Source of the DNA: Candidatus Contendobacter odensis Run_B_J11
GTDB lineage: Bacteria; Pseudomonadota; Gammaproteobacteria; Competibacterales; Competibacteraceae
Assembly (NCBI RefSeq): GCF_000531125.1
Contig: NZ_CBTK010000302.1
Location: forward strand, 1 to 64,000
Length of the DNA: 64,000 nucleotides
Direction: 5' to 3'
In this document: piece after piece, positions 1 to 64,000 of the stretch
How the letters are laid out: the number at the start of each line of letters is the position of its first letter
How positions within the stretch are numbered: position 1 is the stretch's first letter
Notes under the pieces: generated by a model
Database searches by the model: none
Told to the model about the DNA's origin: nothing
What the model saw: only the letters and a program-made list of their open reading frames with translations
Translations under genes and position numbers: made by a program

Positions 1-395
1 CCAGGGTTCGGGATGGCCCGTCTCGTGCCGGATCCCCAAGTTCGTCGGCCCCCCGTTCGCGAGCAGGCGCCCGTCGGGCAAAAACCGCTCGGTGAACCCT
101 GCGGCCAGCTCGCCCGTGGTGACGATGTCGCCAAATCCGGGATCGACGCTCAAGTTCCCTTTCAAGCGCAAGCGATAGTGCCAATCCCGCGGGTACACCC
201 AGGCCAAGAGCGCGGCGGACGGAGAGAACCGATCCGCCAACAACAGCACCTCCGCTCCAGCCGGTAGCCAGCCCCGCACCCGTTCCAGCACGACGGCCTG
301 CCGGTCAAACCCCAGATGGGCCGGCCCGGCCGCCACCGCCCAGACCAGCGGCAACGCCCGATCCCTCACCACAAGGCCGAGCATCAACACGGCCC
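1..395 (-). mobile_element. Partial IS4-type DDE transposase fragment
   Basis: Reading the minus strand from about 395 to the window edge gives an uninterrupted frame resembling the catalytic core of IS4-like transposases: a VVRDRALPLVW strand, then VLLLADRFSPSAALLAW (the LLADR-F aspartate region), then HYRLRLKGN. The fragment has no start codon, no first catalytic Asp region and no recognisable terminal inverted repeat; its C-terminal part lies outside the window. GC rises sharply compared with the adjoining 400-1560 region. The frame runs directly out of the preceding HEAT-repeat gene, so the junction near 385-410 is either a deletion fusion or an assembly join inside a repeated element. 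Family assignment comes from remembered motifs and is moderately sure. Confidence 0.6.
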
Positions 396-1560
396 GCGCA
401 GCTTCAATCTTTATTTCTAAAGCGCTTGAGTTGAAGGTACTAACCAGTGCCGTTGCTGACGCTGCGGACGCAAACTGTCCCAGTGCCCACGCTGCACCGG
501 CACGTAGTTCGTTATCCCGATCTCTGTTCTGTAACACTGTAATCAACAGTTGTTCACTCCGCTCCTTTGGAATTTCAGATGCGACAATAATAGTTTCGAG
601 CTGTGTTTCAAGGGGAACGGTAATAGTTGGACCGCGAAGCTTGTTCTCCATGAACTGCCAGCCCTTCGGATCATCGTATGCTGCAAGGGCTGCTGCCGCC
701 TCAAGTTGGACATAAATATCTTCGTCCGAATCATTCATGCGCGCTTCAAGGACTGATCTGGCAGCGTCGTAACCCCGATATCGAAGAGCCTTTGCTGCAG
801 CATAACGTTCGCTCAAATTGACGCCGGCGAGCTTCTCAATGAAATAGATTTCCTTAACAGGAGTTGGATAAGCGAGCGTTGTAGAGACTGGTACAACTGC
901 TGCCACGATTTGATTGGCTTCAACGGTATCTCCTACCTTAATTTGTGGTACAAGCGTTATCTTCCCCTTGCTTCGGAGCAACTGAACAGTTTGTCGTTGT
1001 GCAGTCGTGGTTGGTATTAAGCTGATTTTCCCTGATTGAACTTCAAAAGCAATAGCATTCTGGTTAGCGGTAGCGCATGTCCAAACCACCCGGATTTCCG
1101 AGCCTTCTTCAACTCCTTTTGGTTGCGTGATAGATACTTGCCCGGCTTTAAATGCTTTCCGCATTTCCTCAACATTGATAAAGTGAACAGGAGAAACTTG
1201 TTTTAGGTCAATAGGAGAATCGTCGTGCTGGTGGAAGACAACGATTGAGACGAAATCATCGTCCCGCATCCCCGCATCCCAAGCCCGCTTCGGATCACTT
1301 AGGGAATGGGACATTGATATTTCAGGCTTTGTCTTGCCACGAGATTCAAATTGTAAACCGGTGTTTAAACAGAGAATATCGGGAACCCGGACACGTTTAA
1401 TTTTGATTTTCTTCCAGATTTTGAAGCCGGTGGAACCACGCTCAAGTTCTATGGGATTGAAACCCATCGCCTTTAATCAGTGAATAGTTGCATTTGTGCC
1501 AGCAGCGCCGACGGCAAGCTTTCTCAAAAAACTATCATCACTTTTGAAGTTATTTGCCAC
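396..1560 (-). pseudogene. Broken HEAT-repeat protein with PD-(D/E)XK-like N-terminus
   Basis: The frame is open on the minus strand from ATG 1467 into the transposase fragment. Its N-terminal part (PIELERGSTGFKIWKKIK, then VRVPDILC and FESRGK) resembles a nuclease-like PD...E-x-K arrangement. The later part has helical repeats (LSERYAAAKALRYRGYD, YVQLEAAAALAAYDD, ELRAGAAWALGQFA) typical of HEAT/PBS-lyase repeats. Upstream, the same frame continues as FLRKLAVGAAGTNATIH, then a TGA at 1477-1479, then LKAMGFNPIELERG; this reads as one domain interrupted by a nonsense codon, with GTG 1560 a possible original start. A weak AAAGG precedes ATG 1467, so translation of the shorter form is possible. 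Its 3' end is replaced by transposase sequence. Lower GC than its neighbours suggests acquisition by transfer. The nuclease idea is inference from motif shape only. Confidence 0.6.
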
Positions 1561-1716
1561 AGGGTTAACACCATAAATTGTAGTTAGTTATTGTTTCAAA
1601 GAGGATCACAAGCACCCTTGCAACATCAGCGACTGAAAGTCAGGTATTGGCATAATTATTCCAGAAAACCTCTAATATCGACTGGATGTAAAAAGGTATC
1701 GTGAAGCGGCGCACAG

Positions 1717-4700
1717 TTAATGCCCACCCGCCTCAAACAACCGCGCCACCTTCTCCACTGCCCCGCTAATCATCTCGATCCACGGATCAGCATAAAGTCC
1801 GACGCTGATGATCACCGCGCACAATAAACCCGCCACGACTAACTCCCGCGAACGCAAATCAACCATAGGCAGCGTCACACCTTTTGGATTGCGGGCCAGG
1901 AAAATCCGCTGATAGGCCCACAACAGATAGCCAGCGGCCAGGACATTACCGGAAGCGGCGAGGATCGCCACGCCCCAGCCACGCGACTCAAACACGCCTT
2001 CCAATGCCAAATGCGCGGCCTCGAAACCGGGAGTGCCCGGCATGGCGATACTGCCCAGCATCGCCACCAGAAAGGTCAGTCCGAGCAGCGGCGCCGCGTC
2101 GAACAGCCCGCCCAAGCGGTGAAATCGAGTCGTGCCCAAGCGGTGATAAAGCAGTCCGGCGACGATGAACAGTCCCGCCGCCGCCAAACCCAGGTTCAGG
2201 CTGAGCAGGAGACCGCCGCGCAACCCGGAAGAGGTCAGTGAAAACAGTCCGGCCACCAGCGCGCCGGTGTGGCTGATCACCGCAAACGCCAGTAACCGGC
2301 GTAAATCAGTGCGGATGAAGGCGAGCAGTGCGCCGTACAGCATACCGGCCAGACCCAGCGCCATCACCGCTCCACCCCATTGCTGGGCGGCGGCAGGCAG
2401 CAGCGGCAGGACAAAGCGCAGCAGCGCGTAAATCCCAACCTTTACTCCGACCAGAAACACCACACCCAGCGCAACCGTGCCGTGCTTAGCCACGATGGGC
2501 AGCCAGGAGTGCAAGGGGAACAGTGCCAGCCGCACCGCCAATCCCGCAAACAGCAGGATGAAGATTAACGATTGTTGCCCCTTCGGCACCGGCGTTTCGA
2601 GCAAGCTGGGCAGATCAAAAGACCAGATTCCGCTAGTCGCAGTGGCATGATTCCAGCCCAGCAGTACGATCCCGGCGAACAGCATCGCCAAACCACCTGA
2701 CATGGATCGCACGAACTGCCAGGTCGCACGGACGCGCCCCGCGCTGGTTCCGTAACGCACGATGAGGAAAGTAGCCGGGATGACTTCAGCCACTGCAAAC
2801 AACCAGAATTGCAGCAGATTCAGCGCGATGAACATTCCCATCAGCGCCCCCTCCAGCGCCAGCACGCTGGCCACGAAAGCACCGGGCCGTTCCTGATGAT
2901 ACGGTTGGGCGTAGAGGATAATGAACAATGCCAACAATGCCGTCAGCGGTAAAAACAACACGCTGAGGCCATCAACACCCCAGTGGACGCCCAGCCAGGG
3001 CAGCATTTCAAGCTGTTCAACGAACTGCATTCCCGGCAGGTGCGGCTGGAACCCAATCAGCACCGCCACCGCCAGGATCAGTTCTACCACCGCTCCCGTC
3101 AAACCCAGCGCAAATGCAGTTCGTGCCTGACGTGCGCGCAAGGCTGCGATCATTCCAAGCAGGGGAACCCCGATCAACGCACTTAACAGCGGAAAACCCG
3201 ACGATCTCGTGCCCTGTTCCCCGCTCCCGTGCATCATCTCGCCAATGCCGGCCAGCACCGCCAGAATTACCACCATCACCGCGATCCAGGACCAGGAGCG
3301 CCCCAACCAACGCTCTACCCGACTTAGGCGATGCCCCATACGGTGGCTGACGGTCACCATCCCTTGTCCAAGCGCCTTGAACACCAGTTGTTCCTCGATC
3401 CGGTGAAAAGCGGTCGCTATCCATTCGGTGACCCACCCCACGATCCCCTGATCCTCTTGCCCTCCTTGAGTAGAAGTGCGGCGCGCCGAGCCGGGGAGAT
3501 CCATGAATCGCCCCGCCCCGAAATGATGCTCCTCCCACTGAGCCAGCGACGACAGCGCATTCACCGCCGGCGCAGGTAGACCGGTCGCCCGATCCACCAC
3601 GGCGGTATCAAACACACTTAAATAGCTCGCCAGGCGATGCACTGGACGGACGATCCCCCAATTCATAGCATCCTCCAGCCAGAACCGTTGCAGCGCCGCC
3701 GCATACATCCCGCGTTGTCGGGCGAGATAGGCAGGCACTGGGCGGGTATGCTCTCCATGGAGTTGATACAGAATCGCGGGTGCGCTGAGGAACTGATAGC
3801 CGCGAAAGATCGCATGGCCGCATAAATGCACCAGCGCCAACTGCCATAATCCCAGCCCGCAGGCCAGGAACATCAGCCCAAGTTGCCCGGAGGTGGAAAA
3901 AATGAGGGCGCTCTTGATGTCGGTTTGTGCCAGTCCGGCCAAAAATCCGTACAGGGCGGTCGCCAGTCCGATGACCGCCATCACCGCCATGGCGACCGGC
4001 GACTGCTCGAACAGCGGTTGCAAGCGCAACACCAGATACACACCGGCATGAACCATGACCGCGCCGTAGAACAGGGCGCTCGACGGAGTGGGTCCCTCCA
4101 TCGCCCGCGCCAACCACGGCGTCAGTGGTATCTGAGCCGATTTAGCCATCGCCGCCAGCAGGAAACAGCCAGCCAGAGTTCCAGCCTGAACCGAACTTAA
4201 ACCTGCCGCGCCAGCGGTCATCGTCGGCCAGTCCACGCCCCCCAGCCACCGGAACGATAGGGCGATCCCGAACAGAAAACCGGCGTCGCCGATCCGGTTG
4301 GTAACAAAGGCGCGAGTGGCGTTTTCCGCTGCGATGGGTCGATCCTGGAAAAACGAAATGAGCAGGTAGGAGCAAAGCCCGGCGACTTCCCAACCGATAA
4401 AGGTCAACACCGCATTACCGCTCATCACCAGCAGCAGCATGGCAGCCGTAAACAGGCTCAGAATCAGGAAAAAGCGATGGAAACCGGCTTCGCGGTGCAT
4501 GTAATTCACGGAAAAACGGGTGATGAACAGGCAGGCTGCCGATACCAGAATCATCAAGGTCAGGCTGAGAGGGTCAGTAGCAACGTTCAGATTTACTTGG
4601 AAATCACCGCTACTGAGCCAGCGGCCTAGCAACAGTTGATCGGGCAAATCTCCGGCTAAACGAGCGGCGACCAGCACCAGCGCAGCAGCCAGTGAAACCG

Positions 4701-4839
4701 TGCAAGCGGTCAGCGCGATCCGGCTGGTGCGCCGCTCGTGCGCTTCTCCGTGCGCCCTCCTGAACCAAATGGCAATCCCGATCCACAGCGCCGCGACCAG
4801 TGGCAGGGCTGGAATCAGGCCAGCGATCCACTCAAGCAT
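1717..4839 (-). CDS. NuoL-NuoM fusion, DabB-like proton-translocating membrane subunit
   Basis: A 1040-residue polytopic protein made of two antiporter-like units. Residues about 1-560 are NuoL/ND5-like (LTFIGWEVAGLCSYLLI; AKSAQIPLTPWLARAMEGP; TDIKSALIFSTSGQLG). Residues about 570-1040 are NuoM/ND4-like (LFAVAEVIPATFLIV; LFPLHSWLPIVAKHG; TDLRRLLAFAVISHTG). NuoL alone is about 610 residues, so this is a fusion and not a long NuoL. No nuoA-K or nuoN lies nearby; the other relevant genes are DabA (7250-10585) and a NuoM-like protein (12502-13968) on the same strand. DabB is the NuoL-family partner that energises DabA, so a cation-coupled role in inorganic-carbon uptake is inferred. In the second unit the broken-helix Lys before FPLH is Arg (VRLALFPLHSWLP), while the membrane Glu and the later Lys (VGVKVGIYALL) remain. 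An Mrp-like antiporter is the alternative. Confidence 0.8.
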   Translation of the reverse strand: MLEWIAGLIPALPLVAALWIGIAIWFRRAHGEAHERRTSRIALTACTVSLAAALVLVAARLAGDLPDQLLLGRWLSSGDFQVNLNVATDPLSLTLMILVSAACLFITRFSVNYMHREAGFHRFFLILSLFTAAMLLLVMSGNAVLTFIGWEVAGLCSYLLISFFQDRPIAAENATRAFVTNRIGDAGFLFGIALSFRWLGGVDWPTMTAGAAGLSSVQAGTLAGCFLLAAMAKSAQIPLTPWLARAMEGPTPSSALFYGAVMVHAGVYLVLRLQPLFEQSPVAMAVMAVIGLATALYGFLAGLAQTDIKSALIFSTSGQLGLMFLACGLGLWQLALVHLCGHAIFRGYQFLSAPAILYQLHGEHTRPVPAYLARQRGMYAAALQRFWLEDAMNWGIVRPVHRLASYLSVFDTAVVDRATGLPAPAVNALSSLAQWEEHHFGAGRFMDLPGSARRTSTQGGQEDQGIVGWVTEWIATAFHRIEEQLVFKALGQGMVTVSHRMGHRLSRVERWLGRSWSWIAVMVVILAVLAGIGEMMHGSGEQGTRSSGFPLLSALIGVPLLGMIAALRARQARTAFALGLTGAVVELILAVAVLIGFQPHLPGMQFVEQLEMLPWLGVHWGVDGLSVLFLPLTALLALFIILYAQPYHQERPGAFVASVLALEGALMGMFIALNLLQFWLFAVAEVIPATFLIVRYGTSAGRVRATWQFVRSMSGGLAMLFAGIVLLGWNHATATSGIWSFDLPSLLETPVPKGQQSLIFILLFAGLAVRLALFPLHSWLPIVAKHGTVALGVVFLVGVKVGIYALLRFVLPLLPAAAQQWGGAVMALGLAGMLYGALLAFIRTDLRRLLAFAVISHTGALVAGLFSLTSSGLRGGLLLSLNLGLAAAGLFIVAGLLYHRLGTTRFHRLGGLFDAAPLLGLTFLVAMLGSIAMPGTPGFEAAHLALEGVFESRGWGVAILAASGNVLAAGYLLWAYQRIFLARNPKGVTLPMVDLRSRELVVAGLLCAVIISVGLYADPWIEMISGAVEKVARLFEAGGH

Positions 4840-4929
4840 GGTCTTTCCTCCGAAGTTGCATAGCCGCGTATTATGGAGTAACGCGATGAAACTCGCCTTG
4901 GTTCAGACCACTGGAGCCGTCGTGGAGAG

Positions 4930-5832
4930 TTACCCATTCAGCGCCGGATCTGCTCGCAGCCTGGCGGCCATGAGATCAACAAAAGTTCTTACTTTGGCAG
5001 CGGCAGATCGCCCCTCGCGGTGTATGACGTGGATGGGTAAATGTCCCGGTTCAAATTCGCTCAAGAGGGTTTTCAACTGCCCCGATGCCAAATAGGGAGC
5101 GATCTGGTAGGACAACAGGCGAGTGATGCCGAAGCCGTGACGGACGGCTTCAATGGCAGCCGCATTGCTGCTTACGGTCAATCGGGGTTTTACCCGAACC
5201 ACGGTAGTTTGGGCATCCTGAACGAACTTCCAGTCCACGACAGGGGATACCGCGCTGGCGGCAACCATGAGGTGATTCGCCAACTCCAGCGGCGTATTCG
5301 GCTGGCCGTGTTCGGCCAGATAACTTGGCGATGCGCACACAACCTGGCGCACTTGACCGACGCGGATGGCCTTCATGCTGGAATCAGGTAATTCACCGAT
5401 CCGCACTCCTACATCAAAACCTTCCTCAAGCAGGTTCACTACCCGGTCCAGAAACAGCGCGGACACCGTCATTGCTGGATATTGTTGCAGATACTCCACG
5501 ATGCCGGGCATCACGAACATCCTGCCGAACAACACCGGGGCTGTCACCGCCAGGTAACCGCGAGGTTCCGCATGAATACCCGCTACGGCTTCGTCGGCTT
5601 CGTCCACTTCACTGAGAATGCGGCGGGCGTCGTCAAGATAGCGCTGCCCCGCTTCGGTAACGCGCACGAAGCGGGTCGTCCGATGCAGCAGTTTGACGCC
5701 CAGCCGCGCTTCAAGCGCGGCGATGGATCGGGTCACGGCGGGCGGTGACATACCGAGCCGACGAGCGCCGCCGGCGAAACCCTCTTCTTCCGCCACCGCT
5801 ACGAACACACTCATCAAATGCAGCCGGTCCAT
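4930..5832 (-). CDS. LysR-family transcriptional regulator
   Basis: A 300-residue protein of normal family length. It has an N-terminal winged helix-turn-helix (residues about 1-60; FVAVAEEEGFAGGARRLG then SPPAVTRSIAALEARLG) and a periplasmic-binding-fold effector domain (about 90-295). It resembles the small-effector LysR group in which RTTR is followed by V-x-V-T-E-A-G. It is divergent from the AhpD-like gene across a 138-bp AT-rich gap holding a palindrome, the usual layout for a LysR protein controlling the divergent gene and itself. It lies downstream of the split DAB genes on the same strand, but control of those is not shown by the sequence. The effector is unknown. Confidence 0.9.
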   Translation of the reverse strand: MDRLHLMSVFVAVAEEEGFAGGARRLGMSPPAVTRSIAALEARLGVKLLHRTTRFVRVTEAGQRYLDDARRILSEVDEADEAVAGIHAEPRGYLAVTAPVLFGRMFVMPGIVEYLQQYPAMTVSALFLDRVVNLLEEGFDVGVRIGELPDSSMKAIRVGQVRQVVCASPSYLAEHGQPNTPLELANHLMVAASAVSPVVDWKFVQDAQTTVVRVKPRLTVSSNAAAIEAVRHGFGITRLLSYQIAPYLASGQLKTLLSEFEPGHLPIHVIHREGRSAAAKVRTFVDLMAARLRADPALNG

Positions 5833-5970
5833 AGATTATTCCATTATTAGAAATAATAAATTGTAAAAAATGGATATTCTTCTCTTCAGTGGAATTTGGC
5901 AAAGTGTAGTCATTCGCAGCGCGGTGTGTGCTGCGAATCCATCAACCCCTTTGAAAATGGAGAAGCCATC
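5833..5970. promoter_or_regulatory. Divergent lysR / ahpD-like promoter region
   Basis: This 138-bp gap separates the lysR start from ATG 5971. It is distinctly AT-rich near lysR and contains the palindrome ATTATTAGAAATAAT (about 5843-5857), which fits the T-N11-A shape of a LysR box. A GGAG about ten bases before ATG 5971 serves as ribosome binding site for the rightward gene. The operator assignment is inference from shape and position. Confidence 0.5.
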
Positions 5971-6576
5971 ATGTCCCGAATTGCCATCCCGACAGTCGAA
6001 CAAGCCCCTGCTGCATCGAAGCCGCTCCTCGACGCCGTACACAAACAACTGGGCGTGGTGCCCAATCTGATGAAACTGGTCGGGCACAGCCCAGCCGCGC
6101 TTGAGGGCTATCTGTCGCTCAATGGCGCGTTGGCCAAAGGCGTGCTGGATAGCGCGTTGCGCGAACGCATCGCCTTGACCATTGCCGAGTTCAACGGCTG
6201 CGAATACTGCTTGGCCGCCCACACCTACCTGGGTAAAAATCTGGCCAAACTCAACGAGTCCGAAATTCTCGCCGCCCGCGAAGGCGGATCGAGCGAAGCC
6301 AAGGCCGATGCCGCCCTGCGATTTCTCGCCGCCCGCGAAGGCGGATCGAGCGAAGCCAAGGCCGATGCCGCCCTGCGATTCGCCCGCCGGGTCGCCAGCG
6401 AGCATGGCCGCGTCAGCGATGCCGACCTTGCCGCCTTGCGCACAGCGGGTTTCGATGACGCCAGCATCATCGAAATTGTGCTGAACGTGGCGCTGAACGT
6501 ACTTACCAACTACGTCAATAACGTTGCCCTGACCGATGTGGATTTTCCCAAGGTCGCGCTCAGGCTCGCAGCGTAA
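5971..6576 (+). CDS. AhpD-like / carboxymuconolactone decarboxylase family protein
   Basis: A 201-residue all-helical AhpD-like protein. The redox motif CEYCLAAH (Cys-x-x-Cys with a following His, after TIAEFNG) matches the peroxidase-associated disulfide centre of the family. ATG 5971 is chosen because it follows GGAG at good spacing and gives the usual N-terminus (MSRIAIPTVEQ); an earlier in-frame ATG at 5896 would add an atypical leader. Right after the active-site helix it carries a perfect 19-residue tandem duplication (LAAREGGSSEAKADAALRF twice), which keeps frame but adds a helix-sized segment absent from ordinary members. It is divergent from lysR and followed by a pyridoxamine-oxidase-like gene, suggesting a small LysR-controlled redox or detoxification cassette. 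The substrate is unknown, and the duplication may impair folding. Confidence 0.85.
   Translation: MSRIAIPTVEQAPAASKPLLDAVHKQLGVVPNLMKLVGHSPAALEGYLSLNGALAKGVLDSALRERIALTIAEFNGCEYCLAAHTYLGKNLAKLNESEILAAREGGSSEAKADAALRFLAAREGGSSEAKADAALRFARRVASEHGRVSDADLAALRTAGFDDASIIEIVLNVALNVLTNYVNNVALTDVDFPKVALRLAA
6266..6379 (+). repeat. Perfect 57-bp tandem duplication inside the AhpD-like gene
   Basis: Two identical 57-bp units (6266-6322 and 6323-6379) lie head to tail. Each encodes 19 residues, so the frame is kept. Complete identity over third codon positions points to a very recent duplication, or to an assembly duplication. Confidence 0.95.
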
Positions 6577-6642
6577 TCGGGTTGTTTTCACCAGCCGCTG
6601 GCGATGGCCCTGCATCGCCAGCCACTCTCCGGGAGAAGCCTC

Positions 6643-7245
6643 ATGCCGCGTGCATTTACCGAAATCGCTTTCACTCCCAGCGTAAAGGCTGCTCAGCACC
6701 GGTATGGCAGTCGGGAAGCCAATCATGGCCTGGAATGAGCGGAGAATGCCCACAATGAACTGACCGAGCGTGAAATGGGCTTCATCGCCGAGCGCGACAG
6801 TTTTTATCAAGCCACAGTCTCCGAATCGGGCTGGCCTTATGTGCAACATCGGGGCGGGCCGACCGGTTTTCTGAAGGTGCTTGATGAACGAACATTAGGT
6901 TTCGCTGACTTTCGCGGCAACCGCCAATACCTGAGCGTGGGCAACCTCGCCGCCAATGATCGCATTGCGCTGATTCTGATGGACTACGCGCACCGCAGGC
7001 GTTTGAAAATCTGGGGACATGCCCGAATCGTCGATGAAAATGAGCATCCCGAACTGCTGGCGCGACTCGAAACACCGTCCTATCCCGCCCGCGTGGAGCG
7101 GGGAATCGTGATCCAGGTGGCCGCTTACGACTGGAACTGCCCGCAACACATCACGCCACGTTTCTCAAGCGCGGAAGTCGAGCGGCTGATGGCGCCGCTG
7201 ATCGAAGAAAACCGCAAACTGAAATCTCAAGCGAAAGAGACGTGA
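6643..7245 (+). pseudogene. Pyridoxamine 5'-phosphate oxidase-family gene with in-frame TGA
   Basis: The natural start appears to be ATG 6643, preceded by GGGAG, giving MPRAFTEIAFTPSVKAA and about 31 residues before a TGA at 6736-6738. The same frame then continues as AENAHNELTEREMGFIAERDSFYQATVSESGWPYVQHRGGP, with the flavin-binding split-barrel pattern (GFLKVLDERTLGFADFRGNRQYLSVGNL) of FMN-binding PNPOx-like proteins. Without the stop the product would be about 200 residues; re-initiation at ATG 6775 would give 156. The residues on both sides of the stop look like one conserved N-terminus, so I read this as a nonsense mutation. It sits just after the AhpD-like gene and converges on dabA with a 4-bp gap. 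Confidence 0.7.
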
Positions 7246-7249
7246 TCGA

Positions 7250-10200
7250 TCACGAATGCTCACCGATCAAAGCGGGTGGCAACGGCTCGGTATGCCCGCG
7301 ATACCAGTCGCCGGAACGGGCACATTCAGGCAAAGGTCGGATGGATTCAGTCCACGGTACAAAACCCCGCGCCGGGTCGAAAACTGAAAATTCTCCGCTA
7401 TCCGGCTCCTTGGCGATCAGAGTAATCCACTCGTTGCCGATCAACTCCCGCAACGTCGGTTGCCGCTGATAAATGGCGGCAAGAATTTCGGTACGGGCCT
7501 CGACTACGATCTGCAAGCGCAGCGGTTCGTGAATCTCAATCATTTGTCGCGGTAGCCCGGTGCGCAGGTCGCTGCTCGCGCCTTCCATCACCGCAAACAG
7601 CCCGGTGACGTTGTGCGGTAGTTTGGTGCCGCAGCCCAGCCGTTCGTTATTCACTGTAGAAAAGTAGTATTCCAGGTTGATGCCCGCACCGACCGGACCC
7701 ACCGCCAACAGGATGTTTTCCAACACGGCGCCGCTGGGGTCTTGGGTCGGATCGTAGGAAACGAGGAACGCCCGCCGGTCCAGAAACACGCCCTGGCTCA
7801 TCGATCGGCGTCCGACTAAAGCGGCGGCGTTGGTGGCGTGGCCGAGTTCCGGTCGCGCCTGGCTGAAATCCTTGGAGCGCTCGACTACATGGCGCAAGGC
7901 TTGGGCCGGCGTGGGATGGCGCGGCGCGGCAGCAAAGCGGCGGCAGCGTTCATGCGCCGACAACGCACCCGCCTGATCCAGAATCCGTTGCAATTCCGCC
8001 AGCGCCGGTGCCAGTGTGGCTGGCAAATCGGCCCGATCAAAGACGCTGATCTGTTCATTGCAGGTATTGTGCTCAGCGCCGAGGAACCACGCATCGTCCG
8101 GGATGTGGATGCTGCGCTCGACTAACAGCACCCGTACTTCAGGACGATTCGCCATCGCGGCGAAAGCACGGGCATTAGGGCCACCGTGGCGTCCGCTACA
8201 GGCTCCGCAATCGTAAGCGGCGAGATGCGGGTTGTTCTGGCTGATCGAGCCGTGGCCCATCAGCACCACCAGCGGCGCGAATTGCGCAGTCATCCCGATA
8301 TTGCGGAGCAGGGCGGCGACCCGATCCGCCTGTTCGGCATCAGTGAAACCCAGACGCGGCTGTTCCGGGGTGGCGGGGGCGCTGTCATTGGTTGCCGCCG
8401 TGATCGCAACCTGTGTCGGCACGGTGGGCACAAAAGCGGCGTCAACCGCTGCAACGAGATCAGCCTGCCGGGTGGGGAAAAAAAGTTTACCCATCAGCGT
8501 CAGCAGCGCGCCCGGCGCCAGCGCGTTAATCAGCAGCGATGAGGACAGCAGATTGCGCCGCACTTCGTGGTAGATCGCGCGAAGCCGGCCGCGCCGATCT
8601 CGCCGCCGGTTATGCAGTGCGTACTGGGATTCGGTGCCTGCCCGCGCCACTTCACGCACTTCATGAGCGGGCGTTACCACCACCGGACACAGCGGAGTGA
8701 CCTCTCGGTCATCCAGACCCCGCCAATTCATTACCACGCCGAAGAAACCCGCTGCGCCGAGGGTTTCAATCTGCGGGTTCAGCTCTTCGATATGGCGGCG
8801 GAAACTTTCCTCCCGGTCATCAATGCAGAACACCATCTGAGCTTGCGGCCGTTGCGTTCGTCCCAGCCAACGTCGATGGTTATTCGCCAGAGCGTTGATC
8901 AGCGCATCCCGATAATGGTGTTCATAAGCGCACTGCCACAGCGCACCACGTACTGCGGATGGGAGTTCGTCCAGCGGTTCCAGCAAGTGTTCCAGATCGG
9001 CCAGGGAAAGGGTGCGCAGTTCGCCGCTGGAGAGTCCGAGATGCTGAGCCAGCCGAAACAACCGCCATGCGCTGCCATGAACCGTATGGGTTTCGGACTG
9101 CTCGGCGACCGGGCTATGCTGCCAGGTCCAAATCATGTCCGCGAGGGTATCCCAGGCGGCTTTGACTCCCCTCTCCCCTTGCGGGAGTGGGGTTAGGGGT
9201 GAGGGGATCATTCCTCTCTCAATCAGCGCCCGCACCCGACTCGCCAGATATTCGGGCAGATGTCCTTCGTACAGCGCATAGCGGATGAGCGCCTCTGCCG
9301 GGTGTGCGCTGAAATAGTCACGCAACGCGGGCAGCGTTCCCGCCACACCCCAGTTTTTGCGGCACAGATCTTCGATCCACAGGCTATCAAGGCACAGTCG
9401 TACTGCGAGGTAATCGGCCAATGCGACCGGACTTTCCTGATTGGCCGGGTAACGAGGATGGTGCTGCCGCCAGTTCATCATTCCAGACCAACCGGGTAAT
9501 TCCAGAGCGAGGCGGGTGAGATAGCCTTCCCAGCGTGATTCGGGAATTTCCAGTCGCTGGAGTTCAGCAATCATTGCATCGACCGGATCAGCGGGTAATC
9601 GGGCCAGCGCCTCGCGCCACCCAGACAGCCCCGCGAAGCTCCAGGCTTGATCACTCCCGGCGAAACGCTGCCAAGCGGCGTACAGACCCTCGACCCGACC
9701 AGGCAGATGCCACGCCGCCAATCCCTCGTCGAGGTGAGCAGCGCATAGACGAATCAAATACGGGCGAACCTGATCGAGTACATCTTGACCGGTCAGGATT
9801 CGCAGCAACCCCCGGAGCGTCAGCGCATCTCCGACATCGGCGAACAACCGTTCAAGCAATGTCAGCGCATCCGCCTGCATCCGCTGGTGAACGATGGGAC
9901 CTTGATCTTCCGCCGCACCCTCGGTCCTGAATCGCGCCAGTAACGACTTCGCCAAGCTCAGTTGCAAATCCACCAAATCTTCAGGATGGAGATTGAAGGC
10001 AGGTAATTGAAAACCCTCCAGACAGGTCCGCCATAGATCGTCCAACGCCGCGCCGACCTCCGTTATACCTTGGCACCGGGCCGCATCCCGCAGTCGCCGC
10101 CGGGCGGTCTCCGGCACATCCTGCTGAAACTGCCGGGTGGCGTCGAGTTCTTCCATGTGCCACACCAATTGATTCAGGGTCAGCGCTTCCGCCCCGTGAA

Positions 10201-10585
10201 TCAGTGCAATTCGGAGTACTTCGCCCCGGCGAATTTCGCGCTCACCCAGACGAACCAGCACCGCATCGGCCCGAATCTCCGGGCGCTGGGCAAAAACCGC
10301 CGCCAAATCCCGGTCGGTGATCCGTCCGGCCCGGTACAAGGTGTGAAATTTCTCATCGGGCCAATAAGCGTGAATCCCGGTGAGTTGCTCAGCAGCGGCC
10401 AGCGCCTGCTCAAAGGGCAGGTGCTGATAACCGTGCAGGGTGTTGTGATGGACAAAGTTCAGGATCGGCGCTTGTCCAGGCAGCACATGATCCAGGTGCG
10501 CGATGGCTCGTTCGACGATCTGGCGCGGTTCCAGCGGCGGATGAGAGGAATGAGACCCGGATCTCGTCGAGTGCGGAGTATTCAT
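7250..10585 (-). CDS. dabA: DabA-type inorganic carbon accumulation protein (DUF2309)
   Basis: An 1111-residue DUF2309/UPF0753 protein. DabA has a beta-carbonic-anhydrase-like zinc site; in the studied Halothiobacillus protein the ligands are Cys, Asp two residues later, His, and Cys fifteen after the His. Here the same pattern appears: C587 and D589 (VFCIDDREESF), H778 (LMGHGSISQNNP) and C793 (AAYDCGACSG). The N-terminal FVHHNTLHGYQHLPFEQAL is also characteristic. With a DabB-type membrane subunit it is thought to hydrate CO2 vectorially to bicarbonate in the cytoplasm. The two candidate NuoL/NuoM-like partners lie on the same strand on either side (1717-4839 and 12502-13968), each separated by unrelated genes. 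A short intergenic-type repeat has entered the frame near residue 465. The start at 10585 gives MNTPHSTRSG; upstream bases are AT-rich. Confidence 0.92.
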   Translation of the reverse strand: MNTPHSTRSGSHSSHPPLEPRQIVERAIAHLDHVLPGQAPILNFVHHNTLHGYQHLPFEQALAAAEQLTGIHAYWPDEKFHTLYRAGRITDRDLAAVFAQRPEIRADAVLVRLGEREIRRGEVLRIALIHGAEALTLNQLVWHMEELDATRQFQQDVPETARRRLRDAARCQGITEVGAALDDLWRTCLEGFQLPAFNLHPEDLVDLQLSLAKSLLARFRTEGAAEDQGPIVHQRMQADALTLLERLFADVGDALTLRGLLRILTGQDVLDQVRPYLIRLCAAHLDEGLAAWHLPGRVEGLYAAWQRFAGSDQAWSFAGLSGWREALARLPADPVDAMIAELQRLEIPESRWEGYLTRLALELPGWSGMMNWRQHHPRYPANQESPVALADYLAVRLCLDSLWIEDLCRKNWGVAGTLPALRDYFSAHPAEALIRYALYEGHLPEYLASRVRALIERGMIPSPLTPLPQGERGVKAAWDTLADMIWTWQHSPVAEQSETHTVHGSAWRLFRLAQHLGLSSGELRTLSLADLEHLLEPLDELPSAVRGALWQCAYEHHYRDALINALANNHRRWLGRTQRPQAQMVFCIDDREESFRRHIEELNPQIETLGAAGFFGVVMNWRGLDDREVTPLCPVVVTPAHEVREVARAGTESQYALHNRRRDRRGRLRAIYHEVRRNLLSSSLLINALAPGALLTLMGKLFFPTRQADLVAAVDAAFVPTVPTQVAITAATNDSAPATPEQPRLGFTDAEQADRVAALLRNIGMTAQFAPLVVLMGHGSISQNNPHLAAYDCGACSGRHGGPNARAFAAMANRPEVRVLLVERSIHIPDDAWFLGAEHNTCNEQISVFDRADLPATLAPALAELQRILDQAGALSAHERCRRFAAAPRHPTPAQALRHVVERSKDFSQARPELGHATNAAALVGRRSMSQGVFLDRRAFLVSYDPTQDPSGAVLENILLAVGPVGAGINLEYYFSTVNNERLGCGTKLPHNVTGLFAVMEGASSDLRTGLPRQMIEIHEPLRLQIVVEARTEILAAIYQRQPTLRELIGNEWITLIAKEPDSGEFSVFDPARGFVPWTESIRPLPECARSGDWYRGHTEPLPPALIGEHS
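9166..9206. repeat. Palindromic dispersed repeat inside dabA
   Basis: A C-rich half followed by a G-rich half (CTCCCCTCTCCCC ... GGGGTTAGGGGTGAGGGG) forms the short palindromic repeat commonly found between bacterial genes. Here it lies in the dabA frame and is translated on the minus strand as PSPLTPLPQGERGV. The frame stays open through it, so the insertion was tolerated or is a loop. Confidence 0.75.
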
Positions 10586-10617
10586 GGCGGCGATCCTGTG
10601 CGGAGGCGGCTAAAGAG

Positions 10618-11049
10618 TGCAGATCATTTTACACGCAGGCAACGAATCACAGGATTGGCGGCAGGGTTGTCAGAAAATTTTACACTACTAAAGCAATCAG
10701 GTTTTCACCGCTCGCCAAGGGCAGAAATTCGGGAAAAATCGCGTTTTTGGGTGGTTTATTGATCCATGGATGTGGCAGATCACCCGATTATGGCCGCTCT
10801 GCACACTGCGCCAGAAGGCGGGGTGGGCCGAGTCGCGCTGGTTTGTCAGAAAGCTTTACACCCGGTTGCAGGGCTGAAAGGCTTGCATCAAGCTGGAATC
10901 AGCGAAAAACAAGCATTCTTATGACAGAATACCACTCAATAGTCATCAACTTTATAAAAATAAAAATATAAAAATCAAATAGTTATTTTAATTTTATCTC
11001 AAAATCCAAGGATTAGCGCTTAGGCAATAAGTTGTCAGGATTTTTTACA
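10618..11049 (+). promoter_or_regulatory. Array of 17-bp boxes upstream of a PEP-CTERM gene
   Basis: The dabA/PEP-CTERM gap (10586-11175) contains three copies of a TGTCAG-centred box ending in TTTTACA or close to it: 10668-10684 (TGTCAGAAAATTTTACA), 10844-10860 (TGTCAGAAAGCTTTACA) and 11033-11049 (TGTCAGGATTTTTTACA). A degenerate fourth is at 10618-10633. The ends TGT and ACA are inverted, giving a dimer-type operator shape. The same box occurs upstream of the second PEP-CTERM gene near 35180-35374. Position 70-450 bp before a sigma-54-like promoter fits enhancer sites for an activator such as the PrsR type linked to exosortase loci; that link is inference. Confidence 0.7.
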
Positions 11050-11115
11050 GTTGATTTGCAGAGTTTTTTGGTCAGAAATTAAATAAATTATTGAAATTAA
11101 AAAACTTTGTTGAGT

Positions 11116-11130
11116 TGGTTTTTTTTTGCA
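11116..11130 (+). promoter_or_regulatory. Sigma-54-like promoter (GG / GC elements)
   Basis: TTGG at 11115-11118, nine T residues, then GCA at 11128-11130, about 46 bp before the PEP-CTERM start. Sigma-54 promoters need GG and GC about ten bases apart; here the gap is nine, one short of the copy at 35430-35443. The missing T could be real or a homopolymer miscall. Confidence 0.55.
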
Positions 11131-11175
11131 TGTTTTTGAGCCGCCTTCTAACAACAAATCAACAAAGGATTTTTT

Positions 11176-11955
11176 ATGAATCACAAGTCACTGGTTTTTA
11201 TTGCGGCGCTGGGTTTTGCCGGTGCGGCTGATGCCACGTTGATCAATCGTGGGGGCGGGCTGATTTACGACGACGTGCTGAATATCACTTGGTTGCAGGA
11301 TGCTAATTACGCGAAAACTCAGTACGACAACAGTGGTGGCGCGTTGGGCGACGCAGACGGTTTGATGAACTGGGATACGGCGAATACCTGGGCCGCGAAT
11401 TTGAGCTATTACGATAGTGTGCGTGGCGTGACCTATAACGATTGGCGCTTGCCGACGGTGAAACCGATCAATGGCGTCAGCTTCATTCCTGTTGTCGCTG
11501 GCAATGCTACAGATGGCACTCGGGACCTCGGTTACAACCTGAGTGCGCCCGGTACACTCTATGCGGGCAGTACCGGTAGTGAGTTAGCCTATATGCACTA
11601 TCAGAACCTAGGGAATATAGGCGCTTACGACACCGGTGGGACGGCAACTGAATGTCTTAATATCGCGTCTTCCTTGGGCTGCCTGGATAATACCGGCCCA
11701 TTTGTAAATCTGATGGATACCCCAGGTACCGCTTACTGGTCGGGTACTGAGTTCGAGCCTGACACCACGCAGGCGTTTTTCTTCGAAACGTATTACGGCG
11801 AGCAGGGCATCAACTACAAGAACGCCCTCTATTACGCATGGGCCGTGCGTGACGGCAATGTTACCACCCCCTCGTCTTCCGTCCCCGAACCGGGAAGTCT
11901 CGTGTTGGTCGGGTTAGGACTGATGGGATTGGGCTGGGTGCGGCGGCGGGCCTGA
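11176..11955 (+). CDS. PEP-CTERM sorted protein with DUF1566-like domain
   Basis: A 259-residue exported protein. An N-terminal signal peptide (MNHKSLVFIAALGFAGAADA) precedes a DUF1566/Lcl-C-terminal-type domain, recognised by DDVLNITWLQDANYAKT and NDWRLPTVKPINGVSF and a late AYWSGTEFEP segment. The C-terminus is the exosortase signal: VPEPGSL, a hydrophobic helix (VLVGLGLMGLGW) and RRR. Such proteins are cleaved by an exosortase and presented at the surface or in exopolysaccharide matrix. The exosortase is not in this window. The gene stands alone, with upstream boxes, a sigma-54-like promoter and a strong terminator. Confidence 0.9.
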   Translation: MNHKSLVFIAALGFAGAADATLINRGGGLIYDDVLNITWLQDANYAKTQYDNSGGALGDADGLMNWDTANTWAANLSYYDSVRGVTYNDWRLPTVKPINGVSFIPVVAGNATDGTRDLGYNLSAPGTLYAGSTGSELAYMHYQNLGNIGAYDTGGTATECLNIASSLGCLDNTGPFVNLMDTPGTAYWSGTEFEPDTTQAFFFETYYGEQGINYKNALYYAWAVRDGNVTTPSSSVPEPGSLVLVGLGLMGLGWVRRRA

Positions 11956-11988
11956 TTCATCGCCAGCAGTCTATCTGTTGCGGTATTG

Positions 11989-12015
11989 AAATGGCGGCCT
12001 GCGGGCCGCCATTTT
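11989..12015 (+). terminator. Rho-independent terminator after PEP-CTERM gene
   Basis: An 11-bp perfect stem (AAATGGCGGCC with GGCCGCCATTT) around a 4-base loop, ending in a short T tract, lies 34 bp past the stop codon. Confidence 0.85.
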
Positions 12016-12110
12016 CTTGAGCAGGGGAAACCCGTTAGGCAACGCTGTACTTTCCGACCTTTTGTATCTCACCTATCCTCAAACTACGCCGATGGCACAT
12101 CATCCATCTT

Positions 12111-12401
12111 ATGAACGAAACATTATTTGCTGAACTTCTGTCCAGTGTCGAAGAAATGGACAAAATCGTGCGCGGCGAGCTGGAGCCGGGCCGGGTTACG
12201 TCGGTGGCCGAACTCCAGGTGCGCACCATCCGCGAGAAAACCGGCCTCTCGCAAAGCCGTTTTGCGCAGCTCATCGGCGTCAGCAAACGCACACTGGAAA
12301 ATTGGGAGCAGGGTCGTCGTCGTCCTGCCGGACCGGCGCGGGTGTTGCTCAAGATCGTATCGGCGACCCCGGAGGTTGCGCTCAAATCGCTGCACGGCTA
12401 A
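12111..12401 (+). CDS. XRE-family antitoxin-like regulator (NadS/HigA type), orphan
   Basis: A 96-residue protein with an N-terminal helical arm (ELLSSVEEMDKIVRGE), then an XRE helix-turn-helix (VRTIREKTGLSQSRFAQLIG, VSKRTLENWEQGRRRPAGPA) and a short C-terminal helix. This is the architecture of NadS/HigA-like antitoxins, which normally follow a RelE/HigB-type toxin gene and repress their own promoter. No toxin frame is seen in the 95 bp before it or in the 100 bp after it, where the NuoM-like gene ends. It therefore appears to be a solitary antitoxin left from a toxin-antitoxin pair, or a stand-alone regulator. Confidence 0.85.
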   Translation: MNETLFAELLSSVEEMDKIVRGELEPGRVTSVAELQVRTIREKTGLSQSRFAQLIGVSKRTLENWEQGRRRPAGPARVLLKIVSATPEVALKSLHG

Positions 12402-12501
12402 ATCCGACTCGCTCGCCGAGAACTTTGGCAAGGCAACAGCGCGTAGCGTAAGGCAAGTTGGCGAAGCGTAACCCGCCTTTCGAGAACACACCGTCACCCT
12501 C

Positions 12502-13968
12502 CTATAGCGAATAAGTAAAGATCGTGGCTAATTCCTTGACCGTGGCGCTGAGCAGGGCGATGACCGGCGCGGGATAAAGTCCCAGGATCACCAGTCCCGC
12601 CGCCAGCGGCATCGCCGCAACCCACTCATGGGGCTGCAAATCGTGGAGTTCCCCCATAGCCGGGCGCACCGGGCCGGTGAATAACTGCCCCATGGTGCGG
12701 ACTGCGTAAGCCGCGCTGATGAGAACGCCGAGACTGGCCAATAGCATCAGCCAGCCCCAACGCTCGAAGCCGCCGATAAGAACATGCAACTCGGCAACGA
12801 ATCCGCCCAGGCCCGGCAATCCCATCCCCGCCAGCAGCGCCAGCGTCAGTAGCAGAGAAAAGCCGGGCGCCAATCGCACCAGCGCGCCGTAATCAGCGAC
12901 CTGGCGGGTGTGGGTGCGCTCGTACAGCAGGCCAATCAACAGAAACAGCGCACCGGCGATCAGGCCATGCGCCACCATTTGCAGCGTTGCACCTAACAGC
13001 CCAATCTCGTTCAGGGCCGAAATGCCGAGCAGCACTACACCCATGTGGCTGACCGAGGAATAGGCGATCATCGCCTTCAGATCACTCTGTCGCCACGCCA
13101 GCAACCCGCCGTAGAGGATGCTGACCAGCGCGATCCCGACCAGTAGCGGTTGTAGCGCCAGAGTCCCTTGCGGCAACATGGACACAACCCGCAGCAGGCC
13201 ATAAGCCCCCATTTTGAGCAGCGCCCCGGAGAGCAGAATGCTGACCGGGCTGGGCGCTTCGACATGGGCGAGCGGCAGCCAGCCATGCAGCGGGAAGATG
13301 GGGATTTTCACCCCGAAGCCGACCAGAAAAGCCAGCAGCAGCCATACCTGTTCATTACGAGGCAGGCTTGCGGCCGCTTGTGAAATAGCCGCCATGGCGA
13401 ACGATTGGGTCGGGGTGAGCCGATAGACCATGATGATGCCGATCAGGATGAAGATGGCTCCGCCCATGGTGTACAGCACAAAATTAAGGCTGGCCACATG
13501 CCGTTTTTCACCACCCCACAGGTCGATGAGAAAAAATAGCGGGATCAGAGTCAGTTCCCAGAACATGAAGAACAGCGACCAGTCCCGCGCCATGAACACG
13601 CCCAGCATGGCAAATTCCAGAATCAGCAGCCAGGCGTAGTAACCTTTCGCTCGAACGGTCACTGAGTTTGAAGCCAACAGCGCCACGGCAACGAGCAGGG
13701 TGGACAGCAGGACCATCGGCAAGGAAATCCCATCGAGTCCCAGCGCGTAGGAAACCCCGATGCTGGAACTCCAGACCACCTGTTCCACAAATTGGATCGC
13801 TGCCGTACTCCGATCAAACTGGGCAAGCAGACTCCATGACAGCACCAGAGCCAGGCCGGCATGGAACAGGGCCAGACTACGAATGATCCGATGCTGTGCT
13901 GTCGGTAACAGGACCACCAATATCGCCCCAAAGAATGGCGCCCACAGGATAAAGCTGAGTATGCGCAT
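12502..13968 (-). CDS. NuoM/MrpD-like proton-translocating membrane protein
   Basis: A 488-residue NuoM-type antiporter-like subunit with about 14 predicted membrane helices. The Glu of the family is present in FMFWELTLIPLFFLIDLWGG and the broken-helix lysines in GVKIPIFPLHGWLPLAHVEAP and LLSGALLKMGAYGLLR; LKAMIAYSSVSHMG is also standard. Length matches NuoM (about 500). No other complex I gene is adjacent, but dabA lies downstream on the same strand, followed by a NuoL-NuoM fusion. DIC-accumulation loci in some bacteria carry extra NuoM-like genes with DabA, so a role in that complex is likely but inferred. A cation/proton antiporter remains possible. Confidence 0.8.
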   Translation of the reverse strand: MRILSFILWAPFFGAILVVLLPTAQHRIIRSLALFHAGLALVLSWSLLAQFDRSTAAIQFVEQVVWSSSIGVSYALGLDGISLPMVLLSTLLVAVALLASNSVTVRAKGYYAWLLILEFAMLGVFMARDWSLFFMFWELTLIPLFFLIDLWGGEKRHVASLNFVLYTMGGAIFILIGIIMVYRLTPTQSFAMAAISQAAASLPRNEQVWLLLAFLVGFGVKIPIFPLHGWLPLAHVEAPSPVSILLSGALLKMGAYGLLRVVSMLPQGTLALQPLLVGIALVSILYGGLLAWRQSDLKAMIAYSSVSHMGVVLLGISALNEIGLLGATLQMVAHGLIAGALFLLIGLLYERTHTRQVADYGALVRLAPGFSLLLTLALLAGMGLPGLGGFVAELHVLIGGFERWGWLMLLASLGVLISAAYAVRTMGQLFTGPVRPAMGELHDLQPHEWVAAMPLAAGLVILGLYPAPVIALLSATVKELATIFTYSL

Positions 13969-14107
13969 GGCCGCTAATCCGTGGTAGGCCGGTCGCGATG
14001 TCGAACTGCAAGCTGATACATAGCCCTGCTCTCCCCGAACGTTGTATTTTTATCATCGTGGGCATTATATCTTGATCGCTTCCAACCCTTCTTCCCGGAG
14101 ACGCCCG

Positions 14108-14362
14108 ATGCAGTGCGCGATCTACAAAAGCCGCAGGAAACAGGACACTTATCTCTACCTGGCGACCAAGGACGATTTTTCCCACATCCCCGATCCGCTG
14201 CTCAAGCTCATCGGCGAGCCGGTTCACGTCATGGATCTGGATTTATCCCCGGAACGCAAGCTGGCGCGGGAAGACGTAGCGGAGGTGTTGCGGAACTTGC
14301 GGGAACGCGGCTGGCATCTGCAAATGCCTCGGCAGGACGATCCGCTGGCGATTCGGCATTGA
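14108..14362 (+). CDS. YcgL domain protein
   Basis: An 84-residue small soluble protein. The N-terminus QCAIYKSRRKQDTYLYL, the central FSHIPDPLLKLIGEP and the C-terminal LRERGWHLQMP match the YcgL family of Gammaproteobacteria, an alpha/beta fold of unresolved role. ATG 14108 is chosen: it has GGAG about nine bases upstream and gives the family N-terminus; an upstream ATG at 14042 would add an unrelated leader. The gene is divergent from the NuoM-like gene and followed by an aminotransferase gene after 55 bp. Confidence 0.85.
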   Translation: MQCAIYKSRRKQDTYLYLATKDDFSHIPDPLLKLIGEPVHVMDLDLSPERKLAREDVAEVLRNLRERGWHLQMPRQDDPLAIRH

Positions 14363-14417
14363 CGTTTAATCTTTCCAGCCCCACCGCGTTACCACTCCTG
14401 CCTTGGAAATATCGCTC

Positions 14418-15614
14418 ATGTTCTCCGAACGTATTGATCGCCTGACCAGTTCCCTGATCCGGGAACTGCTCGCCCTGACCCAAAAACCCGACATCATTTC
14501 CTTCGCCGGCGGCTTGCCGGCCCGCGAAGCCATGCCGCCGCTGAACCTGGCCGATGTGCCGCCTGATCTGAGCCAGTACGGCGCCACCGACGGCGAACCG
14601 GAATTGCGCACGGCCATCGCCGCACAACTGCGCGAACTCGGCCTGCGCTGCCGACCGGAACAGGTGCTGGTCACCACCGGTTCGCAGCAGGGCATCGATC
14701 TGGTCTCCAAGCTCTATATTGATCCCGGTACGCCGGTGGCGGTGGAAACGCCGAGTTACTTGGCGGCGCTGCAATCGTTCCGGTTGTTCGGCGCCCGGTT
14801 CGAGGAGCTGCCGCTGACGGCGAACGGCATCGATCCGGAGCAGTTGCGTCTGCTTATCCACCGCCACCGTCCGGCCTTCGTCTACCTCATCCCGACCTTT
14901 CAGAATCCCGCCGGGGTCTGCTACGACGAATCCACTCGTGCGGCGGTCGCCGCAGTGCTGCGCGAAACCGGCATCCCGTTGCTGGAAGACGAACCGTATC
15001 GGGAACTGGTGTATGAACCGGTGGATCGCAGTCCCTTATGCGCCCGGCTGGGTGAGGGCGACACCTGGATGTACATGGGCACCTTTTCCAAGACGGGCGT
15101 CCCCGGCCTGCGGATCGGCTATATCGCCGCTTCCGAGAACGTCCACCCGCATCTGGTGCGACTCAAACAGTCCACCGACCTGCATACCAACCGCATCGGC
15201 CAATGGTGGTGCGCCCAGTTTGTGAACTCGCCCGACTACTCCGCGCATCTGGAACGGTTGCGGGCGTTTTACCGAGAGCGGCGCGACGCCATGGAGGCAG
15301 CGCTGACCCGGCATTTGGGCGAACTGGCGGAGTGGACGATGCCCAATGGCGGCCTGTTCTTCTGGGTGCGGCTGAAGGGAGGCGGCGATACTCGCGCTTT
15401 GCTGGTGCGGGCGCTGGAGCGCAAGGTTGCGTTCATGCCGGGCGAGGCGTTTTTCGCCAATCCCAACGCGCAGCACGGCGCGTTCATGCGCCTCAATTTC
15501 AGCCACGCCACGCCGGATCAATTGGATCGCGGGTTAGCGGTGCTGGCGGAGGTGATCCAGGAACAGCAGGGCATCCTGAAAATGGAGACTGGAGCGGGAG
15601 TGGTGGAGATTTAA
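14418..15614 (+). CDS. PLP-dependent aminotransferase, class I/II (2-aminoadipate type)
   Basis: A 398-residue fold-type I aminotransferase resembling LysN and the C-terminal part of MocR proteins. Visible features: ISFAGGLPAREAMPP near the N-terminus, VTTGSQQGIDLVSKLYIDPGT (cofactor phosphate region), IPTFQNPAGVCYDE (Asn binding the ring), LLEDEPYRELVYE (Asp pairing with the pyridine nitrogen), and the Schiff-base Lys in GTFSKTGVPGLRIGYI. It probably uses 2-oxoglutarate/glutamate with an aliphatic or aromatic amino acid; the exact substrate cannot be read. ATG 14418 is preferred over TTG 14403. Confidence 0.85.
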   Translation: MFSERIDRLTSSLIRELLALTQKPDIISFAGGLPAREAMPPLNLADVPPDLSQYGATDGEPELRTAIAAQLRELGLRCRPEQVLVTTGSQQGIDLVSKLYIDPGTPVAVETPSYLAALQSFRLFGARFEELPLTANGIDPEQLRLLIHRHRPAFVYLIPTFQNPAGVCYDESTRAAVAAVLRETGIPLLEDEPYRELVYEPVDRSPLCARLGEGDTWMYMGTFSKTGVPGLRIGYIAASENVHPHLVRLKQSTDLHTNRIGQWWCAQFVNSPDYSAHLERLRAFYRERRDAMEAALTRHLGELAEWTMPNGGLFFWVRLKGGGDTRALLVRALERKVAFMPGEAFFANPNAQHGAFMRLNFSHATPDQLDRGLAVLAEVIQEQQGILKMETGAGVVEI

Positions 15615-15689
15615 CCCGAGCCGTAATGCTTCAGCGGTGGGCGCAGGTCTTTCCAAGCATTTTAGGATCAACCGGTTAGAAATCGAGCG

Positions 15690-18600
15690 CTATCGGGAAT
15701 GCCGTCTCGAACCATTCCACTCCTCGGGGTTTCGCCAGGCGCGCACCCAACCGGGAACCTCCTCGGCCGGCATCGGCCGGGCAATGGCGTAACCTTGCGC
15801 GTAATCGCAACCGAGCTGGAGCAACAAAACCCCATGTTCTATGGTCTCGACCCCTTCGGCGATAATGTCACGCTTAAAAGCGGAGGAAAGTCCTATAACG
15901 CCGCGCACGATCGCCAAGTCATCCGGGCTATCCAGCATGTTGCGGATAAAGCTTTGATCGATCTTGAGTATCTGAGCCGGCAGGTGTCTCAGGTAAGTCA
16001 GGGAACAATAGCCGGTGCCGAAATCATCGAGCGCAAACCGGACTCCCAGTTGTCGGCAATCGGCGATGATTCTGGAGAATTGCTCGATCTCATCCAAGGC
16101 CGTAGTTTCGAGAATTTCCAGTTCTAGCCACTCCGGTTGGATGCTGGAGTGATGAGCTAACAAGGCTTGAACGCGGGCCGCGAAATCCGGCTGTTGCAGA
16201 TGGCGCGCCGATATATTCACGCTGACGGGTAACGTCAGACCTTCGGCGGCCCAGACCGCCATCTGCTTCATCGCGGTCCCCAATACCCAGTCCCCCACCG
16301 TCTGCGCGAGATCAGAGTTTTCCACCACGGCGATAAAGGCGTCGGGAGGGAGAATGCCCTGTTCAGGATGCCGCCAGCGAATCAGCGCCTCGGCGCCAAT
16401 GACTTTTCCGCAGCGTATATCTACCTTGGGCTGGTAGTAGAGACAGAATTCCCCGGCGACCAAACCCTGCCCAACCCGTTCCAGCAATTCCCGATGAGTC
16501 TGCGCCCGTCGATTATGTTCCGAATCGAACAGGTGGTAACAATTACGTCCCCCTTGCTTGGCCGAATACATGGCCTGATCCGCATGTCGAAGGAGGGTAT
16601 CCGGATCGGTGCCATCGCTGGGAAAGAACGCAGCCCCCACACTGGCTGAGACCGTTACTGTCGCCGCACCCAGCGCGAATGGCGCCGACAAAGCCTCCAG
16701 GATGCGCTGCAACGCCCGCTCACCCTCATCAAGCGTGTGCAAATCATCGAGTAGCACCACAAACTCGTCACCTCCCAAGCGGGCTACAGTATCGTTGTCG
16801 CGCACACAACTCTGGAGGCGTTGCGCGACCTGGATCAGCAAATCATCCCCCGCAGCGTGCCCCCAGGTGTCATTGATGGGTTTGAAACCGTCCAGGTCCA
16901 GGTAGCAGGCAGCCAATATCCGCTGCTCTCGTTGCGCCTTGGACAAGGCAAGCTGGAGCCGATCCGCCAGCAGGGCGCGGTTGGGGAGCCGGGTTAACGG
17001 ATCGTAGTAGGCCATTTTTTCGAGCCGTTGCTGGCTTTCCTTGAGAACCGATATATCGGCAAACAAGCCCACATAGTGGATAATAACGCCTTTAGCATTA
17101 TGTACGGCCGAGATCGAGGTGATTTCCGGATAGACTTGGCCGCTTTTTCGCCGGTTCCAAATCTCGCCATGCCAATAACCATGCTCGGCGATGATTTGCC
17201 ACAGATGGGCATAAAACGCGGCATCGTGACGGCCGGATTTCAGCAACCTCGGGTTGTGGCCGATCACCTCCTCGCGCGAGTACCCGGTGATCTCCACAAA
17301 GGTCTTGTTCACATCAATGATCGTTCCAGCCGCATCCGTGATCATGATGCCTTCATGGGCATGCTCAAAGACGCTGGCCGCCAGGCGCAAGCGCTCCTGA
17401 GCGCGCTTGAGTTCGGACAAATCAACATCCAGGCGGTAGAACTCCACCTCGCTTTTACTATCCAGGGTCGGGATCACCGCATGGCTCGATAGCACTGTCA
17501 CCAGCGAGCCGTCCTTGCGCATGAGCTGCAATTCTTCTGCGGGACGAGACTTTCGGCTGGTGACTATGCTCCGTATGGCGTCGAACGCCCGCTCGCGCAT
17601 TTTCGGCGGCACGATCAGCTCCAGCAGACCCTGCCCGATCACCTCGCCGGCGGTGTAGCCGTACAGATTCTCACTCGCCTTGTTCCAATAGCGGATAGTC
17701 CCATCGGGTCCATACCCCTGAATGGCGACGCTGGGCACTTCTTCGAACAGGCTACGGAAGCGGGTTTCACTGCGACGCAGCGCTTCTTCGGCTTCCTTTC
17801 TCTCCGTAATGTCCTGCACGGTTTCCATAGCGGCGACAATATGGCCCTGGCTGTCACGGATCGGGGCGGCGGTAAAAGAGAGCCACTTTTGTACCGTGGG
17901 ATAGTAACCTTCCCCTTCGTAAACGAGTTCGGAGAGGATTCGGTTGTGGACGCTGGCGCCGTAATACCTTTCGATTTCCTTGGGATCGACGCCTTCCAGC
18001 ACCATATCAATCAAGCAGGGGCGCGGCGAGTCGTAAAACGGCTGCCAGTAATCCCGCGTACCCATCATCCGTTCGGCGGATACTCCGGTCATCACTTCAC
18101 AAGCGCGGTTCCAATGGGTAAGTCGATGATTGCCGTCAATGACAAACAACGGGATTGGACTACCATCCAGAATGTTCCGCAGGCGCGTTTCACTCTCCGC
18201 CAGCGCCCGTTCCGCTTCCTTACGCTGAGTAAAATCCTGCACGCTTTCCATGGCGGCGACGATCTTGCCCTGGCTATCGCGGATCGACGTAGCCGTGAAA
18301 AAGATCGATTTCCCCAATCTTGGGAAGTAGCCTTCTCCTTCAAGGATCCGCCCGGACAACCCCTGATCCCGGACGCTGGAACCGTAATACCTCATCACCT
18401 CACTAGAATCAGCGCCTTCCAGCACTACATCGACCAAACAGGGACGCGGCGAGTCGTAAAATGGACGCCAATGATTTCGGGTGCCGATCATTTCTGCAGC
18501 AGGCATCCCGGTCATTGCCTCACAGGCTTGATTCCAATGCGTGATCCGATGCTCCAGGTCAATCACAAACAGTGGGATCGGGCTGCCATCCAGCATACTT

Positions 18601-19238
18601 TGCAGGCGTGTCTCGCTCTCCACCAGCGCCTGTTCCACCGCTATGCGCTGAGTAAAATTGCTGGCTGTAATCACGACGCCTTCAAATTTACCCTGGGCGC
18701 TGTGGAAAATTTCTGCTCCCACCCGAAATATTCCCGCTACCCTTCCAGCCCGGTTCAGCAGTTCATGTTCCTCCAGATAGCTCCTCCGCCCGGCAATCGT
18801 TTCAACCCAGACCGAAGCCGATACCACCCGCCGCACCGGCAATGCGCGCTCGTATGCGGCCAGCACCTCTGGCGGCAGCAACACGTCCACCATGATTCCC
18901 AGAAGCGCATCCGGTCCATATCCCAGTTCCCGATACGTCGCCGCGTTGGCCTGCACGATCACGCCCTCTGGATCGGTGACTATCAGCGCATCCCGCATAC
19001 TGGCCAGCACCCGCCGCACCAGCTCCGACAGTTTCTGCTCGCGTTTCACCACCTTATCGAGGCGATCCCGCTCCGCTCTGACCTCTTCGATGACGCGATC
19101 CATGCGTCGGGTCAGGGAAAGGAGCGTGTTGTCCCGGTTCGCCACAATCCGACGCAACGCCGCGATTTCTTCCAAAAGCTGGTCTCTGGACGGAATTACC
19201 TGACCTTGTTCTAGCGGAATCAAACCAGAACTGATCAT
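15690..19238 (-). CDS. Five-PAS GGDEF-EAL protein, output of the hydrogenase operon
   Basis: A 1182-residue soluble protein with no membrane helix. It has an N-terminal coiled coil (about 10-70), five PAS modules (about 75-190, 208-330, 335-455, 465-575, 590-705), a GGDEF domain (motif GGDEF at 822-826, with LDLDGFKPINDTWGHAAGDD) and an EAL domain (EAL at 950-952, LKIDQSF, FALDDFGTGY). Both catalytic signatures are intact, so it may make and break c-di-GMP. PAS2 and PAS3 are a tandem duplication with shared strings such as FYDSPRPCL. Its start overlaps the hydrogenase protease gene by 4 nt (ATGA), so it is translationally coupled to a sensor-type [NiFe] hydrogenase. I infer that a PAS domain or the coiled coil receives the hydrogenase signal, in place of the histidine kinase used by HoxBC/HupUV systems. 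Confidence 0.9.
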   Translation of the reverse strand: MISSGLIPLEQGQVIPSRDQLLEEIAALRRIVANRDNTLLSLTRRMDRVIEEVRAERDRLDKVVKREQKLSELVRRVLASMRDALIVTDPEGVIVQANAATYRELGYGPDALLGIMVDVLLPPEVLAAYERALPVRRVVSASVWVETIAGRRSYLEEHELLNRAGRVAGIFRVGAEIFHSAQGKFEGVVITASNFTQRIAVEQALVESETRLQSMLDGSPIPLFVIDLEHRITHWNQACEAMTGMPAAEMIGTRNHWRPFYDSPRPCLVDVVLEGADSSEVMRYYGSSVRDQGLSGRILEGEGYFPRLGKSIFFTATSIRDSQGKIVAAMESVQDFTQRKEAERALAESETRLRNILDGSPIPLFVIDGNHRLTHWNRACEVMTGVSAERMMGTRDYWQPFYDSPRPCLIDMVLEGVDPKEIERYYGASVHNRILSELVYEGEGYYPTVQKWLSFTAAPIRDSQGHIVAAMETVQDITERKEAEEALRRSETRFRSLFEEVPSVAIQGYGPDGTIRYWNKASENLYGYTAGEVIGQGLLELIVPPKMRERAFDAIRSIVTSRKSRPAEELQLMRKDGSLVTVLSSHAVIPTLDSKSEVEFYRLDVDLSELKRAQERLRLAASVFEHAHEGIMITDAAGTIIDVNKTFVEITGYSREEVIGHNPRLLKSGRHDAAFYAHLWQIIAEHGYWHGEIWNRRKSGQVYPEITSISAVHNAKGVIIHYVGLFADISVLKESQQRLEKMAYYDPLTRLPNRALLADRLQLALSKAQREQRILAACYLDLDGFKPINDTWGHAAGDDLLIQVAQRLQSCVRDNDTVARLGGDEFVVLLDDLHTLDEGERALQRILEALSAPFALGAATVTVSASVGAAFFPSDGTDPDTLLRHADQAMYSAKQGGRNCYHLFDSEHNRRAQTHRELLERVGQGLVAGEFCLYYQPKVDIRCGKVIGAEALIRWRHPEQGILPPDAFIAVVENSDLAQTVGDWVLGTAMKQMAVWAAEGLTLPVSVNISARHLQQPDFAARVQALLAHHSSIQPEWLELEILETTALDEIEQFSRIIADCRQLGVRFALDDFGTGYCSLTYLRHLPAQILKIDQSFIRNMLDSPDDLAIVRGVIGLSSAFKRDIIAEGVETIEHGVLLLQLGCDYAQGYAIARPMPAEEVPGWVRAWRNPEEWNGSRRHSR

Positions 19239-19699
19239 TGGCTATCTCCCAATCGAAGCAGGCTGGCGATTTTCGCCACAGCCAAGGGAATCGCACCTTC
19301 CACCGCTGGAGAAAGCCCGATTTTAAAAACTTCGATGGCTGCTATCGTCACTGTCACCACCTTGATCGGTGGGAGCGAACCCCATTCGGCTCGCGCCGAC
19401 TGCAACGCAAACCGAAGATCCGCTTCATGGCTGATTCTCCCATTCATTCCCGTTTGGAGAACCGCTTCGGCGCCATGGACGGAAACGTGACCCACGAATC
19501 CATTCTCGCAACACAATGCGTCCACCAACACGGCTTCCACGCAGCCTTCCAACAAGCGGGTCAGTTCCAGCGCATGGGGTAACTCCATCACTTGAATGTC
19601 CTTGGGCAAGCGAAGTTGGCGCAGTTCCTCGGCAATACGCGGCCCAACGCCATCGTCACCGTGCAAGGAGTTGCCGAAACAGAACACGCGCCGCGCCAA
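19235..19699 (-). CDS. [NiFe]-hydrogenase maturation endopeptidase
   Basis: A 154-residue member of the HyaD/HycI/HoxW protease family. It begins with the family motif FGNSLHGDDGVG (nickel-sensing acidic residue within GDDG), followed by VEAVLVDALC and the C-terminal TIAAIEVFKIGLSPAV. These peptidases remove the C-terminal tail of the large subunit after nickel insertion. The gene sits 2 bp after the large-subunit gene and overlaps the GGDEF-EAL gene, so all are one unit. Its presence matches the C-terminal extension on the large subunit, which is unusual because studied H2-sensor hydrogenases lack the extension and do not need the peptidase. Confidence 0.88.
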   Translation of the reverse strand: MARRVFCFGNSLHGDDGVGPRIAEELRQLRLPKDIQVMELPHALELTRLLEGCVEAVLVDALCCENGFVGHVSVHGAEAVLQTGMNGRISHEADLRFALQSARAEWGSLPPIKVVTVTIAAIEVFKIGLSPAVEGAIPLAVAKIASLLRLGDSQ

Positions 19700-19701
19700 A
19701 G

Positions 19702-21219
19702 TTAAACTCCAAAGCGGACTCGACTACCGGAATCGAGGAAATGAACGGTGCAGACCAGGCAGGGATCGTGAGAGCGGATGACATGGCCGATTTCCAGCGG
19801 ATCCTCGGGATCGGTCACCGGAACCCCGATGAGGCTTTCTTCCCAGTGCCCGCGAACGCCGTTGCTGTCGCGGGGCGATGCGTTCCAACTGGTCGGGGTG
19901 ATAATTTGATAGCGATCAAAAACGCCGTTGCGAATACTGACCCAGTGCCCCAGCGCGCCACGGGCGGCGGTCAACATCCCCGCGCCTTGTCCATCTCTTT
20001 CCATATCTCGCAGCGCCGGGACGCTATGCGGCTCGTCGCTTCGCGCCGCCAATTGGTTGAGGGTCTGGCGCAGGAACAGCAGCAGTTTTGTCATGCGCCG
20101 CACTCGCGCCAGTTGGCGCAACCACGCACTGCCTCCCTCGCGACGATAAAGGTCTGTAATCAGCGGATCGCCGTCCACCAGCAGATCAGCGAGCGGACCG
20201 GTTTGCATCGCCACGCCACCGTAGCGGGGGGCCTTGGCCCACGAGTACCGGTCGCTGGCCGGCTGGTAATCCGGCACGGTCTCCCCATCAAAAGGGTGTT
20301 TACCGCCTGGATATGGACGGAACCAGGAGTGGCGCACATGCTCGCTAATCTCGGCCGGTTCCAAAGGAACCGCCGGGTATCGGTCTCCAAACAGCGCGCC
20401 AGGAGCCATCCAGTGGGTCTGGCCGTGGGTCGGTTCAGGCAAAATGAAGGCGCCGTAAGAAAGCATGTGCGCGGAACCGAAACCCATGGCCGACAGGCCG
20501 GCGAAGCGGGCTGCCTGTGAGAGCAGCGCCAGGGCCGCAGCCGGTCGTTCCATCACCCATTCTTCAAATTCATCGCCATGGGCGAGCGCCAGCCAGGCCT
20601 CAAGGTCACCGCCGAGAATGCGCTGCTCCACCCAGCGCGTGATCTCGGCAATGATGCTTTGACCGTCGACAATTCGACGTATTGTTGCTTTAACCGTTAC
20701 GCCACCCGGCACCATGTGAGAGGAGTGCGGCCACTGCCCGGCAAACAGCGCTACGATTTCGGTGACGCGCCGGGAATAGCGCAGGGTTTCCAGATACATC
20801 CATCCTTGGAAGGGGGTAAACGCCGCGATGACTGCATCCCGCACCGGCAGATCAGCATAACGGACATGACAGAAATCCGGCGTAAAAAACAGAAAGGTCT
20901 GGCGTAGATCACTTTGGATGATTTCCGCCATAAGAGTGGCATTGCGGATATGCACGGCGTTCGTGGGTGGAGCGACCTCCCAAGCCTGTTCCAGGGCGCA
21001 GACGGCGGCGTAAAGCTGGGCTGTGCTACAGATCCCGCAGATGCGGGGGGTAATCACCAGTGCGTCCAGGGGGGAGCGAGCGATCATAATCTGCTCGAAG
21101 CCCCGGTAGGTGGTCCCCACGCAGCGCGCGTCGGCCACCTGCCCGTCCTCGGTCTCTACCTGGAAGGTCAGATCCCCTTCCACTCGGTTCAAGTCGAGAT
21201 CAAGGGTGTATCGCGCCAT
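19702..21219 (-). CDS. [NiFe]-hydrogenase large subunit, H2-sensor type
   Basis: A 505-residue catalytic-type subunit. Nickel ligands are present: RICGIC (C61, C64) and DPCLVCTVH (C487, C490, H493). Three positions match those known for the Ralstonia sensor HoxC (E13, D15, Q67): here NRVEGD gives E14 and D16, and RICGICSTAQ gives Q68, where ordinary enzymes have His in IEGH and in RICGICxxxH. This strongly suggests a regulatory, slow-turnover hydrogenase of group 2. After H493 it keeps a 12-residue tail (FLDSGSRVRFGV), and a maturation protease gene follows directly. It is soluble, 3 bp from the small-subunit gene. The downstream PAS-GGDEF-EAL gene makes c-di-GMP the probable output. Group 2c (sensory, signalling-linked) is the likely class, from memory of the published classification. 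Confidence 0.92.
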   Translation of the reverse strand: MARYTLDLDLNRVEGDLTFQVETEDGQVADARCVGTTYRGFEQIMIARSPLDALVITPRICGICSTAQLYAAVCALEQAWEVAPPTNAVHIRNATLMAEIIQSDLRQTFLFFTPDFCHVRYADLPVRDAVIAAFTPFQGWMYLETLRYSRRVTEIVALFAGQWPHSSHMVPGGVTVKATIRRIVDGQSIIAEITRWVEQRILGGDLEAWLALAHGDEFEEWVMERPAAALALLSQAARFAGLSAMGFGSAHMLSYGAFILPEPTHGQTHWMAPGALFGDRYPAVPLEPAEISEHVRHSWFRPYPGGKHPFDGETVPDYQPASDRYSWAKAPRYGGVAMQTGPLADLLVDGDPLITDLYRREGGSAWLRQLARVRRMTKLLLFLRQTLNQLAARSDEPHSVPALRDMERDGQGAGMLTAARGALGHWVSIRNGVFDRYQIITPTSWNASPRDSNGVRGHWEESLIGVPVTDPEDPLEIGHVIRSHDPCLVCTVHFLDSGSRVRFGV

Positions 21220-21222
21220 GGT

Positions 21223-22158
21223 TCAAGGCTCCATCTCACGGCGGATCAACCGTTCTGGCGCCGCTTCCCGGGCCAGGTCCTTATAGGCCATATAATGGGA
21301 TCGCTGCACGCCAAGAGGAAGCCGCAGGGGAATATGGCCGATCTTCTCGGTCAGAAACAGGGCGCCTTCCCGTGGAAACTGAGGCGACGTACAGCCGAAG
21401 CACGGCACGCCCGCCCGAGTTTTGCTGCTGCGGCCATTCCACAATTCCTGATTGCAGGTCGCCAACGTCAGTGGCCCCTGACATCCGACATTAAAAAACA
21501 TACAGCCTTGACCGCCCAAGGTCACATCCTCAAGATCGTATTCGTGATATTCGTTGCGGGTGCAGCCCTGATGGACTGTGGTGGTGAAAAAAACGGAAGG
21601 GCGTTGCCATTCATCCAGCGTCACCGGCAAGCCACGGAGCAGGAACGCTAGAAATTTGGTAATGGCGTTCGGGTGGGTGGGGCAACCGGCCAGATTGATC
21701 ACAGGGAATCCGCTCCTGCTCCGCCACGTAGAAGGCAACAGACCGCCTGGAGAATCCTTGTCGAACTGCATGCCCAGACAGTCGGCAGGATTGGGCGCCG
21801 CCGCATGAACGCCGCCATAGGCGGCGCAGGTCCCTACTGCCAGGACGTAGGTAGCCGTCTCGGCCAGTTCTGCGATGACGTCCTTCTTGCCCCGACCTCT
21901 CAGCGGATCCCATAACCCGGTATTTCTCGGACCCGTGATCAGACTGCCTTCGACACAAAGAATGTCCAGCGTAGTCTGGCCGCTGGTGATCGCAGTAATC
22001 ATTCGCTCCAGACGCCGCGTCGAGCCTACGGATAACGAAGGTTGCCAGAGCAACTCAAGCCCCTCCTCAACAAGCTGCTCTAGGGGTGGGTTGTCGGCGC
22101 ACAGCAACGACAGGGTGTCACCGCCGCAGGCTCCCGCCTGCATCCATAACAATCGCAT
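21223..22158 (-). CDS. [NiFe]-hydrogenase small subunit, cytoplasmic
   Basis: A 311-residue FeS subunit. ATG 22158 is chosen because AGGAGG lies just upstream and the product then starts MRLLWMQAGACGG, as in group 2 small subunits; a longer frame to 22314 has no such support. There is no twin-arginine signal peptide, so the enzyme is cytoplasmic. Proximal-cluster cysteines include C11 (GACGGDT) and those in VGTCAAYGG and NLAGCPTHP; Asp replaces the second Cys of the usual C-x-x-C, as Asn or Asp does in group 2 enzymes. Distal (HQGC ... GGQGC ... VGC) and medial (CNQELWN ... PCFGC) ligands are complete. It is the first gene of the four-gene unit, behind a sigma-70-like promoter. Confidence 0.92.
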   Translation of the reverse strand: MRLLWMQAGACGGDTLSLLCADNPPLEQLVEEGLELLWQPSLSVGSTRRLERMITAITSGQTTLDILCVEGSLITGPRNTGLWDPLRGRGKKDVIAELAETATYVLAVGTCAAYGGVHAAAPNPADCLGMQFDKDSPGGLLPSTWRSRSGFPVINLAGCPTHPNAITKFLAFLLRGLPVTLDEWQRPSVFFTTTVHQGCTRNEYHEYDLEDVTLGGQGCMFFNVGCQGPLTLATCNQELWNGRSSKTRAGVPCFGCTSPQFPREGALFLTEKIGHIPLRLPLGVQRSHYMAYKDLAREAAPERLIRREMEP

Positions 22159-22220
22159 GGAACCCCTCCTTTTCTGTACAAGACGGCGGCTCCGTCGAAT
22201 TGGGATTTCCTTGGAAACAA

Positions 22221-22257
22221 TGACAATAACTACAGTGCAACACCCTATTACTGTCAA
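22221..22257 (-). promoter_or_regulatory. Sigma-70-like promoter with inverted repeat for the hydrogenase operon
   Basis: On the minus strand TTGACA (22252-22257) and TGTAGT (22229-22234) are 17 bp apart, about 70 bp before the small-subunit start. The segment is bounded by an imperfect inverted repeat, TGACAATAA (22221-22229) and TTACTGTCA (22248-22256), eight of nine matched. A regulator bound there would cover the promoter. Promoter call from consensus; operator is inference. Confidence 0.5.
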
Positions 22258-22485
22258 GTCGGTGGGAATAAAATAGGAGAGAATTGCAATGCGTCCGGCA
22301 TCAAACGGACCCATAGCTTAGAAGGGCGGTCCTGGGACAATCCTGCAAACGGCTGAAGGCGGAATCCAAAGGCCAGGTGTGGATAGAAACCCGGTCGCGC
22401 ACCCAGTGAGGCCCCTTTCAATCCCTGCATATCGCCTCCGCATCCTTAATGTCCCGCATAGGACGATAAACCCGATGATCGCTCA

Positions 22486-23301
22486 CTAATTCCCGAATTG
22501 CGGCGTCCGTTTCTGCATCGTTGCGGCGATGGCTTCACGGGTGTCATCCGACAACAGCAGGGCGGCGTTCCAAGTAGCGACGTACTCCAAGCCATCTGCC
22601 ACGTTATGATCCCGTCCGTAGTTCAACACCTGCTTGATTCCACGCACCGTCAGCGGCGATTTGGTGGCAATGCGGGCGGCGATAGCCTGCACCCCTTCCC
22701 GCAATTGCGCGGCATCGGCGAACACCCGGTTTACCAGCCCCATTGCTTGTGCTTCAGCGGCATCCAATGAGCGGGCAGTGAACGCCAGTTCGCGCAGCCG
22801 GCCTCCGCCGATCAGATAGGGCAGGCGTTGCAGGCTGCCGACATCGGCCACGATAGCGAAATCCACCTCCTTGAGCGAGAACGCGGCATCGGCGGTGGCA
22901 TAGCGCATGTCGCACGCCGCGATCAGGTCCAGGCCGCCGCCGATGCACCGCCCGTGAATCGCGGCTAAGACCGGCTTGCGGCAGCTTTCCAGGGTGGTGA
23001 ATGCGGCTTGCAATTCCATGATAGTCCGCCGTAACTGCTCCTCTTTGCGGCCCGGCCCCAGCGTATCAACCGTACTGAGTACTTCACCCATCAACTCAAA
23101 ATCAATCCCGGCGCAGAAATGCCGGCCCGCGCCGCTCAATACTGCTACCCGCACTTCAGGCGTATCGTCCACCCAATGAAACGCAGCGCTGATCTCGTGC
23201 CACAGCGTCCCATTCAGGGCATTTGCCTTGTCGGGTCGGTTAAGTTCGATCTGGGCGATATGATCGGCCAGGGTGAGGTTCAGACAGGTGAATTCCAGCA
23301 T
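22486..23301 (-). CDS. Enoyl-CoA hydratase/isomerase family, dienoyl-CoA isomerase-like
   Basis: A 271-residue crotonase-fold protein. The oxyanion-hole segments are AGRHFCAGIDFELM and AIHGRCIGGGLDLIAACDMRYA. The later segment FSLKEVDFAIVADVGSLQRLPYLIG closely follows the delta(3,5)-delta(2,4)-dienoyl-CoA isomerase (ECH1) pattern, where acidic residues in the EVD and ADVG positions are catalytic. It would help degrade unsaturated fatty acids by moving conjugated double bonds. Stand-alone gene with no beta-oxidation neighbours; ordinary enoyl-CoA hydratase is the alternative. Confidence 0.85.
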   Translation of the reverse strand: MLEFTCLNLTLADHIAQIELNRPDKANALNGTLWHEISAAFHWVDDTPEVRVAVLSGAGRHFCAGIDFELMGEVLSTVDTLGPGRKEEQLRRTIMELQAAFTTLESCRKPVLAAIHGRCIGGGLDLIAACDMRYATADAAFSLKEVDFAIVADVGSLQRLPYLIGGGRLRELAFTARSLDAAEAQAMGLVNRVFADAAQLREGVQAIAARIATKSPLTVRGIKQVLNYGRDHNVADGLEYVATWNAALLLSDDTREAIAATMQKRTPQFGN

Positions 23302-23704
23302 GACCGCTCTCCAAGGGTGTAAACCACGCTCAGAATACCGTTCGTCATCATGCCGATCATGCCAAAAGTGGTTAATGCGATGAGTCGTACTACACTGTGA
23401 AATTGCTCTTGCGACCCACTGCCAGCCAGAATTTTTAGCATCGGGATTTTCGCTTCGGGTTCAAAAACCGTTCGGGATTCGACCGGTGCAGGGCAAACCG
23501 ATAGAGCGAAATTCTGATACGACATGCTGCGCTGATCGAACCGATGGTGGCAACCCGCCGGATGAGGGGCAGCCCGGCCAGCGAATTGCGGCAATTGATG
23601 GGTTTTTTCAAACGGGGCGATATGGGATTATCGCGCCACGCCGACGTTTGACGACTGATGCCGTGCGCGCCCTGCCACCCCACTGCTTATGGAGATTCTA
23701 AATC
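23302..23704. other. 403-bp intergenic region upstream of dksA
   Basis: No frame with coding character on either strand. The last bases hold a GGAG ribosome binding site twelve bases before the dksA start. No clear repeats or terminator were found; it may be the dksA leader. Confidence 0.5.
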
Positions 23705-24142
23705 ATGGGTAACGACGTCGCCGAATCGGATCCTCTGGTTCTGACTGAAAAAGATCTGCTGGATATGTCGGATGCAGATTATATGAATCCGGCTCAGCTC
23801 AACTTTTTTCGCCAGCGGCTAACCGTCATGAAACGCGAGTTGATGGAAAACGCCGAAGTCACCGGCGCCCATCTGCGCGCCACCGAAGTGGCGGCCGATC
23901 CGGTGGATCGCGCCACGCTGGAAGAAGAACACGCGCTCGAATTGCGAGTGCGTGATCGGGAACGCAAACTGCTGAAAAAAATCGACTCTACCTTGCGACA
24001 GCTTGATGATGGTACGTATGGCTATTGCGAGGAAACCGGTGAACCGATTGGTCTTAAACGGCTGCTGGCGCGTCCGACCGCAACCTTGTCGCTGGAAGCC
24101 CAGGAACGACGGGAAAACTTGCAACGGGTACAGCGGGAGTAA
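23705..24142 (+). CDS. dksA: RNA polymerase-binding transcription factor DksA, zinc-poor form
   Basis: A 145-residue DksA. The coiled-coil arm (LNFFRQRLTVMKRELMENAE ... ERKLLKKIDSTLRQL) includes the acidic tip region, and the globular end reads DDGTYGYCEETGEPIGLKRLLARPTATLSLEAQERRE. Only one of the four zinc-finger cysteines of the E. coli protein is left (YGYC), as in many alpha- and gammaproteobacterial DksA proteins that fold without a full zinc site. DksA binds the RNA polymerase secondary channel and with ppGpp retunes rRNA and amino-acid promoters. Confidence 0.92.
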   Translation: MGNDVAESDPLVLTEKDLLDMSDADYMNPAQLNFFRQRLTVMKRELMENAEVTGAHLRATEVAADPVDRATLEEEHALELRVRDRERKLLKKIDSTLRQLDDGTYGYCEETGEPIGLKRLLARPTATLSLEAQERRENLQRVQRE

Positions 24143-24262
24143 GGGCGATGGAGATCTTTCCTGCGATGACCGTGCTTCCGCTGCGTTAGGGTGGTGCCGA
24201 CCATGCGGGATCATCACCGATCAGATGCAAACTTGAAGCGCGTAATGAACAGCACATTGACC

Positions 24263-24313
24263 GCAGGAGCGGCCTTCAGGCCGCGATGGTCGCGGGCTAA
24301 AGCCCGCTCCTAC
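24263..24313. repeat. REP-like palindromic repeat between dksA and rpe
   Basis: Outer arms GCAGGAGC and GCTCCTAC enclose two inner stems (GCGGCCTTCAGGCCGC and GCGGGCTAAAGCCCGC). This is the 'GTAGGAGCGGGC'-type repeat common in gammaproteobacterial intergenic DNA; a shorter relative is at 63557-63586. Confidence 0.8.
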
Positions 24314-24345
24314 GGCATCGGTCGAAAACGGATAGGTGGCAAGCC

Positions 24346-25020
24346 ATGCGGGATTACCTGATCGCGCCTTCGATTCTCTCTGCTGACTTCGCCCGGCTCG
24401 GCGCGGAAGTGGATGCCGTGCTGGCGGCAGGTGCGGATCTGGTTCATTTCGACGTGATGGACAATCACTATGTTCCTAACCTGACCGTCGGGCCGCTGGT
24501 CTGTGAGGCGTTGCGCAAGCACGGCGTCATCGCGCCCATCGACGCGCATCTGATGGTCAAACCGGTGGATCGGATCATTCCCGATTTCGCCGCTGCGGGC
24601 GCTACCTACATCACCTTTCACCCGGAAGCCAGCGAGCACATCGACCGCAGCCTGCAACTGATTCGTGATTGCGGTTGCCAATCCGGGCTAGTGTTCAACC
24701 CCGCCACTCCGCTGGATTGCCTGCGCTATGTCATGGATAAGGTGGATATGGTGCTGTTGATGTCGGTTAATCCCGGTTTTGGCGGCCAGAGTTTCATCAA
24801 CGTCACGCTCAGCAAGCTGCGTGAGGTGCGGCGGTTGATTGACGAGAGTGGTTATCCGATCCGGCTGGAAGTGGACGGCGGGGTCAAGCTCGACAACATC
24901 CGCCGGATCGCCGAAGCCGGCGCTGATACCTTTGTGGCCGGTTCGGCCATCTTCAACACTCCCGACTATCGGGCCACCATTGCGGCCCTGCGCGCCGAAC
25001 TGGCTCAGGTGAATGGCTAA
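24346..25020 (+). CDS. rpe: Ribulose-phosphate 3-epimerase
   Basis: A 224-residue TIM-barrel epimerase interconverting ribulose 5-phosphate and xylulose 5-phosphate in the pentose phosphate (and, if present, Calvin) pathway. Signature segments: [32 protein letters not shown] with metal-binding His and catalytic Asp, [23 protein letters not shown] and [12 protein letters not shown] with the second catalytic Asp, then VAGSAIF. Length is normal. It starts an rpe-gph-trpE run, the gene order found in many Gammaproteobacteria, with gph 3 bp downstream. Confidence 0.95.
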
Positions 25021-25023
25021 CTC

Positions 25024-25701
25024 ATGTTTGAAAATGTAACGGCGATCTTTTTTGATTTGGATGGCACTCTGGTGGACAGCGCTCCCGACTTGACCGCCGC
25101 TGTGAATATCATGCTCCGGCAACTGGATTTGCCGGCGTGCGAAGAGACTCAGGTGCGAAATTGGGTTGGCAACGGCATGGATAATCTGATCCGCCGCGCC
25201 CTGACCAGTGATATGGCCGGACAGGCCGAACCCGAATTGTTCAGCCGCGCCAAGCCATTGTACAAAGCGGCTTACGCCGAGAATGTCAGCGTCCACAGCG
25301 ACCTCTATGCCGGTGTCCGCGCCGGATTAGCCACGCTGCACGCCGCCGGCTGGCCCATGGCTTGCGTGACCAACAAACCGGTCGAATTCGCGCTACCGCT
25401 GCTGGAGCAAATGGGTATCAGCCACTTTTTCGCCACCGTGGTCGGCGGCGAATGTATCGCCCATCCCAAGCCCGCGCCCGATGCGCTGCTGCTCAGCGCC
25501 GAGCGGCTGGGGATATCGATCCATCGTGGCTTGATGGTCGGCGATTCGCTCAACGATGTGGGCGCCGCCCGTAACGCCGGTTGCCCCGTCGTGTGCGTAC
25601 CTTACGGTTACAACCACAGCCAGGATATTCGCGACGCCCAACCGGATGCCGTAATTGCCTCGATTGCTGATCTGCCGGCCCTGTTGGGCAAGGCCGCCTG
25701 A
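25024..25701 (+). CDS. gph: Phosphoglycolate phosphatase
   Basis: A 225-residue HAD hydrolase. Motif I is FFDLDGTLVDSAPDL, motif II lies in VTNKP, motif III is the Lys in HPKPAPDAL and motif IV is MVGDSLNDVGAARNAG; a helical cap sits between I and II. It dephosphorylates 2-phosphoglycolate from oxidative DNA repair or from Rubisco oxygenation. It follows rpe by 3 bp, as in other Gammaproteobacteria. A phosphoglycolate salvage step would fit the inorganic-carbon genes, but no Rubisco is in the window. Confidence 0.92.
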   Translation: MFENVTAIFFDLDGTLVDSAPDLTAAVNIMLRQLDLPACEETQVRNWVGNGMDNLIRRALTSDMAGQAEPELFSRAKPLYKAAYAENVSVHSDLYAGVRAGLATLHAAGWPMACVTNKPVEFALPLLEQMGISHFFATVVGGECIAHPKPAPDALLLSAERLGISIHRGLMVGDSLNDVGAARNAGCPVVCVPYGYNHSQDIRDAQPDAVIASIADLPALLGKAA

Positions 25702-25805
25702 TGCAGCGGCAACCGGCCCCGGATTTTCGATGGCGGCGCTGAATGTGACGCTGCACCGACTCGTGCCGTTTTCCGTCTCCGCTGCTCAAGGCTGTTGGTC
25801 CTTTT

Positions 25806-27308
25806 ATGAATCCGAACGATTTTCAACATCTGGTTGATCAAGGTTTCAACCGCATTCCGGTCGCCCGCGAAGTGCTGGCTGATCTCGATACTCCCCTCAG
25901 CACCTACCTTAAATTGGCCGACGCGCCCTACAGCTATTTGCTGGAATCGGTGCAGGGCGGCGAAAAGTGGGGTCGCTATTCCATCATCGGCCTGCCCTGC
26001 CGCAAGATTATTCGGGTGCGCGGCCACCGCATTACAGTCGAACACACCGGCGAGATCGTGGAGGCACTGGACTGTCCCGACCCGCTGGCCTGGATTCAGG
26101 AGTTTCAACACCGTTACCGGGTGCCCATCACCGGCGCCGGCTTGCCGCGCTTCATCGGCGGGCTAGTCGGCTATTTCGGCTATGACACCATCCGCTATAT
26201 CGAACCCCGGCTGGCGCAGTGCCCCAACCCTGATCCGTTGGACAATCCTGACATCCTGCTGCTGGTATCTGAGGATGTGGTGGTGTTCGACAATCTGGCC
26301 GGGCGGCTCTATCTGATTACGCTGGTGGATCCGGCGGTGGAACGCGCCTACGCCCGCGCCCAGCAACGGCTGAATGAGTGGGTCGAACGGTTGCGGGCGG
26401 GTCGCTCGCTCTATGCGCCGAAAGATCCCCACCCAACGACGGCGAGCACCATCGAGTTCGTCTCTGGCTTTACCCAACCGGCGTATGAACAGGCAATTGA
26501 GCGGATCAAGGATTATATATTGGCCGGCGACTGTATGCAGGTGGTGCCGTCACAACGATTGAGCGCACCATTCCGGGCCGCACCGCTGGATCTCTACCGG
26601 GCGCTGCGCGGCCTGAATCCATCGCCTTATATGTACTTTTTCCATCTGGGTGATTTTCATATCGTCGGCTCCTCGCCGGAAATCCTGACCCGATTGGAAG
26701 ACGGACTGTTGACCGTTCGCCCCATCGCCGGCACCCGTCAACGCGGCGCAACCGAGGAGCAGGATCAGGCGCTGGAAGCGGAATTACTGGCCGATCCCAA
26801 GGAACTGGCCGAGCATCTGATGCTGATCGATCTCGGACGCAACGATGTAGGCCGGGTCAGCGAAATCGGCAGTGTGCGCTTGACCGAGAAAATGGTGGTC
26901 GAGCGTTATTCGCATGTCATGCACATCGTTTCCAATGTCACCGGACGGTTGCGACCTGGACTAACCGCAATCGACGCGCTGCGCGCCACCTTCCCGGCGG
27001 GCACCGTCAGCGGCGCACCCAAGATTCGGGCGATGGAGATCATTGACGAACTGGAGCCGGTCAAACGCGGTATTTACGCCGGTGCCGTCGGCTATCTGTC
27101 CTGGTCTGGCAATATGGATACCGCTATCGCGATTCGCACCGCTGTTCTTAAGGACGGAATGCTGCATATTCAGGCGGGGGGCGGGGTCGTGGCAGACTCT
27201 GTTCCAGAGAAGGAATGGGAGGAAACCATGAACAAGGGCCGGGCCTTGTTCCGGGCAGCGGCGTTAGCAGAGCGGGGCTTGGACGAACCGAGAACGGTTG
27301 GAGAATAA
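25806..27308 (+). CDS. trpE: Anthranilate synthase component I
   Basis: A 500-residue chorismate-using enzyme that with TrpG makes anthranilate, the first step of tryptophan synthesis. The N-terminal part has [18 protein letters not shown], the tryptophan-feedback region. The catalytic part has [78 protein letters not shown] and [19 protein letters not shown]. Length is normal. It ends the rpe-gph-trpE run; trpG is not visible downstream, where a small membrane protein gene follows. Confidence 0.95.
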
Positions 27309-27338
27309 TTAACGTAGCGTAATTGCGGAGGTGACACT

Positions 27339-27548
27339 ATGGAAATGCTGTTGTTGTGGATTGGCCGACTGGCCGGTTTGGTGGGCGTAGTCGCATGCCT
27401 GATCGCCATTGGGGCGCGGCTGGGGGGCGCGTTCTGGATTGCCGGGTTCCAGGTTGGGACGCTGCTTCAGGCGGGTATCGCCGCGATGGTACTCGGCTGC
27501 CTGGCTCACCTCGTGGTTTTGACTCTGCGTTCAGCAGGTGGCGGCTGA
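27339..27548 (+). CDS. Small membrane protein, unknown function
   Basis: A 69-residue hydrophobic protein with two predicted membrane helices (WIGRLAGLVGVVACLIAIGA and LQAGIAAMVLGCLAHLVVLTL). A GGAGGT sequence lies upstream of ATG 27339, which supports translation. It follows trpE by 30 bp and its end overlaps the convergent truD gene by 18 bp. I do not recognise the family. Confidence 0.65.
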   Translation: MEMLLLWIGRLAGLVGVVACLIAIGARLGGAFWIAGFQVGTLLQAGIAAMVLGCLAHLVVLTLRSAGGG

Positions 27549-28592
27549 ACCTGACGTCATTGGCTCGACCACCAGTTCACGCAACACCGTGGTGGCGTAA
27601 GCGCCGGCGGGCAACCGGAAACTGATTATGGCGGTACCGGGTTCGGGAAACTCCAGCGTCGCCTCCGGTACCGCCAGCCGCAGCGCCCGCCGTTCCTGCG
27701 CCAGTCCCGCTGCCGCCAATCCGTCGCGGAATACCGGCAAAGTCGCTGCGACTGCCTCCTCCAGTTCTCGCACCGCGCCACTGCTGCGCAACTCGCCGGC
27801 ACCCCACAAGGGGCCGGTCGGATGAACATCGAAGGTGGCGACCCGCTGCTGAAGGGTTTCATCCACTTCGGTAGCAGCAAAAATGCTGTGACTGCCCGCC
27901 AGCATCAACACCTCGCCGGGCAGCGCCCGATTCCAGCTTTGATCGTGGACTCGCCGCGCCAGCACCGCGTTAAACAGTTCGGAGCGGGCAGCCGATAGAT
28001 ACAGGCCGCGCCGATGGCGGTCGCGCACCTTTTCCCGCCCGCTCAGCATCGCCGCCGCTCGTTCCAGATTGCCGCCCTCGCGTCCGAAGCGCTGCTCGCC
28101 GAAATAGTGAGGGACACCGTGGGTGGCGATGAGATTCAGCCGGTTTTCGAGTTCGGTCAGATCGCCGTCCAGTTCGCGGATCACGATGCGAAAGGCATTG
28201 CCACTCAAAGCGCCGCGCCGCAATTTACGCGAATGACGCACTGCCTTAAGTACGGTGAAATCGGGATCATCGCCCACAGTCCAATCCGGTTCTGCCCGAC
28301 CGGGCAAGTGAACTGAAAACCATTGCTCGGTAACGGCGTGACGATCTTTCAGTCCGGCGTAACTCACCGCGCTGGGCGCAACCCCCGCCCGTTCCGCCAA
28401 GCGTTTTGCGACCCATTCGGTATTAGCGCCGCGTTTGCGCACCCACAACCAGGCATGTTCACCCGCACCGTCCAAGCTGAAATCCAGTTCTTCGCGAACC
28501 TGAAAGTCTTCAGGAGTGGTACGTAACCGACCCATCAAGCGCGGCTGGCCGTGGGCGTAGGGCAAGGAGATTATGGGGTCAACATCAGTCAT
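27531..28592 (-). CDS. truD: tRNA pseudouridine(13) synthase TruD
   Basis: A 353-residue TruD. The family motifs are present: FQVREELDFSLDGAGEHAWLWVRKRGANTEWVAKRLA, SYAGLKDRHAVTEQWFSVHLPG with the catalytic Asp in GLKDR, GVPHYFGEQRFGREGGNL, and the C-terminal LRLAVPEATLEF. It converts U13 of tRNA-Glu to pseudouridine. In many relatives truD follows ispF in one operon; here a Uma2 gene on the opposite strand separates them. Confidence 0.93.
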   Translation of the reverse strand: MTDVDPIISLPYAHGQPRLMGRLRTTPEDFQVREELDFSLDGAGEHAWLWVRKRGANTEWVAKRLAERAGVAPSAVSYAGLKDRHAVTEQWFSVHLPGRAEPDWTVGDDPDFTVLKAVRHSRKLRRGALSGNAFRIVIRELDGDLTELENRLNLIATHGVPHYFGEQRFGREGGNLERAAAMLSGREKVRDRHRRGLYLSAARSELFNAVLARRVHDQSWNRALPGEVLMLAGSHSIFAATEVDETLQQRVATFDVHPTGPLWGAGELRSSGAVRELEEAVAATLPVFRDGLAAAGLAQERRALRLAVPEATLEFPEPGTAIISFRLPAGAYATTVLRELVVEPMTSGSAATC

Positions 28593-28691
28593 TTTGGGTG
28601 GTTTCCACAGAGCTCAGGATTGAGTCGCGCCGGTTTGCTGTATGGCTATGCTACGCTTTTGCTCGCGTTGAATTTCTTCAGGAGATGAACC

Positions 28692-29294
28692 ATGTCCCAA
28701 CCTGCGTCCCGCCTCAGCTTTAGTTTCGATGATTACCTGACCTGGGAACAGTGCCAAGCGCAGCGCCATGAATTCGTGTGCGGTGAAGTGTTCGCCATGG
28801 CCGGCGGCAGTGATCTGCACAACGAAGTTGCCGGCAATCTTTATGTAATGTTGCGCCAGCACCTGCGCGGCAGTCCGTGCCGAGTGTACATGGCTGATGT
28901 CAAGGTTCGAGTGGAGACGGCGGATTGCAGCTTCTACCCCGACGTGCTGGTGACTCGCGCCGAGCATGACCGCGCCGACCGCTACGTCAAGCGTTCCCCG
29001 CTGCTGGTGGTCGAGGTATTGTCGCCAACGACCGCCACCTTCGATCTGGGTGAAAAATTTGCGGCCTACCGGCAACTCGACAGCCTGCAAGAATGTGTAC
29101 TGGTGGATCCGGAGCGGGTTCGGGTTCAAATCTACCGGCGGCGGGACAATCAATGGATCGTGGATAGCGCCGGTCCCGGCCAGCGGCTGCGCTTGGAGAG
29201 CATTGACCTGGAATGCCCGGTGGAAGCGGTTTACGAAGATCTGAGCGAACCATCTGCGGTCGGGATGGCGGAAGAACAGGAACGGCGGCCATAG
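28692..29294 (+). CDS. Uma2-family (DUF820) putative restriction endonuclease
   Basis: A 200-residue PD-(D/E)XK-fold protein. It matches Uma2/DUF820 proteins: FSFDDYLTWEQCQAQRHEFVCGEVFAMAGGSDLHNEVAGNLYVMLRQHLRG, then YMADVKVRV, SFYPDVLVT with the metal-binding Asp, and PLLVVEVLSPTTATFDLGEKFAAYRQL with Glu and Lys. These proteins are abundant in cyanobacteria and some proteobacteria, probably spread by transfer, and their biological role is not settled. It is inserted on the plus strand between truD and ispF. GGAG upstream supports ATG 28692. Confidence 0.88.
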   Translation: MSQPASRLSFSFDDYLTWEQCQAQRHEFVCGEVFAMAGGSDLHNEVAGNLYVMLRQHLRGSPCRVYMADVKVRVETADCSFYPDVLVTRAEHDRADRYVKRSPLLVVEVLSPTTATFDLGEKFAAYRQLDSLQECVLVDPERVRVQIYRRRDNQWIVDSAGPGQRLRLESIDLECPVEAVYEDLSEPSAVGMAEEQERRP

Positions 29295-29313
29295 CCCGCG
29301 CAGCGCCGCAGCG

Positions 29314-29781
29314 TCAAACCAGCAGTGCTACGGCATGAACCGCGATCCCCTCGCCGCGCCCGATGTAGCCCAAGCGTTCGGTGGTGGTCGCTTTGACGTT
29401 GACCTGTTCCGGGGCGATGCCCAAATCGGCGGCGATCTGTTCGCGCATGGCGGCAATGTGCGGAGCCATTTTGGGCACTTGGGCGATGATCGTGGCGTCC
29501 ACGTTTCCAACCGTCAGCCCTTGGTTTTGCAGCAGCACGACCACCCGTCGCAGCAAAATCCGGCTGTCAATCCCTTTGAATTCGGCGCTGCTATCGGGAA
29601 AATGCTGGCCGATGTCGCCCAATCCCGCCGCGCCCAACAACGCATCGCAGAGTGCATGCAGCAGCACATCGCCATCAGAGTGAGCGATCAAGCCGTGGCT
29701 ATGCGGAATGCGAACGCCGCCCAAGGTGATGAACGCGCCGGGGCCGAAGGCGTGAACGTCGAAACCGTGACCGATGTGCAT
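29314..29781 (-). CDS. ispF: 2-C-methyl-D-erythritol 2,4-cyclodiphosphate synthase
   Basis: A 155-residue IspF of the non-mevalonate isoprenoid pathway. Zinc ligands are in GHGFDVHAF (Asp, His) and the later [31 protein letters not shown]; the C-terminal [19 protein letters not shown] is typical. It cyclises the CDP-methylerythritol phosphate product to the cyclodiphosphate. It follows ispD on the minus strand after 34 bp, the standard ispD-ispF pairing. Confidence 0.95.
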
Positions 29782-29815
29782 GGTGATCCTCCCGCCAAAG
29801 CAATTTTCCAGTGGC

Positions 29816-30526
29816 TTAACCGGCAGTCCGGTGCTTCAGATAAAACTCCGCCAGCGCCAAATCCTCCGGTCGGGTGATTTTCAAATTATCCGCCCGGCCT
29901 TCGACCAGCCGGGGTGCAAAGCCCGCCGCTTCCATCGCCGCCGCTTCATCGGTGACCAGCAGCCCACGCGCCAACGCTGCGGTGATCGCGTCGTACAACA
30001 GCCCCAGCCGAAACATCTGCGGGGTTAGCGCGTGCCAAAGCTGCGAGCGGTCTACCGTCGCCGCGACCCGCCCGGCGAAATCCGCCTGTTTCAAGGTGTC
30101 GCGAACCGGAACGGCCAGCAGTCCGCCCACCGGATCGGCGACCAGTTCGTTCAGCAATCGATCCAAGTCTGCCACTGTCAGACAGGGCCGGGCGGCATCA
30201 TGGACCAGCACCCAATCATCCGGGGCGACCCATTCCCGCAGCACCTCCAACCCGTTGATCACTGAATGACAGCGTTCTGCGCCGCCAATGACGACTCGCA
30301 GGGGCTTGTCGGTTGTGAGTTCGGCGGCGACTTCTGACCACTGTTCATCTTCAGCACCGATCACGACCACGACGCCATCAATGCGCGGATGATGTAGCAG
30401 CGTGTCCAGCGTGTAGGCGATGACCGACCGACCGGCCAAGGACAGATATTGCTTGGGGAGAGCTGAACCCATGCGCTTGCCAACACCCGCAGCGGGCACG
30501 ATGGCCCAGTGGTGGCGGTTATTCAC
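29816..30526 (-). CDS. ispD: 2-C-methyl-D-erythritol 4-phosphate cytidylyltransferase
   Basis: A 236-residue nucleotidyltransferase. Conserved features: [56 protein letters not shown] and [12 protein letters not shown]. It joins CTP to methylerythritol 4-phosphate. I start it at GTG 30526, which overlaps the ftsB stop by 8 bases (GTGAATAA) and gives [14 protein letters not shown]; an upstream ATG at 30643 would add a basic leader that lies wholly inside the ftsB tail. Overlap suggests translational coupling. Confidence 0.93.
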
Positions 30527-31043
30527 GGCGTTCCGGCATTTCAGCCGCCTCAATAGTGGGTGCGGGCTTGGGTTTGGCCGGTGGAGCCGATGGTTTAGTT
30601 GTCGGTTTGGGCGGGGCGAGAGAAGGCTTGGCGGTTGGCGCAAGAGGTTTAACGGCCCCCGGCGGTTTTCGGGCGGGAGTCGCCGATTTACCGGGAGGCA
30701 CCGCTTTATGAGGAATCAAAGGAGTGACCGGTTGCGGCAACGGCTGTTCGAGCAGTCGGTAAAAAATTTCGTCTGGACGGATCATGCCCATTTCAGCGCG
30801 TGCGCGCTCCTCAATCGCCATCAACCCGCTTTTCAGATCCTTGACTTCTGCATCCAATCCCTTATTGCGCTCGGACAGCGCCGCGTTATCGTCCTTTTGC
30901 ACCTGGATGGCAATCCGCAGGGCACGGGTCTGGCGCATGCCGCCTTCGTCAACCCAGAGGAGATAGTGCAGGAATACCAACACTGCGATCAGCACCGCCG
31001 CCAGAATTTGCAAGCTCAAGCGGTGTTCTGTGGGATAAGCCAT
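30519..31043 (-). CDS. ftsB: Cell division protein FtsB with long Pro/Lys-rich tail
   Basis: A 174-residue bitopic membrane protein. One N-terminal membrane helix (LSLQILAAVLIAVLVFLHYLLW) is followed by a coiled coil (LRIAIQVQKDDNAALSERNKGLDAEVKDLKSG) and the FtsB-like EERARAEMGMIRPDEIFYRLLE. FtsB forms the FtsQLB divisome complex. Typical FtsB is about 95-105 residues; here about 70 extra residues form a low-complexity Pro/Ala/Lys tail on the periplasmic side. It lies in the usual eno-ftsB-ispD order. Confidence 0.9.
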   Translation of the reverse strand: MAYPTEHRLSLQILAAVLIAVLVFLHYLLWVDEGGMRQTRALRIAIQVQKDDNAALSERNKGLDAEVKDLKSGLMAIEERARAEMGMIRPDEIFYRLLEQPLPQPVTPLIPHKAVPPGKSATPARKPPGAVKPLAPTAKPSLAPPKPTTKPSAPPAKPKPAPTIEAAEMPERRE

Positions 31044-31171
31044 AAGGGCGCGGGCTAAAAAATTGAGCGCCCGCCCTGCTCTCCGGATCCAGAACGGAGC
31101 GGAGCGGCAGGGAAGGCGCGATTCAGGGGTGAAATGACGGCACCAGAACGGTCACCGTCAGGATCTGAGAC

Positions 31172-35103
<3,932 letters not shown>

Positions 35104-35179
35104 TCAGCGGATTTTCCGTTGAGATCGCCGATGATGATTTTCATGGCCGCAGTAGCCATTATTCATCGCCCGCCCAAGT

Positions 35180-35374
35180 TGTCAGAAAATTTTACAGTGG
35201 TTTTAGCACCTGTTTCCGTAGATCAACGGGAAGTAGCGGTTCGGCGGCTTTGGATTTGTCAGAAAATTTTACAGTGATTAACTTTATGATTTATCTATAA
35301 ATTGATAATTTCGAGCGGGTTTTGGCGGGTTTGAGCCGGGTTTACGGTTATCAGGTAGTCTGGAGAATTTTACA
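35180..35374 (+). promoter_or_regulatory. Second array of 17-bp boxes, upstream of a PEP-CTERM gene
   Basis: In the 542-bp gap between pyrG and the PEP-CTERM gene, the box TGTCAGAAAATTTTACA occurs exactly twice (35180-35196 and 35257-35273). A weaker form, GTCTGGAGAATTTTACA, is at 35358-35374. Two copies are identical to the box at 10668-10684. They lie roughly 55-235 bp upstream of the sigma-54-like promoter, the normal distance for enhancer sites. Confidence 0.75.
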
Positions 35375-35427
35375 CTACTAAATTAGTCAACTATTTATAA
35401 TTTATTGATATTTATATAATTTATATG

Positions 35428-35444
35428 TTGGTTTTTTTTTTGCA
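35428..35444 (+). promoter_or_regulatory. Sigma-54-like promoter with T10 spacer
   Basis: TTGG (GG at 35430-35431), ten T residues, then GCA (35442-35444). GG and GC are exactly ten bases apart, as sigma-54 requires. It lies about 110 bp before the PEP-CTERM start and matches the T-tract promoter at 11116-11130. Confidence 0.65.
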
Positions 35445-35552
35445 TACCGATAAAGCATGAGTCAAGCAAGTTTGCTTAATTGAAAACTAAGGCCAAGCAA
35501 GCAAACGCGCTGGATTCAGCCAATCCATCTTTTCCATAAGGGGAAATCACAA

Positions 35553-36512
35553 ATGTTCAAGAAAACTCTTTTTTCATCTGCGGTGCTGGCTGCGACCTTG
35601 TCGTTACCGGGCATAGTCAGTGCCACGAATCTAAATCCTTTTAAGACGGTCTTCGACACCGATTTCACTGCTGCTGGTTACGGCGGTATGCGTGATATAG
35701 GTACAGGTTCAATAGGCCTGTCTGGAGTTTCCGGCACCATCAGTGAGGCCTATCTCTATTGGCATGGTCCCACTAATGCTAATGCTACCGATACGAATGC
35801 CAACGCCAATGTGCTTTTCAATGGTAACAATGTGTCGGGAATCTTCTTGGGCATATCCAGTGACAACTGCTGGGGGTTTTCAAATAGCATGGCCTACCGG
35901 GCTGATGTCACTAGCTGGGTAACAGGTAACGGCAATTATTCCCTGGCTAATTTCACCAAGAATAATAATCAAGTCAACGTGAACGGGGCTTCATTAATCG
36001 TCTTCTACAAGGATGCAGATACGACCAACAACCGCGATGTCGTGATGTTCGACGGCAACGATTCCAATATCGATAACTCGTTCGATGCGAGCGGCTGGAA
36101 CATTACTTTGGCGGGCATTAATTATTCCGCTGGCTCAGCGAGTATGCAGCTTCATGTCAGTGATGGGCAGTCCTTCGACGACGATGCGCTGAAAGTCAAT
36201 GCGAGCACACTCGTCTCTACTGGTCCAATTTTCTCAGGAGATTCCGTACCTAGGGGACTCGGTGGGCCAGATAATGGTGGCTTGTGGGACATCAAGGACT
36301 ATGACGTCACCAGTTTGCTGAGTCCGGGACTTAATAGTCTTAATTTTACTACCGGAGTAAACAGTGATTGTCTTTCTTGCGTACTGATCGCTATCAGTCT
36401 ACCCGCAGGTGCTGCCCCCGAACAGCCTGGTCAAGTTCCCGAACCCGCCTCCCTTGCCCTGTTTGGCATCGGTTTGGCCGGTCTGGGCTTCATGCGCCGT
36501 CGGCGGACGTAA
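35553..36512 (+). CDS. PEP-CTERM sorted surface protein
   Basis: A 319-residue exported protein. It has a signal peptide (MFKKTLFSSAVLAATLSLPGIVSA), a beta-rich, Asn/Asp/Gly-rich body resembling DUF3344-type domains (SEAYLYWHGPTN, ADVTSWVTGNGNYSL, GASLIVFYKDADT, DVTSLLSPGLNSLNFTTG) and a C-terminal exosortase signal VPEPASLALFGIGLAGLGFM with RRRR. It is low in charge, as is usual for matrix proteins. GGGG before ATG 35553 serves as ribosome binding site. Its upstream boxes and sigma-54-like promoter are shared with the gene at 11176. The specific role is unknown. Confidence 0.88.
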   Translation: MFKKTLFSSAVLAATLSLPGIVSATNLNPFKTVFDTDFTAAGYGGMRDIGTGSIGLSGVSGTISEAYLYWHGPTNANATDTNANANVLFNGNNVSGIFLGISSDNCWGFSNSMAYRADVTSWVTGNGNYSLANFTKNNNQVNVNGASLIVFYKDADTTNNRDVVMFDGNDSNIDNSFDASGWNITLAGINYSAGSASMQLHVSDGQSFDDDALKVNASTLVSTGPIFSGDSVPRGLGGPDNGGLWDIKDYDVTSLLSPGLNSLNFTTGVNSDCLSCVLIAISLPAGAAPEQPGQVPEPASLALFGIGLAGLGFMRRRRT

Positions 36513-36542
36513 TCGCCGGGATTGTTGAAGCAACGCAAAACG

Positions 36543-36565
36543 GCGGCCTTCGGGCCGCTTTTTTT
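36543..36565 (+). terminator. Rho-independent terminator after PEP-CTERM gene
   Basis: Stem GCGGCC-TTCG-GGCCGC with a stable UUCG-type loop followed by seven T residues, 30 bp past the stop codon. Confidence 0.9.
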
Positions 36566-36579
36566 CACCCTGCTGCTGA

Positions 36580-36600
36580 TATAAAGTACAATGATGTAAC
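36580..36600 (+). promoter_or_regulatory. Probable brnTA promoter/operator
   Basis: A TATAAA at 36580-36585 runs into an imperfect inverted repeat, AGTACA (36585-36590) and TGTAAC (36595-36600), about 20 bp before the brnT GTG. BrnA antitoxins bind palindromes over their own promoter, so this is a plausible operator. Inference from position and symmetry. Confidence 0.35.
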
Positions 36601-36620
36601 TACAAATTCACGAGTCAATC

Positions 36621-36905
36621 GTGCGTTTTGAATGGGATGAGGATAAAGCCAACCGAAACCAGAGCAAGCATCATGTGAGCTTTGAGGTGGCGGCTCGCGT
36701 GTTTCTCGATCCAAACCGCATCGAAACCTACGACGACCGTGAAAGCTACGGCGAGGACCGCTGGAAAACGGTAGGCTTAATTGAACACCAGTTGCTTGCA
36801 GTGGTTTATACCCTGCGTCGACATCACGAAGAAACCATCAGAATCATTTCAGCGAGGTGCGCCGATGAAACGGAAAAAAGAGCCTATCGTCAGTTTCAAA
36901 CTTGA
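36621..36905 (+). CDS. brnT: BrnT-family ribonuclease toxin
   Basis: A 94-residue RelE-fold toxin of the BrnT family (DUF497). The family start RFEWDEDKANRNQSKHHVSFEVAARVFLDP is clear, followed by ESYGEDRWKTVGLI, LLAVVYTLR and the C-terminal ETIRIISARCADETEKRAY, which carries the Arg/Ser/Arg active-site residues. It starts at GTG 36621. It overlaps the antitoxin gene by 41 bases, so the pair is translationally coupled. The toxin cleaves RNA and halts growth unless bound by BrnA. Confidence 0.93.
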   Translation: MRFEWDEDKANRNQSKHHVSFEVAARVFLDPNRIETYDDRESYGEDRWKTVGLIEHQLLAVVYTLRRHHEETIRIISARCADETEKRAYRQFQT

Positions 36906-37191
36906 TCCGGGCAATCCTCCGCCATTGACTGCGGAACAGCGGGCAGAGCTGGACGCCTTAGCCCAAAGGCCGGATTCTGAGATTGACTACGCGGACATTC
37001 CGCAGAGTACCGCGACCGAGACATGGTGGTTAGCCGTCCGTAGTCCACTCCACAAACCGGTCAAGAAGCAGTTAACCGCCCGCTTGGATGCAGATGTGCT
37101 GGCTTGGCTCAAAGTCAAAGGACGCGGCTACCAGTCCAGGATGAATGCGATCCTGCGTAACGCCATGCTCGATGAACTGGACCGAAAATAA
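36865..37191 (+). CDS. brnA: BrnA-family antitoxin
   Basis: A 108-residue antitoxin. ATG 36865, with GAGG upstream, gives MKRKKEPIVSFKLDPGNPPPLT; a longer frame from 36781 lies fully inside brnT and is not needed. The C-terminal part VKKQLTARLDADVLAWLKVKGRGYQSRMNAILRNAM is the ribbon-helix-helix DNA-binding domain of BrnA/CopG-like antitoxins, while the middle segment binds the toxin. It ends 16 bp before convergent tilS. Confidence 0.92.
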   Translation: MKRKKEPIVSFKLDPGNPPPLTAEQRAELDALAQRPDSEIDYADIPQSTATETWWLAVRSPLHKPVKKQLTARLDADVLAWLKVKGRGYQSRMNAILRNAMLDELDRK

Positions 37192-37207
37192 CGATTTCGC
37201 AAAGCGA

Positions 37208-38572
37208 TCAGCGATCCGGTTCCGCTACCGATAGCGACTCCAAAGCCGGTTGCCAACCCACTTCGCCGGGTCCAGCGGCATGATCGGCGGCGATGCCCAA
37301 CCCCACCACCGCCAGCAACACCTCCTCTCGATACAGCAACGGCAACCGCTCGCGCTGCCACGGCGGAATGCCGGCTTCCTGCAACAGCTTCTTCAATTCC
37401 TGGCTATGCAAGCGACCCAGCGGCCGAAAGCGTTCACCGCCTTGACGGAACCGAACGCTGAGCGTCGCTCCAGCCCGCATTTCAGCACGCAAGCCCGCGC
37501 CGACCGTTTCCTGCAATTCCAAGGTTCCCAAGCCCGGCAATTTCAGCGGTGGATAGGCTGCATTGGTATCGGGTCGCCAGAGAAAAGTGTGTTGCGGATC
37601 GTGCGGAAGCAGCGGTGGCATGGCGTACAGCGTATCGCGATAACGCCGCACTTCGCCGCCGGGCCAGTGAATGCACGGTTGGCGGTCGCCAGCGGCGGTT
37701 AGAGCGTCGTGGAGCAGGTGTTGCAACTGGCGGGCGTCCGGTGTCGGTAAGCCGAGCGTTCGCAGCCAGCGCCGCAGCAGATTCCGCTGGCGCAGTTCGC
37801 TTAATTCGCGCAAGGCCGGAATGGTGAGAGCATCGGGGCGGGCGGTTGCGACGCGAGCGAGATCGGCGTCGGCTTCCGCGTCCAGCCAATCGGCAGTTTC
37901 GGCGCACCAGTGCGCAGAACGGGCCAGAACCCGATTCGCGGCGGGCCAGCGTTCCCGCAGCAGCGGCAAAATGCGATGACGGAGATAGTTACGGTCGAAA
38001 CCGGTATCGGTATTGCTGGTGTCTTCGATCCAGTGAAGTTGCTGGGCGTGGGCATACGCCAGCAACTCGGCGCGATCCACATTCAGCAACGGACGCCACA
38101 ACCGACCCTGACCGAGAGGCGCTGCTTCGGGCATCGCCGCCAGTCCGTGCGGTCCCGCGCCGCGCAGCAATTGCAGCAACAGGGTTTCGGCCTGGTCGTC
38201 GCGATGGTGGGCAGTGAGCAGGGCGGTATCCGGTTCCAATTCCGCTGCAAGTGCGGCATAGCGGGCCTGACGGGCCGCCGCTTCGGGGCTTGCGCCGGGC
38301 GCGGGTTGGGCATTCACCGGGACTACGCGGAACGGGACATTCAAGGCGTGGCAGACGCGGGCGCAATGTTCGCCCCAGACGGCGGACGCGGCGTGCAGCC
38401 CATGATCGACGTACATCGCTTCTAAAGTTCGCTTCGGCCTTTGCGCCCGCTGCATCGCCAGCAGGTGCAAGAGGACATGCGAGTCCATGCCACCGCTGTA
38501 ACCCACGATCAGGCGGCGAACTTGGGGATGGGCGTTCAGGAGCGCAGCTACGCAATCAAGGGATTTTCGCAA
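37208..38572 (-). CDS. tilS: tRNA(Ile)-lysidine synthetase TilS
   Basis: A TilS of about 454 residues. The ATP-pyrophosphatase P-loop is LIVGYSGGMDSHVLLHLLA, followed by MYVDHGLHAAS, LLTAHHRDDQAETLLLQLLRGAG, and the C-terminal domain with FRPLGRLHSQELKKLLQEAGIPPWQRERLPLLY. It modifies C34 of tRNA-Ile(CAU) to lysidine and is normally essential. The start is uncertain: TTG 38572 gives LRKSLDCVAALLNAHPQ; ATG 38644 would add 24 residues that are an out-of-frame reading of the AbrB gene. I prefer 38572. The 5' region appears replaced by the AbrB gene, so tilS may now depend on that gene's promoter. Confidence 0.9.
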   Translation of the reverse strand: MRKSLDCVAALLNAHPQVRRLIVGYSGGMDSHVLLHLLAMQRAQRPKRTLEAMYVDHGLHAASAVWGEHCARVCHALNVPFRVVPVNAQPAPGASPEAAARQARYAALAAELEPDTALLTAHHRDDQAETLLLQLLRGAGPHGLAAMPEAAPLGQGRLWRPLLNVDRAELLAYAHAQQLHWIEDTSNTDTGFDRNYLRHRILPLLRERWPAANRVLARSAHWCAETADWLDAEADADLARVATARPDALTIPALRELSELRQRNLLRRWLRTLGLPTPDARQLQHLLHDALTAAGDRQPCIHWPGGEVRRYRDTLYAMPPLLPHDPQHTFLWRPDTNAAYPPLKLPGLGTLELQETVGAGLRAEMRAGATLSVRFRQGGERFRPLGRLHSQELKKLLQEAGIPPWQRERLPLLYREEVLLAVVGLGIAADHAAGPGEVGWQPALESLSVAEPDR

Positions 38573-38801
38573 GGCGGATGCAGTTCCAAGCGTCGAAATC
38601 CACCGGCGCGGGCGGTTGATCGGAGTACAGCATTCCGGCTCCATCGGCCACGCGAGAGGTGGGCCGCTGCCGTATCGGGATTAACCTTGCGCTGTTACCT
38701 TCCAACACAATGTTGATCCGGTCGCCCGGTTTGATCCCGAGCGCTTCACGGATGGGTTTGGGAATGACGGTCTGACCTTTGCTTGATAGCACTGTTTGCA
38801 T
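38556..38801 (-). CDS. AbrB-family antitoxin-like protein, orphan
   Basis: An 81-residue protein with the swapped-hairpin AbrB/SpoVT DNA-binding domain (TVLSSKGQTVIPKPIREALGIKPGDRINIVLEG) and a C-terminal tail of the toxin-binding kind (VDFDAWNCIRLAKIP). VapB/MazE antitoxins of this type are normally followed by a PIN-domain toxin gene; here tilS follows, overlapping by 17 bases or more, and no toxin is visible. It may be a relic of a lost pair. The opposite strand just upstream carries a truncated PEP-CTERM gene. Confidence 0.85.
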   Translation of the reverse strand: MQTVLSSKGQTVIPKPIREALGIKPGDRINIVLEGNSARLIPIRQRPTSRVADGAGMLYSDQPPAPVDFDAWNCIRLAKIP

Positions 38802-39161
38802 CGTCGTCTCCGAGGTAAGACAGGGTGGGTTATTGATGTTTCTGGCGATGGCCCGGAAAACGACGGTGCCAATACCGCCGCTGCCCGCAATAGCTTCCTC
38901 GCCGCTGGTCCCGTCAATAATACTGCCGTTAACGGCCTACCCATTGGTGACGCTAGCCTAACGGCTTGGTACAGTGCCAACATCCAGGGTGGCTCCAACA
39001 GCTTCGTGATTGCCGCCACAAACTTCAATGATTTTGGAAACGCCGTGCTAACCAAGATTGGCCGAGAGGTTGGCCCCCCCACCATCCCCGAACCCGCCTC
39101 TCTCGCCCTGTTCGGCATCGGTCTGGCCGGTCTGGGCTTCGTGCGTCGCCGGCGGGCTTAA
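38802..39161 (+). pseudogene. C-terminal fragment of a PEP-CTERM protein
   Basis: About 110 readable residues ending in IPEPASLALFGIGLAGLGFV with RRRRA, the exosortase signal, followed by a terminator. The sequence before it (SGDGPENDGANTAAARNSFLAAGP, then LTAWYSANIQGGSNSFVIAATNF) is open but has no signal peptide or credible start; the frame runs into the divergent AbrB gene start. No sigma-54 promoter or 17-bp box is nearby. I read it as the 3' remnant of a third PEP-CTERM gene cut off when the AbrB-tilS segment was joined here. Confidence 0.7.
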
Positions 39162-39188
39162 TCGTAGGCGAGTTTGATGCAATGTGAA

Positions 39189-39215
39189 ACGGCGGCCTTC
39201 GGGTCGCCGTTTTTG
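39189..39215 (+). terminator. Rho-independent terminator after PEP-CTERM fragment
   Basis: Nine-base stem ACGGCGGCC with GGTCGCCGT (one G-T pair) around TTCG, then five T residues. It is nearly the same hairpin as the one at 36543-36565, supporting the shared origin of the two PEP-CTERM gene ends. Confidence 0.85.
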
Positions 39216-39228
39216 TTGGGATGCCCAC

Positions 39229-39465
39229 TTACGCCCAAGGAACCGAACCTTCGTAGAGCGTTTCAGGGGCAATGTCGATGTGGCCCGGCCAAGTGACGGT
39301 GCCGTAATCCACCCGCGCCAAAGCAAAATAACCCGGATTTTCCAGACGACGAAACACAGGGTAACGGAGATAAGGGCGCATATCGAAGCGCCGTCGTTCA
39401 CCGCTATTAAAGGTCAGCGCCAACTCGTACCCGGAAAGCGCCTCGACTGAACGAACCTCGATCAT
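39229..39465 (-). CDS. DUF2442 domain protein
   Basis: A 78-residue protein from ATG 39465 (MIEVRSVEALSGYELALTFNSGERRRFDMRPYL). It fits the DUF2442 family: GYELALTFNSGE, a strand-turn, RRFDMRPYLRYPVFRRLENPGYFALARVDYGTVTWPGHIDIAPETLY. Such proteins are often found next to DUF4160 or toxin-antitoxin genes. The frame could be extended to 39510, but ATG 39465 gives the family N-terminus. Function unknown. Confidence 0.8.
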   Translation of the reverse strand: MIEVRSVEALSGYELALTFNSGERRRFDMRPYLRYPVFRRLENPGYFALARVDYGTVTWPGHIDIAPETLYEGSVPWA

Positions 39466-39513
39466 CGCGGCTTCCTCAACGCAGGGGATCAATCGGAAAT
39501 ACCGGTTCACCCT

Positions 39514-39566
39514 TCAAGGCTGAACTGAGATTTTGAGTAGATTTCAAATTTGACCGGCTTGAAGCC
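39514..39566 (+). repeat. 53-bp direct repeat, left copy (relic of an antitoxin 3' end)
   Basis: This segment matches 39938-39990 with four mismatches in 53 bases. The right copy is the 3' end and stop of the ribbon-helix-helix antitoxin gene; the left copy encodes the same KAEL-F-stop ending without a gene in front. It suggests duplication of the gene end or insertion of the 424 bp between. Confidence 0.8.
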
Positions 39567-39576
39567 AATTGTGGAT

Positions 39577-39629
39577 GTAGCACGGGCATCCTGCCCGTGA
39601 ACTAAACACGGGCAGGATGCCCGTGCTAC
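39577..39629. repeat. 53-bp perfect inverted repeat element
   Basis: Two 23-base arms, GTAGCACGGGCATCCTGCCC plus GTG and its exact complement, separated by AACTAAA. The element at 63595-63647 has the same length, arms differing at a few bases, and spacer AACTGAA. A decayed copy is at 47575-47627. REP/BIME-like. Confidence 0.9.
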
Positions 39630-39750
39630 GACGAATTCTACAAGTCAAATAGGATTGCTATATCTTGTACTGGCGATCCAACCCGTCGCGAAACCTCGCT
39701 CTGTACGCCGCCAAAAGCCGGTATTCACATCCCAACCGGGAGACTCCACC

Positions 39751-39960
39751 ATGATCCTCACTGTCCCGATCACCGATGCCGCCGTTTCCGAATTGACCGC
39801 GCTGGCCAAGACTCAAGGCAAAACCACTGAGCAAATCGTGGCTGAATTGATCGAGCGCTATCTCGAAGACGCCGAGGATTTGGCCGACGCGCTGGACGCT
39901 TTGCACGATGGTGAAACGCCGATCCCACTGGAACGGGTCAAGGCTGAACTGGGATTTTGA
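39751..39960 (+). CDS. Ribbon-helix-helix antitoxin-like protein, orphan
   Basis: A 69-residue acidic protein from ATG 39751, with GGGAG upstream. The pattern MILTVPITDAAVSELTALAK, then TTEQIVAELIERYLEDAEDLADALDAL, is a ribbon-helix-helix DNA-binding domain with an acidic C-terminal arm, as in RelB/StbD-like antitoxins that pair with RelE toxins. No toxin gene follows; the glycosyltransferase gene converges within 8 bp. A relic of its 3' end lies at 39514-39566. Confidence 0.75.
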   Translation: MILTVPITDAAVSELTALAKTQGKTTEQIVAELIERYLEDAEDLADALDALHDGETPIPLERVKAELGF

Positions 39961-39990
39961 GTAGACTTCAAATTTGACCGGATCGAAGCC
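39938..39990 (+). repeat. 53-bp direct repeat, right copy
   Basis: Matches 39514-39566 with four mismatches at an offset of 424 bp. It covers the last codons of the ribbon-helix-helix gene and the first bases past the stop, running into the 3' end of the convergent glycosyltransferase gene. Confidence 0.8.
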
Positions 39991-41089
39991 CATGAGCGGG
40001 GCAAAGCGTCAGCAACCGCTCCAGCCAATCCGCCGCCTCGCTCACCCCGGTTGGCACGACCGGCGGCCTGGCCGGCTGCGCCAGCAACGCCCGCAGCGGT
40101 TCCGCCAGATCACCGCTGACCAATTGCTGCCGGCTGATCTTGACGCCGTTGCCGTATTCCAGCAGCCAATGACTCAACCACGGTTCCTCCGGCCAATCAT
40201 CGCGCTCGACGTACAGCGTCCGCGCTCCGTTACAAGCCGCTTCGGTGAACGCGCCGTAACCGGGCTTGGTGAACAGCACATCGCAGGAGCGGATTAGATC
40301 CAGCATCGAACCGTCTTCCGCCATCGCCCAACTGGGCATATCGGGCCGCGCCACCTTCCACGCCGGCGGAGTCAGCCAGCACACCCCCGGCAGTTCCGGC
40401 CAATCTTCCAGCGGCGGACGCATATCAAATCCACCCAAAGCCATCAGCACCAGCGTTTCATCGCCCCGCAACCCAAGTCGGCGATTGATCGCCGCCCGCC
40501 GATCCTGTCCCAACGCTGCAATCACGCCTAGCGGCTGCGCGTTGCTCAGCTCCGGCATCGGCATACTCGGTGTCGGTTGCAGAAAAACTACGGCGCTGTT
40601 GTAGGCGGCCAGCATCGGCGCACGCAATGCCGCCAGATCGGGTTCCGCTGCACAACAGCCGGCCAGAACATCGGCCCAGTTCAGCGAACACAATGCCAGC
40701 GCCGGAATACCCAGCCGGGCGGCGGCGGCCAAAGTGAGATACGGCACATCCGCCAGCACAAAATCCGGCGCGGCCTCTCGCAATAAGCGATCTTGCCAAG
40801 CCAGCCGCTCCTCCCATTCGGCATGAAACGCCCGATACGCCGCCAGACTCTCGGTAACTTTCACCTCCAGCGCATTCACCATCAGCATCCCGAAATCAGC
40901 CGCACCGGCGACAACGGTAAATTCACCGGCAATTCGTTCGCGCAATACGGCTTCCGGCAGAACACTCTGGAGAGTCAGCCGCGCCTCCGGGTAGCGACGG
41001 TGCCACTCGTTTAACACCGGCGCGATCTGCGCCAAATGGCCGAAACCATGCCCGGACAGGGCGATATAGCCATGCGAAATTTTGGTCAT
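39968..41089 (-). CDS. GT-B-fold glycosyltransferase-like protein
   Basis: A 373-residue protein from ATG 41089 (MTKISHGYIALSGHGFGHLAQ). The GHGFGHLAQIAPVL start resembles the Gly-rich donor-domain loop of MurG/UDP-glycosyltransferase-like GT-B enzymes; the C-terminal half has LVLMALGGFDMRPP and the acceptor/donor segment CDVLFTKPGYGAFTEAACNGARTLYVERDDWPEEPWL, which matches the nucleotide-sugar site of family 28-like enzymes. Similar proteins occur as uncharacterised glycosyltransferases in many proteobacteria. It is not in an obvious sugar cluster. Substrate unknown. Confidence 0.8.
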   Translation of the reverse strand: MTKISHGYIALSGHGFGHLAQIAPVLNEWHRRYPEARLTLQSVLPEAVLRERIAGEFTVVAGAADFGMLMVNALEVKVTESLAAYRAFHAEWEERLAWQDRLLREAAPDFVLADVPYLTLAAAARLGIPALALCSLNWADVLAGCCAAEPDLAALRAPMLAAYNSAVVFLQPTPSMPMPELSNAQPLGVIAALGQDRRAAINRRLGLRGDETLVLMALGGFDMRPPLEDWPELPGVCWLTPPAWKVARPDMPSWAMAEDGSMLDLIRSCDVLFTKPGYGAFTEAACNGARTLYVERDDWPEEPWLSHWLLEYGNGVKISRQQLVSGDLAEPLRALLAQPARPPVVPTGVSEAADWLERLLTLCPAHGLRSGQI

Positions 41090-41308
41090 GCCATCCCGCT
41101 CCACATTCCAGCCACTTGAACTCCCCTCAAATACCCATCAGCGACAATTTCATTACCATTTTCCGGTTGTTTGTGTGACCAAAAACTCCTAGACTTAAAT
41201 ACAACAATATGTCTCGCTTAGACAAATAGTGGTTTACATAATACAACTATTATTCATGCGGGATAATGCCGGTTCCGTTTCATCCACCTCCATCGCGAGG
41301 GCATCATC

Positions 41309-41626
41309 ATGGCGCAGATGCTTACACCGCACATGCTGAAAGCCGAAAACCAGGCGTTCGCTGGCACCAAAGGCGTCAGTACCGAAAATAAATGCTGTGG
41401 CTTCACGCCCGGCTTTCTGGATCGGGAAACCGGGGCGGTGTACTGCTCCTGCTGGGCGGATGGTCGCCCCGCCCCCTTTCACGCCCTGGACGGTCTGCCC
41501 GATCACCTGATTCGGGAGCGCGATCCCGGCGGCCATATCACGGCGATCAAGGCGGGCGTCATCGCCGGTTTCATCCGCCAAGGTCATTTTTACACCCGTG
41601 AACAGGCGGCGCATTGCCTGGACTAA
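41309..41626 (+). CDS. Hypothetical Cys-containing protein
   Basis: A 105-residue soluble protein. Features: KCCGFTPGFLDRETGAVYCSCWADGRPAPFHALDGLPDHLI, a DGRPAP-HxLDGLP block and a C-terminal helix pair (ITAIKAGVIAGFIRQGHFYTREQAAHCL). The paired cysteines (CC, CSC) could bind metal. I do not recognise a characterised family. The preceding 200 bp is AT-rich with TTTACATAATACAACTATTA, a possible promoter. Confidence 0.6.
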   Translation: MAQMLTPHMLKAENQAFAGTKGVSTENKCCGFTPGFLDRETGAVYCSCWADGRPAPFHALDGLPDHLIRERDPGGHITAIKAGVIAGFIRQGHFYTREQAAHCLD

Positions 41627-41868
41627 GCGGGGATCCGGTGGAACGCAGCGTTCAACTGCCGGCATTCCATCGCCGATTATGACCAGCGACTTGCATTTGG
41701 AAGCAGCGCGACTATCGTTGTTCAGGAGGTTCGCGGCAAACTGCGAACCACCACCCACAACGCACGGTTTGCGGCTGAAGCTATCAAAACCTTTTCGATG
41801 CTATCCAGCCCGGTTCGACTCACCGGGCGTTTCCAAGCTACCCAGCACCCCTCACGGACCCTATCACT

Positions 41869-44424
41869 ATGTCAATCAAAGTCATAGAAAGAAGTACACC
41901 AGCAGCCTGGCTGACCGAATTGCCACCTATGGGCATGGATGCCAAAAGCATCTCCGCCGATTTCCGCCGCTATTTCAGCCATACCTTGGGCCGTGATCGG
42001 CACACCAAATACGCTCACTACATGTACGAGGCGCTGGTACTCACCTTGCGCGACCGGTTGTGGGAACGCTGGAAGGACACCCGCTATGCCTATGAGGAAG
42101 ACCGCGGTGTTCGTCGCGCCTACTACCTGTCGATGGAATTCCTGATGGGCCGGGCGCTGAGCAACGCCATGCTTAATCTGGGCGTCACCGAGCCGGTGAG
42201 CAAAGCGCTCTATGACATGGGCCTGACTCTGGAAGAACTGACCGAATGTGAGAACGACGCCGGCTTGGGCAATGGCGGTTTAGGGCGACTGGCAGCCTGC
42301 TTCATGGACAGTTGCGCCACGCTACGGCTGCCGGTGGTGGGCTATGGCATCCGTTACGCTTACGGCATGTTCCGCCAGCGGATCGAGAACGGCCACCAGA
42401 TTGAAGAACCGGACCACTGGTTGCGCAGCGGCAATCTGTGGGAACTGGAACGAACCGAGTACACCCAGCGGATCAAATTCGGTGGGCGCACCGAAGGCTT
42501 TCTGAAAGCCGATGGCGAAATGGGCTGGCGCTGGCTGGATACCCATGATGTCCTCGCGGTGCCCTACGATCTGCCAATTCCCGGCTATCACAATGGCACG
42601 GTGAATACCCTGCGGTTATGGTCGGCGGCGGCGACTGACGAGTTTGACTTCGAGGATTTCAATTCGGGGAGTTATACCGAGGCGGTGGGCGCCAAGAACA
42701 TGGCGGAAAACATCACCATGGTGCTCTACCCCAATGACGCCACCGAGAGTGGCAAGGAACTGCGGCTGCGCCAGCAATACTTCCTGGCCTCAGCCAGTTT
42801 GCAGGACGTACTCCGGCAATGGGTGCGCATTCACGGCGAGGATTTCAGCGAGTTCGCCGCCAAGAACTGCTTCCAGCTCAACGACACTCACCCCAGCATC
42901 TCGGTCGCGGAGATGATGCGGTTGCTGATGGATGAACACGGCCTAACCTGGGATCAGTCGTGGGCGATCACCAGCAAGGTCATGGCTTATACCAACCACA
43001 CCTTGTTGCCGGAAGCACTGGAGCGGTGGCCGGTACGGCTGTTCCGGCAACTGCTGCCCCGGATTCTGGATGTGATCTACGAGATCAATGCCCGCTTTCT
43101 GGCCGAAGTCGCCCGGCGCTGGCCCGGCGACATTGAGCGCCAGCGCCGGATGTCGCTGATCGAGGAAGGTTATGAGCAGCAGGTGCGGATGGCCTATCTG
43201 GCGATTGTCGGCAGCACTTCGGTTAACGGCGTAGCCGCGCTGCACTCGGAATTGCTCAAGCAGGGCCTGTTCCTCGATTTCTACGAGCTGTGGCCGGAAA
43301 AATTCAACAATAAGACCAACGGGGTGACCCAGCGCCGCTGGCTGGCCGGTTGCAATCCGGGGCTGAACGCACTGATCACCGAAACCATCGGTTCGGGCTG
43401 GGTTACCCATCTGGATGAACTGAAAAAGCTGGCACCCCTCGCCGACGATGCCAAATTCCAAGCCAAATGGCGGCAGATCAAACTGGACAACAAGGTGCGG
43501 TTGGCCAGTCTGGTCGAAGCCGATTGCGGCGTGACCTTCAACACCGCCGCTTTATTCGATGTGCAGGTCAAGCGCATGCACGAATACAAGCGCCAGTTGC
43601 TCAACATCCTGCACGTCATCCATTTGTACGACCGGATCAAGCGCGGCGATACCGCGAACTGGACGCCACGCTGTGTGCTGATCGGCGGCAAAGCGGCGCC
43701 GGGCTATTACATGGCCAAGCTGATCATCAAGCTGACCTGCAATGTCGCCAAGGTGATCAACAATGATCCCGCAGTCGGCGACAAGCTGAAGATGGCGTTC
43801 CTGCCCAACTATCGGGTCTCGGCGATGGAACTCATCTGTCCCGGCACCGACCTGTCCGAGCAAATTTCGACCGCCGGCAAGGAAGCCTCCGGCACCGGCA
43901 ACATGAAGTTTATGATGAACGGCGCGGTGACGATTGGTACGCTGGACGGCGCCAATATCGAGATTCGCGAGGAATGCGGCGATGAGAATTTCTTCCTGTT
44001 CGGCTTGACCGCCCAGGAAGTAGAGGAACGGCGGCAGAGCTACAATCCGGTCGAGATCATCCACAGTGATCCTGACATTGCCCGGGTGATGCAACTGCTG
44101 GAAAGCGCGCACTTCAATCAGTTCGAGCAGGGTATTTTCGACCCGATCCTGCATTCGCTGACCAGCCCGCACGATCCATGGCTGACCATTGCTGATTTCC
44201 GTGGCTTCATCGACGCTCAACAGCAGGCAGCTCTGGCCTATCAGGATCAGAAACGGTGGACGCGGATGAGCATCCTCAATACCGCCACCAGCGGCAAGTT
44301 CTCCACCGACCGCACCATGCTGGAGTACAACGCCGAAATCTGGAAGCTGAATCCGCTGCCGGAAATGCCGCTGGCGGAAGCCAAACCCGCTGCTAAAAGC
44401 ACCTCTGGCGTAGGCTCAAAGTAA
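41869..44424 (+). CDS. glgP: Glycogen/maltodextrin phosphorylase
   Basis: An 851-residue GT35 phosphorylase releasing glucose 1-phosphate from glycogen. Motifs include YYLSMEFLMGRALSNAMLNLG, ENDAGLGNGGLGRLAACFMDS, NDTHPSISVAEMMRLL, KRMHEYKRQLLNILHVI and the PLP-lysine segment EASGTGNMKFMMNGAVTIGTLDGANIEI. Length matches bacterial GlgP. The gene stands alone between a hypothetical gene and a strong terminator; no other glycogen gene is in the window. A glycogen-cycling lifestyle would fit this enzyme. Confidence 0.96.
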   Translation: MSIKVIERSTPAAWLTELPPMGMDAKSISADFRRYFSHTLGRDRHTKYAHYMYEALVLTLRDRLWERWKDTRYAYEEDRGVRRAYYLSMEFLMGRALSNAMLNLGVTEPVSKALYDMGLTLEELTECENDAGLGNGGLGRLAACFMDSCATLRLPVVGYGIRYAYGMFRQRIENGHQIEEPDHWLRSGNLWELERTEYTQRIKFGGRTEGFLKADGEMGWRWLDTHDVLAVPYDLPIPGYHNGTVNTLRLWSAAATDEFDFEDFNSGSYTEAVGAKNMAENITMVLYPNDATESGKELRLRQQYFLASASLQDVLRQWVRIHGEDFSEFAAKNCFQLNDTHPSISVAEMMRLLMDEHGLTWDQSWAITSKVMAYTNHTLLPEALERWPVRLFRQLLPRILDVIYEINARFLAEVARRWPGDIERQRRMSLIEEGYEQQVRMAYLAIVGSTSVNGVAALHSELLKQGLFLDFYELWPEKFNNKTNGVTQRRWLAGCNPGLNALITETIGSGWVTHLDELKKLAPLADDAKFQAKWRQIKLDNKVRLASLVEADCGVTFNTAALFDVQVKRMHEYKRQLLNILHVIHLYDRIKRGDTANWTPRCVLIGGKAAPGYYMAKLIIKLTCNVAKVINNDPAVGDKLKMAFLPNYRVSAMELICPGTDLSEQISTAGKEASGTGNMKFMMNGAVTIGTLDGANIEIREECGDENFFLFGLTAQEVEERRQSYNPVEIIHSDPDIARVMQLLESAHFNQFEQGIFDPILHSLTSPHDPWLTIADFRGFIDAQQQAALAYQDQKRWTRMSILNTATSGKFSTDRTMLEYNAEIWKLNPLPEMPLAEAKPAAKSTSGVGSK

Positions 44425-44444
44425 GTTCTTCGAGCTAACCACAG

Positions 44445-44482
44445 CGCCCTCTCTCCCGCCCAAGGAGTGAGGGCGTTTTTTT
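44445..44482 (+). terminator. Terminator after glgP
   Basis: Stem CGCCCTC (44445-44451) and GAGGGCG (44469-44475) followed by seven T residues. The loop can form a smaller inner hairpin. Confidence 0.85.
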
Positions 44483-44499
44483 ATAGTTTAGCAACCCTC

Positions 44500-45324
44500 T
44501 TACGGCATCGGCGGGACCAGCAGGGCCGGATCAATCCGTGCTTCGCGCCAGTTCATTCGCCAATCCAGATGTGGCCCGGTCACCCGACCACTCGCACCCA
44601 CTGCCGCCACCACCTCGCCCTTGCGCACCTGCTGGCCCACTTTGGCGTGAAGCCGGCTCAGGTGCATCAACGTGGAGCTTAATCGGTAACCGTGATCGAT
44701 GATCAGTGTGACCCCGGTGTAGTACAGATCCGGTTCGGCCAAGGTCACTATGCCATCGGCTGGAGCGCGCACCGGGGTACCAACTGGGGCGGCGATATCC
44801 ACCCCGTAATGAGGTTGGCGCGGTTCACCGTTGAGAATGCGTTGGCTGCCATACACTCCGCTGATGCGTCCGGCAACCGGCCAAGCGAAGCCACTGAGGA
44901 AATAAGGCTGTGGAATATCCCGGCGCCGTGCTTCGTCTACCCAGGCGTTTTCACGGCGGATGCGATCGAGCAGGAGAGGAGGTGGCGTCACTTTGTCCGG
45001 TGGCAAGCCGTCGAGGCGCTGGATGGGGTACTGGCGCTGGGCAATCGCCAGCATCCGATCCTGGCGGAGGCCATCGGGGAACAGCGTACTCAGCCGTGCC
45101 TGTAGCGGCGCATCGCGGCCAAAACCAAATACAAAGGCACCATCCGGCGCGACCGGCAACGGTTGTCCATCCAATTCCAGCCGGGTTCCCGGTGCCACTC
45201 GACCGATAATCAATCCACCTTGCGTCATCTGCCCTTGCCAGTTCAGTTCGCCTGCGCCGACCCACCCGATCCATAGCAACAGTCCGATCAACCCGATTAA
45301 TTTCGCCCATCGCCACATCGTCAT
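44500..45324 (-). CDS. M23-family peptidoglycan endopeptidase-like protein
   Basis: A 274-residue exported protein. It has an N-terminal signal peptide (MTMWRWAKLIGLIGLLLWIGWVGAGE), a beta-rich pro-region (LELDGQPLPVAPDGAFVFGFGRDAP) and a C-terminal LytM domain (about residues 165-270). The first zinc motif is HYGVDIAAPVGTPVRAPADG. The last motif reads GPHLDWRMNW where classical enzymes have H-x-H; HLD is frequent in this subgroup, but it may change activity. The nearby STLMHLSRLHAKVGQQVRKGEVVAAVG is typical. It would cut peptide cross-links or regulate amidases in the periplasm. Confidence 0.88.
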   Translation of the reverse strand: MTMWRWAKLIGLIGLLLWIGWVGAGELNWQGQMTQGGLIIGRVAPGTRLELDGQPLPVAPDGAFVFGFGRDAPLQARLSTLFPDGLRQDRMLAIAQRQYPIQRLDGLPPDKVTPPPLLLDRIRRENAWVDEARRRDIPQPYFLSGFAWPVAGRISGVYGSQRILNGEPRQPHYGVDIAAPVGTPVRAPADGIVTLAEPDLYYTGVTLIIDHGYRLSSTLMHLSRLHAKVGQQVRKGEVVAAVGASGRVTGPHLDWRMNWREARIDPALLVPPMP

Positions 45325-45460
45325 TCTCTCCCGTTTTCTGTCAATTCATCCCACCCGGACGGGCGCGACCGCCGGGCACCCGCTATAGTAATGGCAAAGC
45401 AGAATGTGCGGATTCCCCTGCGGATCTATTGAAATTACCACGACTTTCTGAGGAGGGTGC

Positions 45461-46810
45461 ATGGCCCAGCATTATGATCTCATCGTCATCGGCGGCGGTA
45501 GCGGTGGCCTGTCGGCAGCGGAACGGGCGGCTCGTTATGGCGTTCGCTGCGCCCTGATCGAAGCCGGCCGATTGGGTGGCACCTGCGTCAATGTTGGTTG
45601 CGTACCCAAGAAAGTCATGTGGTACGCCGCCAACCTGGCGCACGCGCTCGACGATGCCCCCGGCTATGGGTTCCGGCTGGATTATTTCGGCTTCGATTGG
45701 CATAAGCTAAAAATCGCCCGTGACCACTTCGTGCGTGATATTAACGAGTGGTATCTGGGCTACCTGGCCGAGGCCGGGGTGACTCTGATTCGCGGCTTTG
45801 CTCGATTCACCGATGCTCACACCTTGGAAGTCGGCAGTGAACATTACAGCGCCGATCACATCATTATCGCCACCGGCGGGCGGCCCCAGATTCCCGAATT
45901 ACCTGGCGCCGAATTTGGCATCACGTCCGATGGCTTTTTCGCCCTGGAGGCATGTCCACCCCGGGTTGCCATTGCCGGTAGTGGCTATATCGCGGTGGAA
46001 CTGGCAGGAATGCTCCATGCGCTAGGGGCCGAGGTGACCCTGCTGGTGCGCGGCGATCAGGTCTTGCGTCCTTTCGACGCCATGCTGCGTGAACAGTTGA
46101 TGGAACGGTTGCGCGAAGATGGCATCACGGTGCTGACTCGTACCCAGATTCGCGCCGTAGCGCGGCTGGCCAACGGCACCCTGGGTCTGCACTGCGATGG
46201 ACAGAACAGCATTCTGTATGCGGAAACACTGCTGTGGGCGATTGGCCGCGATCCCAATACCGAGGCGCTGAATCTGGCGACGACAGGTGTGGCGACTACT
46301 TCCAGCGGATCTATCCCCACCGACCCGTATCAGAACACCAACATCTCCGGTATTTACGCTATCGGCGACGTGACCGAGCATTTCCACCTGACTCCGGTGG
46401 CTATCGCTGCGGGTCGTCGGCTGGCGGATCGGCTGTTCGGCCAGCAACCGGAACGGCGGCTGCCCTATGAAAATATCGCCAGCGTGGTGTTCAGCCACCC
46501 GCCGATTGGCACGGTAGGTTTGACCGAGGATGAAGCCCGGCGACAGCATGGCGACGCAGTGCGCATCTATCAAACCCGGTTCCGTCCGATGTATCACGCC
46601 TTTACTGTCCGTCAACCGCAAACGGTGATGAAACTGATTTGTGTAGGCGCGGAAGAGAAGATTGTCGGTTGCCACCTGATTGGCGCGGGCGCGGATGAAA
46701 TCCTGCAAGGTTTTGCGGTCGCGGTTCGGATGGGTGCAACCAAGCGTGATTTTGATGACACGGTGGCAATTCACCCCACCAGCGCTGAAGAACTGGTAAC
46801 GATGCGTTAA
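45461..46810 (+). CDS. gor: Glutathione-disulfide reductase
   Basis: A 449-residue flavin disulfide reductase. FAD-binding [19 protein letters not shown] is followed by the redox disulfide [20 protein letters not shown]-binding [24 protein letters not shown] has downstream [11 protein letters not shown] with Arg for the NADP phosphate. [29 protein letters not shown] contacts flavin. The C-terminal catalytic His-Glu pair is in [14 protein letters not shown]. Length is normal for bacterial Gor. It precedes the gamma carbonic anhydrase gene by 17 bp. Confidence 0.94.
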
Positions 46811-46827
46811 GGATTGCGAGAACCGTC

Positions 46828-47355
46828 ATGCCGATTCGTCCTTTTGAACACCATGCTCCGCTCATTCATCCTACCGCCTACCTTGACGACACTGCCGTGG
46901 TCATTGGCGATGTCGAAATTGGTCAAGACAGTTCCGTGTGGCCGCTATGCGTGATTCGCGGTGATATTCAGAGTATCCGAATTGGCGCTCGCACCAATAT
47001 TCAGGACGGCACCATTATTCATGTCACTCATGACAGCCGGTTCTGTCCAGGCGGTCAGGCGACCGTCATTGGCAATGATGTCACGGTCGGTCACAAGGTG
47101 ATTCTGCACGCCTGCGCTATAGAGGATTATTGCCTGATTGGGATGGGCACTATTGTGATGGACAAGGCTGTAGTACAGGCAAGGGTGACGATAGGCGCTG
47201 GCAGCGTGGTGCCGCCCGGTAAAGTCCTCGAAAGTGGTTATCTGTACGTTGGCAGTCCGGTCAGGCAAGTCCGCCCATTGAATGACCGGGAATTGGAATT
47301 TCTGGAATACTCGGCCCAGAACTACCGGCGATTGAAGGATCGGCATCGGGGATAA
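46828..47355 (+). CDS. Gamma carbonic anhydrase-family hexapeptide protein
   Basis: A 175-residue left-handed beta-helix trimer protein (YrdA/PaaY/CaiE group). It shows repeated hexapeptides (VIGDVEIGQDSSVWPLCVIRGDIQSIRIGARTNIQDGTIIHV) and metal histidines in HVTHDSR, GHKVILHAC. The C-terminal arm YRRLKDRHRG is family-like. Many such proteins bind zinc but have weak or no anhydrase activity. It follows gor at 17 bp, probably co-transcribed. A bicarbonate link to the DAB genes 35 kb away is speculative. Confidence 0.9.
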   Translation: MPIRPFEHHAPLIHPTAYLDDTAVVIGDVEIGQDSSVWPLCVIRGDIQSIRIGARTNIQDGTIIHVTHDSRFCPGGQATVIGNDVTVGHKVILHACAIEDYCLIGMGTIVMDKAVVQARVTIGAGSVVPPGKVLESGYLYVGSPVRQVRPLNDRELEFLEYSAQNYRRLKDRHRG

Positions 47356-47383
47356 TTGGCAATTAGGAAGCCGTATAAGAACC

Positions 47384-47495
47384 AGGACTTTCGCTAAACC
47401 GGTAAATTCGTCATACCCGCGAAAGCGGGTATCCAATCTTTTCAGCGGCTTACTGGATTCCCGCCTACGCGGGAATGACGGAAAGCGAAAGTTCT
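47384..47495 (+). mobile_element. 112-bp MITE-like element, copy 1
   Basis: Terminal inverted repeats AGGACTTTCGCT and AGCGAAAGTTCT enclose two hairpins, ATACCCGCGAAAGCGGGTAT and ATTCCCGCCTACGCGGGAAT, with TTTTCAGCGGCTTACTGG between. The reverse complement is found at 53895-54006 with about five differences in 112 bases. No coding capacity. Confidence 0.85.
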
Positions 47496-47574
47496 AAGAA
47501 CTAACATCCGAAGTCCAGCGAAGCCCAGTGACAGCAGGGTCGGCAGCACTCCTAAGTGAGTTGCGGAATTCGGC

Positions 47575-47627
47575 GTAGCGCGGGTTTCCAGCCCGTCAAC
47601 GCCTCACGGGTAAGAGATCCGTGCTAC
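47575..47627. repeat. Decayed copy of the 53-bp inverted repeat
   Basis: Begins GTAGCGCGGGTTTCCAGCCC and ends GTGCTAC, 53 bases in all, as in the intact copies at 39577 and 63595; the right arm has diverged. Confidence 0.7.
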
Positions 47628-47956
47628 ATCCACAAAGCCTGTTGTGATGACGTATTCCGGGGAGCGCAACCCCTCTGAGCCGTAGGTTGCACCGAGGCAC
47701 TGCGCTCCCGGATTAGGCAAATGACCCGGTATCATGTTACATTCAGCGCCGAGTTTGTCGCGGTGCGATCCGGTTCGCGCCCCGAGGTTCCAGCCGTTCC
47801 TCCCGGAATTGTCATCAGCGGTTCATCCAACCCCTGTCCCTCCAGCAAACCCGCCGTGGTTCGCCCCTGTCGGGGCTCCCCGATGACCCCAATTCACTCG
47901 TTCTGCCTGGACCGGTTCCATGCGCCCCGCATGGGCAGGCGGATTCAGGAGCTTAC

Positions 47957-49300
47957 ATGCCATTTGCTATCCTCGGCCTGGCCGATGACTTGGTGCGCGC
48001 CGTTGCCGCCCAAGGCTATACCACGCCTACCCCGATTCAAGCGCAAGCCATTCCCGTGATTCTGGCCGGACGCGATCTGCTCGCCGCTGCCCAGACCGGC
48101 ACCGGCAAAACCGCCGCCTTCACCTTGCCGCTGTTACAGCGCCTGGACATTCGCCGCGAAGGCCGGTTGTTACCGCCCGGTCGGCCGCGTGCGCTGGTAG
48201 TCACCCCCACCCGTGAGCTGGCCGCCCAGATCGTTGAGAGCGTTCGCGTCTATGGCCGCCACCTCGCCCCCCGCACTGCGTTGCTGGTCGGCGGCGTCAG
48301 CATGAAACCGCAGTTTGATGCGTTGCGACGCGGCGTCGATGTCCTGGTCGCCACCCCAGGGCGGCTGCTGGACCATATCAGCCAGAAAACGGTTAACCTG
48401 TCCAACGTCGAGATTCTGGTGCTGGACGAGGCTGACCGGATGCTGGATCTCGGCTTCCTGCCGGCGATCCGCCGCCTGTTGGCGCTGTTGCCCAAGCGTC
48501 GGCAAACCCTGCTGTTTTCGGCGACCTTCGCTGAACCAATTCGCCAACTGTCCGGCGACTTCATGAACGACCCGGCGGTGATTGACGTAGCCCCGCGTAA
48601 TGCGCCCGCCGATCTGGTGGATCAGCAGGTGCATCCGGTGGATCAGGATCGGAAAGCGGCCCTGCTCAGTCACCTGTTAAGTGCCGGTGAACGTGATGCA
48701 ACCCTGGTCTTTACCCGTACCAAGCACGGCGCCGACCGATTGAGTCGCCAGCTCGAACGTGATGGCATCCGCACCGCCGCCCTGCATGGCAACAAGAGCC
48801 AGTCGGCTCGTACCCGCGCCCTGGATGATTTCAAGCAGGGCCGGATTCAGGTCTTGGTTGCAACCGATATTGCCGCCCGTGGTCTGGACATCGTGCAGTT
48901 GCCGCGAGTGGTGAATTACGAATTGCCGCATGTGCCGGAGGACTACGTCCATCGGATTGGGCGCACCGGTCGGGCAGGTTGCACCGGGCTGGCGGTATCG
49001 CTGGTCAGTGAAGATGAGACGTCGCGCCTGCACACCATCCAGCGACTGCTGGGCCGCACTCTGCCATCATCCGTGGTCGAAGGTTTTGCACCTAGCCCGG
49101 TGCGCCGTTCACCGACAGCGCCAGCGTCGGCGGCTCCCGGTGCGCGGCGGCACCATCCTCAGCGCGGCTCCTCAAGCGGAGAGCGGTCTGGATCGTCCTC
49201 CTCGCGGCGGCCTGCCGGTTCAGGGGGAGCGGCAGGAGACTCCTCCCAGCGGCGCACCTATCACCAGACCCGACGGGTCACGACAGCGGGAGGCCGTTAA
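47957..49300 (+). CDS. DEAD-box RNA helicase, RhlE type
   Basis: A 447-residue helicase. Motifs in order: Q motif ([31 protein letters not shown]), I ([12 protein letters not shown]), Ia ([12 protein letters not shown]), II ([13 protein letters not shown]), III (LLFSATF), V ([14 protein letters not shown]) and VI ([12 protein letters not shown]). The last 70 residues are Ser/Arg/Gly-rich, an RNA-binding tail as in RhlE. The stop overlaps the start of the RRM gene by one base (TAATG). Likely to remodel RNA in ribosome assembly or cold adaptation. Confidence 0.93.
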
Positions 49301-49572
49301 TGAAAACAGTTTTTGTCGGCAATTTGCCATCGGATACGACGGAACAGGAAGTCACCGAGATGTTCGCAGCGTATGGGCGGGTCCATGGACTTCGGCTGAC
49401 GCAGGACGTGTTTACCGGCGCCTGTCGTGGCTTTGGCTTCGTCAAGATGGAGGGCCATGAGGCCCGCGCCGCGATTGGTGCGCTCAATGGCCGCGAATTG
49501 CGTGGTCAGCGGCTGAAAGTGAACGAGGAACGCGCACCGACTGACCGAGGCGGCGGTCGCCATCGCCGTTAG
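49300..49572 (+). CDS. RRM-domain RNA-binding protein
   Basis: A 90-residue single-RRM protein. RNP2 is VFVGNLP and RNP1 is CRGFGFVKM; the fold covers residues 2-78, followed by a short basic tail GGGRHRR. Such small RRM proteins in bacteria are often cold-inducible. Its ATG overlaps the helicase stop, so the two are made together, suggesting a shared RNA substrate. Confidence 0.92.
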   Translation: MKTVFVGNLPSDTTEQEVTEMFAAYGRVHGLRLTQDVFTGACRGFGFVKMEGHEARAAIGALNGRELRGQRLKVNEERAPTDRGGGRHRR

Positions 49573-49613
49573 TTATTCGTCCAACGCGGGAAACGAGCGA
49601 GGCGTGTGAGCGA

Positions 49614-51797
49614 CTACGTTGAATCTGCCGCCCCGGCCTCGCTCAGCTTTTCCGCCAGCCGCCGGGCGCCCGAATAGTCGGGCTTGCCGGAACCCAGTAG
49701 CGGAATCTCGCGCACCACGATGACCTGCCGGGGAAGATGCAACTCACTCAGTCCGGCACGGTGAGTGGCGGCAATCAATTCCTGGCGGTCAGCATCCCGG
49801 TGGGTCGTCAGCAACACGATACTCTCACCCTTCACCGGGTCCGGCAGGTTGAGCGCGGTGTGCTGGTCTTCCGGCCAGCAGTCAGCGGCCAGTTGCTCGA
49901 CCGTCGTCAGTGAAATCATCTCGCCGCCGATTTTGGCGAAGCGCTTGGCCCGACCGAGCAGGGTGATGAACCCGTCGCTGTCGATGCGGACGATATCGCC
50001 GGTGTCGTGCCAACCCAACCCGCGCTGGGTCTGCGGCGGAATTACGCACCCCGGTTGCTCGGACCGCAGATAACCCGCCATCACATTCGCCCCCCGTACA
50101 CACAGCAGCCCGCCCTCGACGATGCCGGCGACCGGCTCCAAATAGTAGTCCAGCCCTGGTGCCAGTTTACCCACGGTGCCACTGCGATGGTGGCGGCGGC
50201 TGTTGGTTGCCACCACCGGGCTGGCCTCAGTCAGACCATAGCCTTCGCTGATGCGGAGGCCAAACTTCTCGGCCCACAACCGGCGCGTTTCTTCGCGCAA
50301 CGGTTCCGCACCCATCACCACCAGTCGCACCCTGAAAAAATCGTAGGGATCGGCGTGCCGCCCGTAGCCCATCAGGAAGGTGTTGGTGCCGAACAGTACT
50401 GTGGCGCTGCGCTCGTAGGCCAGTTCCGGGATAAGGTGATAGTGCAGCGGCGAAGGGTAAAGAATGACCCGGGTTCCGAGTAGCAGCGGGGTGAGCGTTG
50501 CGGTAGTCAGGCCAAAGGCGTGAAACAGCGGCAGCGGGTTCAAAATCACGTCGCACGGCATGATATCCAGCATCGCCCGCGCCTGGGCGACATTGGCCAG
50601 CAAGTTGCGATGGGTTAGCACCACGCCCTTTGGCGCCCGCTCGGAACCGGAAGTGAACAGGATCACCGCCGGATCGTCGCCGCGCACCGCCCCAGCCCAG
50701 TGGCGGAAACTGTGTTCCGGAACCAGCGCCTGCGCCAGCCCGCGTAATTTTACCCGCAGCGTGGCCCGTGGCCGCACATCCTCCAGGAACAGCATTTGAA
50801 ACCGCTCGCTCAACGCGGCGATGGGTGCTTGCAGGTTGGCGGTGACTACGAAGGTCCGTGAGGTACAGATCGTGCGCACTTCAGCGGTGCGGCAGGCGCT
50901 AATGAGATCATGAATGCCCGCAGTGAAATTGAGTATCACCGGCACCCGCCCGCGCAAGTGCAACGCCAGAAGGCTAATCACGGCAGCAGCGGCATTCGGC
51001 AGCAACAGACCCACGTTGCGTTGGCCGACACAGGTTGCTTCCAGCAATTCCGCCAGGATGAAAGCGCGGGTGAACAGCGCCCGCCAACCCAGCCGTTGCC
51101 CTTGTGCGTCTTCGAGAACGATCCCACCGCTGCTGTGCCGCTTCCAGGTTTCCAGCATGGATACCACCAGCGGTTGATCGATCACCGTTCCGGCATACGC
51201 CAGTTCGGTCATCCACTCGTCCAGTTGCCGGCCGAGATACTGGCGGCGGGCGCGACCGTTACCGGCGATGGCGGTCAGCCGGCGCGGTGGCAGCAGGGTC
51301 AGACGGATGTGCGGCAACATCTGTCGTCGCATCTTGCCGCCCAGGCGTGACAGCAGACTGTATTGCGCACCCTCGATGTAAACCGGCAATAGCGCGGCGT
51401 CGGCTTTATCCGCCGCCAGCGCTGGCCCTTCGTAAATTTTCATCAGCGCCCCGGTGACGCTGATCCGACCTTCCGGGAACACCGCCACCCGCTCGCCGGC
51501 CTTGAGGTGCTGAATCAGGATTTTCAGATACAGCGGATTGGTCGGATCGATGCTGATATGGCGGGTGATGGCGATGAACGGCTTGATCCACCAATGCCGG
51601 GCCATGTGGGTATTGATCACGAAGACCGGCAGATCCGGTAGAAATGCTGCCAGCAACGCTCCATCCAGATAGGACACATGGTTGGCGATGATCAGCAACC
51701 GTGGCTCGTGGTGTGGGTAATGTTCCCAGCCGCGCAATTCTACCCGGAACAGCCCGCGAAACAGGTAGCGGGCCAGCCGTTGCAACAGGCGGCGCAT
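49614..51797 (-). CDS. Bifunctional acyltransferase / AMP-dependent acyl ligase (Aas-like)
   Basis: A 727-residue fusion. Residues about 1-200 are a PlsC-type acyltransferase: NHVSYLDGALLAAF (H-x4-D motif), FPEGRISVTG and a GAQYSLL-type segment. Residues about 220-720 are an AMP-forming ligase: ILFTSGSERAPKGVVLTHRNLL (P-loop), MGAEPLREETRRLW, SEGYGLTEASPVVATN, WHDTGDIVRIDSDGFITLLGRAKRFAKIGGEMISL, and the late Lys region GSGKPDYSGARRLAE. This is the Aas architecture, which re-acylates lysophospholipid with acyl-ACP. It lies 3 bp after prfC on the same strand. The membrane-transport domain of LplT fusions is absent. Confidence 0.88.
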   Translation of the reverse strand: MRRLLQRLARYLFRGLFRVELRGWEHYPHHEPRLLIIANHVSYLDGALLAAFLPDLPVFVINTHMARHWWIKPFIAITRHISIDPTNPLYLKILIQHLKAGERVAVFPEGRISVTGALMKIYEGPALAADKADAALLPVYIEGAQYSLLSRLGGKMRRQMLPHIRLTLLPPRRLTAIAGNGRARRQYLGRQLDEWMTELAYAGTVIDQPLVVSMLETWKRHSSGGIVLEDAQGQRLGWRALFTRAFILAELLEATCVGQRNVGLLLPNAAAAVISLLALHLRGRVPVILNFTAGIHDLISACRTAEVRTICTSRTFVVTANLQAPIAALSERFQMLFLEDVRPRATLRVKLRGLAQALVPEHSFRHWAGAVRGDDPAVILFTSGSERAPKGVVLTHRNLLANVAQARAMLDIMPCDVILNPLPLFHAFGLTTATLTPLLLGTRVILYPSPLHYHLIPELAYERSATVLFGTNTFLMGYGRHADPYDFFRVRLVVMGAEPLREETRRLWAEKFGLRISEGYGLTEASPVVATNSRRHHRSGTVGKLAPGLDYYLEPVAGIVEGGLLCVRGANVMAGYLRSEQPGCVIPPQTQRGLGWHDTGDIVRIDSDGFITLLGRAKRFAKIGGEMISLTTVEQLAADCWPEDQHTALNLPDPVKGESIVLLTTHRDADRQELIAATHRAGLSELHLPRQVIVVREIPLLGSGKPDYSGARRLAEKLSEAGAADST

Positions 51798-51800
51798 GGC

Positions 51801-53393
51801 TCAGTGCAATCCGTGTTCGCGGGTGGCGGCAAAGTGCACTTCCGGCCAGCGTTCCTGGGTCAGTTGCAGATTGACCCGGCTGGGGGCGATGTAGACCAGT
51901 TCGCCGTGATGGTCCAGTGCCAGGTTGTCATGCAGCTTGGTTTTGAATTCCTCAAAGCGCTTGGCGTCAGCGCAACGGACCCAGCGGGCGGTAGTGACAT
52001 TGATGTTCTCGAAGCCGCACTCGACTCCGTATTCGCCGCGCAGGCGGAAAGCGGCCACGTCAAATTGCAGAATCCCGACCGCGCCCAGAATCAGATCGTT
52101 GCTGTTCAACGGTCGAAACAGTTGGGTTGCGCCTTCCTCGCAAAGCTGTTCCAGACCTTTTTGCAGTGCTTTCATTTTCAGTGGATCGCGCAGGCGGGCG
52201 CGGCGGAATAACTCCGGGGCGAAGTCGGGAATGCCGGTAAATTGCAGGTCTTCGCCTTGGGTGAAAGTGTCGCCGATGCGGATAGTGCCGTGATTGTGCA
52301 GACCGAGAATGTCGCCAGGATAGGCGGCCTCGGCGTGTTCGCGCTCGGCAGCCATGAAGGTCAGGGCGTCGGCGATCTTGATGTCGCGGCCCAGCCGGAC
52401 ATGCCGCGCCTTCATCCCGGGCTGATAGCTGCCGGAACAGACTCGCAGGAAGGCGATGCGGTCACGGTGTTGCGGATCCATGTTCGCCTGAATCTTGAAC
52501 ACGAAGCCGGTGAACGCTTCCTCTTCGGCGGCAATCTCGCGATTGGCGGTAGCATGGGGGCGCGGCAGTGGGGCGTATTCGACGAAGCCATCCAGCATTT
52601 CCTGCACCCCAAAGTTGGTCAACGCCGAGCCAAAAAATACCGGAGCCATCCGTCCAGCCAAGTAGTCGTCTACATTGAAGGCATGGCTGGCGCCGCGCAC
52701 CAGTTCAATTTCCTCACGCAAGGCGTGCGCCCGATCCACACCCAAGACCTGATCAACCTCCGGGCTGTGCAGTCGGTGCAGAAGGTGACCCGTATTGATT
52801 CGGCCATCGCGGGACGGGTCGTAAAAGTGGATGAAATCCTGGTCGAGATGGTAGACACCCTTCAATTCCCGGCCCATGCCAATCGGCCAGGTGACCGGCG
52901 CACAGCGGATTTTCAGAACATTTTCAACCTCGTCCAGCAGGTCAATCGGCTCGCGGCCATCCCGGTCCAGCTTATTAATGAAAGTGAAAATTGGGGTATC
53001 GCGCAAGCGGCAGACTTCCATCAGCTTGATGGTGCGCTCCTCAACGCCCTTGGCGCAGTCAATCACCATCAGCGCCGAATCCACTGCGGTCAGGGTGCGG
53101 TAGGTGTCTTCGGAGAAGTCTTCATGGCCGGGGGTATCGAGCAGGTTGATGATGCGGTCGCGATAGGGAAACTGCATCACCGAGGAGGTGACCGAAATGC
53201 CGCGCTGCTGCTCCAGTTCCATCCAGTCGCTGGTGGCGTGGCGGGTGGCCTTGCGACCCTTGATGGTGCCGGCTAACTGGATGGCGCCGCCGAACAGTAG
53301 CAGTTTTTCAGTCAGTGTGGTCTTGCCGGCATCAGGGTGGGAGATGATAGCGAAAGTGCGCCGGCGCTGGAGTTCATTGAGAAAGGTGGTCAT
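51801..53393 (-). CDS. prfC: Peptide chain release factor 3
   Basis: A 530-residue translational GTPase. G1 is [17 protein letters not shown]2 region is [13 protein letters not shown]3 is [17 protein letters not shown]4 is FINKLDRD. The middle has FHHFYDPS-like text ([14 protein letters not shown]) and the C-terminal domain [24 protein letters not shown] is RF3-specific. RF3 recycles RF1/RF2 from the ribosome. Length matches the E. coli protein (529). Confidence 0.95.
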
Positions 53394-53534
53394 TGCGGGT
53401 CGGGGGTCATCGCGGTTGGAAAGGTGCGCGATTTTACCCGATTAGCGATAAAGGTGGATCGATCAGCGTCATCGAAATTGAGAAATAGATATTGAAATAA
53501 ATAAGTTAGCTTCCCTGAGAACAGATCCTGCCGA

Positions 53535-53828
53535 TTACTGTTCGGCATCCTTTTCGATTGATACGTTGTGGTCCGGCTCGCTGTTGATCAGTGAGTCCGC
53601 GTTGCTCGTCGTGGCAGTGGCGGCGGCTTCTGTGGAGGAATGTTGAGCCTGCCCAGAGAAGGTTCGGTTGGCGTTCAAGGCCATGTCGCCACCCCGTGCG
53701 CTCGCCGGACACGGCGCAGCCTGGTAGAAAATCCGTCCACTCACCTCGACACACTTGTTCGCCGCCAGCGCCGGTGCGGTGAGTAAGGCCAACAGCAGCA
53801 TCGTCCAACCTTTATTCTCGTATTTCAT
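53535..53828 (-). CDS. Small secreted protein, DUF4124-like
   Basis: A 97-residue protein from ATG 53828. A signal peptide (MKYENKGWTMLLLALLTAPALAA) precedes NKCVEVSGRIFYQAAPCPASA, whose two-Cys K-C-x...Y-x...PCP pattern resembles DUF4124-type periplasmic domains. The rest is low-complexity Ala/Thr/Ser. An upstream extension to 53915 is rejected because it lacks a signal peptide. Function unknown. Confidence 0.7.
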   Translation of the reverse strand: MKYENKGWTMLLLALLTAPALAANKCVEVSGRIFYQAAPCPASARGGDMALNANRTFSGQAQHSSTEAAATATTSNADSLINSEPDHNVSIEKDAEQ

Positions 53829-53894
53829 GACATTCTCCGATCCGAGTGTTTCTTTTTGTTCTGATGGGTAACCGCAATCCAGCCTTTTGTTTTC

Positions 53895-54006
53895 AGGACT
53901 TTCGCTTTCCGTCATTCCCGCATAGGCGGGAATCCAGTAAGCCGCTGAAAAGCCTGGATACCCGCTTTCGCGGGTATGACGAATTTACGGGTTTAGCGAA
54001 AGTCCT
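53895..54006 (-). mobile_element. 112-bp MITE-like element, copy 2 (inverted)
   Basis: Reverse complement of 47384-47495 with about five mismatches. Ends AGGACTTTCGCT and AGCGAAAGTCCT are a perfect terminal inverted repeat here. A third copy of the end, AGCGAAAGTCCT, is at 54069-54080, directly before the helicase relic. Confidence 0.85.
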
Positions 54007-54082
54007 GGGAGTGATTATCTGCGCAATGAGCTGCGAAACCCGCGAATTCGTGCTTATCAACCGGCCTAAGCGAAAGTCCTAA

Positions 54083-54420
54083 CTAGGAAAGAACCGGCGA
54101 GATCAACGCCTGAAATTGTGGCGGATAACCGACAATGGATGCAGTATTGCCTAAAAACGAGTCACTGACATTGCCCCAGCCGTACTCCGCCAGGACTGCC
54201 CGAAACGCGGCCTGCGTGGGATTATCGTTTTCGCCACTGAGGGGTTCAGTCGGAAACAGCGGATTCCCCGGCGACCATAATTCCACGCTGTCGGCGTGTT
54301 CCTCGAAGTACCCAAGCGATCAATGCGGCCAATCCGCTGCTCAACCCGCATTGGATTCCATGGCATATCGTAGTTAATCAGCACCCTGGGCACTGGGCTT
54401 AAACCACTGGATTTGCCCTT
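54083..54420 (-). pseudogene. SNF2-type helicase C-terminal relic
   Basis: On the minus strand [20 protein letters not shown] followed by IDRLG is the motif V-VI region of SNF2/SWI2 helicases. Right after it the sense frame shifts and continues as [20 protein letters not shown] and [20 protein letters not shown] to a TAG at 54083. The [10 protein letters not shown]-type segment is joined to a piece that would normally lie farther on, so an internal deletion as well as a frameshift is likely. Nothing of the N-terminal ATPase is found upstream. Such helicases often belong to restriction or defence modules; here only the relic is left, beside a MITE-like end and a tRNA gene. Confidence 0.7.
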
Positions 54421-54609
54421 GTGTCGAGTCGTTGGGTGAGTTGTACTGGGGCGATGAAGACGCTGACGATGCCGGTTTGCCCGGCCTGCGGTTCCGGTGA
54501 CACGGCCGGCCACGGTCACTCCGAGCCTGTTCACAACAGGACCCGAAGCCTCCGCGCCTGCTGCTCTATCCATAAAAACAGAACAGCGGCACTAGGCCGC
54601 TGATTGGAT

Positions 54610-54685
<76 letters not shown>

Positions 54686-54754
54686 ATGACTTTACGAGGG
54701 CGCAAACTATACAATTTTCAATGACCCTTGGCTAGACCTCACGCCGGAAAAATC

Positions 54755-55435
54755 ATGCCTCACATCTCTATTATTCTGCCGGTACTGAACGAGCAAACAT
54801 CTATCAGTGGCGGACTAAGCCGCTTGCAACCGTTGCGCCAGCAGGATTGTGAATTGATCATAGTAGACGGCGGCAGCCGGGATCAAACCATGGCGCTGGC
54901 TAGACCGTTGGCAGATCGGGTGATCGCCAGCCCCAAAGGCCGTGCGGCACAGATGAACGCCGGTGCAGCGCTGGCGCAGAGTCCCCTGCTTTGGTTCCTG
55001 CACGCCGACTGCCTGCCTCCACCGGATGCGGCTGGCATCATCCGCGCCGCCTTGAACGACCCGGCCCGACATTGGGGCCGGTTTGATGTGCGCCTGTCCG
55101 GGTGTCATCCGCTGCTGCGGATGGTGGAAACCCTGATGAATCTCCGCTCCCGGCTCACCGGCATCGCCACCGGCGACCAGGGAATTTTCGTCCGCCGAGA
55201 ACTATTCGAACGGGTCGGCGGTTATCCCGCCCTCGCGCTGATGGAAGACATCGCCCTCAGCCGATTGTTAAAGCGGCATGGCTGGCCGGTTTGCTTGCGC
55301 CAGCGATTGCAAACGTCCAGCCGGCGCTGGGAGCGTGACGGGATACTTCGCACCATTCTGCTGATGTGGCGACTGCGACTGGCCTATTTCCTTGGCGTCG
55401 ATCCCAACCATTTGGCCCGGCTTTACTACCGCTGA
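54755..55435 (+). CDS. Family 2 glycosyltransferase (TIGR04283 type)
   Basis: A 226-residue GT-A enzyme from ATG 54755 (MPHISIILPVLNEQTSI). It has the donor-binding LIIVDGGSRDQT, GRAAQMNAGAALAQSPLLWFLHADCLPP with the metal-binding D-x-D-like HADC, and TGDQGIFVRRELFERVGGYP, ALMEDIALSRLLK. Such short transferases pair with a TIGR04282 partner, as here (next gene overlaps by one base). The pair is uncharacterised; both may act on one lipid-linked or cofactor sugar. Confidence 0.88.
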   Translation: MPHISIILPVLNEQTSISGGLSRLQPLRQQDCELIIVDGGSRDQTMALARPLADRVIASPKGRAAQMNAGAALAQSPLLWFLHADCLPPPDAAGIIRAALNDPARHWGRFDVRLSGCHPLLRMVETLMNLRSRLTGIATGDQGIFVRRELFERVGGYPALALMEDIALSRLLKRHGWPVCLRQRLQTSSRRWERDGILRTILLMWRLRLAYFLGVDPNHLARLYYR

Positions 55436-56127
55436 TGAGCAACGCCTACATCTTTCCTAACGCCCGCCTGCTGATCTTCGTCAAGGCGCCGATTCCCGGT
55501 CGGGTCAAAACCCGGCTGGCGGGATCATTGGGTACTCGCGGCGCAGCGAAGCTCTATAAAGAACTGTTGCGGCGCACCTTGGCTATGGCTGATGCATCCC
55601 GGCTATGCCCGATTGAACTGTGGTGTGCGCCGGATTCGCGGCACGGTTTTTTCGTCGCCTGCCGGCGGAAGTACGGGATCAGATTGCGCCGGCAGTGTAC
55701 CGGCGATCTGGGTCAGCGAATGAACCATGCTCTGAACCGGACGCTGGCCGAAGGCAATCACGCCGTACTGATCGGCAGTGACTGCATTTCGCTGGGTATC
55801 GCGGAGTTGCGCGCCGCATTCGATCTGCTCGCCGCTGGACGGGACGCCGTGATTGGACCGGCGGCGGATGGGGGTTATGTGCTGGTTGGGCTGGGTCAGC
55901 GCTGTCCGGCCTTGTTCCGAGGCATCGCCTGGAGTACGCCCACCGTGCTGGCAACGACTCGCCGCCGGTTCAAGCGAGCGGGGGTGGACTGGGCGGAATT
56001 GCCGCTCGGCTGGGACGTTGACACCCCTACTGATCTGCGGCATCTGCGCCGAAATACTCGGTGGTATAGCGTTCCGCCCGCAGTTCCGGCGACCAGAAAT
56101 CCAGCGGCAGCCCTGCCTTCAGCTTGA
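55435..56127 (+). CDS. TIGR04282/DUF2064 glycosyltransferase-like protein
   Basis: A 230-residue nucleotidyl/glycosyltransferase-fold protein. Motifs: LLIFVKAPIPGRVKTRLAGSLG, LWCAPDSRHGFF, QCTGDLGQRMNHALNRTL, AVLIGSDCISLGIAELRAAFDLL, VIGPAADGGYVLVGL and GWDVDTPTDLRHL. The ATG overlaps the TGA of the previous gene (TGATG). Its last 100 bases overlap, on the opposite strand, the end of the AMMECR1 gene; the tail after DTPTDLRHL is probably not conserved. Confidence 0.88.
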   Translation: MSNAYIFPNARLLIFVKAPIPGRVKTRLAGSLGTRGAAKLYKELLRRTLAMADASRLCPIELWCAPDSRHGFFVACRRKYGIRLRRQCTGDLGQRMNHALNRTLAEGNHAVLIGSDCISLGIAELRAAFDLLAAGRDAVIGPAADGGYVLVGLGQRCPALFRGIAWSTPTVLATTRRRFKRAGVDWAELPLGWDVDTPTDLRHLRRNTRWYSVPPAVPATRNPAAALPSA

Positions 56128-56623
56128 GCTGGGTCAGGAACATATAGGGGTCGGGCAGGCTTTCCCATACTGCGGGCAAGAAGGTGGCGCGGTAGTTGTT
56201 GCAGTGCAGGATCAAACCGTCGATGCCCGGCCGCAATTGCGCCAGCAACTCCTCCTCCGATCCGAAATGCAGCGGCTCCGGTGGCGACAGCACCGAGAGG
56301 TGAAGATCCAGACTCGGAAACTCCTCTGGCCGCAGTCGGGGAAAACGCGGATCCTCGAAGGCCGCTGCGTAAGCATGGGCAGCGACATCCTGCACCAGCG
56401 GTTGATAGGCGGCGAGCGCGCCGATACAACCACGCAACTGGCCGCCGATTTCCAGAGTCACAAAGGTCGCCCGCAACGGTCGCAAGGCGGCGGGATAGTC
56501 GTCCGGATTTACCGCCAGCGCCTGACCCTGGCGCAAACCGTGCTGAATGGAGGCGCGGGCGACATCAAGCAGTGCGGCGCGGCTTGAATTCGAGAGGGAT
56601 TCAGTGGAAGACATAAGCGCCAT
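56027..56623 (-). CDS. AmmeMemoRadiSam system protein A (AMMECR1 domain)
   Basis: A 198-residue AMMECR1-fold protein: ATFVTLEIGGQLRGCIGALAAYQPLVQDVAAHAYAAAFEDPRFPRL, then LDLHLSVLSPPEPL, GIDGLILHCNNYRATFLPAVWESLPDPYMFLTQLKLKAG. The LRGCIG motif is invariant in the family. It sits next to a MEMO1-type gene (overlap 23 bases) and a radical SAM gene, the three-part AmmeMemoRadiSam set, whose substrate has not been established to my knowledge. Confidence 0.92.
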   Translation of the reverse strand: MALMSSTESLSNSSRAALLDVARASIQHGLRQGQALAVNPDDYPAALRPLRATFVTLEIGGQLRGCIGALAAYQPLVQDVAAHAYAAAFEDPRFPRLRPEEFPSLDLHLSVLSPPEPLHFGSEEELLAQLRPGIDGLILHCNNYRATFLPAVWESLPDPYMFLTQLKLKAGLPLDFWSPELRAERYTTEYFGADAADQ

Positions 56624-57389
56624 ATCCTACGACTTGATCGCGGGGGCCGGCGGTATCGCCGGAATTGCGCAGATCAATCGTTTCACCGTGCAGCGCCTTA
56701 CGCCGTGCGACCCACAGCAAACCGTTGACCGGATTGCGCCCGCAAGCCTGTTCGTAGCCGATGTCCTCGAAACGAAGCGCCTCGATGGCCTGCGAGGTGG
56801 CGCTGTCCAATATGTGGGCCGCCTGATAGCCGCGATAGTGGCTAAGGTCGGAACTGATTACAATGAGGGTTTCCGGCCCGCCCCACAGCGCTTCCAGTAC
56901 CGCACCGACCTCTTGTGGCTGGGCATCGCCGACCACCAGTGGCACCAGCTTGAACTCACTCAGCACCTCTTGCAGGAAGGGTAAATGCACCTCCAGGCTG
57001 TGTTCCTGAGCGTGAGCCTGCTCCAGTACACTGACGTTCGGCAGCTTACGCACTTGCTCGACCGCCGCCCGGTCTACTGGAACCTGGCCCAGCGGGGTGG
57101 CAAATGCCGCCATGCCGCTCACTGCGATGCCCCGGAAACCGACTCGGTGGCTAGGACCGAGCAGCACGACTCGATGGATCACCTCACGAGCGGTCTTCAG
57201 CCGGGCGTAGGCCGACGCCGCGATAGGCCCAGAGTAGATATAACCGGCGTGCGGAACGATGATGGCCTTGGGCGGCGGATCGTCCGCTGGTTCGACCCGG
57301 CTCAGAAATTGCCATACCTGCGTATGCAGTTCCTTAGCGTCGGCTGGATAAAACAACCCCGCTACGGCGGGTGTGCGTACTGTGTGCAT
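56601..57389 (-). CDS. AmmeMemoRadiSam system protein B (MEMO1 family)
   Basis: A 262-residue MEMO1-like protein from ATG 57389 (MHTVRTPAVAGLFYPAD). It shows IIVPHAGYIYSGPIAASAYARL, VVLLGPSHRVGFRGIAVS, EQAHAQEHSLEVHLPFLQEVL, LIVISSDLSHYRGYQAAHILD; the His/Asp/Cys-type positions of the iron-binding dioxygenase-like site are in HAGY, EHSLEVHLPF and SSDLSHY. An upstream extension to 57446 is less likely. Its start faces the radical SAM gene, 161 bp away, so the trio has a divergent promoter. Confidence 0.92.
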   Translation of the reverse strand: MHTVRTPAVAGLFYPADAKELHTQVWQFLSRVEPADDPPPKAIIVPHAGYIYSGPIAASAYARLKTAREVIHRVVLLGPSHRVGFRGIAVSGMAAFATPLGQVPVDRAAVEQVRKLPNVSVLEQAHAQEHSLEVHLPFLQEVLSEFKLVPLVVGDAQPQEVGAVLEALWGGPETLIVISSDLSHYRGYQAAHILDSATSQAIEALRFEDIGYEQACGRNPVNGLLWVARRKALHGETIDLRNSGDTAGPRDQVVGYGAYVFH

Positions 57390-57550
57390 AACGCCCTCCC
57401 GATGAGTTTGCCAACCTGGATGAAGCAGAGAGATTATAGAGCGCAACTTTGTCTAATAGCAGTCAAATAACCATAAATAACAGGGTAACCGGCAATGCTG
57501 CCCGCCGAACCTCGAATAATCAAGAGAGCCTTTACCAAGAGGAGGCCGCT

Positions 57551-58642
57551 TTGAACAAAACCACCGATTTTTATCCTACGAAATACTGGCACCTGCTTGA
57601 CGATGGCCGGGTTCAGTGCGATGTCTGCCCGCGCTTCTGCAAGCTCCACGAAGGCCAGCAAGGGCTGTGCTTTGTGCGTGGTCGCCACGGCGACCAGATC
57701 AGGCTGACCAGTTACGGCCGATCCAGCGGTTTCTGTATCGATCCGATTGAAAAAAAGCCGCTGAATCATTTCCTTCCGGGTACTCCCGTATTGTCATTCG
57801 GCACTGCGGGTTGCAATTTGGCCTGCAAGTTTTGCCAAAATTGGGATATGAGTAAATCTCGGGAAATGGATACTTTGGCCGATGAAGCTTCGCCGCTGAA
57901 ACTGGCGCGGGTAGCCCATGAGTTGGGTTGCCGCAGTATGGCGTATACCTACAATGATCCAGTGATTTTCATGGAATATGCGATGGATGTCGCTATTGCC
58001 TGCCGGGAATACGGGATCAAGTCAGTAGCGGTCACCGCCGGTTATATGAGTGATGAACCGCGCCGGGAATTCTTCAGTTACATGGATGCTGCTAATGTAG
58101 ACCTCAAGGCGTTTAGCGAAGCGTTTTACTGGAAAATTTGCGGAGGCCACTTGCAACCAGTACTGGATACGCTGATCTACCTCAAGCGTGAAACCCAAGT
58201 CTGGTTCGAGATTACCACTCTGCTGATTCCCGGCGAGAACGACTCTGACCCCGAACTGGAGGCGCTGACTCAGTGGGTGGTGGAAAATTTGGGGCCAGAA
58301 GTGCCAATTCACTTCACTGCTTTTCATCCGGATTGGAAGATGCTGAACCATTCGCCGACTCCACTTTCAACCCTGATCCGGGCGCGGCGAATTGCCATCA
58401 AGAATGGCATCCGCTATGCCTACACCGGCAATATGCACGACGAGAAAGGAGGCAGCACCTACTGCCATCAGTGCGGCCAGCTATTGATTGGCCGTGACTG
58501 GTACACCCTCGGTGTTTGGAATTTAACTGCTGATGGTTTTTGCAATGCCTGCGGCACTGCCTGCGCTGGAGTATTCGAGGCAAAGCCGGGGACTTGGGGT
58601 GCGCGTCGCCGCCCGGTGCGGCTGCGGCAGTATGCCGATTGA
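57551..58642 (+). CDS. amrS: AmmeMemoRadiSam system radical SAM enzyme
   Basis: A 363-residue radical SAM protein. The cluster motif is CNLACKFC (C-x3-C-x2-C, in GTAGCNLACKFCQNWDMSKS), with an N-terminal Cys-rich part (CDVCPRFCKLHEGQQGLCFVR) and C-terminal cysteines (YCHQCGQLL, FCNACGTACAG) that could carry further metal sites. I choose TTG 57551 because AGAGGAGG lies just before it; the frame stays open to another TTG at 57449 with no such site. It is divergent from the MEMO/AMMECR1 pair. The product of the system is unknown. Confidence 0.92.
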   Translation: MNKTTDFYPTKYWHLLDDGRVQCDVCPRFCKLHEGQQGLCFVRGRHGDQIRLTSYGRSSGFCIDPIEKKPLNHFLPGTPVLSFGTAGCNLACKFCQNWDMSKSREMDTLADEASPLKLARVAHELGCRSMAYTYNDPVIFMEYAMDVAIACREYGIKSVAVTAGYMSDEPRREFFSYMDAANVDLKAFSEAFYWKICGGHLQPVLDTLIYLKRETQVWFEITTLLIPGENDSDPELEALTQWVVENLGPEVPIHFTAFHPDWKMLNHSPTPLSTLIRARRIAIKNGIRYAYTGNMHDEKGGSTYCHQCGQLLIGRDWYTLGVWNLTADGFCNACGTACAGVFEAKPGTWGARRRPVRLRQYAD

Positions 58643-58676
58643 TGAGCCTTTCCCTGACGCACTGCACTCATCCACG

Positions 58677-59504
58677 ATGCTGAGTTATCGCCACGCCTTC
58701 CACGCCGGCAACTATGCCGACGTGTTCAAACACGTCCTGCTGGTGCAATTGATCCGCGCCCTGCAACGCAAAGATAAGCCGTTTTGCCTGCTCGATACTC
58801 ACGCCGGAGCCGGTCGCTATGATCTGCACTCGGTATCGGCGCAAAAGAATCGTGAATTTGTGGACGGTATTAGCCGCTTGTGGGATCAAACCGGACTGAG
58901 TACGGAGCTGGCCGAGTATGTGACCCAGGTGCGGGCACTGAATCCAAATGGAGCGTTGCGTTACTACCCCGGTTCTCCACGCATTGCGCGTAATCTACTC
59001 CGTCCTGCTGACCGGCTGGTTCTGACGGAACGGCATCCCACTGATCATGCTACGCTCAAAGCTGAGTTCACCGGTGATCGCCAAGTCGCGGTGCATCATC
59101 AGGATGGTTACACGGCACTGAAGGCGTTCCTGCCGCCACCTGAGCGGCGCGGCTTGGTATTCATCGATCCGTCTTTTGAACTCAAGGATGAATTCGACCG
59201 GTTGATTGCGGCGGTTCAGCTTATTCATCGGCGCTGGGCGAGCGGTATTATCGCGATTTGGTATCCCATTCTCGACCGTGCGCCCAGTCTGCGCTGGCAA
59301 CAGACTCTGAAAAATTTGGGGATTCCGGCAATGCTGTGCGCAGAATTGGGACTCTATCCTTATGACACGCCTTTTGGTTTGCACGGTAATGGCATGATGA
59401 TTATTAACCCGCCGTGGCAATTAGACGAAACCCTAGGCCGTTTACTGCCAGAATTGCTACAAAAGTTGCGCGTTGGCAATGACGGACAAACCCGGTTGGA
59501 GTGA
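58677..59504 (+). CDS. rlmJ: 23S rRNA (adenine(2030)-N6)-methyltransferase RlmJ
   Basis: A 275-residue methyltransferase from ATG 58677 (MLSYRHAFHAGNYADVFKHVLLVQLIRAL). Motif X/I segments are FCLLDTHAGAGRYDL; the catalytic motif IV is FIDPSFELKDEF, where E. coli has DPPY, so the usual Pro and Tyr are Ser and Phe. NPPWQLDETL lies near the C-terminus. It methylates A2030 of 23S rRNA. A longer frame from 58533 overlaps the previous gene and is rejected. Confidence 0.9.
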   Translation: MLSYRHAFHAGNYADVFKHVLLVQLIRALQRKDKPFCLLDTHAGAGRYDLHSVSAQKNREFVDGISRLWDQTGLSTELAEYVTQVRALNPNGALRYYPGSPRIARNLLRPADRLVLTERHPTDHATLKAEFTGDRQVAVHHQDGYTALKAFLPPPERRGLVFIDPSFELKDEFDRLIAAVQLIHRRWASGIIAIWYPILDRAPSLRWQQTLKNLGIPAMLCAELGLYPYDTPFGLHGNGMMIINPPWQLDETLGRLLPELLQKLRVGNDGQTRLE

Positions 59505-59507
59505 TAG

Positions 59508-62270
59508 TTATTCGCCCTCCACCACCACCCGATTCCGTCCTCGTTCCTTGGCTTGATAGAGGGCGGCGTCGGCTCGGATCAACAGCGCCATCGCGTCGGT
59601 TGCCTCCGATTCCGCTGCCGCCACCCCGATAGAGACCGTAATGGTGGGCAACTCGCCATCCCGGTAGCGTAAGTGCAATTGCATGATGGCTTGTCGCACT
59701 GTATCAAGTCGAGTCCGCGCATCGGCCAGAGACGAACCTGGCATCACCACGGTCAATTCCTCGCCACCGTAGCGACAGGCCATGTCACTGGTGCGCAAGG
59801 ATTGATGCAGCGCCAGACCCACCTGTTGCAACACCTGATCGCCGGCATCGTGGCCGTAGCCATCGTTGAAGCGCTTGAAATGATCCAGATCCAGCATGGC
59901 GACGGCGAGCGGCTCGCCGCTGCGCTGGCAGCGACTCAGTTCGCGCGGCAGGGTTTCGTCGAGATAGCGCCGGTTGAACAGGCCGGTGAGCGGGTCGCGA
60001 ATCGCCTGTTCCCGCAGCGCCTCCTGCATCCGGTTGCGGTCAGTGATGTCGGTCAGGATCGCGATAAAGCCTCGCACCTGACCCTGTTCGTCACGGCGGT
60101 AAGTCCAATCCACCTGCACATCGAAGACGTTGCCATCGATACGACGCTGTTTCGTGTAGTAGGTCGTAGATGGCGGCTGGTCGCGAACCAAAAATTGCGC
60201 ATAGTTGCACAGAGATCCCTGTTTGGTCTCGTTCGCCAAAAACTCCCAGATGAACCGCCCAACCACACTCTTTCCCTCCCCGCAGCCATATAGATGTTCC
60301 AACGCCGGGTTGGCAAAGATCACACGGCCCGTCAGGTCGCTTTCCAGCACCCCGTAGGGCAGCAAATCCACCAGGGTGCGGAATCGGGACTCGCTCTCGC
60401 GCATGGCGAATTCGGCCTGCTTGCGGTCGGTGATGTCGCGGGCGAAGCCCACCGTGCCAATGATTCGTCCTTCCAGGCGCACCGGCGCTTTGTAGGTCTC
60501 GAACCAGCGGTATGGCTGGTCGGTGTGCTTGATCAGTTCCTCCGCATGCTTCGTCCGGTTGCTGTCCAGCACCTCCCGGTCGTCGGCCTGATAGACCTCG
60601 GCCAGATCGGCGGGCCAGGCATCCCGGTCGTTCAGACCGATCAGGGCATCGGACGAGTCGAAGCCGCAGGCGTGTGCATAAAAGACATTAACGGCCAGAA
60701 AACGGCTTTCCTGATCCTTCAGCCAGACCATGAACGGGAAGTTGTCGAGCACGGCGCGTTGATATTCCGAATAAATCCGCAGTTTTTCTTCCGCCTGTTT
60801 GCGCTCGGTGATAGCGGTGTGCGCGATGACGGCCCCGCCCTCCTCTGTATCCAAGGGGGTTGTCCGCATGATGAACCAGCGTTGTTCATGCGGCGCGTGG
60901 CAGGGGTATTCGAGGGTAAAAATCGGCTGCCGGCCAGCCAGCACCGCCTCAATGCCGTCACGGGCGGCCAACGCCTCTTCCAACTGTTCGCCGCTGGCCG
61001 CCTGCTGACAGACCGCCAGGTAATTGGTGCCGACACCGGTGCGTTGGGCCGGTTTGCCGGGTTCGGTTTCGTTCGTCAGCGCTAAGCGCCGCCAAGCTTC
61101 GTTGACCGCCACGATCACGCCGTCGCCATCCAGCACGGCGATGTTGGCATCAATCGAATCCAGAATGGCGCGCTTGAATTCATCGCTTTGCGCGATCTTG
61201 ATCAGCGCCTTCTGGAGTTCTTCCGTCCGCGCTTGAACCTGCGCCTCCAGATTTTCCTGAGCCTGTCGCAGAGATGCCACCATCGCGTTGAAGGAAATCG
61301 CCAGTTCACCTACCTCGTCGGTGCGATTAACTCGCGCCAAACCGGCGGTCGAACCCTCGGCGGCGATCTGGCGTGCGGTGTGATTCAGAATCAGCAAGGG
61401 TTCGGCCAGCCGGTGCGCCAATCGTTGCGACAGCGCCAGGGCCAGCAAAGCCAGGGCCAGCGTCCCCAGGCCGTAGCCCAACAGCAGAGTCTCAAGACCC
61501 GTGAGCCGGGTGGAATGCTCGTGGAGGACCAGCGTCAGCCCGGCGGCGGCGAACGGCCCGGCAGCAAACAAGGGGTGGGCGGGCGGCTTGTCGGGTGATT
61601 CCGGGTAGGCTCCGGTGGCGAAATCAAGCGTTCCATCAGGAGAACGAAGCATCAGGATCGCGTTCGGTCCCGCCAGATCTTTTTCAGTGACCAGCGCCTG
61701 CAAGTCCAGGGTGGCGAGAATATAGCCTTCGGTGTGGCCGGTTCCGGGATAGAACACCGGCTGGAACAGCACCAAGTGCGGTTTTTGTTCGATGGCGACG
61801 ATGACGGCCTGTGGTTGCTCTGCGTCAATGACGGCCTGGTGTTGCGGTAGATGGGTCAAGCAACCGACCGGGTGCAGTTTCTGCTGAGCCAGCAGCGTCC
61901 CCTCGAAATCGCACAGCGCCAAGCTATGGGGTTCGGCAAGGGGAAAGTGGTAATAAGCGAAGAAAGGTAGCAGATAGATGTTGCGCCCCTTGGAATCGAG
62001 CAGGGCGGTAGCCACTATAGAATTTTTTGATAGATCCTGGGTGTGACGCACGAAGATATCCACTTTGTTATCCAGGCGCGCCACAATCCGGTCAAGCCGA
62101 TTTTCAAGCTCGACGCGCTGGTACTGGTGGATGATCCAGAGGGTCGCCGTGAACGATAGGCCGCCAAAGATTAGGCTGATGCTGAGAATCGCTGCAACGG
62201 AATAGGCGGCGATGCGGCGCTCCAGCCGGCGATAAATCCAGTCGCGCCCTTGTTGCAGCCAAGTGCCCAT
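59508..62270 (-). CDS. Membrane sensor diguanylate cyclase (HAMP-PAS-GGDEF)
   Basis: A 920-residue protein. An N-terminal membrane helix (AAYSVAAILSISLIFGGLSFTATLW), an extracytoplasmic ligand domain of Cache shape (about 50-265), a second helix (LLLGYGLGTLALALLALALS), HAMP (about 285-340), three PAS domains (about 365-480, 500-620, 630-755), and a C-terminal GGDEF domain whose site reads YGGEELTVVM (GGEEL at 835-839), an active variant. There is no EAL domain. It follows the periplasmic binding protein gene by 12 bp, so it probably senses a ligand delivered by that protein and makes c-di-GMP. Confidence 0.9.
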   Translation of the reverse strand: MGTWLQQGRDWIYRRLERRIAAYSVAAILSISLIFGGLSFTATLWIIHQYQRVELENRLDRIVARLDNKVDIFVRHTQDLSKNSIVATALLDSKGRNIYLLPFFAYYHFPLAEPHSLALCDFEGTLLAQQKLHPVGCLTHLPQHQAVIDAEQPQAVIVAIEQKPHLVLFQPVFYPGTGHTEGYILATLDLQALVTEKDLAGPNAILMLRSPDGTLDFATGAYPESPDKPPAHPLFAAGPFAAAGLTLVLHEHSTRLTGLETLLLGYGLGTLALALLALALSQRLAHRLAEPLLILNHTARQIAAEGSTAGLARVNRTDEVGELAISFNAMVASLRQAQENLEAQVQARTEELQKALIKIAQSDEFKRAILDSIDANIAVLDGDGVIVAVNEAWRRLALTNETEPGKPAQRTGVGTNYLAVCQQAASGEQLEEALAARDGIEAVLAGRQPIFTLEYPCHAPHEQRWFIMRTTPLDTEEGGAVIAHTAITERKQAEEKLRIYSEYQRAVLDNFPFMVWLKDQESRFLAVNVFYAHACGFDSSDALIGLNDRDAWPADLAEVYQADDREVLDSNRTKHAEELIKHTDQPYRWFETYKAPVRLEGRIIGTVGFARDITDRKQAEFAMRESESRFRTLVDLLPYGVLESDLTGRVIFANPALEHLYGCGEGKSVVGRFIWEFLANETKQGSLCNYAQFLVRDQPPSTTYYTKQRRIDGNVFDVQVDWTYRRDEQGQVRGFIAILTDITDRNRMQEALREQAIRDPLTGLFNRRYLDETLPRELSRCQRSGEPLAVAMLDLDHFKRFNDGYGHDAGDQVLQQVGLALHQSLRTSDMACRYGGEELTVVMPGSSLADARTRLDTVRQAIMQLHLRYRDGELPTITVSIGVAAAESEATDAMALLIRADAALYQAKERGRNRVVVEGE

Positions 62271-62282
62271 AGCCCATCCGCG

Positions 62283-63458
62283 TTATTTCGAGTCGATGCG
62301 GATAATAGCCCCATCCTCGGCGTAGCGCGCCATGAAAACCTCCTGCGGCGATAACGCCTCATGCCGGTCGGAGGTAAAAGGCTGCGGGTAGGTTTTAACC
62401 AGACCGGCGTAATCCGTTACTTTTTCCAGCGCGTCGCGAATAGCGCTCCGGTCAGTGGAGCCGGCGATCTGGATGGCGCGCGCCAGGATCTGGACCAGAT
62501 CGTAGGCGTGAGCAACTCCAACCGGGGACAGGATGCGCCGGGGACTGTCCACGCCATAATGCCGGGCGTCTTGCACCACCCGTTGCGCCACCGGGTCATG
62601 GGCGCCGATAAAGGAATAGGTCTGCACCACGGCAAGGTCGACTTCCTTGAGGGCCGGCCCGGCATTCTGAAAGAGATTCCCCCCGGTGATTCCCCAAGCC
62701 GCGAAGATCGGCAGGCGCTGCTCTCTTGGTAGCGCTGCGATTTCCTTGATAAAAATAACGCCTTCCCGCTCATTGCTGACAAAGAGCACCCCTTCCGCGC
62801 CGGCTTTTCTGAGCGCCTGATATTGATCCAACAGGGAGTTGTCGCCCCAATTAAACCATTGCACATCGACAAGGGTAAATTGGGAATCGGTCTGCCTCAG
62901 CGTTTCAGCCGCTTTAAGGTTGCTGCGTCCCCATTCGGTGTTGGGCACGAGTATGCCGATCTTGCGTATGCCGCGCTGCTCGGCATGGCGAATCATGACC
63001 TGCACGGCCCAAGTGTCCCGGAGCGACAGGCGAAAAATATAATTCGGTCGGAAATCATGCGCGGTGATGGGATCGGCGGCAGCCCAGGGATCGAGCAGCG
63101 GGAGCTTGAGCTGGTGAATATCGGGGATCGCTTCGACCACCACCGGGCTGTACCTGCCGCAGAGTATGGCAACAACATTGGGATCGGCGGCCAATTCATG
63201 CAGATTTTTGATAAAGCGCGCCGGTACCGAGTGGTCGTCTTTTTCCACCAGAGCCAGCAGGCGACCGCCTAAAACGCCACCGCCTGCGTTGATTTCGTCC
63301 ACCGCGATCTGCGCGCCCAAGCGGATCGCTTGCGCCGAGGTGCTGCCAACAACTCCGAACTCGGCGTCGATGCCGATCAGCACCGGCGGGAGATCGGCCC
63401 GTGTACCGGTGGCAATGATGAGCAGGAAAAGGCAAAAGAGGGTACGAATGGTCATCAT
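62283..63458 (-). CDS. Periplasmic branched-chain-type solute-binding protein
   Basis: A 391-residue type I periplasmic binding protein (Leu/Ile/Val-binding family). The signal peptide (MMTIRTLFCLFLLIIATGTRA) ends near DLPPVLIGIDAEFGVVGSTS; then AQAIRLGAQIAVDEINAGGGVLGGRLLALVEKDDH, VVAILCGRYSPVVVEAIPDIHQLKLPLLDPWAAADP, and AHAYDLVQILARAIQIAG. ATG 63458 is preferred; a TTG at 63473 is upstream. No ABC permease or ATPase gene is here; the partner gene is the diguanylate cyclase, so the protein looks like a sensor co-receptor. The ligand is unknown. Confidence 0.88.
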   Translation of the reverse strand: MMTIRTLFCLFLLIIATGTRADLPPVLIGIDAEFGVVGSTSAQAIRLGAQIAVDEINAGGGVLGGRLLALVEKDDHSVPARFIKNLHELAADPNVVAILCGRYSPVVVEAIPDIHQLKLPLLDPWAAADPITAHDFRPNYIFRLSLRDTWAVQVMIRHAEQRGIRKIGILVPNTEWGRSNLKAAETLRQTDSQFTLVDVQWFNWGDNSLLDQYQALRKAGAEGVLFVSNEREGVIFIKEIAALPREQRLPIFAAWGITGGNLFQNAGPALKEVDLAVVQTYSFIGAHDPVAQRVVQDARHYGVDSPRRILSPVGVAHAYDLVQILARAIQIAGSTDRSAIRDALEKVTDYAGLVKTYPQPFTSDRHEALSPQEVFMARYAEDGAIIRIDSK

Positions 63459-63556
63459 GGGCTTCGCTTCCAAAAAGGCTGCAAATGCGCAAGGGAATGA
63501 CGAGGAAAATTCACATATCCACCTGCTTTTAGGCCATGAATCCTGCCACCTATGCA

Positions 63557-63586
63557 GTAGGAGTGCGGCTTGAAGGTCGCTCCTAC
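63557..63586. repeat. Short REP-like palindrome
   Basis: GTAGGAGTGCGGCTTGAAGG followed by TCGCTCCTAC: outer arms GTAGGAGYG and CGCTCCTAC pair. Related to the element at 24263-24313. Confidence 0.7.
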
Positions 63587-63594
63587 CATATGGC

Positions 63595-63647
63595 GTAGCA
63601 CGGGCTTCCAGCCCGTGAACTGAACACGGGCTGGAAGCCCGTGCTAC
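63595..63647. repeat. 53-bp perfect inverted repeat element, second copy
   Basis: 23-base arms beginning GTAGCACGGGCTTCCAGCCC, exactly complementary, around AACTGAA. Same length and spacer type as 39577-39629. Confidence 0.9.
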
Positions 63648-63790
63648 GCCTCTGGTTCAAACCCTATTGAGAAATGGTATTCCCTTCAACCCCAGAACTT
63701 TGGATGCGGCAATGCCGGATTGGCTAGAATCACGACTGCTGCTGAAAATAACGATTCATCTGCACATTACCCTCATTGGGAGAACCTGCT
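63648..63790. other. Intergenic end of the 63459-63790 gap
   Basis: The 330-bp gap contains the two repeats listed separately. The remainder has no convincing frame; GGGAG at 63778-63782 is a plausible ribosome binding site for the following gene. Confidence 0.4.
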
Positions 63791-64000
63791 ATCAACGCTG
63801 ATACGATTACCAATCGCACCTTCGCCGAAATAACCATCGGCGAGCAGGCGAGTCTGACCCGTACCCTGAAACCTCGGGACATTCAATTATTCGCCACCCT
63901 GTCCGGTGATTTGAATCCGACCCATCTCGATGAAAGTTTCGCCCGCACCCAGCAGGCCGGAAAACTCACCGCGCCCAGCATGTGGGCGGCCAGCCTGACC
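63791..64000 (+). CDS. MaoC-domain protein, N-terminal part (phosphate acyltransferase fusion type)
   Basis: The frame runs to the window edge. It reads TNRTFAEITIGEQASLTRTL, RDIQLFATLSGDLNPTHLDESFA, and APSMWAASLT, the start of a MaoC hot-dog hydratase domain; DLNPTHLD holds the Asp/His pair. The wording is that of proteins in which MaoC is fused to a phosphate acetyl/butyryltransferase. There is no ATG, GTG or TTG at the right place: the frame begins near ATC 63791, eight bases after GGGAG, with TTG 63776 overlapping the ribosome site. The start is therefore doubtful (rare start or base error). Confidence 0.75.
   Translation, partial: MNADTITNRTFAEITIGEQASLTRTLKPRDIQLFATLSGDLNPTHLDESFARTQQAGKLTAPSMWAASLT

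Follow-up and report, generated by a model that had tools for sequence, protein, structure and literature searches.

PEP-CTERM genes, boxes and promoters in the window

The window (i.e., the whole 64-kb stretch of DNA analyzed here) carries two PEP-CTERM protein genes located 24 kb apart, each of which is preceded by copies of a 17-bp box and by a sigma-54-like promoter. The features are as follows:

10617..10633, + strand: degenerate box GTGCAGATCATTTTACA, weak; found by direct reading, missed by the search with up to 3 mismatches
10668..10684, + strand: box, exact, TGTCAGAAAATTTTACA; search with up to 3 mismatches
10844..10860, + strand: box TGTCAGAAAGCTTTACA; search with up to 3 mismatches
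11033..11049, + strand: promoter-proximal box TGTCAGGATTTTTTACA, ending 67 bp before GG; mismatch search and promoter scan
11115..11130, + strand: sigma-54-like promoter TTGG-T9-GCA, GG-GC spacer 9, canonical minus one
11176..11955, + strand: PEP-CTERM protein gene, 259 aa, Lcl_C domain and PEP-CTERM tail
35180..35196, + strand: box, exact; search with up to 3 mismatches
35257..35273, + strand: box, exact; search with up to 3 mismatches
35358..35374, + strand: degenerate promoter-proximal box GTCTGGAGAATTTTACA, ending 55 bp before GG; promoter scan
35428..35444, + strand: sigma-54-like promoter TTGG-T10-GCA, GG-GC spacer 10, canonical
35553..36512, + strand: PEP-CTERM protein gene, 319 aa

Boxes were identified in the window by a search tolerating up to 3 mismatches, with 100 shuffles as the control. 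This search yielded five boxes (at 10668, 10844, 11033, 35180 and 35257), as compared to 0.08 on average and never more than 1 in the shuffled window, and the repetition of the box TGTCAGAAAATTTTACA before both genes, as reported in the initial annotation, is well founded. Copies of TGTCAG-N5-TTTACA numbered three 5' of the gene at 11176 and two 5' of the gene at 35553; the fourth and third copies, respectively, that had been allowed for are only degenerate (10617-10633 and 35358-35374). The base identity between copies at the two loci is real, but the exact copies number three (10668, 35180 and 35257) rather than two. The TTGG-poly(T)-GCA promoter described before each gene was also seen, with nine Ts at 11115-11130 and ten Ts at 35428-35444; the one-base difference in spacer length between these two promoters had been overlooked. 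An alternative site with a canonical spacer at the 11-kb locus could be rejected, as the scan gave no sites besides the N9 site and, at 11193 within the gene, a weak N8 site.

The window also contains, at 38796-39161 (+ strand), what is left of the 3' end of another PEP-CTERM gene, the third in the window, consisting of the end of a DUF1194 domain and a PEP-CTERM tail with the 5' part absent; no box was found upstream of this remnant at up to 1 mismatch.

Distribution of the box and of its putative regulator

In the genome from which the window derives (4.6 Mb, 319 contigs), the TGTCAG-N5-TTTACA pattern occurred 34 times exactly and 49 times at up to 1 mismatch, as compared to 0 and 4 occurrences, respectively, of the reversed pattern used as a control. 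A PEP-CTERM-type gene, as recognized by a C-terminal regular expression that also accepts LEPG, SEPG, NEPG and PLPST variants, was located within 1 kb downstream of 22 of the 34 exact boxes. The remaining 12 comprise two on C96, at a C79-like locus whose ORF has no tail, four that belong to a longer C263 array, one close to the end of contig C276 and five at other places; two boxes on C45, C263:609 and one on C56 are examples of exact boxes not placed before such a gene (1 kb). When the same genome was counted in the opposite direction, 7 of the 18 PEP-CTERM hits above cut-off were preceded by an exact box at a distance of no more than 1 kb, while for 11 of the 18 no upstream box was found at up to 1 mismatch; several of these 11 lie near contig ends, which accounts for the missing box in some of them. 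As had been suggested, the box yields a ready, if partial, PEP-CTERM regulon list for sludge glycogen-accumulating bacteria, and the idea of using it in this way dates from 2006.

Two further arrangements of exact boxes were observed. At C263:5295-8723 (locus L043), eight exact boxes are spread across 3.4 kb 5' of one PEP-CTERM gene, at spacings of about 160 and 620-1000 bp, with segments that are seemingly repeated. At C45:374, C45:3457 and C263:609 (loci L035 and L043), exact boxes lie in duplicated-looking stretches, and no PEP-CTERM gene was seen at a distance of up to 1 kb.

The same genome encodes one PrsR (TIGR02915) above the curated cut-off (700 bits vs 503) and, adjoining it in tandem, a PrsK (TIGR02916) that also exceeds its cut-off (790 bits vs 300). 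A TIGR03013 sugar transferase adjoins this pair, and one RpoN and one exosortase are encoded as well. Among 39 Competibacteraceae genomes surveyed, the box was present in 12 and a PrsR match (E ≤ 1e-130) in 11, of which 10 were over the cut-off and the eleventh, G060, was a partial match below it. Both occurred in 10 genomes, only the box in 2, only PrsR in 1 and neither in 26; the two are significantly associated (P = 1.1e-6; Fisher's exact test), with an imperfect match of the two profiles. The two genomes with the box in which PrsR was not found are G035, a 75% complete assembly, and G012, which has three boxes and whose printed ORFs downstream of the boxes show no PEP-CTERM tail. G014 has a strong PrsR match and no exact TGTCAG-N5-TTTACA box, and a diverged form of the box may serve its regulon.

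Gene context, regulator genes and co-occurrence support the proposal that the boxes are PrsR binding sites associated with sigma-54 promoters, PrsR binding and sigma-54 use being predictions from sequence. We consider it very probable that boxes and promoters together represent the PrsR/sigma-54 PEP-CTERM system, and the initial interpretation is supported in outline and had already been published (Haft et al. 2006). Haft et al. named PrsK, PrsR and PrsT, and described a 17-nt motif ending in TTTACA, sometimes repeated, with a second motif (-24 GG/-12 GC) located on average 62.8 nt downstream (32-92); among 167 PEP-CTERM genes from proteobacteria, the pair ("motif 1 / motif 2") was found 5' of 99 (PMC1569441). 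The window boxes share the TTTACA ending and the repetition with this motif as worded in the text of that paper, the distances from box end to GG in the window (67 and 55 bp) fall within its range, with a spacer of 9 at the 11-kb locus, and both window loci precede PEP-CTERM genes in a genome with PrsR and PrsK, the box/PrsR profile being common to both systems. The window differs in that the text describing the published motifs mentions neither homopolymer spacers nor variation in spacer length (PMC1569441). Similarly, the Aquincola tertiaricarbonis PEP-CTERM gene pepA lies, as here, behind a -24/-12 promoter, which was mapped, and a predicted enhancer, and is RpoN1-dependent, but its promoter (TGGCAC / CTGCTT) has no T-tract, unlike the window promoters (PMC9850573). 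Against floc_PepA, the proteins of the window score below its cut-off.

Spacer lengths and T-tracts in box-linked promoters

A search of the source genome for TTGG...TTGC was rejected as too unspecific (1187 matches vs 796 in the control). Spacer lengths were assessed with a spacing-blind scan, in which GG...GC pairs downstream of boxes were scored for spacers of 6-14 in 67 stretches (the window being one of them) of the 12 box-bearing family genomes; the single-mismatch box loci C257:29393, C12, C103 and C85 of the source genome were left out. Sites with a score ≥ 6 and a gap of 44-80 bp were kept, and only the top-scoring site of each locus and strand was used, or all top sites in the case of a tie. 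Many boxes are followed by -24/-12-like sites, and 30 box-linked sites were retained, with distances from box end to GG of 44-75 bp under this filter.

A 10-bp spacer was found in all 17 sites lacking a homopolymer run of at least 7 bases (representing 16 loci, as G013:C45 counts twice because of a tie), as compared to only 5 of the 13 sites with a T-run of at least 7 bases (P = 2.2e-4; Fisher's exact test, with independence overstated by paralogy among sites). The spacers of the 13 T-run sites were N7 (one), N8 (two), N9 (four), N10 (five) and N11 (one, consisting of C plus ten Ts); these promoters are partly paralogous, and 8 of the 13 come from one genome. When each stretch and strand contributed a single site, with the score threshold set between 4.5 and 7, P values ranged from 1.6e-4 to 0.02, with the weakest at the loosest threshold. 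As all 13 homopolymer promoter loci were also recovered by the box search, these promoters were not found by their tract alone; the promoter-proximal box is degenerate in three of the 13. Sites with a spacer of 10 that were dropped by the gap filter included G000:C263 (gap 32), G035:C40 (gap 26), G028:C2 on the plus strand (gap 36) and G012:C51 (twice, gap 32). Also dropped were the G028:C2 minus-strand sites (spacers 9 and 13, gaps 42 and 38, with no PEP-CTERM gene behind), an N7 site within the C79 gene (gap 32) and the N11 site of G028:C109d (gap 35); G028:C109b (spacer 11) and G010:C74 (spacer 12) were among those dropped for a low score.

Homologous promoters were compared using one genome per species, i.e., multi-contig drafts with possible homopolymer errors. 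Alignment of the 35-kb promoter (T10) with G028 C78 (T8), from just 5' of the second box to the -12 element, covered 204 columns, in which the two differ by 7 substitutions, an indel of one base and the two missing Ts. Other homologues are G028 C77 (T9; 83% identity) and G028 C109 (T10; 79% identity). G032 C355 and G035 C65 carry GGCTTCTTTTTTGC, in which the T-run is interrupted and the spacer is 10, while G028 C91, which by eye resembles these two upstream, has C plus ten Ts and a spacer of 11. In the off-length promoters, GG, GC and boxes are all retained, and an open ORF follows wherever the contig extends far enough to show it.

Distinct T-runs with at least 9 bases, as counted by hand, are rare, numbering 18 in the source genome and 17 in G028, and 3 and 6 of these, respectively, form sigma-54-type spacers. 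This share far exceeds expectation even with T-runs of this length restricted to 2% of the genome, a rough estimate whose P values rest on approximate promoter numbers and an assumed AT-rich fraction of 2%. We also considered whether poly(T) promoters are common wherever the box occurs, and rejected this on the basis of a pattern scan across the 84,980 species of genome_contigs (possibly without records of the window's own genome) that demanded an exact box 38-68 bp upstream, as pure T-tracts appeared only in the family. Among the 12 stretches recovered, five have a pure T-tract promoter (T7-T10) and match G028, G032 or G035; the other seven have at most six Ts after TTGG, some resembling ordinary PEP-CTERM promoters and others chance matches.

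A possible slippage switch in the promoter spacer

Sigma-54 promoters require a fixed 10-bp GG-GC spacer, and homopolymer runs of about this length slip readily. With the spacing fixed, changes in the number of Ts should switch individual promoters. The activity of three Myxococcus sigma-54 promoters dropped 3.2- to 11.1-fold upon mutation of the core promoter, a 1-bp spacer deletion being among the mutations, while a fourth promoter was affected only modestly (PMC7910581). Taken together, the sigma-54 spacing and these losses imply that T10 promoters should respond to PrsR and that promoters with T7-T9 or 11-bp spacers should respond poorly.

We propose a mechanism in which PrsR, the response regulator that is paired with PrsK, would use the boxes as upstream activator sites and would activate sigma-54 RNA polymerase at a -24/-12 site about 44-75 bp 3' of the nearest box, leading to transcription of the genes for PEP-CTERM surface proteins. 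In a subset of Ca. Competibacteraceae promoters, a pure T-run serves as the spacer between GG (-24) and GC (-12), and gain or loss of Ts by replication slippage would toggle the promoter between a working (T10) and an impaired (T7-T9, or C plus T10) state, switching individual promoters while leaving the regulator untouched. The boxes, promoter-like sites, genes, regulator genes, their co-occurrence and the tract differences between related promoters are all read directly from the sequences. Reversible slippage within a population and a resulting effect on expression would follow from the mechanism, and phase variation driven by slippage, which we propose from the comparison between genomes, has in our view about an even chance of being correct. 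The retention of boxes, GG, GC and open genes fits a reversible off state better than decay. It is similarly a balanced question whether PrsR activates only those PEP-CTERM genes that currently have a ten-T tract, which would generate cell-to-cell variety in surface or matrix proteins.

A close parallel is provided by the Neisseria genes porA, fetA and opc, in which a homopolymer between -35 and -10 makes the core-promoter spacer phase-variable (PMC2791445). In both cases a homopolymer, unstable in Neisseria and putatively so here, lies between the two core elements of a surface-protein gene promoter (PMC2791445), with the difference that the tract described here lies between the -24 and -12 elements of an activator-requiring, sigma-54-type promoter. 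As in porA and opc, a homopolymer is present between the core promoter elements, and homologous promoters differ between genomes (T10 vs T8, T10 vs T9).

Another reading holds that only the published PEP-CTERM box/sigma-54 regulon is present, with T-rich spacers that merely favor sigma-54 binding and tract lengths that reflect noise in sequencing, neutral drift or promoter damage. Ts located just 5' of the -12 element raise sigma-54 affinity, which speaks for this reading, as do the interrupted T-runs of G032 C355 and G035 C65, which keep a spacer of 10 and have similar upstream sequence. For the features that were tested, the base system moreover agrees with the one published by Haft et al. 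(2006). However, the off-length promoters, with GG, GC, boxes and open ORFs kept, give no impression of decay, T7 and T8 probably deviate too far to be sequencing errors, and off-length spacers were never seen among the 17 non-homopolymer sites; we regard this reading as possible but somewhat doubtful. Tract length might instead grade promoter strength, with poly(T) allowing sigma-54 to tolerate spacers of 9 bp or shorter. Such a rheostat is consistent with 4 of the 13 tracts being just one base short and with repeats of this kind reported at another promoter (PMC4081817), but seems unlikely given that core-promoter mutations, including a 1-bp spacer deletion, strongly lower 3 of 4 Myxococcus sigma-54 promoters (PMC7910581).

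The boxes themselves could also belong to a mobile element or dispersed repeat that has nothing to do with PEP-CTERM regulation, as some exact boxes (C45, C263) lie in duplicated-looking stretches with no PEP-CTERM gene within 1 kb. Because box presence tracks PrsR across genomes and 22 of the 34 exact boxes precede PEP-CTERM-type genes, we rejected this very improbable origin for most boxes; those on C45 (two), at C263:609 and on C56 remain unexplained. Overall, PrsR/sigma-54 boxes combined with T-tract promoters switched by slippage would be the best joint explanation of these data, one that we hold to be rather probable.

The box/PrsR regulon has been known since 2006, and what is newly noticed here is the T-tract spacers varying from 7 to 10. 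No report of a sigma-54 version of the homopolymer-spacer switch was found among the matches listed in open-licence papers. To our knowledge, no promoter class with the strict sigma-54 spacer as its contingency element has been described before, and the T-tract promoters, if they do slip, would constitute the first one. If the T-tracts are contingency switches, strict sigma-54 spacing becomes a simple digital switch, placing random on/off control of individual surface proteins atop a deterministic two-component signal. Surface-protein variety in flocs and granules would then be readable from metagenome reads as T counts, and phase variation, which has mainly been studied in pathogens, would extend to an environmental matrix system.

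Two further observations concern the promoter scan. The distances from box to GG in the 30 box-linked sites cluster near 54, 65 and 75 bp (Rayleigh test; P = 1e-6 to 4e-6 for periods of 10.5-11.5, and P of about 0.002 for the 17 non-homopolymer sites, paralogy being ignored in both); helical phasing, for which the best period is 11-11.5 and not 10.5, is only suggestive. In addition, the low-scoring, box-linked promoter-like site of G028:C109b (locus L189) has an 11-bp spacer with a run of seven As, possibly a second kind of slippery spacer.

Follow-up and report, generated by a model that had tools for sequence, protein, structure and literature searches.

Organization of the hydrogenase operon

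The window (the whole 64,000-nucleotide stretch of DNA analysed here) contains an operon of four minus-strand genes separated by gaps of 3 bp and 2 bp and then overlapping by 4 nt, an arrangement given in the preliminary description and confirmed here from the ORFs and Pfam; all coordinates given below for the operon and its features refer to the minus strand. The first gene encodes a 311-aa hydrogenase small subunit (21223..22158; Pfam Oxidored_q6 and NiFe_hyd_SSU_C) with no Tat signal or membrane anchor; its start at 22158 was chosen from relatives (MRLLWMQ), and an earlier in-frame ATG exists at 22314. It is followed by a 505-aa large subunit (19702..21219; Pfam NiFeSe_Hases, 277 bits), which contains both Ni-ligating CxxC motifs and is of group 2c type by its clade placement, and by a 154-aa maturation protease of the HycI/HupD type (19235..19699; Pfam HycI protease), which has a TTG start and keeps the metal-binding D, D and H positions. 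The last gene encodes a 1182-aa signalling protein (15690..19238) recognized by Pfam, with five PAS stretches, a GGDEF domain (16542..17012; Pfam 172 bits) and an EAL domain (15774..16469; Pfam 239 bits). Motif checks found the GGDEF motif and RxxD inhibition site of the former and the catalytic motifs of the latter to be intact; as both output domains look active, the sequence fits H2 either raising or lowering c-di-GMP.

At the four-gene operon, neither a signal peptide nor a gene for cytochrome b or for a quinone-reducing partner was found, nor were the uptake accessory genes of the Huc-type group 2a set (NifU, NHL and TPR) found within it, and promoter and terminator scans returned nothing beyond shuffled sequence. 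The genome also encodes separate group 1-type hydrogenases and HypD. Gene order is kept among relatives down to 45–60 % large-subunit identity, indicating that the arrangement is not due to chance. The large subunit is 79 % identical to that of L009 (Candidatus Contendobacter/Competibacteraceae), and 7 of 39 Competibacteraceae genomes returned a match (six at 74–100 % identity, one at 38 %), so the operon is sporadic within the family.

Two further features of the window were noted. A few kb from the operon, a DabA inorganic-carbon transporter (7250–10585, minus strand; 868 bits) is flanked by NuoL-like (1717–4839, minus) and NuoM-like (12502–13968, minus) proton-channel proteins and a LysR regulator (4930–5832, minus), and this stretch (1717–13968, minus) is a possible CO2-uptake cluster. 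A HAMP-PAS-GGDEF protein (59508–62270, minus) is another c-di-GMP enzyme of the window and has no relation to the hydrogenase operon.

Residue signatures of the two subunits

Alignment confirmed that E14, D16 and Q68 of the large subunit correspond to E13, D15 and Q67 of HoxC; these residues had been put forward as setting sensors apart from catalytic hydrogenases, a role in which they failed. The Glu is universal, Asp occupies the D16 position in all group 2 rows of the tree set (83 large subunits), uptake group 2a included, and residue counts indicate that Q68 (21016..21018) is lineage-specific and no clade marker: the clade has His at this position in 37/41 members and Gln in 4/41, the nearest Competibacteraceae have His, and group 2b has Gln (25/25). 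The three residues were therefore rejected as proof of a sensor. The glutamine of RH itself 'seems not to be involved in H2 sensing' (PMC5665086).

The window large subunit carries Q68 together with I63 and F111, which occupy the gas-channel positions of HoxC I62 and F110. I63 (21031..21033) is matched by Ile in the clade and in groups 2a and 2b and by Val in group 1. At the gate position, where F111 (20887..20889) is a bulky residue, counts gave Phe (24) or Met (17) in the clade, Phe (24) or Tyr (1) in group 2b, and Leu in group 2a and group 1; F111 is a better mark than E14, D16 and Q68.

For the small subunit, the best solved match is the Huc small subunit (7uur_D, E value 6.5e-80). The clade alignment revealed a proximal-cluster motif, C11-G-G-D14 (22117..22128), in which Asp replaces the second cysteine; position 14 is Asp in 34/41 and Glu in 7/41 members of the window's clade, and outside the clade it is Asn in group 2a (10/10) and Cys in group 2b (20/20). 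The acidic residue is likewise a better mark than the large-subunit E14, D16 and Q68.

The same comparison placed a 12-residue C-terminal extension (FLDSGSRVRFGV; 19705..19740) after DPCLVCTVH in the large subunit. The extension and the protease gene are found across the clade; group 2b large subunits stop at the His. In the Dechloromonas lineage (L021, L027, L035 and L058; also L020, L022 and L060), the protease is fused in-frame to a PAS-histidine kinase-receiver protein, which in L058 includes an Hpt, and the metal-binding residues of the protease are retained in the aligned members of these fusions.

Phylogenetic placement of the large subunit

A maximum-likelihood tree of 55 rows recovered the window's clade as monophyletic (support 100/97), with group 2a as its sister (98/94). 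Constraining the clade to group 2b in this tree gave an AU p value of 0.042, whereas an 83-row quick tree did not reject the grouping of the clade with group 2b (p=0.70). The clade thus seems to lie nearer to uptake group 2a than to HoxBC/HupUV, but its sister group differs in weight between the two trees and is not settled. The HoxC group is separated from the window's clade at 100/100, and the window large subunit falls outside the HoxC/HupV clade; by this placement, it belongs neither with the group 1 uptake enzymes nor with HoxC. The expectation that the large subunit would stand apart from uptake enzymes was neither contradicted nor clearly borne out: it belongs to a clade of its own, but one nearer to uptake group 2a than to group 2b. 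The clade includes the Methylobacter enzymes that have been described as group 2c (PMC12810054, PMC4853749). L014 was among the rows of the 55-row tree; L016 and L039, the latter from Methylotuvimicrobium buryatense 5G and belonging to the same kind of operon, were in a larger tree.

Signalling partners and their input module

A signalling protein is encoded directly downstream of the hydrogenase, or after the protease, at all 42 checkable loci, i.e. those with enough downstream sequence; several of these come from one genus and so are not independent, and three (L036, L038 and L040) have broken reading frames. Partner start codons were assigned by nearness to the protease stop codon. The outputs comprise 17 GGDEF-EAL proteins, two GGDEF proteins, 16 histidine kinases and seven protease-fused kinases, and output type has switched several times on the hydrogenase tree. 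The idea that a GGDEF-EAL gene is kept beside the hydrogenase in relatives hence stands for 17/42 loci, but elsewhere the partner is GGDEF alone or a histidine kinase. One genome (G429) encodes two clade hydrogenases, one adjoining a GGDEF protein and the other a histidine kinase (L134 and L135). The Methylobacter partners had seemed to lack the catalytic Glu of the EAL domain, a reading that was rejected, as the pattern match fell in the coil and the true motif is intact.

The window's GGDEF-EAL protein begins with an input module (aa 15–207; 18618..19196) defined by alignment, profile searches and AlphaFold2 and consisting of a helix of ~63 residues and the first PAS domain (PAS1); alignment showed this module to be common to the GGDEF-EAL and histidine-kinase partners. 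A profile built from GGDEF-EAL partners only matched the kinase partners at 120–159 bits, and a profile built from Vibrionaceae kinases matched the window protein at 78 bits. Partners of the f215 lineage carry a diverged module (~33 bits at best with the GGDEF-EAL-partner profile) and offer weaker support for a shared module. The AlphaFold2 model (pLDDT 87.7) comprises a helix (4–66, 63 residues) and a PAS fold. The PAS1 model resembles the PAS domains of FixL, NifL and DosP, but a cofactor site was not found in it. One row from a plasmid record was excluded entirely from the alignments used for structure modelling.

Module searches, with full scoring limited to at most eight candidates in each genome, covered 369 Gammaproteobacteria genomes, and among the matches listed only three genomes returned full-strength matches (216–233 bits); each of these adjoins a group 2c-type hydrogenase, and the three genomes are those with such a large subunit. 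HoxJ-type kinases beside HoxBC rank next among the matches listed for Gammaproteobacteria, and 10 of the other 28 matches listed adjoin group 2b hydrogenases; across 399 genomes of the phylum, ~14 of the 31 second-tier matches listed lie near a group 2b hydrogenase. Unrelated coil-PAS kinases in other genomes of the phylum score 55–82 bits, overlapping the HoxJ-level range of 50–80 bits, which weakens the case for HoxJ-specific homology from score alone; kinship of the input module with the HoxJ N-terminus is therefore likely rather than proven. Similar coil-PAS signalling proteins (58–82 bits) occur in genomes G483, G501, G508 and G420 (L165–L167), where a group 2 hydrogenase was not found; L166 and L167 have the coil-PAS stretch inside the protein, following a receiver-like domain.

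Six partners start with a Rieske [2Fe-2S] domain scoring above the Pfam cut-off (Methylobacter L014 and L016; Methylomonas L028, L033 and L133; and the kinase L032). These represent two output types, and the four cluster ligands (CxH...CxxH) are present in all six. A model of the L016 Rieske domain (pLDDT 84) returned Rieske proteins as its best match (E value 0.004, TM ~0.5). The domain is absent from the window's own partner and from 36/42 partners overall. Where present, it gives the input module a redox centre at its leading end, a hint that the signal may be passed on as electrons.

A putative H2 sensor linked to c-di-GMP

The HydDB entry for group 2c reportedly follows Greening et al. 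2016. HydDB (2016) describes the group as 'Diguanylate cyclase-linked (putative) ... May sense H2 and regulate processes through cyclic di-GMP production' and lists it with 'Undetermined role' (PMC5037454), and a link to a c-di-GMP enzyme has thus already been predicted (PMC5037454, PMC4853749). The preliminary description was right to call the system poorly described, although the link had been predicted by name. Experiments on a group 2c system, or on Rieske or protease fusions, were not found in the searched literature, which covered few subscription papers, and the comparative points on the input module, the fusions and the cluster ligand appear to be new.

We consider it likely that the operon encodes a group 2c cytoplasmic H2 sensor, the state of whose clusters is read by the GGDEF-EAL protein through contact with its helix and PAS1, thereby setting c-di-GMP. 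H2 would enter the Ni-Fe site via a channel narrowed by I63 and F111 and be split slowly; electrons would pass into the chain of clusters in the small subunit, the proximal one of which has an acidic residue (Asp14) at its fourth ligand position; the helix and PAS1 would dock on the small subunit and read its redox or conformational state by direct contact; and the PAS array would relay the change to the GGDEF and EAL domains, setting how much c-di-GMP is made relative to how much is degraded. The sequences show the operon, its domains and intact catalytic motifs, the conserved pairing and a common input module with exchanged outputs, whereas the role of H2 as signal, the docking, the redox step and the direction of any change in c-di-GMP are parts that we infer. 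The original proposal of a sensor-type group 2c hydrogenase wired to a c-di-GMP enzyme via the PAS region is upheld by the signalling gene downstream at every checkable locus and by the shared coil and PAS1 module. The sensor reading draws on these points, the input module being homologous whatever the output, and also on the full-strength module matches in the searched Gammaproteobacteria, which adjoin group 2c-type hydrogenases, on the ternary complex for H2 sensing that HoxJ makes with RH (PMC10073562), on the Phe/Met gate as in sensors, on an operon without signal peptide, cytochrome b or quinone-reducing gene in a genome with separate group 1-type hydrogenases and HypD, and on the six Rieske partners. 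Against it stand a large subunit nearer to group 2a, the retention of a cleavable extension and protease, unlike the 2b sensors, the matching of the module by unrelated coil-PAS kinases, and a window partner that lacks a Rieske domain.

A version of this reading that overlaps with it, and to which we give somewhat less than an even chance, is that the same sensor signals not by conformation but by handing electrons to a redox centre within the partner, be it a Rieske cluster or another cofactor. The N-terminal Rieske domains on partners of both output types, the likeness of PAS1 to the PAS domains of FixL, NifL and DosP, and the description of the RH electron acceptor as 'yet unknown' (PMC5665086) are consistent with this, but most partners lack the Rieske domain and PAS1 yielded no cofactor site. 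A broader, rather speculative proposal is that the 2c and HoxBC/HupUV sensors might share one docking helix and PAS1 as a plug-in, with electrons as the signal and a fused Rieske domain as their acceptor in some lineages.

The position of the clade beside group 2a, the fact that the nearest solved structure is Huc, an oxidiser of atmospheric H2, and a C-terminal extension and protease like those of uptake enzymes would also suit a hydrogenase descended from group 2a that takes up H2 at a low rate, with the GGDEF-EAL protein merely co-transcribed and responding to something else. We regard this as improbable, given an operon without an electron-acceptor gene, a signalling protein paired with the hydrogenase in every relative, mostly through the same input module despite differing outputs, and a gate of Phe/Met, not Leu. 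Sensing of O2, CO or general redox state via the Ni-Fe site or clusters, rather than H2, would fit the altered proximal ligand position, the PAS domains and a searched literature in which H2 data for any group 2c system were not found, but is unlikely, given that the two pairs of Ni ligands and the protease gene are retained and that the gate residues are like those of O2-excluding sensors.

If the H2-sensor reading is true, c-di-GMP would be under the direct control of H2 in methanotrophs and Competibacter-type bacteria; if the Rieske domain is the acceptor, H2 oxidation itself would switch the kinase or c-di-GMP enzyme. Whether regulatory hydrogenases relay the H2 signal by shape or by electrons has been a standing question since HoxBC was described. 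The shared module, the Rieske- and protease-fused partners and the clade-wide change of cluster ligand provide concrete parts to mutate, and the Rieske domains on some partners make the signalling route testable.

Comparison with known systems

The operon resembles group 2c as described in being of group 2 type, cytosolic and adjacent to a diguanylate cyclase/phosphodiesterase, and the Methylobacter 2c enzymes belong to the same clade. The clade differs from that description in extending beyond cyclase-linked members, with histidine kinases at 23/42 loci, and in its Rieske- and protease-fused partners and acidic proximal ligand, which were not found in the searched literature.

Huc, the group 2a enzyme of Mycobacterium smegmatis (PDB 7UTD/7UUR), is the nearest solved relative of both subunits, with which it shares the RVEGD motif and a small-subunit proximal cluster without the full Cys set. 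However, Huc has Asn and [3Fe-4S] clusters, a Leu gate (in Huc-type rows), HucM and menaquinone, and no signalling partner.

The HoxBC/HupUV sensors of group 2b, which act with HoxJ/HupT, are likewise of cytoplasmic sensor type and have the Ile/Phe gate, and the helix and PAS1 of the partner align with HoxJ. In contrast to these sensors, to which the large subunit is only ~35–40 % identical, most clade members have His for Gln, and the clade has Asp or Glu for Cys at the proximal cluster, keeps the C-terminal extension and protease, and is coupled to different outputs.
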